From Pyrus communis (Eukaryota; Streptophyta; Magnoliopsida; Rosales; Rosaceae): 64,000 bases of DNA. This document shows, one piece after another, positions 1 through 64,000 of the stretch. Positions within the stretch are counted from its first letter, which is position 1. Each line of letters starts with the position of its first letter. The stretch is from the NCBI RefSeq assembly GCF_963583255.1, contig NC_084813.1:4094501-4158500 (forward strand), written 5' to 3'. The notes beneath the pieces were generated by a model. It did not search any database. It was not told the DNA's origin and was given only the letters and a program-made list of their open reading frames with translations. A program made the translations under genes and the position numbers.

Positions 1-164
1 TTGGAAAGAAAGCAGAGAAAGCAGAAGCAGAGACTGGGATCAAAGAAACTCAGAAGCCACAAATTTGTAAGGTTGAATCGCAGCACCCAAAAACTGTCGA
101 GAAGAGATACAAAGGAATAATAAGGTGAAAATGAAGGTCTGAATATGAACAAATCACTGCCCAG

Positions 165-560
165 ATTTACTTTTAATAAGATGAAAACAAAGCTCGTCGG
201 CGAAGTCGTATTTGCGTTCGTCGTCGTCGCTTAGGAACGGTTCAAATTCACCCGCATCCTCCGAACCAATTAATGCTTACAGCACCATTCTCAATGTCCT
301 CTGCAAGTCCTCTTTCCAGCAGCAGCTTTGCGATCATAGTTATTTTGTTCCTCTTATTGGGTGTTTCAGCAAAACATTTCACTGATACTGTTTCACAAAA
401 TGAAACAACAAAATCTGGGCGTATTTGCGTTCCTTGTTGCCGCTTAGGAAAGATTCCATCCGCCCCAGTCACCGCCGAAGCTCATCCTCACCGACCGCAA
501 AGTTCCTTCTCTATCTCTCTCCTCCAGATCTTTCTCTATCGAATTCTTCACCATATCTTC
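165..560 (-). other. uncertain gene 5' region
   Basis: On the minus strand an ATG at 554 opens a reading frame of about 37 codons, and a second frame (472-248) reads 74 residues with a leucine-rich stretch. The neighbouring frame continues into an acidic segment (SDDDERKYDFADEL) that looks like real coding sequence. No family is recognised. A phrase around 205-262 is repeated in altered form at 418-470, suggesting a local duplication. Part of this 5' region is also present in inverted form at 640-712. It may be the first exon of a gene running off the left edge, or a duplicated relic. Confidence is low because no splice sites tie the pieces together. Confidence 0.2.
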
Positions 561-640
561 CATTCTCAAATTTCCAACTCCACAAAACATTTGTTGTTTG
601 ACTGGATGGATGAATGGATCACGATCTAGTGCGAGAATTC

Positions 641-2719
641 AAGAGAGAAAGATCTCGAGGAGAGAGATAGAGAGAGAAAAGGAACTTAGCCGGCGGTGAC
701 TGGGGGTGGTTGGAGTAGGTTGTTGTCCGGTGTTTATTTGACTGCGTTGCTTTTATTTTTCTTTAATTTTTATAATTAGTAAATATATAACAGTTGTAAA
801 TTTTCGAACGAGTGGAGGGTCAAATGTCAGAGACAAAAATAAATGCAATCTGAAGACGTGGGCCCAAAAATAAATGCAAACGTTGGCCCCAAAAAACAAC
901 GCGTTTTGTGCTGCAGCAGACCTGGGGCCCAAAAACCGATGCGTTTTGCGCTGTGAATGTTAATTCGTACAGAGAAACAACACTAAATGCAATCAGAAGA
1001 CATCAGACCTTGGCCCCTTAAACGATGCGTTTTATACTGTCAATGTTAATGCCGTTGAACAGTAAAACTTCTTCTTTATAACAGGTCCCATATATAATTT
1101 GTTTCCTTGTCGGTGTTAATTAATACCATTGAAACTTTGCATTAAAGGGGAGCTGTATAACATTTATGACATGACACGAAAACGATTAAAAAATAACGGA
1201 TTTTGAATTAACACGATAACTAATTGGATCATTATCAAATGATCCATTAAAACACGCGAGTAATCCGTTTTTACCCGATAAGAAAAAAATTATTTTGATA
1301 ATTTTAAAGTTTAATTACTAAAAGATTTATTATAAAATATAATAGTCATATTAATATATACAATATATTCTATATTAAATATATAATTTTGTATTATTAT
1401 TCTATATAAGTTAAAAAATATATATATAGTCATTATTTATCTATACTATTATATCTATTCATTAATGAAACTCTCTTTGTCAACCAAAAGATGGTGAAAA
1501 TACTACTTAGTCTTCTATCACATAAAAAAAAATGATGAGCAATAATGCATTTTCGGATGACAAACGAAAAGTCAAAATTTTTATTACAAACTTAAAATTG
1601 TATTTTGGAGGCTCAAACGACCCTGAATGGTCGAAATCTATTGTACATCATGGCAAAGCGATGAGTTTGACCCATGACGTCATTTTCTTTCCGAAAATGT
1701 ATCATGAGCCCCAGCTCAGATGCTAAAAAGACAAATTTCCATTGCATCCTTTTGTATTATGACGTTCCATCGATCCTTGATCTATTTTGCCATTTGTTCT
1801 ACATCAAAAAGAATTTGTGTCTTCATAAGAGATAAAGAGGCAGAGGCAAATGAATATGCACCATTGACAGGGCCACATGATGTCCAAGAAAAGGCCAAGG
1901 GAGCTATAGTTGTCCCCTCCACTCCACTCCACTCCACTCCATCACTGAAACGAAACTATTTACGATCTATTATCGTCTTCATTATCATAGACATAGAGAT
2001 CATGATCAGGTTGGGTCAATGTCAACTGAACCGTGTGGGTCGAATTTCTGTGAGTAATTAACCACTTGCATTCCGTGAGTGATGAATTATTGATGATGCT
2101 GGCAACAAGAGATATTCGATGGTGATCCTTTTCATTTTTGTTTAAAAATACTCGATTGCTTATTTGACGTGGAGGAGTTGTATACAGAAATTTTTAGACA
2201 ACCTTTTTATCCTTGTGAAGGGAAAGCAGGACCAAAATATCAATACAAACATGGACAATTTTAGCTACACATCAACTAACTAAAAACGTGGAGAATATCA
2301 TGGTGCCCGTAACAGAAAAGAATTGCCACTGCTCTTGACAATACCATGCGTGCCTCTATCCTTCACGAATAAGGTATTTTCATGTTATAAATTTAAACAC
2401 TTTAAAATTTTAATCATTATTTAAAAATTATTTATAAAATTGTCATTCAAATTGAAAATTTTGTATTAAATATATGGGCCGTTCATCATAATATGTTACT
2501 TAATGTTATCTATACTTACGTTACGTTCCATACATTTGGATGATTGAAAAAAATCCGCGTCAAATGATTTTTTTGTATTTTTTTTTTGTAAAGATGATCT
2601 TCAAAGAGGGATTAAGAAACAACAACAATATATGTAAAATAATTCTTGGACACTCAAAAAATGAGGAGAAATTCTACCTTAAAATGCTTCTTGAACGTTT
2701 ACAGAAATTCGTGTTTGTG
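641..2719. other. AT-rich intergenic, no gene seen
   Basis: No convincing coding sequence. The part at 800-1070 has imperfect direct repeats built around a GATGCGTTTT..CTGT.AATGTTAAT motif with a spacing near 95 bases. Positions 1034-1159 match the promoter side of the WSD1 pseudogene near 39552-39673. Positions 1165-1300 contain an ACACGATAAC-type motif that recurs in inverted form near 9540-9590. A short TCCAC microsatellite lies at about 1916-1942. The small ORFs at 1532-2061 lack any recognisable domain. Confidence 0.5.
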
Positions 2720-2724
2720 TCAAA

Positions 2725-3008
2725 TGTGACATCTCACATCGTCCAGGGGAGTGATCCTTATATGTATATTCCCATCCCTACCTAGCACGAGGCTTTTTGG
2801 GAGCTCACTGGCTTCGGGTTCCGTAGGAACTTCGAAGTTAAGCGAGAAAGGGGCTAAAACAATCCCATGATGGGTGACCCACTGGGAAGTTGCTCGTGAG
2901 TTCCCAAAAACAAAACCGTGAGGGAATGGTAAGCCCAAAGCGGACAATATCGTGCTACGATGGTGGAGCGGGCCCGGGAAGTGATCCGCCCCGGGCCGGG
3001 ATGTGACA
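2725..3008 (+). mobile_element. Cassandra TRIM solo LTR
   Basis: A 284-bp solo LTR that starts TGTGACAT and ends GATGTGACA. It is flanked by a perfect 5-bp duplication TCAAA (2720-2724 and 3009-3013). The LTR contains a 5S-rRNA-like segment (about 2830-2900) with GAAGTTAAGCG (box A like) and GATGGGTGACCCACTGGGAAG-type box C sequence, the hallmark of Cassandra terminal-repeat retrotransposons in miniature. No internal domain is present, so it arose by LTR-LTR recombination. Orientation is taken from the 5S sense strand. Confidence 0.92.
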
Positions 3009-3013
3009 TCAAA

Positions 3014-3963
3014 CCATTAATATTGTAAATCATTATGTGAAGCTCATCTTTGTTGCAAATAAATTTAAAAAAAAATAATAATACAGTCAATAATCAATTA
3101 TAATAAATAGATAAAAAAATTATATTATTTTTCATCAATTTTCATAATATATTCTACAGTTCAATAACAAAATATCTCATATTTTATTAATGATGACAAA
3201 ATATCTCATATTTCATTAATAATTTTTCAAAAAATAAACTTTTATAAAATAAGTTATAATATAAAAATATGAAATTTTATGAACAGCCAGGAAATTTTTT
3301 GAAGAATAAATCTTCCTCATCATTTAAGTTAGGGTGCATTTTTGCTCATCCACACTAACTATAGGGTATGCTCACCACCCCTTTTAATGCTTGCCATGTG
3401 TAATCCACACTAACTCTAGTTAAACCTTTTTTTCTTTTTTTTTTTGCTTTAATTAATAGATAAGAGAATCCTAGTTTTACTTATTTACTTCCATATATAT
3501 CCTTTCCTTTTAAATTTTTAATTAAAACTTTAAACTCCCCTTTTTGAATACAAACAGACTCAACCTTGCACACGCATCTTTTGGGTTTTCCATCTGCTAC
3601 ACATCTTCTGGGTTTTCCATCCGCTATTTTTCTTCAACTAGAAAACGGTACGCAATTCCCATTTATTTGCTTTTTAGGATTATTATAGGTAGGAATGGGC
3701 ATTGAACACCCATTTCGTGTTAAGGATGAGGCGGTGGTGGGGTAACCTGATGGGATAGTACTACCCAGAGTCTACATCTTCCTCTTCATCATAAATACTT
3801 TAAATTATGTTCCATCATGGATTATAGGATGTCAATATATATGCTTTTCTTAGGATTATTATAGGGTGTCAAAATATATGCTTTTTATGATTATTATAGG
3901 GTGTCAATATATATGCTTTTTAGGATTATTATAGGGTGTTAATTTAATTTAATATTAAGTAAT
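3014..3963. other. AT-rich intergenic
   Basis: No gene. Positions about 3830-3945 hold three short direct repeats of a TTAGGATTATTATAGGGTGTCAA-like phrase. Pyrimidine-rich sequence at 3420-3560 could be the 5' flank of the FAR1-like relic that follows. Confidence 0.45.
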
Positions 3964-4645
3964 TTGATACTTGTACAGATGGAACATCAAGATGATGAGT
4001 TTCATACTCCATCTTCCAGTGATGCCAAAGAATCAGTTGATTGTATACATTTAGATTCTGATTCTGAAACCTTTGAAGTCTTGGATCAAAATGAAGAAAA
4101 AGGAGAATTTACAAGCAAAGTTGGTGATATTTCTCTAAGGATGACTTTTGATAATAAGGATGATGCATATAATTACTACAATGCATATGGTAAAGGGTTG
4201 GATTTAGCGTGAGAAAGAACATAGAGAATAAGGACATGTCATGTGTGCTAAAGAAAAAACAATTTTGTTGTTCTTGTGAAGGTTTTTATAAAAAAATAAA
4301 AAAGAACTCCAAAGAAGAAAGGAGAAGAAACAAGATGTGGCTGCAAGGCAATGCTTGAAATCAAACTTAATTTAGAAAGGAAGTTTGTTGTGACAAATTT
4401 TGTTGCTGAACATAGTCATGTTCTTGTTCCGGCATCAAGTTCCCATTTATTGAGGTCACAACGAATAATAGAGCCTTCTCAAGCAAAATTGAGAGATCAA
4501 ATGCATTCTGCAAGACTACAGTCATCTCAAATCTTCTCATACTTTACTACAGAAGCAGGAGGGTCTCAAAAACTAAATTTTATTCAGTCTGATTGTAACA
4601 ATTTGATAATGAGAAAGCGCATCGGGATTCTTAAAAAGGGCAACT
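3964..4645 (+). pseudogene. FAR1/FRS-like DNA-binding domain relic
   Basis: FAR1-related proteins are plant transcription factors derived from Mutator-like transposases. The first 82 codons encode an acidic N-terminus followed by FDNKDDAYNYYNAYGK, the start of the FAR1 zinc-finger domain. The reading frame then breaks at about 4200. It resumes in other frames with a CSCEGF-like piece and a segment with RCGCKAMLEIKLNLERKF and VVTNFVAEHSHVL, the conserved middle and end of the domain, followed by a linker. The MULE transposase core that normally follows is missing: homology stops abruptly at 4645 next to a long T tract. A 3' splice site (TTGTACAG) lies just before the ATG. It is a truncated, frameshifted relic and not a functional factor. 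Confidence 0.7.
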
Positions 4646-4649
4646 CAGA

Positions 4650-5430
4650 ATGTTTGTTTTTTTGTTTTTTTTTTTTTTTTCGGAAAAAAAGGTGCGAGAT
4701 TTATTACCAACAAACAACTAAATACAAGAGGTCCAAAACAAGTAAAACACAACCAAAAACAAAAGGACCCAAAGATACACAACATAAGGCCTAATACACG
4801 AGTTGAAGCCAAATAAGGCCTAATACACGAGTTGAAGCCCAAAAACTAACACAGCACAAACAAAGTACCCTAGCTTTCTCGCCAGCGCAAACCAACGCCC
4901 TTTATCGCCGTTAAGCATCCACCTCCCAGAAACGAAGAAGAAGGTGGCTCCAACAACCTGCAACAACCCCATTGTCGATTGCAACCAGAATATGAAAGAA
5001 GCAGTGGTGAACTCAGCGATGACAATGCCAATGAAGGCAATCAAATAGAAAGTGGTGATGTGTACACCCGAGTAAAAACTCTACACACCTTCCAAAGAAA
5101 CCACAGCCAAGTGCTGTGAAGAAAGGAGATTGCAAATCGAAAAAAAGGAAGCAGCGAGAAGAGATAGAGCCAACTCGGAGTGGGACTGGAAGAAAATGGA
5201 AAAATAGAGTGAAAGGGATAAATGAGAGCCATGGAAATGGAAGGACAATGGAGGTAAAAGTAGATTGAAAGCGGAGAAAGGGTGGAAGAGCAAGGCGGAA
5301 AGGAAAAGTAGGCAGTGGAAAATTGAAGTAGAAAGAAACGAAAAAGAACAAGGAAAAAAAAGTAGAGGACTGTCATTGACCCTTGCCGGAGCTCGAGCCG
5401 ACTGCTGGGAAGAAAAAAAAATGATGAAAA
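4650..5430 (-). other. possible retrocopy with poly(A) end
   Basis: Read on the minus strand, this segment has an ORF (5044-4820, 74 residues, hydrophobic, three possible membrane stretches) followed by an AATAAA signal near 4702. A long A tract then abuts the truncated FAR1-like relic (T tract 4650-4680 on the plus strand). An AATAAA about 20 bases before an A tract is what a reverse-transcribed mRNA or a LINE 3' end would leave. The source gene is not recognised. A 29-bp unit (CCTAATACACGAGTTGAAGCC core) is duplicated at 4789-4840. No flanking duplication could be fixed. Confidence 0.3.
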
Positions 5431-5514
5431 AACTCACACAGAGGGGTGAGAGAAAGACTCAGGGGACCTTGTCGGCAATTGAAGATGGCGAAGGTCACCC
5501 GGGTGACCAACAGT

Positions 5515-6970
5515 CGTATCACAATCGGATACGATGAGCGACATCAAGCAACACCAACGACGGAGTAACATAGTGCATTGGTCCATGACATTAGGCATGT
5601 CATGCGGACTTATTGCCATATGTGGTGGAAGTCTTGGAAGGCGATGTTGGAGGAGGTGAAGAACACAGTGCGGAATCATCTATCGATAAGTATTGCAACC
5701 TTTTTAATGCTTTTCATGTAAAATTTATATATTTATATTTATTAATTTCTTTTATTACTATACTTTCGTAATATTTGTTACATTGTAGGCAAACTACAAT
5801 TTCAATGACATCAACAAAGACATGTTGGCATACCTCAATCGATTCTTCTCCGAACACTACAAGCAGTGGAACAGTGACCTGCACCAGTATTTCGAGATGT
5901 TTGATGATCCGCACGTCACTCTCGAGGAAGGTTGCCCGAACGAGTTCGAGGACCAACAAGATAGTTGGGTTTGGCTCTGCGGTCATTTTCAGGAGCTAGG
6001 CTATGTGGTGTGTTTTTAATTAGGACTTCTTTCATTTTACTTTTTTAAATTTTTACTAATGTTTATTATGAATTTTTTTTATTTTCTTTAAATATTACAA
6101 CTAGTACGTTTATTTTGTGTATAACAGAAAAAGGCGAAGGCGAACAAGATCAATCGGGAGAAGAAGACTCTTCTCCACCATTCGGGTTTAAGGCCTTTCT
6201 CATATAGGATGGAAGCGTGGCGGAATGTATATATTACAGCTTTCATTTCCAATTTTAAAATGTTGCTAATAATGGTTTTTTTTTTTTTTTTTCCTATTTC
6301 AGGAGGGTTCAAATTCCCGGAGATCGACGTCTTTGTTGACGTTCATGTTCGGCCCGAAGATGAGTTGACCGAGTCCCTTCATGTAAGTAATTCCTTACGC
6401 ATTAAAGATTTATACTAATTATTTCAAATTGTTTGCTATTAATAATCCATGTTTTATTCCACAGACTACTATGGTTGAGAAGGGTCAATCGGTCCTTCAG
6501 GAGTCTGTCTCCCAGCTTCCCCCTGACACGCCGATCGAGTTTGTAGATCCCCCTGAGGATGCAGGGTTTCATATCCTTACAGAGACGTTGGACCAGACTT
6601 TCGGTCGGAAGCCAGGGACATATTGTTGGGGGATGGGAAATGCCAGGCAGCGAGAGAATGGAGCCTCTTCATCCTCATAGTCGAAGGGCGAGGTTACGGC
6701 TTTGACGTAGGAAGTCACTGGCTTGAGGAGTGAGCTCACATCGTACAAATCTCAAATGTCATTGCTTGTACAAGCCCTTAGTTCCTCCGGGATCCATCTC
6801 CCTGGTTTTTTTGCACCACCACCGTCAGAGCCCCTTCACCCCAAGCATACACAGCAATCAGACTCGTCGACCTCCAACCCCGTCCCCAACCCCGCCCCTA
6901 CCCCTTTCCAGCAACAAGATTACCAAGCACCTTTGAACCACTTGCCCATAGATTATGCCTCATTTTTTCG
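5515..6970 (+). pseudogene. CACTA second ORF (Transposase_24 type), broken
   Basis: This is the accessory protein of plant CACTA elements (PF03004-like), thought to bind the subterminal repeats. The recognisable order is: TIGYDERH near 5522; a segment with CHMWWKSW (5600-5690); the exon from about 5790 to 6008 with HYKQWNSDLHQYF and WVWLCGHFQELGY; KINREKKTLLHHSGLRPFSYR (6150-6207); FPEIDVFVDVHVRPEDEL (6310-6383); then GFHILTETLDQTFGRKPGTY and a C-terminal SYKSQMSLLVQAL segment. Introns with GT-AG ends separate the exons. It is dead: stops at 5566 (TAA), 6678 (TAG) and about 6708 (TAG) interrupt the frame, each one C-to-T step from a glutamine codon. It is homologous to the minus-strand gene at 13634-15688. 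Confidence 0.8.
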
Positions 6971-7141
6971 TAGTTTTTTTTCCCGCTTTCTTTTTAAACT
7001 TTGTATTTGTACGTACATTTTTATTTATATTATAAATAAATTATTTTTTTATTCATTAATTTGTTTTTTTTTTGGGTCAATTGTATGAAATATATTTTTT
7101 AATAATATTCCATTTATTAATTTTTTTTTTTATTAAAAATT

Positions 7142-7498
7142 ACACTTGCGCGACAAAAATATGTCATTGTGCAAAACCTTACACGTCTTACATGTTTCGT
7201 CACGCAAACATTTTTGTGACGAATTATAGTCGTCCCTAGAAATTTCTCGTCATAAAGCACACTTGTACCCTCTTACATCGTACGACGAAAATCTTTGTCT
7301 GTATACCTTTCTTGCAACGAGGAGTAAAGCATCGCGTAATCATTTAGTTGCGCGACGAATGTTCACTCTTCGTGGCACAATGTCTTTCTTCACAACCTTT
7401 GTGAGACAATTTCTACGTCGCCATAAGTTTTGTGCGACCTGGAAATGCTTTGCACGACAAATACTTCTTCGTCGCGCAAAGTGTTTAATTTAGTAGTG
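7142..7498. mobile_element. CACTA element right end
   Basis: The last bases read TTTAGTAGTG, whose reverse complement CACTACTAAA is a CACTA terminus. Inward of it lie many copies of GCGCGACAA / TCGTCGCGCAAA motifs in both orientations, the subterminal repeats of this family. With the broken second ORF just upstream it marks the right part of an old CACTA insertion. I could not find the matching left terminus or a target duplication, so the left side is probably deleted or rearranged. Confidence 0.72.
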
Positions 7499-7759
7499 TT
7501 GGCTTGACCTATTGCCTTCAAGAGTTATGTTATTGTTTTTAGTAAAGTTTTCCATATCAAAACTCTCTTTCGCATAAACTAAGTATAGAAAAACCAAACA
7601 TTATAAATCATTCAAATTATGAGAAGTTTACCAAAATAATTATGAAAAGAAATAAAGCAATAGTACTATACCATATAAAAATATATTACCTCATTTTTCC
7701 AAATTTTCTAATTTTAATATAAATAAATACACACACACACACTAAGGTTATTTAGCTAA

Positions 7760-9322
7760 AGGTCAATAAAATCTTTACTAATTAGTCATAAATCAATACT
7801 CAATTTTCTTTGAGGACATAATCAGTCAAATATTTATAATAATTATTCATAGGTCAATGAAGTATGTCACATGGGTTTAAGCTAGTTAGAAAATAACTAT
7901 TATACCCTTATACCCTTCTCTCATGACTTTATTTCTTTTTTTATTTTCTCCCATCTCTGATTCTTATCTACTCCCTATCAAAACTCGTTGCACAGCTCCA
8001 AATCCTATCAGCCCCTCAAGGTAGAACTTGATAAGGGTTCGTAACCACGAAAAGTAAAGCTGGCCAATGGAATCTTTTCATATTAATTAGAACCATATGT
8101 ATGGCCTGTAGAGATATATATATGGCTTAGAAAATATAGATCACAAAATAGCCTAACTAAAGAACCAAATTTTCCATGAGAGGCTACATAAAACTAACAA
8201 CACTTTCCATTGTGCAAATCATTAATATCCTCCCAAGTGCAAATCAATAATATCCATCATTTTCTCTTTAGCTTGTTTATGTATCCCTTTAACTTTTTTT
8301 GGGGACATGTTTCAACTGTAAAAGAAAACAAATATAAAGTTTCTATTAGTGATATTAGTACTATATGTCTGAATCCATTAACGTAAAAACACAGAACATG
8401 AAATAGACACTGCAACGAAGTGTCTGAATTCACAAAACGTAGTGTCTGAATCAACAAACCTATTTGAATCTCAATGCACAATCACAGAATAGGAAACAGA
8501 CACTGTAATGAAGTATTTGAATCCACAAAACAAGAAACAGACACTACGTTGCAGTGTCTGAATCCACAAACCTATTTGAATCGTAATGCACAATCACAAA
8601 ACAGGAAACAGACACTGCAACGAAGTGTCTGAATCCACAAACCTATTTGAATCTCAATGCACAATTACAAAACAGGAAACAGACACTGCAACGAAGTGTC
8701 TGAATCCACAAACCTATTTGAATCTGAATGCAGAATCACAGAACATGGGAAGTGGCGATTAAACTAAACAACATAACCACCATGAATAAACATACACAGA
8801 ACCAACAAATATATTCCGAAGTAGACTAAATTTGTTATATGCCCAAACCAATTTTAACATCTAAACAAACTCAAATTCAAAACCAAAAGGTATAATGTGC
8901 AAAATTACTCCAAATCTCTCAAAAACACAACTCAAATAACCTAAAACGTAAAAATTGAAGAACAAGAAGAAAATAGGAAGAAACAAATTACCTTGATTGT
9001 GATTTCTCAGTCACAAGTGCGAATTGTTCGTTGGAATCAGCACAAATGCGAATTGTTCGTCGGATGATGAAGGTGGTGGGAGGCAATGGAGGTTGAAGGT
9101 GTTGTGAGGCCAAAAAATGGAGGTTGAAGGTGGTGGGAGGCTGGGGAGGTTGAAGTCTGAGAGTGTTTTATGGTTGCTGCGCGATTTACAATGAGGGAGA
9201 TGGAAATGTTTGGTGTTTTAAATGATAATGGCATCATTTGTAATTTTAATTTGATTGAGGTGTTTTAATGTATCTTAAAGTCTCATTGACCTATTTATAA
9301 TTCCAATAAATTTGATTGACCT
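7760..9322. mobile_element. candidate TIR element, family unknown
   Basis: The left end AGGTCAATAAAATC and the reverse complement of the right end (AGGTCAATCAAATT) match at most positions. A second inner pair (AGGTCAATGAAG near 7852, and its inverse near 9285) has the same relation. No transposase is visible and no clean target duplication was found. It is best read as a non-autonomous DNA transposon of unassigned superfamily. Confidence 0.35.
8399..8760. repeat. imperfect tandem repeat
   Basis: Five copies of a phrase centred on GACACTGCAACGAAGTGTCTGAAT start at about 8406, 8499, 8539, 8610 and 8691, separated by 40-93 bases with CACAAACCTATTTGAATCTC spacers. The core is itself palindromic (GACACT..AGTGTC). 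Unequal spacing and divergent copies exclude a CRISPR array; this is minisatellite-like sequence inside the candidate TIR element. Confidence 0.7.
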
Positions 9323-9883
9323 ATTGTTAATATCATAACTTTTAATTGATTTTTATACAAAATTAATTATATATATATATATATGATTATGTATATAATT
9401 ATTATAGTTTCTTAGGGGTATACAATTATTAAATTAATATTTTACTTATTGTATATTGGGTTACCCATGTGTATACTCGAATTAACCCGTTATCTTAATA
9501 GATGCTTATCGAATTACTCGATAACAAACCGATTTGTTATCGTGTCAACCCGATAACCTGTTAATTTCGTGTCGTTTTATGTCAGATTAATGGATCCTGT
9601 CAGAAATTGCCACGTTTAGGTGAGGGGAAGGAGGAGGAGAGAGGCTACCACCATTCCCAAGCTAGAGCAAAAGTCTGCTCGGCTATGAATTTTTCAGATC
9701 TAGGGTTTTGCTTGATTAAGAAAAGTTTCTTTTTTCTTTTTTTGTTACAGAGGAAGGCAAACAAAACAAGAAAAAAAAACTAGACAAGAAGAGCCCTAGA
9801 ATGGGCCCTGCCAATAATATTAGAAACTAAAAAATTAGTAGTATTGGTAAGATGAGAAGAGAAATAAAAACATGAAGACCAAG

Positions 9884-10080
9884 GGAAAGGGATCCTCCGG
9901 ATCCCTTTCACCAAGTTTATCAAGTCTACTCATTTAGGCCATTAAAATTTGATCCAACGATTATAAATATAAAGACCCTTTAAAAGTTATAATAATTTTA
10001 ACCGTTGGATCAAATTTTAATTACCCGGATGAGTGAACTTGATGGACTTGGTGGAAGGGATTCGGAGAGGATCCCTTTCC
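9884..10080. mobile_element. Mutator-like MITE
   Basis: A 197-bp element with inverted ends GGAAAGGGATCCTC. A perfect 9-bp duplication AAGACCAAG flanks it (9875-9883 and 10081-10089). Much of it is self-complementary, including a pair around TTTGATCCAACG and its inverse. A 9-bp duplication points to the Mutator superfamily. It has no coding capacity. Confidence 0.85.
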
Positions 10081-10089
10081 AAGACCAAG

Positions 10090-12985
10090 GGATAAGAAAT
10101 GACCCAAATCAGCTGTATGGTCCTATTAGGCTTTTTTCCTTTCTCTAGAACAGTTTTTTTGGCTTGAGTTAAAGTAAAGTTTTTAGCTTGAGTTAAAATA
10201 ACATCCTAGGTTTGATTTTTGAAAGTAACCAAAATGTGTGTGCGCGCGTGGTTGTGATTGTCAGCTTTTTTAAGCATCTCTATAATAGTTTTTTCAGGCT
10301 TATCACATAAAGAGTTAGAAACTATTCTATCTTTTGTTCATTTACTAATTATGCAACTATGTGAAAAACTTTTCAAGATTATGAGTTATGCATTGGTAAA
10401 TTTTGGTGATAGGTGACATAGATGCTATTATTTTCTAACAGCATGTTTACTTACAAAAATTATTTGTAAGGAATGGGTAGCATTCTTATTCCTACTCTTT
10501 CTATCCCACACCTTCTCATATTTGAAAAATCAAGGTATGGAATTACCAGGGGTGTTCTTTGTCCCGTACTCAATCATTCATATCACTAGTCTTTCATATT
10601 CCTATTCCTAATTATCGTCAGTTAACATCCCTAACTTAATTAATAGTTTATTTTGATAAAACTTTAATAGTACATCAAAGACATCGACAAGGCATCAACA
10701 TATATTTAATATTAGAAAGTCAAAAAGAGAGTTTAGTGTCTCAAGACTTCACCAAAAATGACTATAGAGCCCCCCAAACAGAAAAAAAAAAACTCAAAAC
10801 TAGCCGAAAATAATAGAAACAAATTCGCAAGGGTAAATTTGTCATAAAAATAAAAATAAAACTAAAATTATTAAAAAAAGAAAAATGGATTAAAGCCACG
10901 TGGGTTAAGCTGTAAAGAGAAGAAATTTTGCGGAAAAGAGATATAATTGCCGAACATGGGATTCAAAATCAAAAAATTAACCCCCCACGTTCAACAAATT
11001 TTTCCATCAATTGGGGTTCTTTTCCAACTCAATTTATTAGGAGTGAATGATACCCCATAACTACCTCTCCCAATCAAGGTCCGCACAGCAATCCAAGAAC
11101 AGGATAAAGGAATAAAGAACACATGCATGGAGTACTGGCATTGTTTAATTTCATTTTGGGTTTTTTTTATAGTTTTTTTTTTTTTAATTTTTGTTCGCTG
11201 CAGAAACGTAAAGCAAGTAAAGGCAGAAGAGGTTTGTTTACAAGATTTTTATGGGCTTTTGAAACTGCATTTAGCAGTTGCAATTGGTTTTATTCCTTTC
11301 CCGCAAAAACTAAATCGTCTTCACTCTCAGGTATGTTACTTTGATGTTTGATTTATTTTTAATTTCCCTTTCTATCATTAACTCCAGATTTGATCAAATA
11401 TATAGGCTGATTGGTGAATCCCTAGTGATCAATGTGTTTTCAATATATGAGTTGGTGGTTTCATTCTTTTGGGTAACTTCGTTTAATTCTTTTTTCCTCC
11501 TGTCTATGAATTAATTTTAATTAATTTAGTACAAATGTTCATTTTTGGTTTTTGGGAAATTAAAAGGTTGAATCTTTTTTATTTGTGTAATCAGTTTTGA
11601 AGTTTGTTTCACAGGGAAAATATGGAAGAAGGAAGAGAAATAATTAACCATACAATGCAAGCCACTCAAACTAAAATCTAAAGACAGAGTCAATCGACAA
11701 ACTATTTTGTGTTGTTAAAAGAGATTAGCCATCTACAGAGCTAGGGAAAATCCCCAGATCCAGTTTGATTTTTCACTCTTCAATTTCTTTGTTCCTTGCA
11801 GATTTGTGAATAAGGATTGGGACTACAAAGTAGAAGCTCTGAAAATTTCCGTTCTGAAATTGGAGATGTCTCGCTAGTGATTCAAGTGGGTATTGATGTC
11901 TTCATTTTCCATTTTACCCATCATCAATTCAATTCAAAACCTATGCCATGCTTAACTATTAATTGAAAAATTGCAGGAGATTATAAAGCTAGAATTGAAT
12001 CAGTGTGTTGTGAAGCAAAAACATTTCCCACAAATAGTTGCTGTCAACATCCCTTCCGCAAGTGCATGAGTTATGCCCACTTCCACCTCCTGCATCATCA
12101 AATTTTAAATAAGAAAGAAACCCTCTTTCCCTTCGTAAAGTAGTTTACAATTCCTTTTTTTTCTCACTCCAAAATCTTTTAACTCTCGTACTAGCATCCA
12201 AAATCTTTCATTCTAACTCCAGTTCATTCAGCAATACCCATTTTCTTTGTTGTTTGCAGATTTGTAAATAAGGATTGGGATTACAAAGTTGAAGTTCTGA
12301 AAATTTCCTTAGTCGAAAAAGATAGATTATTGAAGATGTTCTCCCTTGTGAATTGCAACCATCGTCAGTAATTCAAACAGGTCACCATATTTTAGAGTTG
12401 TATACATGTCCATATTGTGTTACCTGTTCAATAGAGTTTTTGCCAAAAAAGAATGAATTTTATTTTATTTTTGAAAAAGAAGAAAAAATAAATCATCTCT
12501 ACAGAAGAGGAATAATGCAGATAAGGTAACAATCTCTTACATATTGCTTCTATCAATTCCCTCCATACTTGATATGTTGAAGTCCTCTGGAAATCTTAAA
12601 ATTGAAATTTCAATTTGATGATTCTTAATAAAAGGTAAAATTGAAGAAAAATATGAAAATATAGCATTGAAATTCAACAATGGAAAATGATGCTTGCACA
12701 AATTAGATCACAGTTAAAAGATTCAAGAAATTGTACACGATCGAATTGACAGAGCACATAACATTGAGAATTTCGAAAAGGAAAAAACACAGACTAACAC
12801 AAACTAATAGGAGGGAGCCAAACATATACTATCATAACAAAAATTAAGACAGTAGGCATAAAAAAGTGATGCATTTGACGGCATTCAAAGTAAATATTAA
12901 ACATGATGTGCGATTGTCTACCATCTAACAAAATTAAGAATAAATAGGGAAATACCTTAGTAATGAAATGAGGGAAATACCTTAC
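10090..12985. other. non-coding, possible transcribed region
   Basis: No ORF with a recognisable domain. Several exon-like stretches are preceded by good 3' splice sites (for example CTTTGTTCCTTGCAG before 11801). A unit is duplicated at 11783-11890 and 12238-12384. It could be a long non-coding RNA or a UTR, but the sequence alone does not decide. Positions 10430-10660 resemble a decayed MITE. Confidence 0.35.
11783..12384. repeat. direct duplication of a splice-site-bearing unit
   Basis: A unit beginning TTTCTTTGTT..TTGCAGATTTGT and continuing through AATAAGGATTGGGA and TCTGAAAATTTCC occurs at about 11788 and again at about 12240, roughly 450 bases apart, with scattered substitutions. The duplication covers a polypyrimidine tract, an AG acceptor and the following exon-like sequence. 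Confidence 0.65.
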
Positions 12986-12988
12986 TAA

Positions 12989-13430
12989 CACTAGTACAAA
13001 AAATACTTTGGGTGACGTAGGTCCTTCGTCGCGCAAAGTCAACAAAACGTCGCGCAAAAATTTGCGTGACGAACCTTCGTCGCGCGACAAGCGTCACGCC
13101 ACGCCTGTGAAAGAAGGTTTTGCGCGATGAAGAAGTTACATGTGTCACGCAAAGTGTCTTTGTGTGACGCAGTAACATGCATCACGCAAAGTGGGTTGGC
13201 GTGACCAAGGTGTGCATCACGCAAAGTGGGTTGGCGTGACCTAGTATGCGTCACGCAAAGTGGGTTGGCGTGACGGAGGATGCGTCACGCAAAGTGGGTT
13301 GGCATGACGGAGGATGCGTCACGCAAAGTGGATTGGCGTCACTCAAAGACACTTTGCGTGACACATACCTACGTCACGCAAACCCACTTTGCGTGACCTA
13401 TGGAACTTTTTCATCGCGCAAACTTTTTAT
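12989..13430. repeat. CACTA left subterminal repeats
   Basis: About fifteen copies of a GCGTGAC(G) / GTCACGCAAAG motif occur in both orientations, several as near-identical tandem units of the type GTCACGCAAAGTGGGTTGGC. In CACTA elements such repeats are binding sites for the element-encoded accessory protein. The array ends where plain AT-rich sequence begins near 13435. Confidence 0.85.
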
Positions 13431-13633
13431 GTTTTAATTTTTTTTAATTTTTTTGACAAAAATATTTTGGATTTATTAATATTTTTGATTTAATTTTTAA
13501 TAAATATTGTAATTATTCTAAACAATAAACAATAAACCAAGAAAAAATTTAATTATAAACCATATGAAAATGTGCATACAAGATGTCTAAACAAAAAAAG
13601 AAAAAACTACAACAAGTAGTCTTCTAGGTTTGA

Positions 13634-15688
13634 AAACTACTGGGTATTAGGTAGGTGAGGTGGCTGGGAGGTCGAAGGTGGAGTAAGATCAGGTGTTGGC
13701 AGCTGGATTTGGAGACCGGACACCGCTAAGGCCTGTACAATCATACTCATCTGCGCCCTCATCTGTTCGTTCTCAGCTCTCATCTGCTCGTTCTCCGCCT
13801 TTATATGCTCGCTCTGGGCCCTCATCTGCTCACTTTGGGCCTTTATCTGCTCATCCTGGGCTGCAAGTTGACCTTTTAGGGTTGTCACTTCCTCTTTCAG
13901 GGCGTTGACCTCTCTTGTGGTCGATTTGGAAGAAGAGGCACCCGTCTCACGAACCCGCGCCTTCCCCATACCCTAAACAACCTTGCCATGACGACGACCG
14001 TACTTTTGATCCAGGACCTCAGTCATGATCTGAAAACCTACATCCTCGGGTAAAGTGACGTCCTCCATCGGGGTTTCCGAGGGAAGTTGCGATGTTGCTT
14101 CTTGGAGAACAGCATCGCCCTTTTCCACCATAGTAGCATGTAATAATAAAGAAAAAACGTATAATGGTTAATAACAAAATATAAATAATATTTGAACGAT
14201 TCATAAATATAAGAATAATAACAATTACATCTACTTACATGAAGCTGCTCAGCAATCTCATTGCCAGGTCGAACGTAAACGTCCTTGAACACGTCGATCT
14301 CTCGGAACTTAGAACCCTCTTAAAAAAAAAAAAACCATTAGGAAAATTTTATTAATCAATAATAAAAAATAAATTGTATAAAATTTCAAAATTAATATAC
14401 TTTTACCTGACGTCGTGTCTCAAGCCTATACGAAAAGGGCTTCAAACCGGAATGGTGGAGAAGTGTCTTAGACTCCCGAGCTATCTTGCCAGCAACAGAT
14501 TTCTTTTGTTAAACACACAATATACATGTTAGTGCGACTATTTGAAAGAAATTATTTTAAAAAGCTTAAAAAAATAACTAAAAATTTAATGAATTATTAT
14601 TAAAATATTAAGTACATACCACAAATTTTGGGTCTGTAAAATGGTTGCAGAGCCATTCCCAATCCTCTGGCCGGTCCTCCAACTCGGATGGGCAACCCTC
14701 TAGGCGAGCAACCTCTGGATCATTAAATTTCTTAAAATGCGCATGAAGATCGCTCTTCCCATTTTTGTACCGATTTGCGAAGGTCTCGTCTAAGTAGGTG
14801 ATGACCTCAGGGGATATGTCCTTAAAATCAAAATTGACCTACAAATAAAACAACAAAATAATAGTAAGAAATTTAATAATATTAAGATAATATACTTTGG
14901 TTTATAATATTTGTAAACATAATTAAAAAAATGATAAAAGGCCAAAAATTAATATACTAACCGACAACTTGTCTTGCACCAGTATCTTCGTCTCCTGAGA
15001 AATTTCTGCCCAAGTCTCCCACTGCATAGGACAACAATTCCGAATAACACAACCACAACTAGTAGCGACGATGCTATGTTGTTGTGAGGTAGCCGCTCCA
15101 CGATGTCGCGAGTCATATGCAATCTCGATCAAGGAGGCAGACAGACATACATTCTGTGCCGTCTTTAGCATTCGATTAGGCCCCCTGGTTTTTTTTTTAG
15201 CTATCCAAAAAAAACTTAAATGGTGAAAATCCTAAGCTTAAATTTCTATAGAAAATTTTGCAAAACCTCCCCTAATAGTATATCATTTCCCAAAACCTTA
15301 AAAAAGTAAAATAACAGTAATTCACAACCCGCAACAAATTTTCACAATCATAAAAATAATAGTTTTAAAATGAAAAAAAAATACAACGTAGTAAGAATTA
15401 GGAAAAAAAACTACCTGGCTGGGAGCCCCCATCCTCAACTCTGGATGATGAGGAAGTGTGAATAGAAGGCTCCAAATCACAGCGGTGCCGGTGAGGCCGC
15501 CGTGCACTGAGTGACTGAACCGACACTGATGACGTCGATGATACAGGCACCTGGGATGCCGTAGCAGTAGCCTCAGTAAGGGGTGTAGGCTCCCCAATCA
15601 ATGGAGCACTCACGGATGGAGCAGTAAATGCTGATAATGCGGGAGGCGCATTGGTCACACTCCTACGACGAGTGATCAACTGCGACAT
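13634..15688 (-). pseudogene. CACTA second gene (Transposase_24 type), one stop seen
   Basis: The first coding exon starts at ATG 15688 (MSQLITRRRSV) and ends at a GT donor at 15415/15414. Further exons cover about 15200-14960 (IEIAYDSRHRGAATSQQHSI, MQWETWAEI), 14840-14630 (LHAHFKKFNDPEVARLEGCP, WEWLCNHF), 14500-14408 (ESKTLLHHSGLKPFSYRLE), 14320-14240 (FKDVYVRPGNEI) and 14135-13634. The last exon encodes GFQIMTEVLDQKYGRR and then a heptad-rich coiled coil (QIKAQSEQMRAQSEHIKAEN). An in-frame TAG lies at about 13970 where the related gene at 5515-6970 has a tryptophan. The rest of the last exon is open. The role is inferred from family knowledge: accessory protein binding subterminal repeats. 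The exon 1/2 phase could not be made to agree by eye, so that junction is uncertain. Confidence 0.82.
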
Positions 15689-15699
15689 CTATACACTTT

Positions 15700-16589
15700 T
15701 TGAAGAAAGCATTCAACTCAACATCATTTGAAAGACAAACTTATCAGTAAGAAATTTAACAAAAGAATAGAAAACAAAAGGCGAAAGCGTAAATCTTTTC
15801 TCGCTAAAAAGAAGGTAAAATGCTTAAAAGCATGCCACACAAAATGCTGAAAGAATACCTTTTCAGCTTTTATAATATTTGCTTAATGGATTATAGGATT
15901 TCAAGGTTCAACCACCAAGTTCTTGATGAGAAATACGTAACAAAAAGAAATTGTGCAAAGGTCTAATTAAACCAATGTCATAACAATGGAACGAAAAGTT
16001 TCACATGCCGAAACTGAAACACACACTACACTGCTACAACTTAGAAATTAAAATGCCAATTATCTAAAGTTAGTCAATTCTACTTCACATATCACACATC
16101 ACAACTTAGTCAATTCTAAAGTTAGTCAATTATCTAAAGTTAGTCAATTCTAAAAACTTCACATATCACACATCACATATCACATATCACAACTTAGTCA
16201 ACTTAGAAATTAAAATGTCAATTATCTAAAGTTAGTCAATTCTACTTCACATATCACAACTTAGAAATTAAAATGCCAATTATCTAAAGTTAGTCAATTC
16301 TACTTCACATATCTAAAGTTAGTCAATTCTACTTCACACATCACAATAACTCAATTTTTTCCGACTAATGACAAGTTCGCTTCTAAATGCAATTGGTTTT
16401 CTCAAATCATCTTAAACCCAAATGCTCAATGGCTATACAATCACAAATTATGATTCAAAATAATTGAAATTGTGCTAAATGGCTATACAATGGCTGTATA
16501 AGACAATAAGGTCTTAATCACATTGATCTAGTACAATCGAAAAGGCCTTCGTGCATGTTTTTCCAAATATACCCAGGTTACAGAAATAC
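15700..16589. repeat. second-gene intron with local tandem repeats
   Basis: Within the presumed first intron of the second CACTA gene, 16050-16345 is built from shuffled copies of ATCTAAAGTTAGTCAATTCT, TTCACATATCACA and AACTTAGAAATTAAAATG. This is slippage-type sequence with no coding content. Confidence 0.6.
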
Positions 16590-16721
16590 CTTGTTCAGCT
16601 GGTAATGAACTTTGATTCCCTATAGTATCCTTTTGGAGATGTTCCACCATACCCAGGTCACCGATAAGATTCCCAGAGGGAACACACTCTTTCCAACCCC
16701 AAGTGTAAACTTCACCAGTCT
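16590..16721 (-). pseudogene. captured RCC1-domain gene exon
   Basis: A 132-nt exon-like block bounded by a TCTACAG acceptor (exon starts 16721) and a GTATTT donor (exon ends 16590) encodes TGEVYTWGWKECVPSG followed by a variable tail ending PAEQ. GEVYTWG is the signature of RCC1 (beta-propeller) repeats, and GWKECVPSG is typical of plant RCC1-family proteins. Only this one exon is present; the rest of the propeller is absent. It lies in the same orientation as the transposon genes, inside the first intron of the second gene. It is a transduplicated host exon and has no stand-alone function. Confidence 0.7.
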
Positions 16722-17372
16722 CTGTAGAATGTAGATTGACCAATAATCCCAATTAGTTCACATTCTGGTCCTGTAGAAATTCATTACAAATAAATTGTTT
16801 ATGTATGAAAAAGACATGAAGCCCGTGTTTATTCATCCAGAACTCACTACAACCACAAATTAAAAACATGAAGCCCGTGTTTATTCATCCAGAAAGCACA
16901 GGAAAAACAAATTAAAAACACCAAATTTCCACTTTTAAATCTTCTTTTTTTCCTATGATGTCAAATAACAACAATGATTCAAATAACAATAATCATTACT
17001 AAAAAATTCGATTCAAATAACAATAAACATTTGAGCACAAATTCAATTCAATAGGGCAAGGGACTGAACAGAGGTGTGCGGGTGGTGGTAAATGGGGACA
17101 AGTCGTTCCCCCCTTAAATAAATTTGTTTTTCAATCACAAAACGAAACAACTCTGGGCCAGTGGTTCATATGCATTTCGGAAGTAAAATCTCGATGCAGT
17201 AAAATGTCTATAAACTATGCCTGACATGCTGACAGCCCACATTTAAGAAGCATTACGAATTTAACTCTCAGAAGGATCAATATATATCCTTTCCTTAAAA
17301 TCTCCATTCAAGTGAAACCCTGCTTAATGTAAAGAAATTTTGGAAGACAAGCTCACCCTAATCCCTAAATAA

Positions 17373-17791
17373 CAATGAACTGCAATTTCACCCTAATCCC
17401 TAATCCCTAATCCCTACAATGAACTGCAATTTCACCCATCCCTGCTTTCAACTCCTGCAACTCTGCCACTGCAGGAAGCACGGCTGCTAACGTCGTCGAA
17501 TCAAAACCCATCCCACCCACAACCATATCTCCAAAAACCCGTATCGAATCAGCGTAATAACAATTCCTCACCAACCTAGATATCATCGTATTCCACAAAA
17601 CCGTGTCCTTCTCGGGCAATCCATCAAACACCTTCTGTGCTAACTCAACCCGGGAAAGCTTGAAGTAAAAGTCAACAACAATCGACCCAACATACAAATT
17701 CAATCCTAACCCATCAACAATCGTGTGCGCGTGCAGCAAAATCACAAACCCTAATCGTAGTGAAACCCTACAATGAACTGCAATTTCACCC
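17373..17791. repeat. 21-bp direct repeats bracketing the PPR capture
   Basis: CAATGAACTGCAATTTCACCC occurs at 17373, 17417 and 17771. Two copies sit just left of the captured PPR segment and one just right of it. CCCTAAT units between the first two copies look telomere-like but are too few and not exact. The bracketed arrangement suggests template switching or slippage during capture. Confidence 0.7.
17438..17745 (-). pseudogene. captured PPR gene fragment
   Basis: About 100 codons encode HAHTIVDGLGLNLYVGS, then VFDGLPEKDTVLWNTMISRL and AAVLPAVAELQEL. The KVFDGLPEKDTVLWNTMI pattern is the classic P-L-S type pentatricopeptide repeat of organelle RNA-binding proteins. Three to four repeats are present without start or end. 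The frame is open. It is bounded by the 21-bp repeat on both sides, lies in the first intron of the second CACTA gene and has the same orientation as that gene. A piece of a host gene picked up by the transposon. Confidence 0.75.
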
Positions 17792-17835
17792 TAAACCCTA
17801 AATAACAAAAACCCATCGCAAATCACAAACCCTTA

Positions 17836-18340
17836 CCTTGATTTTGGGACTTGATTCTCGTCGGCTTCGAGATTCGTGTGGCTACCCGTCGTTTAGAATG
17901 AGAAGGAAGAGAGAAGTCTATGGGAAAGAGAGAGGGAAGACAAGTCTGGGTTAAAGATTTGGGGATCAAGGTTGCGAAGAGGAGAGATGAGTAAGAGGGA
18001 AGAGATAGAGGAGACGCAGGACTTGAGCGAGAGGAAAAGAGGAAAGTCTTTTCCTACAATTTGATTTGCAATTTGAGCGAGAGGAAAGTCTGCAATTTAA
18101 GCAAGAGGAAGAGGAAAAGAGGTCTGCAATTTGAGGAAAAGAGGTCTACGGAAAGAAAAACCGAGAGGAAAAGAGGATAGGATATATGGTTGCAAAAGTT
18201 GGAAAAATTGAAAAAAAACGCCTATTTTTCGCTATGGACCGCCAAAATTATCAATTCGCGTGACGTAGGTATACAATTCGACGTCACGCAAAGTGGTTTT
18301 GCGCGACGATTAAAGCGTCGCACAAGGTTTTTTTTTTTTT
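17836..18340 (-). promoter_or_regulatory. leader and promoter region of second CACTA gene
   Basis: A GA-rich stretch (17870-18180, plus strand) ends in a donor GTAAGG at 17835, giving a non-coding first exon. The non-autonomous derivative at 60183-60420 has the same GA-rich leader and donor. Just upstream, at 18258-18330, lie GCGTGACG / GTCACGCAAAG / GCGCGACG motifs identical in type to those at the element ends, followed by a 22-base T run. The protein that binds the ends could therefore bind its own promoter; this is inference. Confidence 0.5.
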
Positions 18341-18555
18341 TTTTTTTTTTTAAAGTATTAAAAAAATTACCAAAAATGTGACTTTACTCCTTTCAAGTTC
18401 AATTTTTATTTCACATAAACCCCACAATAATATATTATTCTAAAAAAAACCCATAATAATTTTTTTTACATATATATCATTCAATTTCTTAAGTGTTATA
18501 AGTACAAAATAAATAAATTAAAATCTACTTAGTAAATACATATACCATTGCACTT

Positions 18556-19934
18556 GATGGGAAACACATTGTACGAAACTAGTTTCAACGATCCAACCGT
18601 CAAACTTGTTTGTATATGCTTCGAGATCGCATACGCCAAAAATAGGAAAAAAAAACATTTCGAGATCAAGTAACGCGACAAAACTTTTCGACGGTTATAA
18701 ATGAAAAATAACGATTTAATGGTAGTTTTAACTCCGATTTTGATGATTTTTTACAGCTACACTCCTTGACCCTATATGAATACAATGAACTAATTCGATC
18801 GTCAATTTAAAGTATTTACACAAGTGGATACCACAAAATCTTATGTTATACTTAATGAAAGTATTAATAAACTCTAAGTGTTAGTAAATCTACCATTTTG
18901 ATGGGAACACACATTGTACGAAACTAGTTTCAACGATCCAACCGTCAAACTTGTTTGTATATGCTTCGAGATCGCATACGCCAAAAATAGGAAAAAAAAA
19001 CATTTAGAGATCAAGTAACGCGACAAAACTTTTCGACGGTTATAAATGAAAAATAACGATTTAACGGTAGTTTTAACTCCGATTTTGATGATTTTTTACA
19101 GCTACACTCCTTGACCCTATATGAATACAATGAACTAATTCGATCGTCAATTTAAAGTATTTACACAAGTGGATACCACAAAATCTTATGTTATACTTGA
19201 TGAAAGTATTAATAAACTCTAAGTGTTAGTAAATCTACCATTTTGATGGGAAACACATTGTACGAAACTAGTTTCAACGATCCAACCGTTAAACTTGTTT
19301 GTATATGCTTCGAGATCGCATACGCCAAAAATAGGAAAAAAAAACATTTAGAGATCAAGTAACACGACAAAACTTTTCGACGGTTATAAATGAAAAATAA
19401 CGATTTAACGGTAGTTTTAACTCCGATTTTGATGATTTTACAGCTACACTCCTTGACCCTATATGAATACAATGAACTAATTCGATCGTCAATTTAAAGT
19501 ATTTACACAAGTGGATACCACAAAATCTTATGTTATATTTAATGAAAGTATTAATAAACTCTAAGTGTTAGTAAATCTACCATTTTGATGGGAAACACAT
19601 TGTACGAAACTAGTTTCAACGATCCAACCGTTAAACTTGTTTGTATATGCTTCGAGATCGCATACGCCAAAAATAGGAAAAAAAAACATTTAGAGATCAA
19701 GTAACGCGACAAAACTTTTCGACGGTTATAAATGAAAAATAACGATTTAACGGTAGTTTTAACTCCGATTTTGATGATTTTTTACAGCTACACTCCTTGA
19801 CCCTATATGAATACAATGAACTAATTCGATCGTCAATTTAAAGTATTTACACAAGTGGATACCACAAAATCTTATGTTATACTTAATGAATGTATTAATA
19901 AACTCTAAGTGTTAGTAAATCTACCATTTTGATG
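18556..19934. repeat. four-copy 344-bp tandem array
   Basis: Copies begin (at GATGGG) at 18556, 18900, 19245 and 19587, and the array ends at about 19934, giving unit lengths of 344, 345, 342 and 344. Copies are nearly identical by eye; differences include small indels in GGGAAACACA/GGGAACACACA and a TTT deletion in copy 3. Each unit contains TTTCAACGATCCAACCGT and CGACGGTTATAAATG. No coding potential. High copy identity means recent amplification inside the transposon. Confidence 0.92.
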
Positions 19935-20981
19935 GACGTTTAGGTACGGATATTTCAGTACACTAATTTAGTGAAATATATTATGATATGGACGTTTACC
20001 AATATATTTCAGTACACTAGTTCACTACAATATATTTAGATACGGATATTTCAATACACTAATTTAGTGAAATATATTATGATATGGACGTTTAGGTACA
20101 CTAATTAGAGGAAGTTAAATAAAATTAATGAATTAAAATGTGTATAATAATAAATTTAAAATTTAATGCAATGACATTAAATAAGATATCTATAAAACAA
20201 AAATATAATATGAGTTTGAATTCAGTACACATTAAGAGACTAAAATCAATATACAATCTGACACCAGATTTTTATTAAATTTTAATCGTCTTAAAAGATT
20301 AAAGTTCAAAAATACAATTCTCGACTTGCCAATCTATTTGTTTACTAACACATGGAATTGAAAAAATTTAGCTTGTTAGTTACTAACACGTGGATCAGGA
20401 ATTTTAACCAATTCGAAGGCTCGTTGTTTGCATATTCATTTGTTCTTTTCATTTTCATTCCCAGATTCTAAATTTCTCTTGTTTCAAATAAGTAAACGTT
20501 GCAAAATATTATTCTTAAAGGTGCAAACGAGATAAACCATCCATAGATGTAGGTTTTAAAGTGTAAATAAGGTGTTGAAGGAATATTGAATGAGGTTGCA
20601 TGAAAGCATGGCGAAAACATTGTCAAGATCCAAAATTCTGGATGAATTTCTAAACATTGAGCAACCGATATAGTTCCAACCAAAATTGGATACAAAATTT
20701 TTACTATGAATACATTTATAATAACCTAAACGTTGCACAAAATTTGCACCTTAGACACCGCCTTCATTTGTCTCCCTTAACGTCCGCGATGCAAGGCCGC
20801 CATACCTGCAATCAGTGAGCGAGCGAGTGAATTCCCGAAGCACCAACATTAGTAATCTATTACCTAAAAAACGTAACGGGAAAAAAAAAAAATCAGAAAT
20901 GCTGCTAATATTGCCAAAATATTACCTTGACCTTGAAGGCAAAAGTCATGAGAAGGTACTACGCAACCAAAACAACCAAAC
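19935..20981. repeat. non-coding with GTAC/TTTAG repeats
   Basis: Positions 19935-20110 hold repeated phrases of the type GGTACGGATATTTCAGTACACTAATTTAGTG. The same family, in inverted orientation, fills 43480-43800 in an intron of the WSD1 gene. The remaining sequence up to the NOP14 fragment shows nothing recognisable except the presumed 3' flank of that gene fragment. Confidence 0.5.
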
Positions 20982-21636
20982 TCATCGCCTTCTCTTCTTG
21001 CCTTTGCCTTTGCCTAATTGCCCAGACTTCATAGCGTGTTCTTGTTCTTGTAGGAAAAGTCGTACCTTTCCATATTTCTCAGCTTTTTCTTCTTCCATCA
21101 GCGCCTTATCCCTCGCCTTCACCTCGTACAGGAAAGAATTATCCTTACGCAGTTCACGAATAGCCCCTTTAGCTTCTTGCTTCAAAAGTTTCTTCAACTT
21201 TCTTCTCTCGGCTCGTTCTCGATCTGGATCATAGTCTCTGCCCTTAACAAAGCTGCATAACAAAATATCATTCAGCGGTGACTCCAGCAATACGTTCAAG
21301 CACTACCCAACATAATAACATTATGACAATTGGGTACGGGAGGTAAAGATAAATTACTTCTCATCAAATTTCGGATTGAGCATTTTGATAGCCACTGGCT
21401 TTTGCTTCCGCATCTGAAGTGGTTGTCACAGAATGTGATGTTTATCTGCTTTTGTCTTAATCAGTTCAGTAACATCTTTCAGTCTGTCTGTTAATACTTG
21501 TGGCATATTCTCCTGTTCTGCCACTTCAAGCAACAAGACTGAAATTGGCAAAAAAATTTCGGGAAAAGAACTGAATCCTTCGTAAATGATGACAAACTCA
21601 CGTAGAGTTTCAATCACCGTAACCAGCACACTAGCC
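20982..21636 (-). pseudogene. NOP14: captured NOP14 3' exons
   Basis: Two exons separated by a retained 105-nt GT-AG intron (21253-21357). Exon 21636-21358 encodes ASVLVTVIETLREFV, EGFSSFPEIFLPIS and MRKQKPVAIKMLNPKFDE. Exon 21252-20982 encodes FVKGRDYDPDRERAERRKLK, ELRKDNSFLYEVK and a basic end GKGKGKKRRR with a TGA stop. This is the C-terminus of nucleolar protein 14, a small-subunit ribosome assembly factor. An in-frame TGA after KADKHHIL (about 21428) replaces what is probably an arginine codon (CGA to TGA). The intron is kept, so capture was at the DNA level and not from mRNA. Same orientation as the transposon genes. Confidence 0.85.
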
Positions 21637-21742
21637 CTGAAAATTAAAAGTTCCAACTTTTAAAGTCGTAAGACCATATGCAAACTTTACAGTATTGTTA
21701 TTACACTAATTTAGTGCAACAAAATTCTGAACCTGTGCTTAC
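21637..21742 (-). other. chimeric intron joining Raf-like and NOP14 exons
   Basis: A 106-nt interval with the Raf-side donor (ATTG|GTAAGC) at one end and the NOP14-side acceptor (TTAATTTTCAG) at the other. It must contain the fusion point of the two captured genes. Spliced, it would join the kinase glycine-loop exon to the NOP14 exon, but the phase appears to shift the NOP14 frame. Confidence 0.6.
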
Positions 21743-22801
21743 CAATGCCAATGCGTTCACCAATCTGAAGATCCTCCCATAGAATTTCCCACTCTGCAAC
21801 TTCCCCTAGTGCGGGATACCTCTCATAGTGACTATCACAACTAGTACACAGGCCACTATTGCATCTGTCCATTGGCTTACTCATTGATTCTTTATACTCG
21901 TTCAATGCTTCGGAGTTCATTGGGGGATTATCAAGAACAGGATTACAAATCTGGGTTGTTTCACTAGTTCCACCAGACACGATTACAAATCCCTCCTCAA
22001 CAGTATCTAAGAGAAGAGAAAACTTTTTTGTATCTGATTCATTTCGTTGCTCAGCTAAATCCAAGGAAGATTGTTTCAGCAAGTTATCAAAATTAGCATA
22101 GCTCACTTCAGCAGCAGTTTGAGTGGACAGCTAATTGCCTGATAATAATTGGACCAAATAATTATGAATCCCATCATCTACAAGTTTCCCATCTGCATTC
22201 ATTTGACCAAGCAACTTGTCTTCATGCAGATATTGAGGATTCATATCCGAAAATAAATCTGCAGGAGGTGATGCACCACTTTCCAACAAGACAGCATGTA
22301 GTTTTTGTGCAAACTCTGGGTTCTTTGCTGCACTGATGACATACTTTGATACATTTTTCACTTTCCTTTTCTGTGCAGATGTGGCTTTTTCAGTTGTACC
22401 CGATGAACTTTCAAATGATTTACGAAGTGATCTAAGGGGAGTCCCCATATCACTGCTAGAACTCTCCATTTGGTTTTTGTCAACAACGATTCTTCTATCA
22501 TCTTTTGTTTGAATGCCTGCATATGATGCTTCTTCTGACCGTGAGCTGCCAACTCTAGAAACTATGTCAAGATCAGAAGGAACTGCTAACATTCCACTGC
22601 CCTCAGCTTGAGCCAAACACACATCTTTGGGCATTTCGGTGGCATCTTGAAAGCTCCTTATGGCAAAGAAAGAATTCGGGAGCTGACTAGTAGGCACCTC
22701 AGCAGGAATTAGTGTTCCAGGTGCACCCATCAAATCAATAATATACTCATTGCACCGAGTAACAAACCCATTAATCATCATAAATCCAGGACATCTTACG
22801 G
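21743..22801 (-). pseudogene. captured Raf-like MAPKKK fragment (EDR1/SIS8 type)
   Basis: An exon-like block of about 350 codons. It starts in the EDR1-type regulatory domain (EYIIDLMGAPGTLIPAEVP, LPNSFFAIRSFQDATE), continues through a serine-rich linker and the conserved VKNVSKYVISAAKNPEFAQK and LHAVLLESGASPPADLF segments, and ends at the first kinase motif (WEILWEDLQIGERIGIG). A normal GTAAGC donor follows at 21742, where family genes have an intron. All catalytic kinase subdomains after the glycine loop are missing. One TAG at 22131-22133 interrupts it (a likely CAG to TAG change). Same orientation as the transposon genes, immediately upstream of the NOP14 exons. Confidence 0.85.
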
Positions 22802-23572
22802 CCTGCACTAATTCACCTTAGCAAGATGAAAAATGTGCATGGGATTGTAGGAGCAAAGCAGCAAACAAGAGCATGCACCTCTAATTATAACATCCATTAC
22901 TTAAACATGATAGTAAATTCAAATCCAACAGCTTAAAATTAGAGGTACATCCAAAATGAAAAGAACTGCAGAGATATCGCAATGACATATGAATTTATCT
23001 TTTCAACAGGGACCAAAAAAAAAAAAAACATAATTACTCTTAATCCAAGACTCCAAGAAACTTCATTAAGCAACATGTCTTGCAGAAATAACATCAGCTG
23101 TTTCAAGAGCTGTTCAAAAAGTAGAGAAAAATTGGTGTATGTTGAACTATATTTGTCATACTATAATTGGGTTCCTGTGTCTTAAGGGAACAACCAAGCA
23201 CCTACAGTTTGTGGACAAACACATTGGGCATTGGGCAGCCCCAGAAAAACCATTCAGACACAAAGACACTGCTAACACGTGTTTGAACATGATTTTCATG
23301 TTTGATTCACATGCCAAGCAAGTCACATAAAAAAACAACCTAGATACTAGTAAATAGGTCTGGGCCTCTTGGTGTTAATAAATTTTGAACGATAAAAGAG
23401 TATTGCTTGCCTGTTCATTCAACGCTGATTATGGAAATGGTTCAATAAATAGACATCTAACTACCTGTTATCACAAAGCACGGAGCCAAGACAACTTGAG
23501 TTTGTAAGAGAACACAAAATTCTCAGATGAATAAGCAGAAATGAAAGAATATAACTAAACCATCAAGGGAAC
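22802..23572. other. captured intron or spacer sequence
   Basis: No coding sequence is recognised between the Raf-like and UBC22 fragments. AT-rich, with polypyrimidine tracts; probably intronic or flanking DNA carried along with the captured exons. Confidence 0.4.
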
Positions 23573-24160
23573 CTACAATCAGAACATGTCGTAATCCAAG
23601 ACTTGGATTCCAATCCTTTTTCAAGGTGTTGACACAAATCTCACCGTTGTTTGGATGGAAAATCTTCGTTAGGAAGTAGCCTACAACAATTATTTTCCAG
23701 AAATTATAATCCAAATAGGGACTAAAGAGTTCTACCATATATAGGCCTTTCATCAACAAAAACATCTTCAGTTGTCTACGATCACGCATTCCAAACAGAA
23801 CGAGGGAACAAAAATATAACATGTCCACTTAAATGATAGTGTTATCAATTACATCATTTATGATCATAACAAACAAACCTTTAGGAGGAGAGTGTGGAAA
23901 GTCCCTGGACAATAACAACTTCATGCGGAAAACAACATTCTCATAAGGAGTGCCAGCTGCAAGGCCAAGATCGTAGCTCAGTAAATATCTCAAAAATATT
24001 CAAACGATATGAGCGAAAGACTAAATTACAGCTTATGCCAAAAAATAAACATGCCTGGCCCTTCAATATCAGCATATATGATTGAAAATCATCATCATTA
24101 ATCCTAACTTGAATGCCTTCAGTTCCAAGAAGCACAAAAGCTAGATCAGAACGAATCAAC
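23573..24160 (-). pseudogene. UBC22: captured E2 ubiquitin-conjugating gene fragment (UBC22/UBE2S type)
   Basis: Three exon pieces in order on the minus strand. About 24150-24075 encodes EGIQVRINDDDFQSYM. 23956-23879 encodes [20 protein letters not shown] and HSPPKG. 23680-23573 encodes [30 protein letters not shown] and HVLIV. The middle and last pieces have clean CTTGCAG and TTGTTGTAG acceptors and GT donors. The catalytic cysteine is in GEICVNTL. Family members have about three more residues between HPN and NGE, so a small in-frame deletion is present. The N-terminal and C-terminal parts are missing. Plant UBC22 is the homologue of UBE2S, a K11-chain E2. Same orientation as the transposon genes. 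Confidence 0.82.
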
Positions 24161-24608
24161 TGATGTGACACAAAAGGAAGACAGAAGAAAAGTGCCAATG
24201 ACGAAAAACATTGAATATGCCCAGTTCAATTGCACTATGGTTGGATTTTGAATCGCTCCCACATTGAAGCGCATGCATTGCCACATCCCTCAACACAATA
24301 TTGTACCTTTCGCGATAATACTATACTACTGAATTTCTACTTTGATCTTCTAGGGTGAACCTAAAACGCAAACATGGATGATAAGTTATGAACATTATGT
24401 TGCCATGGAACACCGTCATAACCCAATTTCATTTTGTTTTCATTTTTACTCTTTATGATGTATGATATTGCAAATTCAATCAAAATAGTTAAACGAAAGT
24501 AGATAATGAGCGTGAAAATTCCTGTTCTACATTTCAAGCGAATCAAGTGCCATAACAACGTATATACATATAAACAAGATATAAGCATAAACGTAACGTA
24601 AAGATTAT

Positions 24609-24720
24609 AAGACTCACATCAGCTTGCCAGGGGTTCCACCGAGACCCCTGTGATTGTATAAGACCTATCCTCAGGATGAGAAAGTGCTACCTTCACCCCC
24701 TTTAAGGCCTTTTTAACCTG
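24609..24720 (-). pseudogene. captured Argonaute-like exon
   Basis: After a TTACAG acceptor (exon starts 24720) the frame reads VKKALKGVKVALSHPEDRSY then TITGVSVEPLAS before a TGA. The pattern KKAL(K/R)GVKV...H...RSY.ITG.S.EPL matches the segment before and into the PAZ domain of plant Argonautes of the AGO1/AGO5 (MEL1) group. Only one exon is visible and it carries a stop or frameshift at its end. Recognition rests on about 32 residues, so another identity is possible. Same orientation as the transposon genes, next to the transposase 3' end. Confidence 0.5.
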
Positions 24721-25128
24721 TAAGTAACCGAATGCCAATCAGTTTCCAGGACAAATATCTTTAAAAGTAACCATTTGTGAACAAACATAAGTAAATACAT
24801 AGAACTCTGAATAATTTAGCCTATATGGACATATACACCTGATCCAAATGAAGTGAATCTAAAATGAACAGGTCAATACATATTAAAAGCAAATGATTAC
24901 ATGCTAAAACAAAATGCAGCTTCAAAACCGAATAAGCATGAATACTAGCATTGTATTTTATTTATATAGCTTAACTTTTAGATAAGTTGCCTATCAAAAC
25001 TGCATGAAACAAATTGAAGTAAAAATGGAGAATACCTTCAAACGATCACGATCAGATTCTTCCCGTGCCTTTTTTTAGTTTGACTTTGCCTCTCCTCAAT
25101 CTCCTGGTTTTTCCTTTACAAGTTTATA

Positions 25129-28100
25129 TTAATCCTTATCTGAACTACAATAATAACTCTCGCTATCCTCACTACTATCATTTTCGGATTTCCATTCATC
25201 CTCATCTTCATTTACTTCTTCCGGTGCATTGTATCGTGGCAGATCACCAATGTCAATTGAAATTGACTCTATTGGTATTTCGAATTCGGGAACTCCAACT
25301 ACTTCAAACGGTTCTTGGACAACATTAGTATCTCGGAGTGTTTCTTCACCAATTTTTATCAAAGATGATAACTGTTGGTCAGCGATGTTGTCATCGTTGT
25401 CATCTTGATTTAGTTCCGGAATATCATATAGCCCTCTTTGATCAATCTTCTGAACAACTTTCCAACCATTGTCGGCTTTAAGGTTGTCTAGAAAGAATAT
25501 TTGTTTCGCCATAGTTGCCAAAATGTATGGGTCTTCATCGTACCAACGTCTGGTAGTGTTTACTGATAGTAAACCATGGTCTCGCTTAACACTTGTTTGG
25601 TTATGTGGGTTTGTATCAAACCAAAGACACTTAAACAGTATCACTTGACACCTGTCTTTGTAAAGCAATTGTACTACACTAGTGAGTTTACCATAAAAAT
25701 CAATGTCTTCACTGTCGCCCGCGCCTGGTACGTGGACACCACTATTTTGAGTAGACGACTTGTCATCACGTGTTGCCCCCAAGAACTTGATCCCGTTGAC
25801 ATGACAACCTGAGAACAATTCAACGTGAAGCGGTCCTCTTGCCAAGTTATATAATTCTTCATCGTAAGAGGGTGAATTCAATTCCTTCAATTTGTTCATC
25901 TAATATAACATATACAAAAAGTTAACTTGTTAGTGTAACCAAATTTGAAGATGGGCATGAACAAGTTGGAAAATATGCTGAATTCAAAACACATACAACT
26001 TACATGTTCGTGAAACCACGAAGGAAACAATTCACGGTGCTTCTTGGCATATAAATGTGAAGGATGTTCCCGCTTCATTAACCGTTCATGCTCTTCAAGG
26101 TATGGCAAAACCTCATCACAATTGTTGAGTATGAACCAATGCGCTACCTCCATGTCTTTTTTGGTAAACGATTCGCCTTTTACAGGCTCGCCGAATGGTC
26201 GCGCAATTTGGGCAAAAACATATAGTTTCTCTTTTCTGACACCACCGTCATTATTGCGTTGAGGACGATTGAAAGCTATCTCAACATCTTGAAGATACAT
26301 TGCACAAAAAGTAAGTGACTCATATGCGACCCATGCCTCCAAAAGTGATCCTTCGGGCTTTGCCCTATTTCGGACACACTTTTTCAACTCACCAAGATAT
26401 CTACACAAATAAAAGGTATGCTACAAATTATTCAAAGCGTTCGTTGATCATTTATCTGTTATATATATATATACACGCTTAATTAAGTACCTTTCTATTG
26501 GATACATCCATCGGCAATTGACTGGTCCAACAAGCAATGCCTCATCTGGCAAGTGAATCATCACGTGAATCATACTTGTAAAGAAAGCTGGAGGAAATAT
26601 CTGTTCGAACTTGCATAAGACGTTCACAATGTCGTCCTGCAATTGTTTAACATCCGACTTCCCCAAACACCTTGCAGTCAATTGTGAAAAAAATCTAGAC
26701 AACAACACGATTGGTTTCACCACATCAAGAGGCAATAAGTGTCGAATACCAACCGGTAGAAGGCGTTGGAGTATCACATGACAATCATGACTCTTCATGT
26801 TTGAAAATTTACACCCTCTCACGTTCACGCAACGCGAGATATTGGAAGCATACCCATCTGGAAACTTTACAGAAGAAATAAAGTTGAAAAACTCTTTCTT
26901 CCCATTCGGATTAACTGTAAAAAAAGGATGGCCTTTCTTCAATGCACCACCAACTTTCTTCATCCACAAGGATGGCCTAATGCCCATTCGTTCCAAATCA
27001 AGGCGAGCTTCGACCGTGTCTTTCGTTTTTCCTTCAATGTCTAGAATTGTCCCGACCAAAGTATCAAACACATTTTTCTCAATATGCATAACATCGAGGT
27101 TGTGTCTCAATTTTAACTTTGACCAGTATGGGAGCTCAAATAACATACTCTTGTGTGTCCAGTTCAGATGTGTAGTTGGTCTGGGCTTACTGACCCCTTT
27201 GCCAAAATGACCAAATTCCAAACGGTTTAATTGATCCAAAATCTCAACTCCAGACCATTCTCTTGGTCTTGGTCGAGTCTCTTTTGTGCTGTGGAAGGCT
27301 TTATTGTTCTGACGCCACTCGTTGTCCCAAGGGAGCCATCTACGATGACCAAGATAACAAACTTTTCTCGCATGCCAAGACGATGTTACGTTCTCCTTGC
27401 ATATTGGACATGCCAAATAACCCTTAGTCATCCACCCAGAAACCATTGCATACGCGGGAAAATCGTTTACTGTCCACATCACTGCTGTTCTCATGGTGAA
27501 CATTTGCCCAGTATACTTATCATATGTACGAACACCGTTTTCCCATAAATCTTTTAGCTCATCTACCAACGGCCGCAAATAAACATCAATGGACTTTCCT
27601 GGATCTTCAGTAATTAATAGAGTCAACATCATGTATTCTTTTTTCATGCACTTCCAAGGCGGCAGATTATAAGGAAACACGACGACCGGCCAAGTGCTGT
27701 GGATTTGGTTTAGAACCCCAAACGGATTAAATCCGTCGGTGGCAAGTCCCAATCTGACGTTTCGCGGGTCAGCTGCAAAATCAGGGTACATTCGATTGAA
27801 TTCTTTCCATGCTTCTCCATCTGCAGGATGCCTCATAACATCGTCATTTACTCGTCCTTCTTTATGCCATCTCATATCGGTAGCGGTGTGCATCGACATG
27901 TACAATCATTGCAACTTAGGCTTCAATGGAAGATAACGCATTACTTTTTGTGGAATCTTGGTCTTTCTATTTTGTGATGTCATTTTAAACCTTGGCTCAT
28001 TGCATACAGGGCATTTATCCAACTGTGTGTTCTCCTTATAGAACAATATACAATTATTTACACATGCATGAATTCTTTCATACCCCAATCCAAGACCCTT

Positions 28101-28723
28101 CAACACTTTTTGGGCACTTTTATGATCTTCAGGTAAACAATTGTCCTTTGGAAGCATCCTTTTGATAACTCCTAAAAAGTAATCGAAACACTTGTTTGAC
28201 AAACGAAACTTGATCTTGCCATGCATCAACTCCACAATTGCTGTGAGCATCGAAAAGTTTTCACACCCCGGATATAATTCTTGCTTGGCATTTTTCAATA
28301 GTTTTTCATAGTTTTTGAATGCCTCACTATCCATGGTTGGACGACCGTCATCTCCCCCTTCCTGATTGGTGTTGGTTGTAGCATATGGATAAACATCATT
28401 TAGAATATCCATAACTTGTTCATTAGGATCCACATTACATTCAACAATCTCCACTCGTGTCATGTATGAAGACGAAGCTTGGTCTAATCGTTCTCCATGA
28501 TGATACCAAGTAGTATAGGTCTCTTTCATCCCATTTCTTACTAAATGAAATCGAACATTTTCGAATGTTTCCCTCATTGAGTTGTTACACTTCCTACAGG
28601 GACATCGAATATGAGTTGAACCTCGGTTTTGTCTAGTTGCGAATTCAATGAAATCATTTATTCCATCCAAGTACTCGATAGCACATCTATTATGATTCTG
28701 TATCCACTGTTTGTCCATTTTGC
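25129..28723 (-). pseudogene. TNP2-type CACTA transposase, single premature stop seen
   Basis: This is the transposase of CACTA elements (PF02992-like, with DUF4218- and DUF4216-like C-terminal parts). Translation starts at ATG 28718 (MDKQWIQNHNRC), five bases after a 3' splice site (ATTGCAG). Exon 1 (28723-26491) has a zinc-finger-like CPCRKCNNS and then CPVCNEPRF. It also holds the catalytic-core landmarks LGLATDGFNPFG and LRHNLDVMHIEKNVFD, and the WMYPIER end. Intron 26490-26401; exon 2 (26400-26004: YLGELKKCVRNRAKPEGSL, VAYESLTF); intron 26003-25900; exon 3 (25899-25129: CLWFDTNPH, DEDPYILATMAKQIFF). The only break seen is TGA at 27906-27908 between PKLQ and LYMSMHTATDM, a likely CGA-to-TGA change. 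Otherwise about 1,130 codons remain open. Confidence 0.92.
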
Positions 28724-30289
28724 CTGCAATCCCAATAAAAGTACAACAACTTCAACTATTGTCTTCTCACCTTATTCCTCCGGTAAGGGCCTATCCCATT
28801 CAAAAATACACAGTTATGTGCCGTAATTTACGATTCCAATGGATTAAATTTTGACATGGGCAAATTTCGACAGCATCTCCTTACAATTCTTCAAGTGCAC
28901 GCAGTAGATACATAATATCCACTGTGTACTCGAAGAACATTAGGAAATGTTACCAAAATTTCCACTATCGAAACCTAATCTATGAACCGCAAACTACAAC
29001 ACATAACTATGCATTCCCAAACTGTCCAAAAAATGGGACAATCCAATAATTAATTGGACCGCAAGCATGCTTTTGCATCCATGCACAAAATCCAACTAAC
29101 TCTCAAACGAGAAACTAAGCTTTTCTTGAAAAAAAAAGTGTACGAAGTTAAGTTGTATTAACTTCGTACAACACAAAACAATTTTGTAATTGATGTACAA
29201 AAATATGTGCATACAAATAAATTAAATCACAATAATTAGTGAAACTAAATAAAATAGATACAAAATATTAATCCTTGTAAACTATAATGTTGATGGCCTT
29301 AGTTTTTATTTGTTTATACTAATTATATCATCGAATATACATATTCTAGTTAGTTACACTCGAGTAATTTTGGTGGTGAGATAAATGTACTGTTAGAATA
29401 TGAACACAAGTGTAAGCGTATTTTGGCTACATATTGGTTTTAAAAAATCTTATTGAAAGATGTTTTGGTTGTCTTCAAGTTTACAAAGGATTGAGACTAA
29501 AAATGAATCCTAAATTACTTACTTGTATTAAAATTGGAAGATGATATTGAGTTTCTACAAGGATTTAATAAGAGAATCATAGCCATTGTTTATCTACATA
29601 AGTATGGCATATGCTCACAAAAATCAACCCGCTCATTATTGAACTTAAACCTATTGTCTTAGCATTGAGAATTTAATAGTGATGATAAGATTAGCTTTGA
29701 AGATCATGGCTTTTGTAGGTTTTCTATATAATTCTTAGTTGCAACACATTGCATTTACCCTCAATTCAACCGTATAGCACAAATTAAGGAAATTTCAAGG
29801 GGAAACCAACATTTCTTACAATTTCTTCTATGTAAATATATAAGTTAACCTCGATAAAGTATTCAAATGAAGCCCAAACAAGTCTTCAACAATATATCTA
29901 CAATCTCACTCCTTTTAATAGGTAAAATTAATAAAGATTACTTCAAAATTCAATCTCACAAAACTCCACCATTACCAAAAAAGGGCATAGCAAGTAAGCA
30001 AAGGTACATATACAAAAATCCCATATGCAATATGAAAAAAAATACCTTCAAATTCGTTCTTCAATGATAATTGTATACAAAAATCCTGTACAAAACAAGT
30101 TTAGTAGTTTTAGTTTGAATTCTCAATTCAAAGTTGCATATACAAAATCAAATTGCTTACCGGATACAAATAGATTAAGGAACGGAGAGAATTGGAGAAC
30201 GTTTAGAACAGAGATGGGGGAGGGAGGTAGCTGCTGCAACTAGTTTGCAGTTTCTACCACCCAAACTGATTAAGTAAAGGAAAAAAAAG
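28724..30289. other. transposase leader region
   Basis: Non-coding. It should contain the TNP2 promoter, non-coding first exon and first intron; the acceptor ATTGCAG at 28724-28730 shows that an upstream exon exists. No ORF with a domain. A poly-A-rich block lies at 29860-30070. Confidence 0.5.
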
Positions 30290-30585
30290 TCGTTGACTTT
30301 GCGTGACGTATGTGGCGTCGCGCAAAACAGCTTTGCGCTTTTGCGTGACGCCACATACGTCACGCAAAGATGTTTTGCGCGACGTAACGCAAAGATGTTT
30401 TGCGCGACGTAAGTGCACGTGCGTCGCGCAAAGCTGTTTTGCGGGACTCACGTAGCCCTGCGTCACACAAAGTCAACAGAAAAAGCGGTAAACCTTACTT
30501 GCTTTAGCGCCAAAATCTTGCTTGCGCGACGCATTTAGTTGCCTCGCGCAAGTTTTCGTCGCGCAAACATGTTTTTTTTCTAGTG
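30290..30585. repeat. CACTA right subterminal repeats
   Basis: At least ten GCGTGACG / CGTCGCGCAAA motifs occur in both orientations. They include a large internal palindrome (about 30300-30370) formed by GCGTGACGTATGTGGCGTC and its inverse. They match the left-end motifs in core but are ordered differently. The terminus is TTCTAGTG at 30585. Confidence 0.85.
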
Positions 30586-30954
30586 TAATGCAGTAATTAT
30601 GTTTGAATGCTCCACTACTTCACTGCACGAAAGCATATTTAACCATAAAGAAGTGAAGAGAATGTAGACAAGGAATTTATATTAGTAATGCAAACCACTA
30701 AATGAAACACATATATGCCCACTATTGATTAATAGTCCAAGTCCGTAATCCCTATTTAAGCTTGCCAAAATGAAACTCATAATGAATTATGGTAAGTATA
30801 CATATGTGCACGTCTAAGTTAGATGATTGAAAATAATAAGAAATTGTTGTGATGGACACACACCCACTATTTATAAAATAAGCACTTAAGAAATATAAAA
30901 ATATCTAAAACAATACATCCTTGGCACGCACGTTAGTACGTGCAGAGAGGCTAG

Positions 30955-31494
30955 TTAACAATAAAATAAAAATACCCAAAAGAAAAAACTAATGTGGAGA
31001 ACAATCGCATAAAAATAGCCCACAATGCTAAATCTAACACAACAGTAAGCCAAGATTATAATTAAAACTCTAAATTAACCCAACCCTAAATCTTGATTGC
31101 CATTATGAATTCACATTGCCGTAGAACTCGTCGTATCTTGAAATGAAGAACATGTGGATCAATTGACAGATCAATGGACTAGAACTTGATGAGGGTAAAT
31201 CCAATTGATCAGGACTCAGATCATAGAGGCATTTTACATAATTTATGCACAACCCATAAATTGATCAGGACTCAGATCAATTGATGATTAATCCATATGT
31301 TCTTTATTTCAAGATACGACGAGTTCTACGGAGGTGTGAATTCATAGTGGCAATCAAGATAGGGCTGGGTTAATTTAGAGTTTTAATTATGGTCTTGGCT
31401 TTCTGTTATGCTTAAACTTAGCAATGTGGGCTATTTTTATGCGATTGTTCTCCACATTAGATTTTTCCTTTGGGTATTTTTATTTTATTGTTAA
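30955..31494. mobile_element. 540-bp fold-back element
   Basis: Two arms of roughly 220-230 bp are inverted copies. The outer end TTAACAATAAAATAAAAATA pairs with its inverse at 31475-31494. The pairing continues inward through ATGTGGAGAACAATCGCATA, AGCCCACAAT and the AACTCGTCGTATCTTGAAAT segment with few mismatches. The loop (about 31190-31270) repeats AATTGATCAGGACTCAGATCA. No coding capacity and no certain target duplication. It is a MITE-like fold-back able to form a long RNA hairpin if transcribed. Confidence 0.85.
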
Positions 31495-31656
31495 TATCTT
31501 GATGTCTTGTCGAAGTCTTCGGTCTACGATTAAAGTTTATCAAACTATTAATTCAATTAGGGATGTTAACTGACCATAAGTAGGAATGTGTTTGGTTACA
31601 AAGATGGTAAAGTCCTCAGATTGACAGATGTTTTCAAATTATTGAGCCACATAGAT

Positions 31657-33172
31657 TGATGCAAGATAGAAGATGCAGGATAGAATCAAGGGTATCGAGG
31701 AGAGGGGAATAGATGATCAGGGATTCGCTCAACCAGGGGCAACGGAACTTGCTCACGTCACTAATCATGGATTCACTCACACGATCAAACCAAATGCTTG
31801 ATTTTATAAGGAGAAACAACTTACTTCAAATGCACAAAGCAAATAATATTTTAATTCATTCAAGTCTAGCAATGGCTTCTAATACATCAATATTGAAAGG
31901 AACTAAAGATAAAGAAGTATAAATAGACCACAACTTCCTAAGAAACTCTCTAAAAATGACTTAACAAGTTACTATGTCATTAAAATAAATCACAATGCCA
32001 TTATTATTTGAATTTCCAATGCCAACAAGAAGTTTTCAATTTTTTTTTTCTTTTTTTTTTTTGAGCCTTTGCTCCTGCATCATTCTCCCCTTCTCGAAGA
32101 AAACTCATCCTCGAGTTTCATTTTGTCTTCCTTGATCTTTGGGATGTCCTTGCAGATTCTTCCACAATAACCACAACAGTAAAATGAAGTTCACGACGAT
32201 CAAAGTGTTCCAAGCCACAAAATATTCAAGAAAAGACCATTTCCCCATTCTTTCAAACATTGTAGGCCCTGGTTCCTTCTTTTTGATTGAAAATGACCTC
32301 TAACCACTAGAATGCATCTTGAAACCCCTTAGAAAGTTCTTTGTGATAAATCTGTAAATCCAACCTATCTCTAAATCCCATTCAGTTTTGTCTTCATAAC
32401 TGCAACTTATCACATGAGTGGCCTCTTTAAGCATCACCGATGGGCTTGAAGAAGGAGGGACACTGCCTTGTTCCATCCATGTTGAAGTCACAAAAATTGT
32501 AGACTATCTGAAATTCTTTTCAAAATTCATTTGGGACATCAGTAGCACTTTGCCATCATCCATTCCTGTAGGTTTGAAGCATCTCCATTTGCATCATGCT
32601 TGGAGTACCTTGAAAGATCCTTGTAGCATCCAAAAGACGAATAGAATTAACAACTTACCATCTGATGCATGCAAGGCTGTCTATTATTAACTTCATTCAC
32701 AAAAAGATTATTGGCTTCGTTTTCATCAACGTACTCATCGTAAATCGGTGGTGAATTCCAATCGAAAAAACTAATCTCTTCAATGATGTGATCTTGAAAC
32801 GAATTGATAATCATAGCCATGATCTTCAATTCCAGCGGAAAACCTACTTTGATGTCACTTGATGTAGGACATAACCAAGGGTATTGAGAAGAGGGGAATA
32901 GATAACCTGGAATTCGCTCAGGGGCAATGGAACTTGTTCACGTCGCTAATCATGGATTCACTCGCACGACCAAGCCAAATGCTTGATTTTAGAAGGAGAA
33001 ACAACTCATTTCAAATGCATAAAACAAATAATATTTTAATTCATTCAAGTCTAGGAATGGCTTCTAATACATCAATATTTAAAGGAACTTAAGATAAAGA
33101 AGCATAAATAGACCACAACTTCCTATGCCTTTATTATTTGAATTTCCAATGCCAACCAGAAGTTTTCAATTT

Positions 33173-33216
<44 letters not shown>

Positions 33217-33236
33217 GAGCCTTGGCTCCCGCATCA
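31657..33236 (-). mobile_element. internally deleted gypsy LTR element
   Basis: Two LTR-like direct repeats (31657-32082 and 32850-33236), starting TGATG and ending GCATCA, flank about 770 bp. The target duplication TAGAT is perfect (31652-31656 and 33237-33241). On the minus strand the sequence before the left LTR reads a polyprotein-end-like KLEDEFSSRRGE followed by the purine tract GAGAAGGGGAGAA, typical of gypsy elements. Near the other end a short ORF (32829-32647) has FDWNSPPIYDEY, a phrase I associate with gypsy polyproteins. Nearly all gag-pol is deleted. The right LTR contains a T run of about 40 bases. Confidence 0.82.
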
Positions 33237-33241
33237 TAGAT

Positions 33242-34240
33242 GGTCAGTGAAAATAATAATGACTGGTCAGTACCCATGTATTGTCCTTCCCATTGTACAT
33301 TGACGACGTGACCTTTAATGGTACACGTGCTTTCTCTAGTCAGTAAGGAGATTCAGAACTGACCATGTGGGTTCGGAACCTCGTGTGTTGGAAGTCTTGA
33401 GTCAATCAGTTTTTTATAGAGAGAGAGAATGCGTGTGCGCTGTGTGCGTGCGTGCGTGTTGTGTATTAGTGCAGCTGGTTATATATATAAATTTTATGAA
33501 CTGATGAAACTGAGATTAACTTACTAGCATATATTGTATTGTTGTCACTCGTCTCGCTACAATACACCATTCTACAGTGTAGGTTTTTTTTTTCTTCGCA
33601 AAGTTACAAATAGCAATTTGATGCGAGTTACTTCGAGTTTTGTAGCGGCCTTGGTGGGCAGTCTGCTTAGAGAATGGAGTTAGTAACCTTCAGGTTATGA
33701 TGAGTTTATTTGAATACCTATTTTTCATGTATGTCGAGATATATATTACTTTGAGAAGTGGAAGCCAGACAAGCTAACATAGTTTAAAAATAAAGTAGCA
33801 TGAAGCGCCAATGGAGAAGAATCATGTCATACTAAAGTTGAAGAAGACAAGCTCATATTAGTAAAATTGTCCGTAACTAGTTGATTCTACGTTTGTTGTA
33901 CCACCACGTCCTAATGCCACTTGTCGATCTTAAACATATCTCGACATCGAGGCATAACATCTTTTATCATTTCACACAACTAAAAGTTTAAAAGAATAAT
34001 TGAAGTTAATGGTGGGTGAACTCAGATAAAGATGACATATTAATAAGAATACTCGCAAAATAATACTCTCAAATACACACCAAGTAATAACAAAACAATA
34101 GTTATTAACCAACTATTACAAATGTAGTATTATTTTGTAAGATTTCAATTATTTGTTACCCAAAATTTTAAATTTCAACGAAAATGTGCAGAATAACACT
34201 ATAATTTGTCACGTGTAATGGTAGAATTTCAAATCTATAA
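33242..34240. other. intergenic, no gene seen
   Basis: AT-rich sequence between the deleted gypsy element and the WSD1 array. A short TGTG/TGCG microsatellite lies at about 33430-33462. Nothing coding is supported. Confidence 0.5.
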
Positions 34241-34637
34241 CTATTTTTCAGTGCTATTTTGCATAGGGTATTTGTCCGAGGCATTGGATATCATATCTAG
34301 GGCGTTTTCCATGCACAACTTCAGTTTTTTTGTGGATCTATGGTGCCTTTTTTCATTGTTAAGGCAAGCCTCACCTTTCCCATATAACTTAGAACTGATA
34401 TGTCAAGATCCTGCAAGTACACGTAACATACATACATACACACACATAACATGTCTATGCTATTATTAAGAAAACACACCCTTATATATATATGTGTGTG
34501 TGTGAAAGTATGTTTATATAAATTTGAGTTTTATATGCATCTATTTTGAAAACAAAACGATGCATATTGTTTCCAAACTTTTGAGACCCTGTGGCTTACC
34601 TGAGGTGATCCAACTACCATAAAGTATAATTCCTTAA

Positions 34638-34792
34638 AGGAAAACTAATGAAAATGACTTGAAAATTTTGAGTTTAATGATAAGGACAAAATAAGGGGTA
34701 AAGTGAATAGTACCAGGATTGACTTTTTAGTGTAAAAATATGATTTTTCGTTAAAGTAAACAGTACCGTGAACTTTTTGTTAAAACTCCCAT
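34638..34792. mobile_element. 155-bp MITE in exon 4 of WSD1 copy A
   Basis: Copy B reads straight through CCTTTAATTGG where copy A has CCTTAA, then 155 extra bases (starting AGGAAAACTAATGAAAA, ending GTTAAAACTCCCAT), then CCTTTAATTGG. The flanking CCTT(T)AA is the probable duplication. The insert includes TGAATAGTACCAGGATTGAC, a phrase common in Rosaceae repeats as I know them. The exon length balances exactly once this insert is removed. Confidence 0.85.
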
Positions 34793-35204
34793 CCTTTAAT
34801 TGGATGGTTTGCCAAACATTTGTTCCACAGGCCCAATCATATTTGTGATTACCATGCTTGATCAGTTCTTTAATGTTCTACGGATGTATCTTGATGCTGC
34901 CTGCACAACAAGTAGCACTCTAAATTTGTAAACAAATATTGTACATATGTAATATCACATGCATTTTCTTAGGGTTCGTTTGGTGAATATAATTGGATGG
35001 AATAGATACTAAACTAAGGGTACGTTAAAAGGAGAAATTATATAATTATGGTCACCTAGAGAATTAAAGATGGATTACTTATGAAGAAAACTTGTTCATT
35101 CCAATTCTCCATAAACTAGAAGGATTAGAAGAAATGAATTTTCTTCAAAACTAATTATGTTCTGATCCCTTCCAAATGAAATTCATTCACTTCCACCTTC
35201 AATA

Positions 35205-35799
35205 TGTTGGAAATTATATATTATAATATATAATTTTAATAATTGAATGAAAAATATTTTTAACCAATTTCTTAGAAAGGTTATGTTGTTTAGGTGTATT
35301 CCCTTGATAAGTGATGTGTACTTATAGATGAAAGTTTACATCTCTTTAATAGTAGAAATTGGATTCTATATAAACCCATGAAACAATTGGTATTAAAGAT
35401 AGAAAATTAGAGTTGATTTTTACTCTTGAAAGTAAGATTTCGCCACTTTGTTTCTCTCATGCTTCATGTGTCAAATTCCGAGTCATGTCTTGAGAGTATA
35501 GAATATATAAGGTTTGCCAGAGTCCGAAGATTGAAGTGCTTTGACTTCGGATTATAGATTGTTGAATCCTGGGAGATGGACGCTTACCGAACTACAAGCA
35601 CAAGAGTAGGGGCGAAATTCTATCTTTAATTAGGACATTGCATTTATGCAAGCCTCAATCTTCAAGTTTGTCAGTTTTTCTAACTTTATTTCTAGTTGTT
35701 TATATTAATCTTGTATACTATTTAGATTGTTATTTTCTTTATGATTATTATCATTGGAATTCTTGTGTTATTTTCATATTTTTTAATATTGCTCCAACA
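35205..35799 (+). mobile_element. solo LTR in intron 3 of WSD1 copy A
   Basis: A 595-bp insert starts TGTTGGAAAT and ends GCTCCAACA, flanked by a perfect CAATA duplication (35200-35204 and 35800-35804). The sister intron in copy B has the unoccupied site TTCAATACACC near 42427, so the insertion postdates the gene duplication. A CTATATAAACCC TATA box near 35371 suggests plus orientation. LTR form and size suggest Ty1/copia. Confidence 0.9.
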
Positions 35800-38700
35800 C
35801 AATATACCTTAAAATTTAAGAATTCTCTATTTTAATCTAATCATGTGCAACAAACGATTCCTTGATTTACTAACCTCGTGGCCTCCAAACCTGTTTAACA
35901 TCTTCAATAGCCCACTAGTCAAATAAATAGCTAAAGAGTTTCTTTTCTTCTTGATTATTTTCTGTGTCTTCCAGACGAAATCAAGCGCATTTGAGAGTTC
36001 AGTCAACTTGGGAATGGAAACCTGCAAGAATGTAAAACGATTCCCCCATGGGCTCTTGCTGTCGGGTTTGATCATTTCTTTAATCGACATATAATTCCCC
36101 ATGATCCTTGTATTCAATAAAACCAATGTTGTGCTATGCGCTTCCCCTGAGCTTTGGTTCATCTCTTGCATATATAGTCGAGAGCCAAGAAAGACCATCC
36201 CGGTAAGAACGTCATTTATCGTCTGTGATAATAAATAAGTTAACTATGTTACAATTTATTTTGAATTTGACGCTATGGTGTTTAGTGATTTGCATGTTGT
36301 GTGTGTATTTTATTCTATTTTTTGTTAGTCTCCATTTTTTAAACCACAGTATATGTAAGAGATTTTTGTTACTAGCCATTAAAAGATCTATATAAATCTG
36401 TAATGTATGGGGAGTCTAAGGACTGAAAGTTCCCATTTTAACTGTTTCACCTTGAGCTTCAACAATATCAAGACCATTATGGTGAAATTAATTTATTATA
36501 AATTATGTGTTATTTGAAAGGATAGTTAAACATATTTGAGCATTGAGAATCTGATACAGCGGAAAAGGTTAATTTTGAAGATCATGGTTTCATGGCTTCT
36601 TCATTAGCTTCAATGGGTCAGATTAATCTTACTTAGTTAGGAATTTAGGATGAACAAGGCAGATTGACTTTGCAAAAAGAAAAAAGAATTAGGCAGATTT
36701 TGACTTTCTTAAGTAAATATACTCTAAATTTTAGTGGCTAATAATAATCACGCACAGGCATTCAGATCTTTTTAGGTTTACATTATGGCATTAAGATTGA
36801 CTTGCAAGCAGACAGTTAGCCTAGCTAGTATTTATTCAGTTTAAGTCTTCTGTGCCCTCATCCTATGAGCGCACAATCCCTAAATTATATTCAGTTTCAA
36901 GAATATATGGCTTAAAAAGAAGTGACAGCATATCCTTTTTGTTTCTCGATCAAATGGCAATGGAGATTTTTGAAAATTTAGAAGAAAAGTATCATTAGAC
37001 TAGAAAAAAGTTAAGTGTTGCAAGATCAATGTTTAATTTTCAAAATAAAATTTAAATATTTATTATCAATCATGACTTTAATGTTTAAATTAACAGGGAT
37101 TTTTTTTTTTTTTCTTTTTATCAACAGGAGATGGAAGTTCAAACATGAAATCTTATTCCCGTGTTTCAGAAAGGAAAAACACACCCACATGCATAAACCA
37201 AAATACTGCAGAAAAAACCTGAGACTTACCACTACAAGCCTGCTCTTAATTAATCTGATTTGATCAAGAGAGATTGTCATAGTTGATAATGTACTTCGCT
37301 CGCACTCAAGTCCGTTATTCGAGGATTTTATTGGTGATTGATCATCTTCCCCAGTGATGCTCTTTAAAATGCCCCACCAAATATCGGATGTAGTGTTCAA
37401 CAAGGATGAGAAAGTTTTGGTCATAACATTTTCTTTCTTTGATTTTGATGGCTGCCGTGAAGGAAAAGTTAGGGGAAGAGAAGGATTGTCAGCCTTTTGT
37501 AGACAGGAGAGAAGAGTGCCCATGAGAGAGTAGCCATCACCTAACACATAGTGCAACTTGAATACTACATTACCAGCTGCATTGCTATTTTGGTACTTTA
37601 TAACATGAATTTCCCACAGTGGTATGTCTTGTGGAAATTTTTTGTTGCTACGTTTGAGATATAGTCATCAAAATACTCGTCATATGATTCATTCGACAAG
37701 TTGGAAGGGAAGACTGGAGTTTTAACATGGTCTTCAAGCTTCACTTCAACCTTTTTCCATTGTTTCTTTCCATTTTTTTCAATCTGTTTCCAAATTAAAT
37801 AATTACTGCTCATGAAAAAGAGCACATCATGTAAAGAGTACTTCAAACGTCCTAAAAAACATTTAGCCCACGTCCTATAATGATGCAAATACCATAATGA
37901 TCTAGTACAAGGCTTAATTAGATCTAAAACTTATCAAGCTTAATTAGGGATATCATTCGATGAGACTAAATCGGCACTTTACAAGTTTATGTGGTGCAAA
38001 TATGACCTATACATTAGTCCATACAAGGGTTCTCATATTCATCATGTCATCAATTTTAATACATTAGGGGTATCTGTTCAATATTATGGTTTGGTTTAGT
38101 CTTATTGCTTAGTAAAAATTAATATGTCGTTGTATAAAACAAAACAAAAACCCCATTTTGGTGCAAAATAAAATTTATATATATATATATATATATATTA
38201 ATACTTCATGACCTTGTCAGAAAGTCATCCCAAACCTAAAAAGTGTGAAATGTAGTTTGCCCTATAAACTAAATGCATATGTGGAAAATATTGAAAGAAA
38301 AAAAAAAAAAAAAAAGATTGTATTTGGACCCAAAAATCGTTTACCTAGTCAAGAGGAATTCTACTATTCTAAACATCTCTTTTATTATTATTTTTTTTTG
38401 TGTTTTTTGACAAAGCATTTGTTTTTTTTTTAATATAATGACATATTTTCACTATGGGGTGCAGAATAAATTTATCTAATTAGCCATACATGAGTTTCAA
38501 ACCTAAAACTTATCACTTACAAATGAAGAAAATATCACTAAACCATATTATTAAACAACTTGATAATACGATATTGTAAGACCTCTTACAACTTAAGAGG
38601 TCTTTCATTGAACTTGAAATACCATTGGCCACCTCACTTCTCCATAGCGTTTGTTGTAGGTAGATAACGCTTTACCACAATGACAAAATGTAATCATTCA

Positions 38701-39091
38701 TGCATATGTACACTAGGTAGATTTGATTTTCACCGATCTTCTTCCCCTTAACAACTAACAATTTAACCCACTAACACTATCGTTGTCAAAAAAATATCAC
38801 AATGATGTAGCAAACTGGCTTAAATGCATCAGCCTTCTCTTAATCTTCACTACGACCTAGTAATATTGTTGCATAAAAAAAATTGAAAAAAAAAAAGCTA
38901 GATAGTTGTATCATCAGTACTACAATCTAATGATATTTATATTCGCTTATAACTGATAAGTTTTAAGTTTGACACACTTTGATAGTTTATTGTGATGATT
39001 AACTTAATCACCAACCTTCAAGTAAAAATTCAAACAAAAATTGCTTTTGGAAATCGTGTTTAATAAGTAAAGGGAAGGAAACAAAAAACAT

Positions 39092-39095
<4 letters not shown>

Positions 39096-39160
<65 letters not shown>

Positions 39161-39174
39161 TGTGTGTGTGTGTA
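39096..39174. repeat. GA/GT microsatellite at WSD1 copy A intron 1 donor
   Basis: About 31 GA units followed by about 8 GT units end directly at the intron 1 splice donor (exon 1 ends at 39176). On the coding strand the intron begins GTACACACAC followed by CT repeats. Confidence 0.95.
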
Positions 39175-39488
39175 CCATGATAGAGGACAAGCGTGGGTTG
39201 ATGGGCAGGAACACATTCACCATGATAGAGGAGAAGCGTGGTTTGATGGGCAGGAACAAATTCTCAAGCAATGATAGAGTTTGAGAGTCAGCAATTGGAA
39301 TTTCACATTCCAAAACACCAAGAATTGATATCAATAAAACAGAGCTGTTGAAATAGTGGCCAGTACGGCTCACTGGCTCCAGTCCTCTTCCCAAATCTCC
39401 ATCTTGGTTTATGTTCAAATTTTGCTTTCCCTTTTTCTCCCCCAAAACTCGAAATTCTATAGCTTTTCAATTTGCATGATCGGCTATG

Positions 39489-39496
39489 TATTTATA
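39489..39496 (-). promoter_or_regulatory. TATA box of WSD1 copy A
   Basis: TATAAATA on the minus strand about 45 bases before the start codon, in the same context (TATAAATACATAGCC) as in copy B. Confidence 0.5.
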
Positions 39497-40011
39497 TTTA
39501 TATTTTATTTATATGGAATAAAGTGAACAGCAAACGGATGTCTTTTGTGTTGTCACTGTTAATACCGTTGCACAGAAAAAATATCTTCTTAATAACAGGT
39601 CGCATATAATTTTGTTTCCTTGTCAGTGTTAATTAATACCGTTGAAACTTTTTGTTTAAGAGGAGCTGTATCACTAATACAGGTTTACGTCAATCTTACG
39701 TCAATTTTACGTCAATATGGGATTTTCATAGACTTTCAAAGTAAAACTCTCCATGAACTTTGATATCTCACAGTTTTACGTCTATTTTCGTGTCAATAAT
39801 ATAAAATATTGTGTCAAAAATATGATGTGAGAGATAATTTATGGAGAGTTCAACTTTTAAGAATCTCTTTAGTATTTCTCTACATATATAGTTTGTGAAA
39901 ACTTTGCCAACAATATTAGAGCATCTTTAATGAACTCCCTATATGTGATTTTAACTTAAATTTAAAAAGAAGTTGAAAAATTCTTCTCCAATCAGACTTT
40001 TTATCCTGCTT

Positions 40012-40495
40012 CTAGAACGACAAAAGCTTGGTTCCCAATTCCATGTCCCTTCCCATGTCTCCTATATAATATTTCAACACATAACCTCTAACATAACCTG
40101 TCAAACTTGAGGTCAACATTCTTATATTACCAGCCTCAGGCGCCGATGGCAATCGTGAGGGAAAAGTTAGGCAAAAAGAAGGATTGATAGCCCTTTGTAG
40201 ACAGGAGATAAACTCGCCCACGAGAGAGTAGTCATCACCTAATGCACGGTGCAAACTTGAATATTACAGTACAAGCTGCACTGCTATTGGGGTACTTTAT
40301 AACATGAATTTCCGACCGTGGTTGGTCTTGGGGAATCTTTTTGTTGCTATGTTTGAGATCTAGTCATCAAAATACTCGTCATATGATTCATTCAACAAGT
40401 TGGAAGGGAAGATTGGAGTTATAACATGGTCTTCCAGCTTCACTTCAACCTTTTAATATCCACCGTTTCTTTCCATTATTTTCAATCTATTTTCA
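40012..40495 (-). pseudogene. WSD1 exon 2 relic (copy C)
   Basis: A third, older copy of exon 2 only, lying between copies A and B. It keeps KVEVKLEDHV, PSNLLNESYDEYFDD, and after frame breaks LHRALGDDYSLV, PSFCLTFPSRLPS. The active-site motif has decayed (HRALGDD in place of HHALGDG) and at least two stops and a frameshift are present. The other exons are missing. It suggests the array once held three genes, or that a partial unequal crossover left a stump. Confidence 0.85.
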
Positions 40496-40499
40496 AATT

Positions 40500-41112
40500 A
40501 AATAATAAGTAAATTGTTCATAGAATGAATCATGTGAAGAGTACTTCAAAAGAAACTTGAAACGTCCCAAATACTTGGATGTTGTGCAATACTTAGGTCT
40601 AAAATTTATCAAGCTTAGGAATAGCACACGATTTAGCGGCATGTTTTTTTTATTTTACTGACAATGGCATGTTATAAACAAAATATGCTCGTACACTTAG
40701 TTCGGTATTTGATTCATATGACAGTGTGTTTGTGTGGCTTAGCCCAAACTGCAATATACAAGTAGAATGACACTCTTTGACAGCAAGCAGTGTCAACTTC
40801 GAAGAGGAATTGACAACAAATTAACCAACTAGTGTCCATACTAGAATGAATTTTATGCACAACACTACTAGTGAAGCTACCAAAAATAGGGAGTAAACCC
40901 AAGAGGAGCCAAGAACACACCAACTTAAAAACTAAGATACTCACTAGGAGAGACTCAAAAATAACCTCACTAGGGAGGCACTTATTGACGAAATACTGAA
41001 ACAAAACAAATTTGAGCAATCCATAAGAACAAGAAAGAGGAAGGTGAGGGGAAGGAGGGAGCAAAAGTCTTGCCAACTATGAATTTTTTAGATCTACGGT
41101 TTTGGTAGAGTT
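40500..41112. other. 3' flank of WSD1 copy B
   Basis: Non-coding sequence downstream of the intact gene. The minus ORF at 41076-40714 has no recognisable domain and is not supported. A segment near 41040-41100 is similar to 9610-9710, so part is dispersed repeat. Confidence 0.45.
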
Positions 41113-44100
41113 TCAAACGTGTGACTGTTCTTCAGTGCTATTTTGCATATAATTTATGTCTGAGGCGTTGAATATCATATCGAGGGCATTTTCCATGCAC
41201 AACTTCAACTTTTGTGGATCTATGATGCCTTTTTTCATTGTGAAGACAAGCTTCACCTCTCCCATATAACTTAGGATTGATATGTCAAGGTCCTGCAGGT
41301 CCATGTAAATTGTGTTACCTATATATATGTATATTATATATCTACTATCATTAAGAAAACATACCTCACATATATATATATATATATATATATATCTACT
41401 ATCATTAAGAAAACATACCTCAAATATACATATACATGTATATATATTTATATATGAAATTATATTTATATTAAATAATGCTTTGTAGTTAAATTTTTAA
41501 AAATACAATAAATTCATTTACTCAATGAAGATGCAAAGATGCATTCTTTCATCATAAAAATGTAAAGCTTTATTTGTTGTTTTCATTTTGCAAAACAATT
41601 CTTCAAATATCATTTCGTAAAATGCTACTAGAAGAGCCCTAAACGAACAGGACAATCACAAAAACACCACATAGCCCTTTGTTTATCAACCAAACTTTAG
41701 GGAGACCAGATATTCTGCACCTAAAATTGGTGTGACCTCTATGTGTCCCCAATAAGTGTTTGACATGTATTAAATTTATAACAACAAAATTAAGCCAAGA
41801 TATATAATAAATACACGTCAGTCACTTATTTGGGTCATAGGGAAGCCACACCCATTTTAAATGCAGAAGATCCATCTCAACTTTAGGTTGTTATGTAAAT
41901 GATTAGGAAACGGAACGATGAATATTATTGTTTCCAAAACTTGTGAGACCGTACGTGTGTGCATGATGTAGTAATATCTGGTTTACCTGAGGTGTCCCAA
42001 CTACCAGAAAGTATAAGCCTTTAATTGGATGGTTTGCCAAAGACATTTGTTCCAGCGGGCCAATCATATTTGTGATCACCATGCTCGAGTTCTTTATTGT
42101 GCTACGGATGTATCTTGATGCTGCCTGCATCACCAGTAGCATTATAATTTTTTAAATAAATGTTGTATATATGAAATATCACGGGCATTTTTCTTGGGCT
42201 GGTTTGATGCACATGATTGGATGAAACGGATATTAAATTAAAAGTATGTTAGAAATAGAAATAATATAATTATGACCATCTACAGAATAGAAGATGGATT
42301 ACTCATGAAGGAAACTTGGTCATTCTAATTCTTCATAAAATAGTAGGATTAGAAGAGATGAATTTTCTTCATAGCTAATCTTGTTCTGTTCCCTTCCAAA
42401 CGAAAAATCAATAACATCTACCTTCAATACACCTTAAATTTTGAAAACTCTCCATTTCAATCCAATCATGTATACCAAACGAGTCCTTATTTACTAACCT
42501 CGTGGCCTCCAAACTTGTTCAGCATCTCCAATAGCCCACTAATGAAATAAGTAGCAAAAGAATTTCTTTTCTGCTTGATTATTTTTTGTGCCTTCCGGAC
42601 GAAGTCAAGCACATTTGAGAATTCAGTCAACTTGGGAATGGGAACTTGCAAGAATGTAAAACGATTTCCCCATGGGCTCTTGCTGTCGGGTTTGATCATT
42701 TCTTCAATCGACGTATAATTCGCCATGATCCTTGTATTTAGTAAAACCAATGATGTGCTATGCGCTTCCCCTGAGCTTTGGTCCATCTCTTGCATATATA
42801 GTCGAGCGCCGAGAAAGACCATCCCGGTAAGAATGTCATTTATCGTCTGTGATAGTAAATAAGTTAACTATGTTACAATTTCTTACAAATTTGACAATAT
42901 GGTGTTTGGTGATTTGCATGTTGTGTGTGTATTTTGTTCTATTTTTTGTTAGTCTCAATATTTTAAACAACGATATGTAAGAGATTTTTGCTGCTAGCCA
43001 TTAGAAGATCTATATAAATGTATAATGTATGGGGAGTCTAAGGGCTCAAAGTCCCCAAGTCCCCGATTTAACTGTTCACGTTGAGCTTCAACAATATCAA
43101 GACCATTATGGTGAAATTTATTGATAAATTATGTGTTATTTAGAGAATAGTTAAGAAAATTTGAGAATCATAGTTTCATGGCTTCTTCATTAGCTTCAAT
43201 AGGTCAGAATATTCTAATTTGGAATTTAGGATGAAGTAGGCACATTGACTTTGAAAAAAAAAGAAAAAAGAAGGGGTTTTTGAATTTTAATCCTTCAAGA
43301 AGATTAAAATTAAAAAAAAAAACTTGGGGTTAGATTAATTATTGATTTTAGACCCTTAATGTGTACTTAATTCAAATTCATATTATATTTTTGTTTTTAT
43401 ATTTAATAGAATTTTTTTTTGTCTGTCAAAGTTTTTATATTTAATAGATAACTTATTTAATGTTATTACATTAAATTTTAAATTTATTATTATACAATTT
43501 TATTTAACTTTCTCCAATTAGTGTACCTAAACATCCATATCATAATATATTTTACTAAATTAGTGTACCGAAATGCCCGTACCTAAATATATTATAGTGA
43601 ATTAGTGACAAATAAGAAAATATGTAAAAACATAGGTGTACCAAAATTCCGTACCTAATTATATGATACTAAACTAGTGTACCAAAATGTCGGTACCTAA
43701 ATATATTATACTAAACTAGTGTACCGAAATGTCCGTACCTAAACATATTCCATTATATCGAAATGTTCGTACCTAAATATATTTTTATGAATAAGTGGCA
43801 GATAAGAAAATATGCAAAAACATAAATGTACCGAAAAATCTCTACGAAAATATTTTCTTATATAAGATGCCTACCATAATGAGTATTAAAATTTATAATA
43901 TTTTCATAAAATTTAAATTCATAAAATTATAAATAAAAAAAGAAACATTGAATACATATGCTAGCATTAAATAGAGTCCAGTGACTAAAATTAATTTTTA
44001 ATCTTGTATAAGATATTTTTCTAAACTTCATCTTATTTAGGGATTAAAATCTAGTTTTCTAAAAAAAGAATTGGCAGTTTAAACTTTCTTAAGTAAATGT

Positions 44101-47100
44101 ACTTTAAATTTTAGTGGCTAATAATTAATAATCATGCCCACCATGCACGGGGTAGGATTTTGTCACGGCATTCAGACCTTTTTAGGTTTATATCAAGGCA
44201 TTGAGATAGACTTGCAAGCAGACAGTTAGCCTAGCTAAACACATGTTCAGTTTAAGTATTCTGCATGCCCTCATCCTATGAGAGCAGAATAAATTTACAT
44301 TCAGTTCCGAGGATAAATGGCTTAAACATATACTTTAGTTTTCAACAGGAGAGGAAGGTCAAACGTGAAAGCTTATTCCTATGTTTTAGAAAGAAAAAAG
44401 CACATATGTACAAGCATAAACCAAAATATTGCAGAGAAAACCTGAGACTTACCACTCCAAGCCTGCTCTTAATTAATCTGATTCGATCAAGAGAGATCAT
44501 CATAGTAGATACTGTAATTGGTGCGAACTCAAGTCCATTGGTCGAGGATTTTATTGGTGATCGATCATCTTCCCCCACGATGCTCTTTGAAATGCCCCAC
44601 CAAGAATCGGATATGGTGTTCAACAAGCATGAGAAAGTTGTGGTCATAACATTTTCACTCTTCGGTTTCGATGGCCGTCGTGAAGGAAAAGTTAGTGGAA
44701 GCGAAGGATTGTCAGCCCTTCGTAGACAGGAGATAAGAGCGCCCATGAGAGAGTAGCCATCACCTAACGCATGGTGCAACTTGAATATTACGTTACCAGC
44801 TGCATTGCTATTTGGGTACTTTATAACATGAATTTCCCACAGTGGTTTGTCTTCTGGAAATCTTGTTGTTGCTATGTTTGAGATATAGTCATCAAAATAC
44901 TCGTCATATGATTCATTTGACAAGTTGGAAGGGAAGATTGGAGTTTTAACATGGTCTTCAAGCTTCACTTCAACCTTTTTCCATTGCTTCTTTCCATTAT
45001 TTTCAATCTGCTTCCAAATTAAATAATTATTAATTGTTCATGAAAAAGAGTACATCATGTAAAGAGTACTTCAAAAGAAACTTCAAACGTCCCCAGATAC
45101 ATTTGGCCCACGTCCTATAATGATGCAATATTACGTACCATAATGATCTAGTACAATGCTTAGATCTAAAACTAATCAAGCTTAGGGATATCATTCGATG
45201 AGACTAAATCGGCACTTTATAAGTTTATGTGGTACAAATATGGCTTATACATTAGCCTATACAAGGGTCTTGTGTTCACCATATCATCAATCGAACGAAG
45301 GATTGAGTATAACTCCCACATCGGAAAATTGAGAAAATAAAATACAATATATAAATGTTTGGTTCCACTCCTAATATCACGAAGGTCTTTTGTGATAAAA
45401 CTCAATGCCTAGCAATAAGTGGTTTAGTTGAGACGAAATCAATGTTGTTAGAAGTGGGCCATCTGACATGACCAAACAATCAAACCGACCAAACCCATCA
45501 AGTGATACAATTTTAATTTTTAATATATTATGAGGCATCCACTTAATATTATGGTCTGATTGTATTCCTTAGTATAAATTAATATATCGTTGTATAAACA
45601 AATTCCTTTTGGTGAAAAATAAAATAAAATAAAGGGATACTTTGGATGCGGTCTCTAATCTTTAACATTCTTAGATTAAAATTTTAGTAGTATTCAAAGT
45701 TTGATCAAGGTCCCTTGACTTTGTACACCTCATTATATTACTATTAATATTTATATATTTATAGTTTTGACATTAATTGTTTGATATTTTATGAGATTTA
45801 TAATCCTATAAATTTAAAATCCCTCATTATAATACTATTAGAAAGGGTTACAATAAAAACATTCAAACATTTTGATTGCATAAATGCATAAAAACTATGT
45901 AAAAATAAGAAATAATAAATGGCAAAAGAATGAATCCATAGTGTTAAAAAAAATTGGTACATTTCACATATAACAAAGTGGTACATTAATAAAGAAGAAT
46001 GGGTACATTATAAATAAATTAGCGTACATATAACAGATTAAAAATTATGAGTACAAATGAATTTTTAAAAATATAGGTGCTAAAAGAAATTAATACATGG
46101 GCACAAAATAAAACTAAAAAGAAAATACTACAAATTAAAAAAAAAGTGCAAATTAAAAGTGGGTACAAACTAAAAATATAAATATATGATACAAAGTTTA
46201 GGCATAAAACATAAATATACCATATGTAATTTTTCTATCATTGATCAAATATACAATGTCATGTGATGGTATACACATAGGTACAAACACAAATAAAACT
46301 TTAACAAATATGGACACAAAAGGAAACTAATATATGAGTACAAATTAAAAATGAAAAGAAAATTGGTACAAATTAAAAAATATTTGCAAATTAAAATAGG
46401 TACAAACTAAAAATAAAAATATATGATAACAAATTTAGCCATAAATATAAATATACTAATTGTAGCATTTTTAACACTAAAGGAATATATTTAAAAATAA
46501 AAATATTTTATTATTCAAATAAGTAATGATGTTATTAATACCCAAGGACCTTAATCAAAAATTCAAAATGAATAGGATTTTAATCAATGGAGTAACAAAA
46601 AGAAGGATCTTAACCTAATTTTCATGACTTGTTTGAAAATCACCCCAAACCTAAAAGGTGTGAAATGTAGTTTGCCCTATGCCCACATGTGTAAAAAATT
46701 GAAAGACAAAAATAAAAGAAATCGCATTTGACCCAAAAAAAAAAATGTTTACTTAGTCAAGAGGAATTCCACTATATTTTTGAACATCTCATGTTTTATT
46801 TTTCTGGTTTTTTTACAATGCATTTTTTATATTTAATGACACATTTACACTAAGGGGCTAGAGAATAAATTTATTGAATTAGCCATACATGAGAACTAAA
46901 CCTAAAACCTATTACTTACAAATAAAGAAAATATCATTATACCATATTACTAAATAGCTTGACAAAGCGATATTGTAAGACCTCTTACAATTGAAGAGGA
47001 CTTTCATTGAATTTGTAATACTCGTGGCCATTTCATTTCTCCTACATCACTCGCAGGTGACACTTCATCGCAATAGCGGAAAGAAATCATGCCCATGCAC

Positions 47101-47483
47101 CTAGTGCAGGTTTAATCTCAACTGATCTCTCTTCTCCCAAAACAACTAATAATTTAACCCATTAATGCTATTGTTTGTCCAAGAAAAAAAAAAAAGTATC
47201 ACTCTGTCGTAGCGAATTGGCCTAAACACATTAGTCCTCCCTTAACCATCACTACAATCTAGTGATATTGTTGCATAAAAAAATTGAAAAAAAGCTAGAT
47301 AGTTTTGTCACTAACACTATGTACGATCTATGAGACTTACATATAACTGACAAGTCTTAAATTCGATTGACTTTGATAGTTTATTGTGAGGATTAACACA
47401 ATCTTCAACCTTCCTAGTAAAATATTGAAACAAAATTTGCTTCTGAAAAGTTGTTTAATAAGTAAAAGGTAGGAAACAAAGAG

Positions 47484-47555
<72 letters not shown>

Positions 47556-47741
47556 TACCATGATAGAGGAGAAGCGTGAGTTGATGGGGAGAAACACATT
47601 CTCAAGCAATGATAGAGTTTGAGAGTCATCGATTGGAATTTCAAATTCTAAAACACCAAGAATCGATATCGACAAAACGGAGCTTTTGAAGTAGTGGCCA
47701 GTAGGGCTCACTGGATCTAGTCCCTCTCCCCCGATCTCCAT
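41113..47741 (-). CDS. WSD1-like: WSD1-like wax ester synthase/diacylglycerol acyltransferase (copy B, intact)
   Basis: Five exons, all with GT-AG introns in phase 0: 47741-47559, 45007-44453, 42846-42499, 42124-41987, 41292-41113. Together they encode 467 residues, close to the usual 460-490 of the family. The enzyme esterifies fatty alcohols or diacylglycerol with acyl-CoA, normally at the ER, for cuticular wax or storage lipid. Exon 2 has WKKVEVKLEDHVKTPIFPS and the active-site motif HHALGDG within FKLHHALGDGYSLMG (WES_acyltransf domain). Exons 3-5 form the DUF1298 domain, with SPWGNRFTFLQVPIPK, NMIGPLEQMSLANHPIKG and SILSYMGEVKL. The start is chosen because MEIGGEGLDPVSPTGHYF matches the family N-terminus and a TATA box lies 62 bases upstream. 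Introns are large and repeat-filled. It is the only intact member of the local array. Confidence 0.9.
43340..44060. repeat. GTACC-type tandem repeats in WSD1 copy B intron 2
   Basis: Six or more imperfect units of the type TAGTGTACCGAAATGTCCGT and CCTAAATATATTATA, spaced about 50-60 bases, fill 43500-43800. The corresponding intron of copy A lacks them, so this is a later insertion. The same family occurs inverted at 19935-20110 inside the large CACTA element. Confidence 0.65.
45641..46615. mobile_element. copy-B-specific insert in WSD1 intron 1
   Basis: Comparison with copy A (near 38175-38215) shows about 975 extra bases in copy B, beginning near GGGATACTTTGGATGCGGTC and ending near AAGGATCTTAACCT. 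Both ends mention a GATCAAGGTCC / GGACCTTAATCA-like phrase in opposite sense, compatible with a non-autonomous DNA transposon. No ORF and no clean target duplication. Confidence 0.5.
47489..47553. repeat. GA microsatellite at WSD1 copy B intron 1 donor
   Basis: About 32 GA units end five bases from the exon 1 donor (exon ends 47559; coding strand ATG|GTACGCTCTCTC). The microsatellite is at the same place as in copy A and so predates the duplication. Confidence 0.95.
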
Positions 47742-47802
47742 CTAATCCCTCGTTCCAACTAACTTGAAATTGTTAAGCATTCATCAACGTGCATGGGCTA
47801 TG

Positions 47803-47810
47803 TATTTATA
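47803..47810 (-). promoter_or_regulatory. TATA box of WSD1 copy B
   Basis: TATAAATA on the minus strand, 62 bases before the start codon, in the conserved context TATAAATACATAGCCCATG also found in copy A. Confidence 0.55.
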
Positions 47811-50102
47811 GAGTAAGCGACCAGCAAAACCTTCTCTTTAGCCTCTCAGTCTCATGCTTCCACCTACTTAACTAGACCTAACAGAGTTAATTGGCACCAC
47901 CCTCCATACAATTACAAATAATTCCCAAACCCCCCACCCCCCAAACAACCAATTACTAATAATTGCGCACCACCCTCCATTAAACAGGAGGTTCAATTAC
48001 AATTAATTGCCCAATTGCATAAATCTTCCCAGCAACAACCCAACTAGTCTTCTCTCAAAGCATTTCCACCCTTAAAAAGTCATCGGGCTATAAGCAATTT
48101 AATCCCCCAAATGAATAGTAACTATCTTTACTACACAGTAATTGTCCAAGTACATCTCTACCCCTAAACTAAATAGTCCAGGTAATTCGTATTAAAATAT
48201 TATTAATTTTTTTTATAAAATAATAAAAGATAATTTTATTTTTAATTTTGGATGATAATAAAAGATTAGTTGAAAGTATTTGAAAATATTTAAATATAGT
48301 GTAAGGTGGAAAAACATGGTTAGATATTTATAGAAAGAAAAAGATTTTTTTTTTTTTTGTATTTTTATTTAATTTTTTAATTATAACTGACGTCAGTCTT
48401 GCATCACATGACTTAAGGGTTGGACTAGTCGACTTTAACCTAGGTGAGAGAATAGGCTCCCCAAAGCCCTGGAATAGCGTGGAGGAGTTTTTGGGGAAAG
48501 GAGGGGATTTGATCCATTATCCCCTAGGGATTTGAGAGGGGTGGAGGTGCTCTCATTTACGCCTACAAGCTAATAATGTAATTCACGGACTGACTCGTTA
48601 TGGTTTGGCGGTTTTGGTGGTTTAGCGGTTTTGGTTGTTTAGCGGTTTTATGGCTGGCTTTTCTCAGCCTCTGTTTTTGTCTGTATTTCTTCCTCCTGAA
48701 AGTTGTCGTTGCAATAAGATAAAATCACTCTAGGTAAAATGAATTGAGTAACGGAAATGCTAAGTAGAACAACTGTAAGACTATATTTTTTGCCTCTCCA
48801 GAACAGTTAATCTATCTACTCATTCCGTCGATCTGTTCCTCTTCGGTGGAATTACATAGTGTTGTAGGAAAATTCTTGGTACATTGCTCAGCAAAACTTC
48901 AGAGTCTACAGTTCTTCGGCTTCGAGAGCATGTGAACCATGGCGTGTTCAGCGATTGACTAGAGGCAAGAAATTTAATTTCCTCAACCGTTCAGGGCAAT
49001 ATGTTTGGACCCAATTTTACACATTGGCTCCTGCGATCAAGGTCATTGAATGAAAGGGTTTAGACCATTGGATGAGACAAATATTAAGGTGATTTCAATT
49101 ATTTTATATTATTACGGTTGTGATAACAATAATAATTATCTTCTAAATAATTAGGATTATCCTGGTATTTTATTGATAATTACCTAGACAAGGTGTTTGA
49201 ATGCAATCACATTTGATTTAGGATATTGGTAGAATGTATCCGAAGTGAGTTGTAATTGCTTGAGATTTGTAAGCTGTTGGTTGGAACAAAATGTGGTGCC
49301 GAGGCCACTTAATTGGGAGCCTAAGATCATGCTTGTTGTTGCTAAGATCATGCATGTCATGCATGTTGTGGCTAGTTATTTGATGATTATCCTTTGGATA
49401 AAGGATTGAATTGGTTGGTCAGCAAAGGTAGGATAATGCTTCAAAGGTAGGATTGCAATTGAATTTTAATTTGCTTTATGATTGCATGGATGCATCTGAA
49501 CAAACAAGTTAGAAGGGGAGTCTTTTGGTTACGACGCAACATTCAAGGGCCACATGATATTTCATTTGAAATTAGTCAGCGTGGAAGTGATTGGTATTAT
49601 CAGGTGGAGCTGCATGGCTGAACAATTCAATCACTATAAGTATAAGACATTTCGCAATGTAAAAGGCCACCGAACACAATAAACAAACAACTCAAACGCT
49701 CTAGGTGAAACTTTCTCACAACCCTAAGAAAAATACTAATTATCCTAAACCCTTCGTTATTACATATTCAGTTCATTGGAACATAACTGGAGCCGTAGAA
49801 CTAATCACTCTTGGAGTACCTTCAAGTTGGTGGAATAGCTAGCACTACTTCTAGTTCGGTCGGGTATCTACCCAAATCTCAACCGGCGAAAAGTCTTGCA
49901 TTTCTGCGCCTAAAGATGTCATTTCATTAGTTTCTCGGTAAACTGAGGTGTTACCAAATTACTTCGTGTTTGGCACATTGAAAGCCAAATTATTTATTAA
50001 GCTTCACATTGATCTAGCAACCTTGTCTTCAAAATCTAGAACTCAAGGCTGAGACGTGTTCCTTTCTCGGCTAGAGTGGCTCAGGTGTAGAATTCAACAG
50101 CA
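47811..50102. other. upstream and intergenic, no gene seen
   Basis: No coding sequence is supported. A small tandem repeat of GGTTTAGCGGTTTTGG units lies at about 48600-48645. Positions 49700-50100, and the continuation after the copia element (56035 onward), look like older repeat or retroelement sequence that was split by the copia insertion. Confidence 0.45.
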
Positions 50103-50107
50103 TATTC

Positions 50108-50818
50108 TATTATAACCAATCAAATGTCAAGTGTATAATATATAACAATTTGCACAGTTTTATTTCAAATGAAAAATTCAACAACAAATACAATATATCA
50201 AAATATAAACACTTCATGAAATTGTATATAAAATCATAAATCACTAACTTGTTCTTTGAAGATAGAGGCTTGCAAAAGCAATCTCCTAAGACAGAAATTC
50301 GTCCCTACACCAGTGCAGCAGTTCAATGGACGTCTATCTTGTAGGATACAACTATCTAACCCAAGTTCTTGCACTCGAACTTGGATTCTTGGCGAATTGG
50401 TTGTGGTGTTTCTCTGTGAAGTATGAAGGATACGATGGAATTGTTGTATCTGTTTCTGATTTGACGGACATATATATAATGGCGTAATAGAGCAGTTAAA
50501 ACCATTCATATTTATCTTTAAGAACGGTTGTAACCGTTCATGTGATCAATTTTATCCTTTCAGAAAAAACTGAATGCAAAAATCAAAAACATAAAAACGA
50601 TACTTGTGTTTTTCGTCCATCCGAGCCTAAGAGGCCCAAGGCCCATCTTTGACATTTAATATATGCACCCAAACCCTCCAAGTCTAAGGCCCAAGGTCCA
50701 TCGCTTTGGCCCAATTCATTTCAAACTATAAGTGAGTGAACTCACTTATAAAAGTGAAGTTCTAAAAAGGTTTGGGCGATGTGGGACTTAGAGTCCCACA
50801 TAAACACAAGTTCCAACA
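50108..50818 (-). repeat. copia 3' LTR
   Basis: 711 bp; its outer terminus has lost the canonical CA (TATTAT where the other LTR has TGTTAG, plus strand). It contains a TATATATA promoter-like stretch near 50468. Confidence 0.93.
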
Positions 50819-51424
50819 ATACCCCACATTTTCTATTCAAACTCTAGCAATACCCCACATTTGAATAGAAAATAAGAAACTAGCTAAATTAGTAACATAT
50901 TTCCAGAGAACTTAGATATGATACGCATCGAGATAGGTGTCTTTTGGACTTGAACCATCTTTAGTGAGTACTTATCGGATTTACCTAATGAAGCAGTGAA
51001 TTTACTATCTTGAACTGATCATTCTTAATAGTAAAATCGAAACAATAAGTATCACACATATCACATCTTGACACACTTCAATTCATACGGTTGTGTTCAT
51101 TTTGGTCCTGAACATATCCTGATTTCATGAGACCTTTAGAGAATTGTAGCCATACCAATTCTCAAAGATGCGACCCCACATCAATTTCATATGGGTAATG
51201 CTAATAAAGAATATCCTGCTCTATTTATCTTAACCATAAGATATTAGCATTATTAAGAATAGTTATTCACCTTATTCGTCATATAGGCAACACACTGTTT
51301 TCTATCATAAGAATGAGTAAAGATTGTGTGTTTCTTACTTTGAGTTTTCCTCAACTAGTTTTCCTATTGAATCTAGACCATGGGATCTCCAATTAGCTAG
51401 GTTAGGTTTCCGTCAAGTTATAAC

Positions 51425-54400
51425 TCATTGAGTTGGCTTTAAACCCATTCCCCTCGATGTAATATAATCAATGGAAATAGTTCCATTCTTGAGTAGCTGT
51501 CTAATGGTCTTATGTCGTTGCCTTATATGTCTTGACTTCCCATTATATTCAGTGTTTTTGGCTCGACCTTGTGCAGCCATGCTGTCACAATGTATACATA
51601 TTGCAGTCACACGCTTGGGCCATAATGGAATATCTTCCAGAAAATGTTTAAGCCATTCAGCTTCATCAACAGCTGTATCTAAGGCTATAAACTCCAATTC
51701 CATTGTCGAACGTGCTATACATGTTTGCTTGGATGATTTCCATGACACAGCTGCTCCACCAAGTGTAAATACATATCCACTTGTGGATTTACTGTCTGTG
51801 CTCCAATTTGCATCGCTATATCCTTCTAATACTGGGGGATATTGAGTGTAATGCAAACCATAGTTCATTGTAAGCTTTAAGTATCTTAATACCCTTATTA
51901 AAGCATTCCAATGATCTCTTCCAAGATTACTTGAATACCTACTTAGTCGGCTTATTGAATAAGCAAGATCAAGTCTTGTACAATTCATAATGTACATCAA
52001 GCAACCTATAACTTAGGTATACTCCAATTGAGATATGCTCTCTTCTTCGTTTTTATTAAGTTTATGAATGGGATCAAAAGGAGTTACTGCAGGTTTACAA
52101 TCATAATGTCCAAACCTTTTTAGAACCTTTTCAACATAATGTGATTGAGTTAGAACGTATCCATCTGAATTCCTTACAATACGAACTCCAAGAATCACAT
52201 CAGCTAATCCCATATCTTTCATATCAAAGCTAGAATTTAGCATTTTCTTTGTGGAGTTAATCATATCTTTGTTTGTTGCCATTATAAGCATGTCATCAAC
52301 ATATAGACATACAATAACACAAGCATTTTTTGTTTGCTTAACATAAATGCATTTATCACTTTCATTGATTACAAATCCATTCGTAATCATATTATGATCA
52401 AATTTTTCATGCCATTGCTTAGGCGCTTGTTTGAGTCCATATAATGACTTAATCAACTTGCAAACTTTCTTTTCTTGACTTTTGACAATGAAACCTTCAA
52501 GTTGTTCCATATATATTTCTTCGTCTAATTGACTATTTAGATATGCAGTCTTAACATCAATTTGATGTATCTCGAGATTGTACACAAACGCGATAGCTAT
52601 TAATAACCTTATAGATGTTATTCTAGCTATTGGTGAATAAGTGTCAAAGTAGTCAAGTCCTTCTTTTTGACGATACCCTTTGGCAACTAAACGAGCTTTA
52701 TACTTGTCTATGGTACCATCCGGTCTCAATTTCCTCTTGAAAATCCATTTGTGTCCTATTGCTTTATTTCCAGGAGGCAAATTAACCAATTCCCATGTAT
52801 TATTTTGCATGATGGATTCTATTTCACTTTGAATAGCTTCTTTCCAATAAGGTGCTTCAGATGATTCTAATGCAGCCTTATAAGTTTGAGGCTTTTCTTT
52901 GGTTACAAAAGTAAGGAAATCAGGACCAAAATCCTTTGCAATTTTTGCTCTTTTACTCTTCCGTGGTTCCAAATCTTGGCTTTGAACTCTAGAAGTTGAA
53001 GCATGATTATCATCATCATTTCTTGTAGTAACCTTATGTACTATTTTGTTCAAAACATATGACCTATCTTTATAAGGAAAAATTTCCTCAAAGAACTCAG
53101 CTTCTGCAGATTCAAGTATAGTATTTATATGAATGTCTGCAATTTCAGATTTATGAACCAAAAATCTATACGCCGAACTATTATTGGCATGACCAATAAA
53201 TATACAATCCACTGTTTTTGGTTCAAGTTTTTGTCTCTTCGGAAGAGGCACTTGGACTTTTGCAAGACAACCCCACACTTTCAAGGTTTTATAAGTAGGT
53301 AACCTACCTTTCCAGATTTCATAAGGAGGGAGATTGATTAGTCTTCTTATGTGGAATTCGGTTTAAAATTGTGTTTGCAGCAAGGAGTGCCTCACCCCAT
53401 AAATTATATGGTGCACCAGAACTGGTCAACGTGGAATTAATCATATCCTTCAATGTACAATTTTTTCGTTCAGCCACTCCATTTTGTTAAGGAGTATATG
53501 GAGCTGTTGTTTGATGTATTATTCCATGTGTCGAACAAAATTCTGCAAAGTCATTAGATTCGTACTCAGCACCTCTATCCGATCTTAAGACTTCTATTCT
53601 TTTGTCTAGTTGATTTTCGACTTCGGCTTTAATTGTCTTAAACATGTTTAAAGCTTCATCTTTACTATAAATCAAATAGACATAACAGTACTTGCTGCAA
53701 TCATCAATGAAAGAAATATAATAGTTCTTTCCTCCACGAGTTGGTGTGGATTTGAAATCACAAAGATCACTATGGATTAAACCACGTATTTCCTTGGATT
53801 TTTCCACTGATTTATATGAGTGTCTTGCATATTTAGATTCTGTGCATATCTCACATTTAGATACTTTGTTCATGGAACATTTGGGTAATAGGCCCAAGTT
53901 AACCATTCTTTGAAGAGAACAAAAATTAACATGACCTAATCTTGCATGCCATAATGTAGAGGACTTAATCAAGTAAACAGAAGAAGCACTAGGCTTGTTA
54001 TTATTATTAATAGCATTAGTATAAAGTACATTTAGTTTGAAGAGCCCCTCAGCTAGGTAGCCCTTTCCCACATACACCCCACCCTTGGTGATTACAAACT
54101 TGTTAGATTCAAACACAATTTTGAAACCTTTGTTACTCAGAAGCGATCCAGAAATCAGGTTCTTGCGAATATCAAGAACATGCAAAACATTGGTGAGTGA
54201 AAACTCTTTTCCAGGAGTGAGTTTGAGTGTCACTTTTCCTTTCCCCGTAACGGCAGATGCAGTTGCATTTCCCATGTACAGATTTTCTCCACCATCAACA
54301 GATTGGTAAGTAACAAATAAATTCCGATCAGCACACACATGCCTTGTTACTCCTGTATCAACCTACCAGTCATTGGAATTAGTCAATAAATTAACTTCAG

Positions 54401-55289
54401 AGATAACAGCAATAATCGTGTCTTTTGCAACATTTGCTTGATTGGAACTCCCAGAATTCTGATCGTTCTTGTGGCGGCAGTCATTTTCCCTATGACCTGT
54501 GTTTCCACAAATCCAGCAACCTCCTTTGATTTTCTTGAAGGTTTTCCCTTTCACAGCAGTCAATGCTTTCTTTGCAGCATCTTTGCCTTTGTTTTTCTGA
54601 TGGTGCCTTGCCTTATGTGAGTCACCTCTTTCCACAACATTGGCTTTTGCCTCCAGCGGTGAGACATCATACTTCTCATTTTTGCGATGATCCTCCTCCA
54701 CACGCAGTTTGAGAATCAATTGATCCATGCTCATGTCTTCAGTTAGATGCTTCAGATAAATCTTAAAGTCCTTCTAATTCGAAGGCAGTTTCTCTATAAT
54801 AGAGCCAACCATAAAACTTTCTTTCAGACCAAGATTTTCTTCATCTAACTCATGAACAATCACTTGGAGTTCTTCAACTTGCTTGACAACAGACTTGGTG
54901 TCATTTATCTTGTAATTCAGAAATTTTCCAATTACAAACTTCTTGGAACTTGCCACTTCAGACTTGTACTTCTTATCCAGAGACTCCCACAGTTCTTTCG
55001 TTGTCTTATTTGATGAATAAATATCATACAGAGAGTCATCTAAAGCATTCAGAATATATTTCTTGCATAGAAATTCACTTTGAGTCCAGGCTTCTATAGC
55101 CTGCAGAATTTCGGCAGGCATATCTCCCTCTTCTGGTGCTTTAGGGGCCTTAGAAGTAATCACATGACTCAAGTTCAGAGTTGTTAAGTAGAACAACATC
55201 TTCTGTTTCCAACGTTTGAAATCAACTCCCTTGAACTTCTTAGGTTTCTCAACGTGTTGCTTGACAACACCAACATTTGATTGATCCAT
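51425..55289 (-). pseudogene. copia gag-pol polyprotein, broken
   Basis: It starts at ATG 55289 (MDQSNVGVVKQHVEKPKKF). Domains in order: GAG (UBN2-like, 55289-54780); a CCHC zinc knuckle CWICGNTGHRENDC near 54500; protease with VDTGVTRHV near 54345; integrase with the HHCC-like HARLGHVNFCSLQRMV and then HSDLCDF, FIDDCSKY; reverse transcriptase with KARLVAKGYRQKEGLDYFDT, LYGLKQAPKQWHEK and the catalytic YVDD near 52300; RNase H with [17 protein letters not shown]. Breaks: stops at about 54772, 54360, 53491 and 52014, and a frameshift near 53330. The stretch between IDYI and the terminal SRGMGLKP is also shorter than in related elements. It cannot produce a polyprotein. Confidence 0.93.
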
Positions 55290-55318
55290 GGTTTCACAAA
55301 GAAATTTCTGTCCTAGAC

Positions 55319-56029
55319 TGTTAGAACCAATCAAATGTCAAGTGTATAATATATAACAATTTGCACAGTTTTATTTCAAATGAAAAATTCAATACCAAAT
55401 ACAATATATCAAAATATAAACACTTAATGAAATTGTATATAAAATCACAAATCACTGACTTGTTCTTTGAAGATAGACACTTGTAGAAGCAATCTCCTAA
55501 GACAAAAATTCGTCCCTACACCAATGCAGCAGTTCAATGGACGTATATCTTGCAGCATACAACTATCTAATCCAAGTTCTTACACTCGAACTTGGATTCT
55601 TGGCAAATTGGTTGTTGTGTTTCTCTGTGAAGTATGAAGGATACGATGGAATTGTTGTATCTATTTCTGATTTGATGGCCATATATATAATGGCATAATA
55701 GAGCAGTTAAAACCATTCATATTTATCTTTAAGAACGGTTGTAACCGTTCATGTGATTAGCTTTATCCTTTCGGAAAAAATTGAATGCAAAAATCAAAAA
55801 CGTAAAAACGATACTTGTGTTTTTCGTCCATCCGAGCCCAAGAGGCCCAAGGCCCATCTTTGACATTTAATATATGCACCCAAACCCTCCAAGTCTAAGG
55901 CCCAAGGTCCATGGTTTTGGCCCATTTCATTTCAAACTATAAGTGAGTGAACTCACTTATAAAGGTGAAGTTCTAAAAAGGTTTGGGCGATGTGGGACTT
56001 GGAGTCCAACATAAACACAAGTTCCAACA
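55319..56029 (-). repeat. copia 5' LTR
   Basis: 711 bp with intact TG and CA ends (minus strand TGTTGG to TAACA). Promoter side of the element. Confidence 0.93.
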
Positions 56030-56034
56030 TATTC

Positions 56035-56558
56035 AACACCATTATAAATTCTACTCTCGCGATCAAGCTCGGATGTAAGTTGGTACACCTGCATTCACAA
56101 GGATGACATAATTATCTTATTGTTACTCGACTTGCCGATTACGTAGGTTTTGTAATTTTTAGGAGCAACTGTTCCAGAGTGAGTAAGGTACTCCGTATGT
56201 TACTACAATAACACGTCAATAAACGGTGGTTCATAGTAAGATATTCGAAGTCACTTTGTTGTTGAAGTCCAAACAGAACCACACGATCTGCCACCTCATA
56301 AGGTCTCTGATTAGAGTAAGTATCGAAGATACCTCATGTCCTACCTAACGACTCTCACTCAAATGCCATTAGTCACCAATCAAATCTCAACTGTTAAACC
56401 CAATTGTAGATTTAATTAGTCAAACTGATGACGCATGTTGCGTCTAATACAAGTTGTCCTATCCCATGCTGATGATGCAGCATGGCACAACACCTTACCT
56501 TGACTTCAACTACTCAGACGACTCAGACTGATTGCAAAGCACTCAAACTGACTTCTCA
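56035..56558. other. intergenic, no gene seen
   Basis: Sequence continuing from the left flank of the copia element. No ORF or recognisable repeat, except that it ends at the PIF-like element. Confidence 0.45.
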
Positions 56559-57449
56559 GGCCATCTCTAACCGAATGATTGAGAGGGTAGAGGGTCGAAA
56601 ATAGCCTGAAAATTATCTTCAACTGAGGGTTAGGCTAAAAGGCTCGTTGGTCCCACAGGACAAAAAAGGGCCAATAGGCTGGCCTAATCCCAGGCTGTGC
56701 CACAAATTTGAATGCAATGGCTATTGACGTCAGCTAGCCGTTATATTTGAATTTTTTTTTTTTTTTTTTTACAATTTTTTTCTTTCTTTTTTTTTTTTTT
56801 TTTTTTTTACAAAATTTAAAAATTCTTGTTTTGTTTTCTATATTTTCCTAAGCCATTAAACAACATTAAGTAACATTAAGTAACATGAAACAACATTAAA
56901 TAACATTTAACAACATAAAAAAAAATATTTAACAACATGAAACTTAAACAATGTTTTTAAAAACATTTAACAACATAAAAACTTAAACACATACTCCATG
57001 CTTCTTTTGTTCCAAAGATGTGCAACAAGATCCTATTGTAGGCACTTGTTTGTGGCATGGGAACTTATCATCCTATAGCACATCATGTACTCATTTAAAA
57101 AAATATTACCAATTCTTGGATTCAAAGGCAACTTAGGCCCATCATATATTTTTGCACGAGCCCTTCTTTTCCTATAAATTTAAGTTATTGTAGTTTTTAA
57201 ATTTAATTTGTAGTTTTTAAATTTAAGTTGTTGTAGTTTTTAAATTTAAATAATAAATTATGTTTGGCCCTTTGGCTCTCGGTTGGAGATGATTTTTTCT
57301 CACAAGGCTATGTTTGGCCTTATGGCCCTTTGGCCCTCAATTGGAGATGGAAAGAAATATGGTCATGTACTGTTCATTAAAATATTAATTTCTTGGAGGA
57401 CAAAAGGGCTAAAACGAGCCATCTGGCCCTCCTTCGATTGGAGATGGCC
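56559..57449. mobile_element. PIF/Harbinger-like non-autonomous element
   Basis: An 891-bp element with inverted ends GGCCATCTCTAACCGAA and (inverse of the right end) GGCCATCTCCAATCGAA. The flanking triplets TCA and TTA are a one-mismatch version of the TTA target duplication of PIF/Harbinger elements. The interior is AT-rich with long T runs (56750-56812) and scattered GGCCCTTTGGCCCT phrases. No transposase. Confidence 0.65.
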
Positions 57450-57452
57450 TTA

Positions 57453-58448
57453 TGATTGAGTCCAAAACAAAAATATGTCATTGATATGGCTTAATAGCAA
57501 AAAAATTATCGATTTTTGACTAAATTACCTTATTTTAATTTTTCTAATAATAAATAACCTTTGCCTGATGAAATATATTAAATATTTTAATTTCTAATTT
57601 TTTTTGTTTATAAAGCTAATCCGATGAATTTTTCGTTGGATAAATTTTTTTTTTTTTTTAATTTAACTTTTGCCTGAGGAAATTTGTTCGTCAGGCAAGA
57701 AATATTCGTCAAGTCTCATTGGTCAACGCAATGTTGCCGACGAAATCTCGTCGGCATACTCGTCTGTAATGGGTGGTTGCCTGATGGAGTCAAATTTTGT
57801 CGAGTAAATCTTCTAGCGATGGCTTTTGTGCGACAAATTTTGCTCGATGGATGTTTGTCCCAAAAGCTTAGATGACGAAAGCCTGTTTTAGGAGACGAAT
57901 AATTTTCATCTCGTAAGAGGGTGTTTTTTTGCAGCTAATGGGTCGACACGATTGTGAAACAAAACAACTTCAACCAACCAAAATCTGTTTATTCCATAAT
58001 TTTCTACTCGAGTTATCATGTTGTGTCCAAAATTACAACCCTACAAGTTGCTTTCATGCAATTTGGAATGTTGTCAATTCTTTATATAAAATAACCAGTT
58101 AATAACGAAAGAAAGAACATACACAACACAATTCTCAGCCCTCCCCCCACCTCCGAAAGAATGTAACACATAACCACTAAAGGGATAGATTAGAAAAAAA
58201 TGTAACACATAACCACTAAAGGGACAGATAAAAAAAGAATGTAACACATATCATAGAAAATAAGAGAAATAAGAAGATTGAGAAATGGAAAAAAGAAATA
58301 AAAAATTACTCCTTTGTACTAAACAAGTCGACCAATGTCTGACAAAATAATTTGGATTCTCGTAATATATGTATGTCGGCCTTAAATCATAACTAGTACT
58401 CAAACTGAAATTGTACCACCTTAAATCTTAATCGACGATGCTTGAAGT
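57453..58448. other. non-coding, possible second CACTA-type relic
   Basis: Positions 57640-57937 carry TCGTCAGGCAAG, GACGAAATCTCGTCGGC and similar palindromic motifs, and end GGTGTTTTTTTGCAGC. The arrangement resembles subterminal repeats of another CACTA family, but the termini are degenerate and no target duplication was found. Positions 58130-58260 repeat a GAATGTAACACATAACCACTAAAGGGA unit three times; the rest should include the RALF 3' flank. Confidence 0.3.
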
Positions 58449-58826
58449 TCATCCGTCCCTTGCACAATATGTAATCACACTGCAGCCACGATGGTAAGGA
58501 TTGACCTGTCCAGATGTACCACAACTATAATAAGAATTGCCTCGTCGATCGCATGGAACATTATCCCTCTGTAGGGCTCCATAACTTATATACCTTATGG
58601 TTTTAGCTTCTTCCGTGTCCTCGTAACCCTCCTCGTTGCCCTCCTCTTCTTTAATATTCAGGCAGTCCTCACCCAACAGGCCATCGCAACGATCCAATGG
58701 TGAAGTTACTTCTACTTCACCGGCATTACGCCTCATGCTTGAGTATTCGATTGACTCCACCCCTAATGTCAAGGTCATGACAAGGAGAATAATTACTGAA
58801 ACTGTAATATTATTCGTCATGACCAC
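58449..58826 (-). CDS. RALF: RALF peptide hormone precursor
   Basis: A 125-residue single-exon precursor. Residues 1-25 form a signal peptide (VSVIILLVMTLTLGVES). An acidic propeptide follows (EEEGNEEGYEDTEEAK). The mature rapid alkalinization factor begins near YISYGALQRDNVPC and carries four cysteines in the family spacing (VPCDRRGNSYYSC, then NPYHRGCSVITYC). RALFs are secreted and bind FERONIA-type receptor kinases and LRX proteins, affecting apoplastic pH, growth and fertilisation. The YISY receptor-binding motif is intact. The RRxL site for S1P cleavage, usually just before the mature peptide, is absent (EEAKTIRYISY). An in-frame ATG two codons downstream (MTNN) could also serve as start. 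No lesion is seen. Confidence 0.92.
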   Translation of the reverse strand: MVMTNNITVSVIILLVMTLTLGVESIEYSSMRRNAGEVEVTSPLDRCDGLLGEDCLNIKEEEGNEEGYEDTEEAKTIRYISYGALQRDNVPCDRRGNSYYSCGTSGQVNPYHRGCSVITYCARDG

Positions 58827-59375
58827 ATATGACAGATATGAATTGGGAAAAACTGAGAAGAGAGTTGGTAGAGGATGGCAATGGATGATGAAGCCCCTGT
58901 GAGTACAGTCAGCATAATAATTTAGGCTTAACTAGCTAGAGTTCTAATTAATCTGTTCAATTGATGATCTAATTATAAGCTTGTTTTATGCTTTGGTATG
59001 ACACGTGCAGTGTGATGCGCCCGATTCTCACTCCTTATTTCATAAAAATGTTGTATCTGTATATACTTGAAGTCTTTAAGATTAGTTCAAACCATACTGC
59101 CATGCATTTATATTCTCCAATTTTATAGGATCCACTTCAGGATGTATCTATACTTACAAGTAAAACTAATTAACAAACCAACAATGGGGTGGGTAGGGGT
59201 GGGGTGGTTGGACGTGTGTGAACTTCCTCATGTAGGTCCTTCAAGTTAAAAACTGATAATTGTAATCTAACATATCATACTCCCCACATCATTGTTGTCC
59301 CTAGCGTCCATTTTGGTAAAACATTTTGTTAGTGTGCAGTGTACAGTGCATGAATTTTTGCCGCTACTTTGGCCA
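58827..59375. other. RALF upstream region
   Basis: Presumed promoter on the minus strand. No unambiguous TATA box within 100 bases of the start codon. Nothing else recognised. Confidence 0.4.
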
Positions 59376-59378
59376 CTC

Positions 59379-61947
59379 CACTACTACAAAAAACATTTTG
59401 GGCGACAAAATAAGTTTGTTGCGCAAAGTACAATTTTGTCGCGCAAAACCTTGCACGACAAAATTTTGGTTGTGCATGGTTCGTCACGCAAAGCTCATGA
59501 AGATAGGTTTTGCACAACAAAACATTTCATCATGCAAAGTATTTTGTTTTTTAATTTTTTTAATTAAATTAAATTAATTTAATATTTTGTGCGACGAAAT
59601 ATTTTGTCACGCAAGGTTTTTGATTTTTTTTGTTTTATTATTTCTCTTATATGAAGTCAATTATATTAATTGTTTACACGATGAAATATTTGGTAGCGCA
59701 AGATTTTTCGAATTTTTATTTTTTTAATTTAATTTAATTGTATTTTTTAATTACTTTTAATTTAAATTGACATATTCAAAATAAAATTACATATGAAAAA
59801 TAGTGATCAAATTATCCAATATATATATATATATAATATTCAAAATGTACACATAAATTAACAAAGTACAATAATAAAATCCTAATACAAGTCTTGTTGT
59901 GGTGGTGGCGGGGGATATGGTTCGATAGCATCCTAATCCTCAACTTTAGCCGTCAAAGTCTCGACGATTCACTACAAAAAAACAAACATGGTCAAATAAC
60001 CAAAAAATAACATAAAATAATACCAAAAAATTGGCATAATCTCCCCTAAAATTGGTATAACCCAAATCTAACCCCAAACTCCACCCCTCACCCTATACTC
60101 CACCCCAAACCCTGCACCAAACTCAAAATTAACTCCAAAAACACATATTAATGAAATAAAAATAAAAATTTGGCGAGAATATACCTTTCGGCAAGATTGA
60201 GACTGAGTGAGAATGAGAGGGAGAAGTGAGTGTGAGAGAATTAGAGGAGATACTGAGAGAGAGATGAGAGAGTGACTGAGAGTGAGAGATAGTGAAGAGA
60301 GAGAGAAGAGAGATTAAGTGAGAGGAGTGAGAGTGAGAGAGAGGGTCGAATTTGGGGAGAGGGAAAGAAAGATGAGAGGTAAGAGATTAAGTGAGAGGAG
60401 TGAGTGTGAGAGAAAGACATTGAGAAAATTGTGGAGGAGTTATTTTGGTTTTAAAAATCATATCACTTTGCGTGACGAAGGATACGAGTTTGCACAACAA
60501 AATATTGGTCGCACAAAGTCTTTAAAAAAACTAAAAAAACATTCCCGCGTCCCATTTTTAGCATCTGCCCAAATTTTTAGAGTTTTGTGCGATGAAGTGT
60601 TGGCCACACAAAGTTTTGTGCGACGATGTATTGGTTGTGCAAAGTCTTTAAATTTTTGTTTTTTTAAAATTCCCGTGTCCCATTTTTTGCTCCCGTCCAA
60701 ATTTAAGGATTTTGCGCAGCAAAATATTGGTTCGTAGCGCAAAATTTAAAAAATTAATTTTTATAAAAAAATAAAAAAGAAAATAATTTTATTTTACAAT
60801 TTAAAATATAAATAAATTAAAATAAATAAGGTTTAGGCGACCAAATGTGTATTCATAGCGCAAAGAAAATAATAAAAAATAAAGAAATAATTTAGTTTAA
60901 CAATATAAAATATATAAATAAATAAATAATATGTAAAGGTTTAGGCGACAAAATATGGATATTCATCGCGCAAATTTTTTTAAAAAAATAATAAAAACTT
61001 ATGAAAATAACTTAATTGGAAATTTATAATATAAAATTAAATAAAAAAAAAACGAAAATAAATTGGTTTAGGGGACGAAATATTTGGATTACATCGCGAA
61101 AAGATTTAAAAAAAATAATTTTTTTTTTATTTTAGTTATTTTTGTAAAGACTTTGCACAATGAAGTTTCAAGTTTTGTCACGCAAAGTCACTTTGTGTGA
61201 CGATGTGTCACATCCCAGCCCGAGCCCCACCACATTCCGAGCTCGACTCCACCGTAGCACGATATTGTTCGCTTTGGGCCTCGACCATGCCCTCACGGTT
61301 TTGTTTCTAGGAACTCACACGAGAACTTCCTAGTGGGTCACCTATTCTGGGATTGCTCTCGCCCGAACTCGCTTAACTTCGGAGTTCCAATAGAACCCGA
61401 AGCCAGTGAGCTACCAAAAGGCCTCGTGCTAGGTAGAGATGGGAATATACATATAAAGCTTACAGGATCCTCACCCCTGGACGATGTGGGATGTTACAAT
61501 CCACCCCCCTTAGGGGCCCGATGTCCTTGTCAACACATATCTGGGCAGGGATTGGCTTTGATACCAAATTGTCACATCCCCGCTCGGGCCCCCACTACAT
61601 CTCGAGATTGACTCCACTGTAGCATGATATTGTCCGCTTTGGGCCTCGACCATGCCCTCACGATCTTGTTTCTAGGAACTCACACGAGAACCCATCCTGG
61701 GATTGCTCTCGCTCGAACTCGCTTAACTTCGGAGTTCCAATGTAACCTGAAGCCAGTAAGCTCCCAAAAGGCCTCGTACTAGGTAAAGATGGGAATATAC
61801 ATATAAGGCTTATAAGATCCTCACCCCTAGGCGATGTGGGATGTTACACGATGTGTGTTTCGTTGCGCAAAATTTCATCATGATGTTTAAAATTTCGTTG
61901 CACAAAGTATGTGTGTTTCATCGCACAAGGGGTTTTTTTTACTAGTG
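59379..61947. mobile_element. non-autonomous CACTA element with nested Cassandra
   Basis: Ends CACTACTACAAAAAA and (inverse of the right end) CACTAGTAAAAAAAA, with a perfect CTC duplication (59376-59378 and 61948-61950). Subterminal GCGCAAAG / GCGACGAAA motifs line both ends and 60470-61200. Positions 59880-59960 on the minus strand encode the C-terminal tail of the second CACTA gene (EPYPPPPPQQDLY then stop). Positions 60183-60430 are its GA-rich leader ending in a GTATAT donor. Everything else, including the transposase, is deleted. About 1.9 kb without the nested Cassandra. It can only have moved with transposase supplied in trans. Confidence 0.88.
61206..61848 (-). mobile_element. complete Cassandra TRIM retrotransposon
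   Basis: Two LTRs (3' LTR 61206-61498, 5' LTR 61570-61848 on the minus strand) surround a 71-bp internal domain. The target duplication CGATG is perfect (61201-61205 and 61849-61853). Just after the 5' LTR the minus strand reads TTTGGTATCAAAGCC, an initiator-tRNA-Met primer site. A GGGGGTGGAT purine tract precedes the 3' LTR. Both LTRs contain the 5S-like block around GAAGTTAAGCGAG. The 5' LTR lacks about 14 bases covering the GGTGACCCACTAGGAAG (box C like) part. No protein coding, as normal for the family. Confidence 0.93.
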
Positions 61948-61950
61948 CTC

Positions 61951-62955
61951 ATTGGCAACTGAACCTTTTATGTTAAACATTAATGTTAGTGTACACTACC
62001 CTCTACATGAATTGTTGCCGTTACTTCAGCCACTCGAGTTTTATGGTTACTGGAAATAATCGAACACTGGATGATGGACTTATCCTGACTAATCCTACCC
62101 AGACATGTTATAGCTATCCTAACTCATTATTCCGCCTCCCGCACTACTAGAGCACTAAGGCTTTGTCCATCAAGTTTTCGTTGTATGCTAATTGTAGCAA
62201 CATTTTGTGTAAATTGTATTTTTTTTTTTTTTAAGTAGAGCGATTACATGATTGGGTTTGATAGGCAGTTGTTTAGAGGAGGAAAATTAATAGGGATCAA
62301 AAATACACCATGGTGCATAAATATAAATGTTTTTCGTTACTGTAGTAAAACGCCATTTGTAATATTTAAAATATAGAGAAGATATATTTTATAAATACAT
62401 GCATATATCATCATCAATGGTATCAGATGCAACCCTGTATGGACACTAATTTATTGATAGTACCATGATCTAATGATATTTCTCTTTACTTGTATGTGTC
62501 ACTTGTAAGTGATACGTCTTATATACAAATCTCGTGAATGGCGAGTTCGTTTCCAATTTATTCTTCATTATTTAGAGTAAATATATCGTTGTATCACAAA
62601 ACACTAATATCTTCTTTTTTTTAAAAGAGAGAATTTTCTACTAGGATAGCATTATAGTTTAGTCATATTTTTTTCACTTATAAGTAAATGCCCCATGTTC
62701 AACTCATAAATGGCGAGTTAGATATGTAATTATCATGTGCCCATTATAGAAACTAGCCCAAATTAACAACCAAATTTATAAAATTAGAATCTTTTTCTAA
62801 TACAAAACTTATAGAAATTGCTATCAATAATTGGCACTAGATTATAGGTTATGGTATTAAATTAAATTATAACTTTTGATGCATTTCCCAGTAGCTTTGA
62901 CCCCGCAATATAATAACAATTAATCACAAAATTATAAGTAATTAAGCACCATTAT
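61951..62955. other. intergenic, no gene seen
   Basis: AT-rich sequence with no ORF or repeat that I can name, apart from a 50-base block at 61986-62035 that repeats the sequence just left of the CACTA element (59329-59378). Confidence 0.45.
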
Positions 62956-64000
62956 TGTAACGACCAGTTCCAAAATATGTTGGTTTTTTATAATTTTAAA
63001 GCATGAATTTACGAAAATGCTCTTCAAGGCAGAAACCTTGACCTTTGTTGACCACCTTATCGTGTCACATATGGCTTTTTTCCCTGGTGTATCCTTGTAG
63101 TATTCATCGCTATAAAGGTGTTGGCGCAAGCAGAATCGAATTTGGAGCTAGAATGTGGATTTTATGGAATTTGAAACGTAGAGGTATTTTGGTAATTTTA
63201 CGTCCCGCAAGATATTTTCTCGTTTTGTCTTTTCTCACATTGGTTGGGGTGCCTGTGGGGCCCACCCCTATTTTGGGTTTGTCTCCCAGCCTACTTTTTT
63301 CTTCCCCTCCCGTGAATTCTCTTTCTAGAACATTTTTTCTCTCTCCTCTCTCCCCCTAGCTCGCTCATCTCTCTCGACTCACTCCCTCTCTTCTCTTAAA
63401 CCTATCTCATACATTATTTACTTCCTTTGCAACTAAGCCTCAAGAGGCCGAATACACACCAGACCACCCTACAAAAGTGCATGCACAGTGGAGCCACCAT
63501 TTTCTCTGGCGATTTAACCTGAAATTCGACAAAACCGAGTTGAGTTTGACGTGAATAGGATGTATCTCAGTTTCTTGTGAGATTTTCTAGTTATCTGGGT
63601 GGTTTTTGAGTTGAAAATCGAGGGTTTTAACCATATTCATATATGTTCTTCCTCTCCCCAGTTTTCCAGTGAAAACTCGACGGCTTGCGAACCATTTTGT
63701 GGCCAACTCCGACCACAACTGATCCGGGGAAAGGTATAATCCTAATCTACACTTTATCTTCACTTTGGTAGGTAAAACATGGGAGATGATTGAGTTTTGA
63801 GCTCGATTTGGAGCTCTGGTTCGCTGCCCAGATTCTGACCAAATCCGAGTCGACCTGACACGCAACCCAATAATCGGGTCCAATCCAATAACCCGGCCCA
63901 AACCTTTATGCCATGCAACCAAAAAATTTGGCCCATTAACCCTAGCCCAAATCCAACCCAGCAACCGGCCCAACCTGGCAACCCAAAGCCTAGATCCAAA
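62956..64000 (+). mobile_element. LTR start, probably gypsy, runs off the window
   Basis: It begins TGTAACGACCAGTTCC and continues with ACGAAAATGCTCTTCAAGGC, GACCTTTGTTGACCACCTTA and CGCTATAAAGGTGTTGGCGC, which I recognise as the layout of a long LTR common in apple-like genomes. A TATA box sits at about 63112. Pyrimidine-rich leader sequence (63300-63420) and plain non-coding sequence follow to the edge. The second end lies outside, so length, target duplication and completeness are unknown; an older solo LTR is equally possible. The ORFs here are not supported. Confidence 0.55.

Follow-up and report, generated by a model that had tools for sequence, protein, structure and literature searches.

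A TNP2-carrying CACTA transposon of pear, probably patched repeatedly with pieces of unlinked host genes

CACTA transposons that carry pieces of more than one host gene are already known. Tgm-Express1, the soybean CACTA element of Zabala and Vodkin, contains both exon and intron sequence from five host genes unrelated to one another (PMC1947982), and the same authors stated in 2008 that an autonomous soybean element had stayed elusive (PMC2613891). In grapevine, Cactavine-5 has a transposase open reading frame, and part of a PPR gene was captured in two of its copies (PMC2528002). Maize Pack-CACTA elements contain DNA of several loci (PMC8903248), 140 CACTA capture events have been counted on wheat chromosome 3B (PMC4290129), and Chenopodium CACTA elements hold gene fragments together with satellite arrays (PMC8978399). 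There is no settled account of how unlinked gene pieces enter DNA transposons, and a review from 2026 leaves room for a mechanism yet to be discovered (PMC13317346).

We describe here a CACTA element of Pyrus communis, found in a stretch of 64,000 nucleotides (contig 11:4094501-4158500, hereafter the window); donors and copies were sought in the same 487-Mb genome of 29 contigs. Like Tgm-Express1, it is one CACTA element whose ends enclose pieces of five host genes that are unrelated to each other. However, Tgm-Express1 is 5.7 kb long and made of gene fragments, whereas the pear element is 17.6 kb long, has kept the transposase gene TNP2, and has sister copies that record stages of its assembly. 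With Cactavine-5 it shares the CACTA family and the combination of a transposase open reading frame with a PPR piece, but the account of Cactavine-5 cited here describes a single captured gene, opposite to the transposase frame, and the pear cargo lies in the sense of TNP2. Pack-TYPE elements are non-autonomous and are classed by having no transposase match (PMC8903248); TNP2 is present in the pear element, which therefore falls outside Pack-CACTA, the class of elements without a transposase. The initial annotation had proposed a collector element, set against the single captures that it took as established. The five donors found here agree with collecting, but multi-gene capture was established before, in Tgm-Express1 (PMC1947982). 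As far as the cited accounts go, what is less usual here is that a transposase gene and pieces from five donors occur in one element, together with surviving intermediates.

The element and its second copy

The element shows four features of the CACTA (En/Spm) superfamily: ends of the CACTA type, a 3-bp duplication, TNP2, and subterminal repeats clustered at both ends. CACTA at 12989 opens it and TAGTG at 30581-30585 closes it (12989-30585, 17.6 kb, read from the sequence), and a 3-bp TAA target-site duplication flanks both ends. Its parts, in window coordinates, are as follows.

12986..12988, no strand: left TAA target-site duplication (sequence)
12989..13420, no strand: left CACTA end and subterminal repeats (CACTA at 12989; octamers; tandem array at 13177-13339)
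13637..15688, minus strand: putative second transposon gene, TNP1-like (open frames)
16494..16779, minus strand: RCC1-family gene fragment, 98.3% to contig 9:7705716-7706001
17159..17434, no strand: filler left of the PPR piece, partial 81% match to contig 2:22171076
17435..17746, minus strand: PPR gene fragment, 98.4% to contig 10:427125-427436
18258..18330, no strand: internal relic of a CACTA end, three subterminal octamers followed by poly-T (octamer scan)
18554..19935, no strand: 344-bp tandem array in four copies, present in many sister loci too
19939..21711, minus strand: NOP14 fragment with last exons, introns and downstream DNA, 96.2% to contig 4:3352268-3354056
21708..23403, minus strand: Raf-like MAPKKK fragment, 98.2% to contig 1:3594928-3596623 (Raf-like assigned by eye; Pfam gives protein kinase)
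23403..24122, minus strand: UBC22-type E2 fragment, 94% to contig 9:12958478-12959210 (UBC22 assigned by eye; Pfam gives UQ_con, ubiquitin-conjugating enzyme)
24138..24248, no strand: 111-bp piece matching a further locus, 96% to contig 2:27428938-27429048
24244..24951, minus strand: old block of this CACTA family, within which 24622-24738 encodes 39 PAZ-like (Argonaute-like) residues
25129..28718, minus strand: TNP2 transposase gene (Pfam and open frames), carrying an in-frame stop at 27906-27908 if no splicing removes it
30300..30585, no strand: right subterminal repeats and TAGTG end
30586..30588, no strand: right TAA target-site duplication (sequence)

The element contains 26 subterminal octamers, with 14 on the left (bins 13000-13399), 9 on the right and 3 internal at 18258-18308, and 5 further octamer matches lie in the window outside the element. 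The internal cluster hints that two elements may have fused long ago. Pfam matches on the minus strand in the right part of the element are Transposase_21 (TNP2, E=3.2e-92), Transpos_assoc, DUF4218 and DUF4216. TNP2 is split into two frames by the in-frame stop, and the transposase may therefore be dead unless splicing bypasses it. The open frames in the left part may represent the second CACTA gene: frame 13637-13969 gave only Pfam matches below the cut-off, and five further frames of this region gave no Pfam match below E 0.16 and no CACTA-type match. Searching the whole window against Rfam at gathering thresholds returned 0 matches.

A second copy, truncated at its 5′ side, is located at contig 2:33417017-33433624 (33.42 Mb). 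Its parts follow the same order as those of the window element from 13088 to 30521, with 95.5% identity over 13088-19249 and 98.0% over 19213-30521, after which the TAGTG end is present. Among the matches listed, the join between the NOP14 and MAPKKK pieces is found at two of the seven places that match 21000-22000, namely the window and this copy. Because the part order is kept in the second copy, we consider 12989-30585 to be one mobile unit. These observations are in line with the initial annotation, which had described a single element with CACTA ends, a TAA duplication and its own transposase gene, had contrasted it with two adjacent transposons, and had proposed a search for other copies sharing its junctions. 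The extent it gave, 16590-24720, does contain cargo, but the captured stretch is longer (~16494-24951). To the left of the equivalent of 13088, the contig 2 copy has different sequence, which is copia-like by eye only.

Donor loci in the same genome

Five of the six claimed fragments have a donor locus in the same genome, with 94-98% DNA identity, introns included. The donors of the RCC1, PPR, NOP14, MAPKKK and UBC22 pieces lie on contigs 9, 10, 4, 1 and 9, respectively, that is, on four contigs. Four of the five donors (RCC1, PPR, NOP14 and MAPKKK) carry more of the respective gene's coding sequence outside the captured range, as read from flanks that cover the genes in part. The RCC1 piece itself reaches only E 0.13-0.19 against RCC1-type models, and it is named for its donor flank, which holds an RCC1 repeat (E=3.2e-9). 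The PPR donor range sits within a 784-residue open PPR frame. The window contains a Nop14 Pfam match (E=7.1e-21), and the donor flank, beyond what was captured, holds two more Nop14 stretches; the MAPKKK donor likewise has kinase exons in its flank, beyond the captured part. The UBC22 piece matches UQ_con with E values of 8.5e-7 and 9.5e-6.

Each donor has a second, more distant locus (88%, 92.6%, 91.1%, 86.7% and 86%), which is taken as its duplicate. The K2P distance between window and donor is.016 for PPR,.012 for the gene part of NOP14 and.019 for MAPKKK, compared with.075,.068 and.090, respectively, between the donor and its second locus. Judged by these distances, 0.012-0.019 against 0.068-0.090, the captures are younger than the duplication of their donors for the three fragments computed. 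At several edges, namely the NOP14/MAPKKK and MAPKKK/UBC22 joins, the right edge of the PPR piece and 24949-24951, matching bases (~1-5) overlap. The six fragments all have the orientation of TNP2, on the minus strand; a common orientation has a chance of 1 in 32 for five independent pieces and is suggestive only.

The sixth fragment behaves differently from the other five. The Argonaute-like stretch matches Pfam PAZ with E=0.0054 and 17.1 bits, below the cut-off of 28.8. The block at 24244-24951, in whole or in part, has matches elsewhere at 80-99%; at most of these places, among the matches listed, the sequence to the right of 24949 is present as well. No close Argonaute donor was found in the same genome at the DNA level, among the matches listed, or at the protein level. 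Of the 14 protein matches, 5 lie in copies of the subfamily, including the window, 7 are more distant, and 2, at 42% identity (E ~0.6), may represent Argonaute genes of the host. Six of the seven more distant ones have the right-of-24949 sequence beside them, among the matches listed. We therefore no longer count this piece among the captures from the present genome, since no close donor was found in these searches and the block is common to more distant CACTA relatives. The block fits best as an old component of this CACTA family, possibly one captured in the distant past. Thus, of the exons of six host genes named in the initial annotation, those of RCC1, PPR, NOP14, MAPKKK and UBC22 can be traced to donors, while the Argonaute-like piece was not traced to one; the same division applies to its expectation of donors above 85% identity, introns included, at separate loci.

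Sister copies and the order of capture

Sister elements carry subsets of the cargo as well as pieces matching three other loci; copies lie, among other places, at contig 17:6.84-6.88 Mb and contig 2:12.48-12.51 Mb. On the left side, the PPR piece is common to the window, C2a and C17 copies, and the latter two have no kinase or UBC22 match among the matches listed. At another locus (L044), the PPR site is present without PPR, its flanks being joined with no CACTA end there. At three more loci (L042, L034 and L056), the filler and PPR patch are missing, and ~24 other bases separate the positions equivalent to 17158 and 17772.

On the right side, the C9 copy (L006, contig 9:20.01 Mb) contains a kinase piece of 998 bp that is colinear with the donor at 98.6% and extends 434 bp further left than that of the window. 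It is joined to a 266-bp stretch that is also found in the contig 16 element and that spans the junction between a piece matching contig 17:5.756 Mb and the UBC22 piece. In the contig 16 element, UBC22 runs beyond the window's UBC22 edge, a short local duplication aside, with the donor match stretching as far as 12958283 on contig 9, and no kinase match is found. The element at contig 10:20.916-20.919 Mb has UBC22 and no match to the contig 17 piece. The simplest reading of these structures suggests the order UBC22, contig 17 piece, kinase inside UBC22, and then NOP14. The insertion of the kinase piece inside UBC22 is deduced from the left join of the C9 copy and the shorter UBC22 of the window; a deletion in the C9 copy from 22272 to 24981, to the right of its kinase piece, hides the right kinase edge. 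Pieces absent from sisters could also be losses that mimic parts of this order, and L044 could have lost its PPR piece. The contig 16 sister has additional pieces matching contig 7:28025583 (94%) and contig 3:21481842 (95%), and collecting therefore seems to be a habit of the family.

The divergences of the copies are alike, at 0.015-0.021 in the TNP2 block and 0.019-0.027 in the left block. Since the copies are about equally distant, copy divergence does not confirm the order of capture, and dating by this means was dropped. We note that, with the downstream DNA counted in, the NOP14 piece differs from its donor by 3.2% (1.2% for the gene part alone), which exceeds the divergence of the kinase piece, though the structural order places NOP14 last.

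The window element is probably a mosaic, because the surroundings of its PPR piece side with the C2b, C2a and C17 copies, to which the window is closest there, and it has its kinase piece in common with the C9 copy, from which PPR is absent. At 17772-18550, 9 of the 14 informative sites split C9 and C16 from the window, C2b, C2a and C17. At 15720-16035 there is no mosaic signal: the copy closest to the window is C9 (3 differences in 316), and none of the three informative sites pairs C9 with C16.

Routes by which the cargo may have been gathered

We consider it likely that a TNP2-type CACTA transposon had its middle repeatedly patched with DNA copied from unlinked host loci. What is observed are the sharp edges of the fragments, the persisting donors, the intermediates among the sisters and the short shared bases at several joins. 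The element would have suffered a break or an incomplete gap, such as excision might leave; during its repair, DNA synthesis would have switched to unrelated templates where a few bases matched, and transposition would then have spread the patched copy. For the right cargo, the Argonaute-like block would be old; UBC22 would have been added, followed by the contig 17 DNA piece beside UBC22; the kinase piece would later have landed inside UBC22, and NOP14 would finally have taken the place of the stretch from the tandem array to the inner kinase sequence, and with it of part of the UBC22 and kinase pieces. The RCC1 and PPR pieces would have entered as the left cargo. Template-switching repair is the best explanation in our view because the donors persist, the joins are sharp, and ~1-5 matching bases are found at several of them; it appears to match the capture history more closely than a single capture would. 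End joining of loose fragments also produces overlaps of 1-5 bases, and we infer the repair itself rather than observe it. Our literature search found no paper on CACTA that also treats gap repair, template switching and gene capture.

A different route is offered by the Pack-CACTA fusion model of Catoni et al. 2019, as described in the review PMC13317346, in which an aberrant excision of neighbouring CACTA elements drops their facing ends and carries off the DNA between them. The relic CACTA end inside the element, at 18258-18308, is what such a fusion may account for. However, the octamer scan found a single internal cluster only, and fragments from unlinked loci, some of them joined directly with 1-5-base overlaps, would call for a separate round of fusion for each, so that several unlinked donors may not easily be explained in this way; the flanks of the PPR site at L044 are also joined without any CACTA end. 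Fusion as the source of the cargo is therefore unlikely. Still less probable is that the fragments arrived inside Helitrons or Pack-MULEs nested in the CACTA element. Gene pieces are known in such elements (PMC13317346), but some of the fragments here abut directly, no target duplication was noticed at the edges inspected, and the PPR site at L044 has no such element. A genuine chimeric host gene or gene cluster hit by CACTA ends, which would agree with the fragments all lying on the TNP2 strand, is hardly credible, given that four of the fragments are parts of larger coding regions at separate loci, that a second copy of the same structure lies on another contig, and that at no locus of this single genome, among the matches listed, are the joined fragments found without CACTA ends.

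Returning to repeated patching, pieces in the region between the tandem array and TNP2 match at least seven loci: those of NOP14, the kinase, UBC22 and the 111-bp piece here, and those on contigs 17, 7 and 3 in the C16 sister. This region could tentatively be regarded as a cargo bay that the family rewrites repeatedly, with newer pieces over older ones, and in which the window fragments lie in the TNP2 sense as if selected to be transcribed or to remain silent inside the introns of the transposase gene, although we hold this extension to be rather doubtful.

The value of this element lies in its readable history of capture, as donors, a PPR-less site, intermediates and the final product all occur in one genome. 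Their survival allows individual captures to be retraced one join at a time. If the element is transcribed, its sense-strand fragments could yield chimeric RNAs, as described for the soybean element (PMC1947982).

The tandem array and the sister copies on contig 16

Within the CACTA element (12989-30585), a 344-bp unit is repeated about four times in tandem (18554-19935), and this array is also found at many of the sister loci, the related copies elsewhere in the genome. An additional insert of ~650 bp is present in one contig 16 sister locus (L034, ~855-1500), sited between the equivalents of window 16814 and 16864, and this insert appears to hold an internal duplication. The tail of L025, a stretch within the contig 16 sister element, shows 75.6% similarity to the left subterminal region (window 13337-13614).

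Other features of the window

The following features lie outside the element.

4300-4794, +, part of a FAR1 DNA-binding domain (E=5.6e-8)
37026-37664, -, WS/DGAT acyltransferase-like frame (E=0.0072, under the cut-off)
44342-45037, -, WS/DGAT acyltransferase-like frame (E=2.5e-9)
51425-55337, -, Copia-type retrotransposon frames (RVT_2 in one frame, E=1.7e-77)
58449-58931, -, RALF peptide gene (PF05498, E=1.5e-21)

The two acyltransferase-like frames are related to each other and perhaps represent a duplicated gene.

Family traces beyond the element

An octamer scan found three subterminal octamers of the element's CACTA family, short repeats clustered at both its ends, at 7198-7470, beyond its bounds. 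This trio may mark another fragment.
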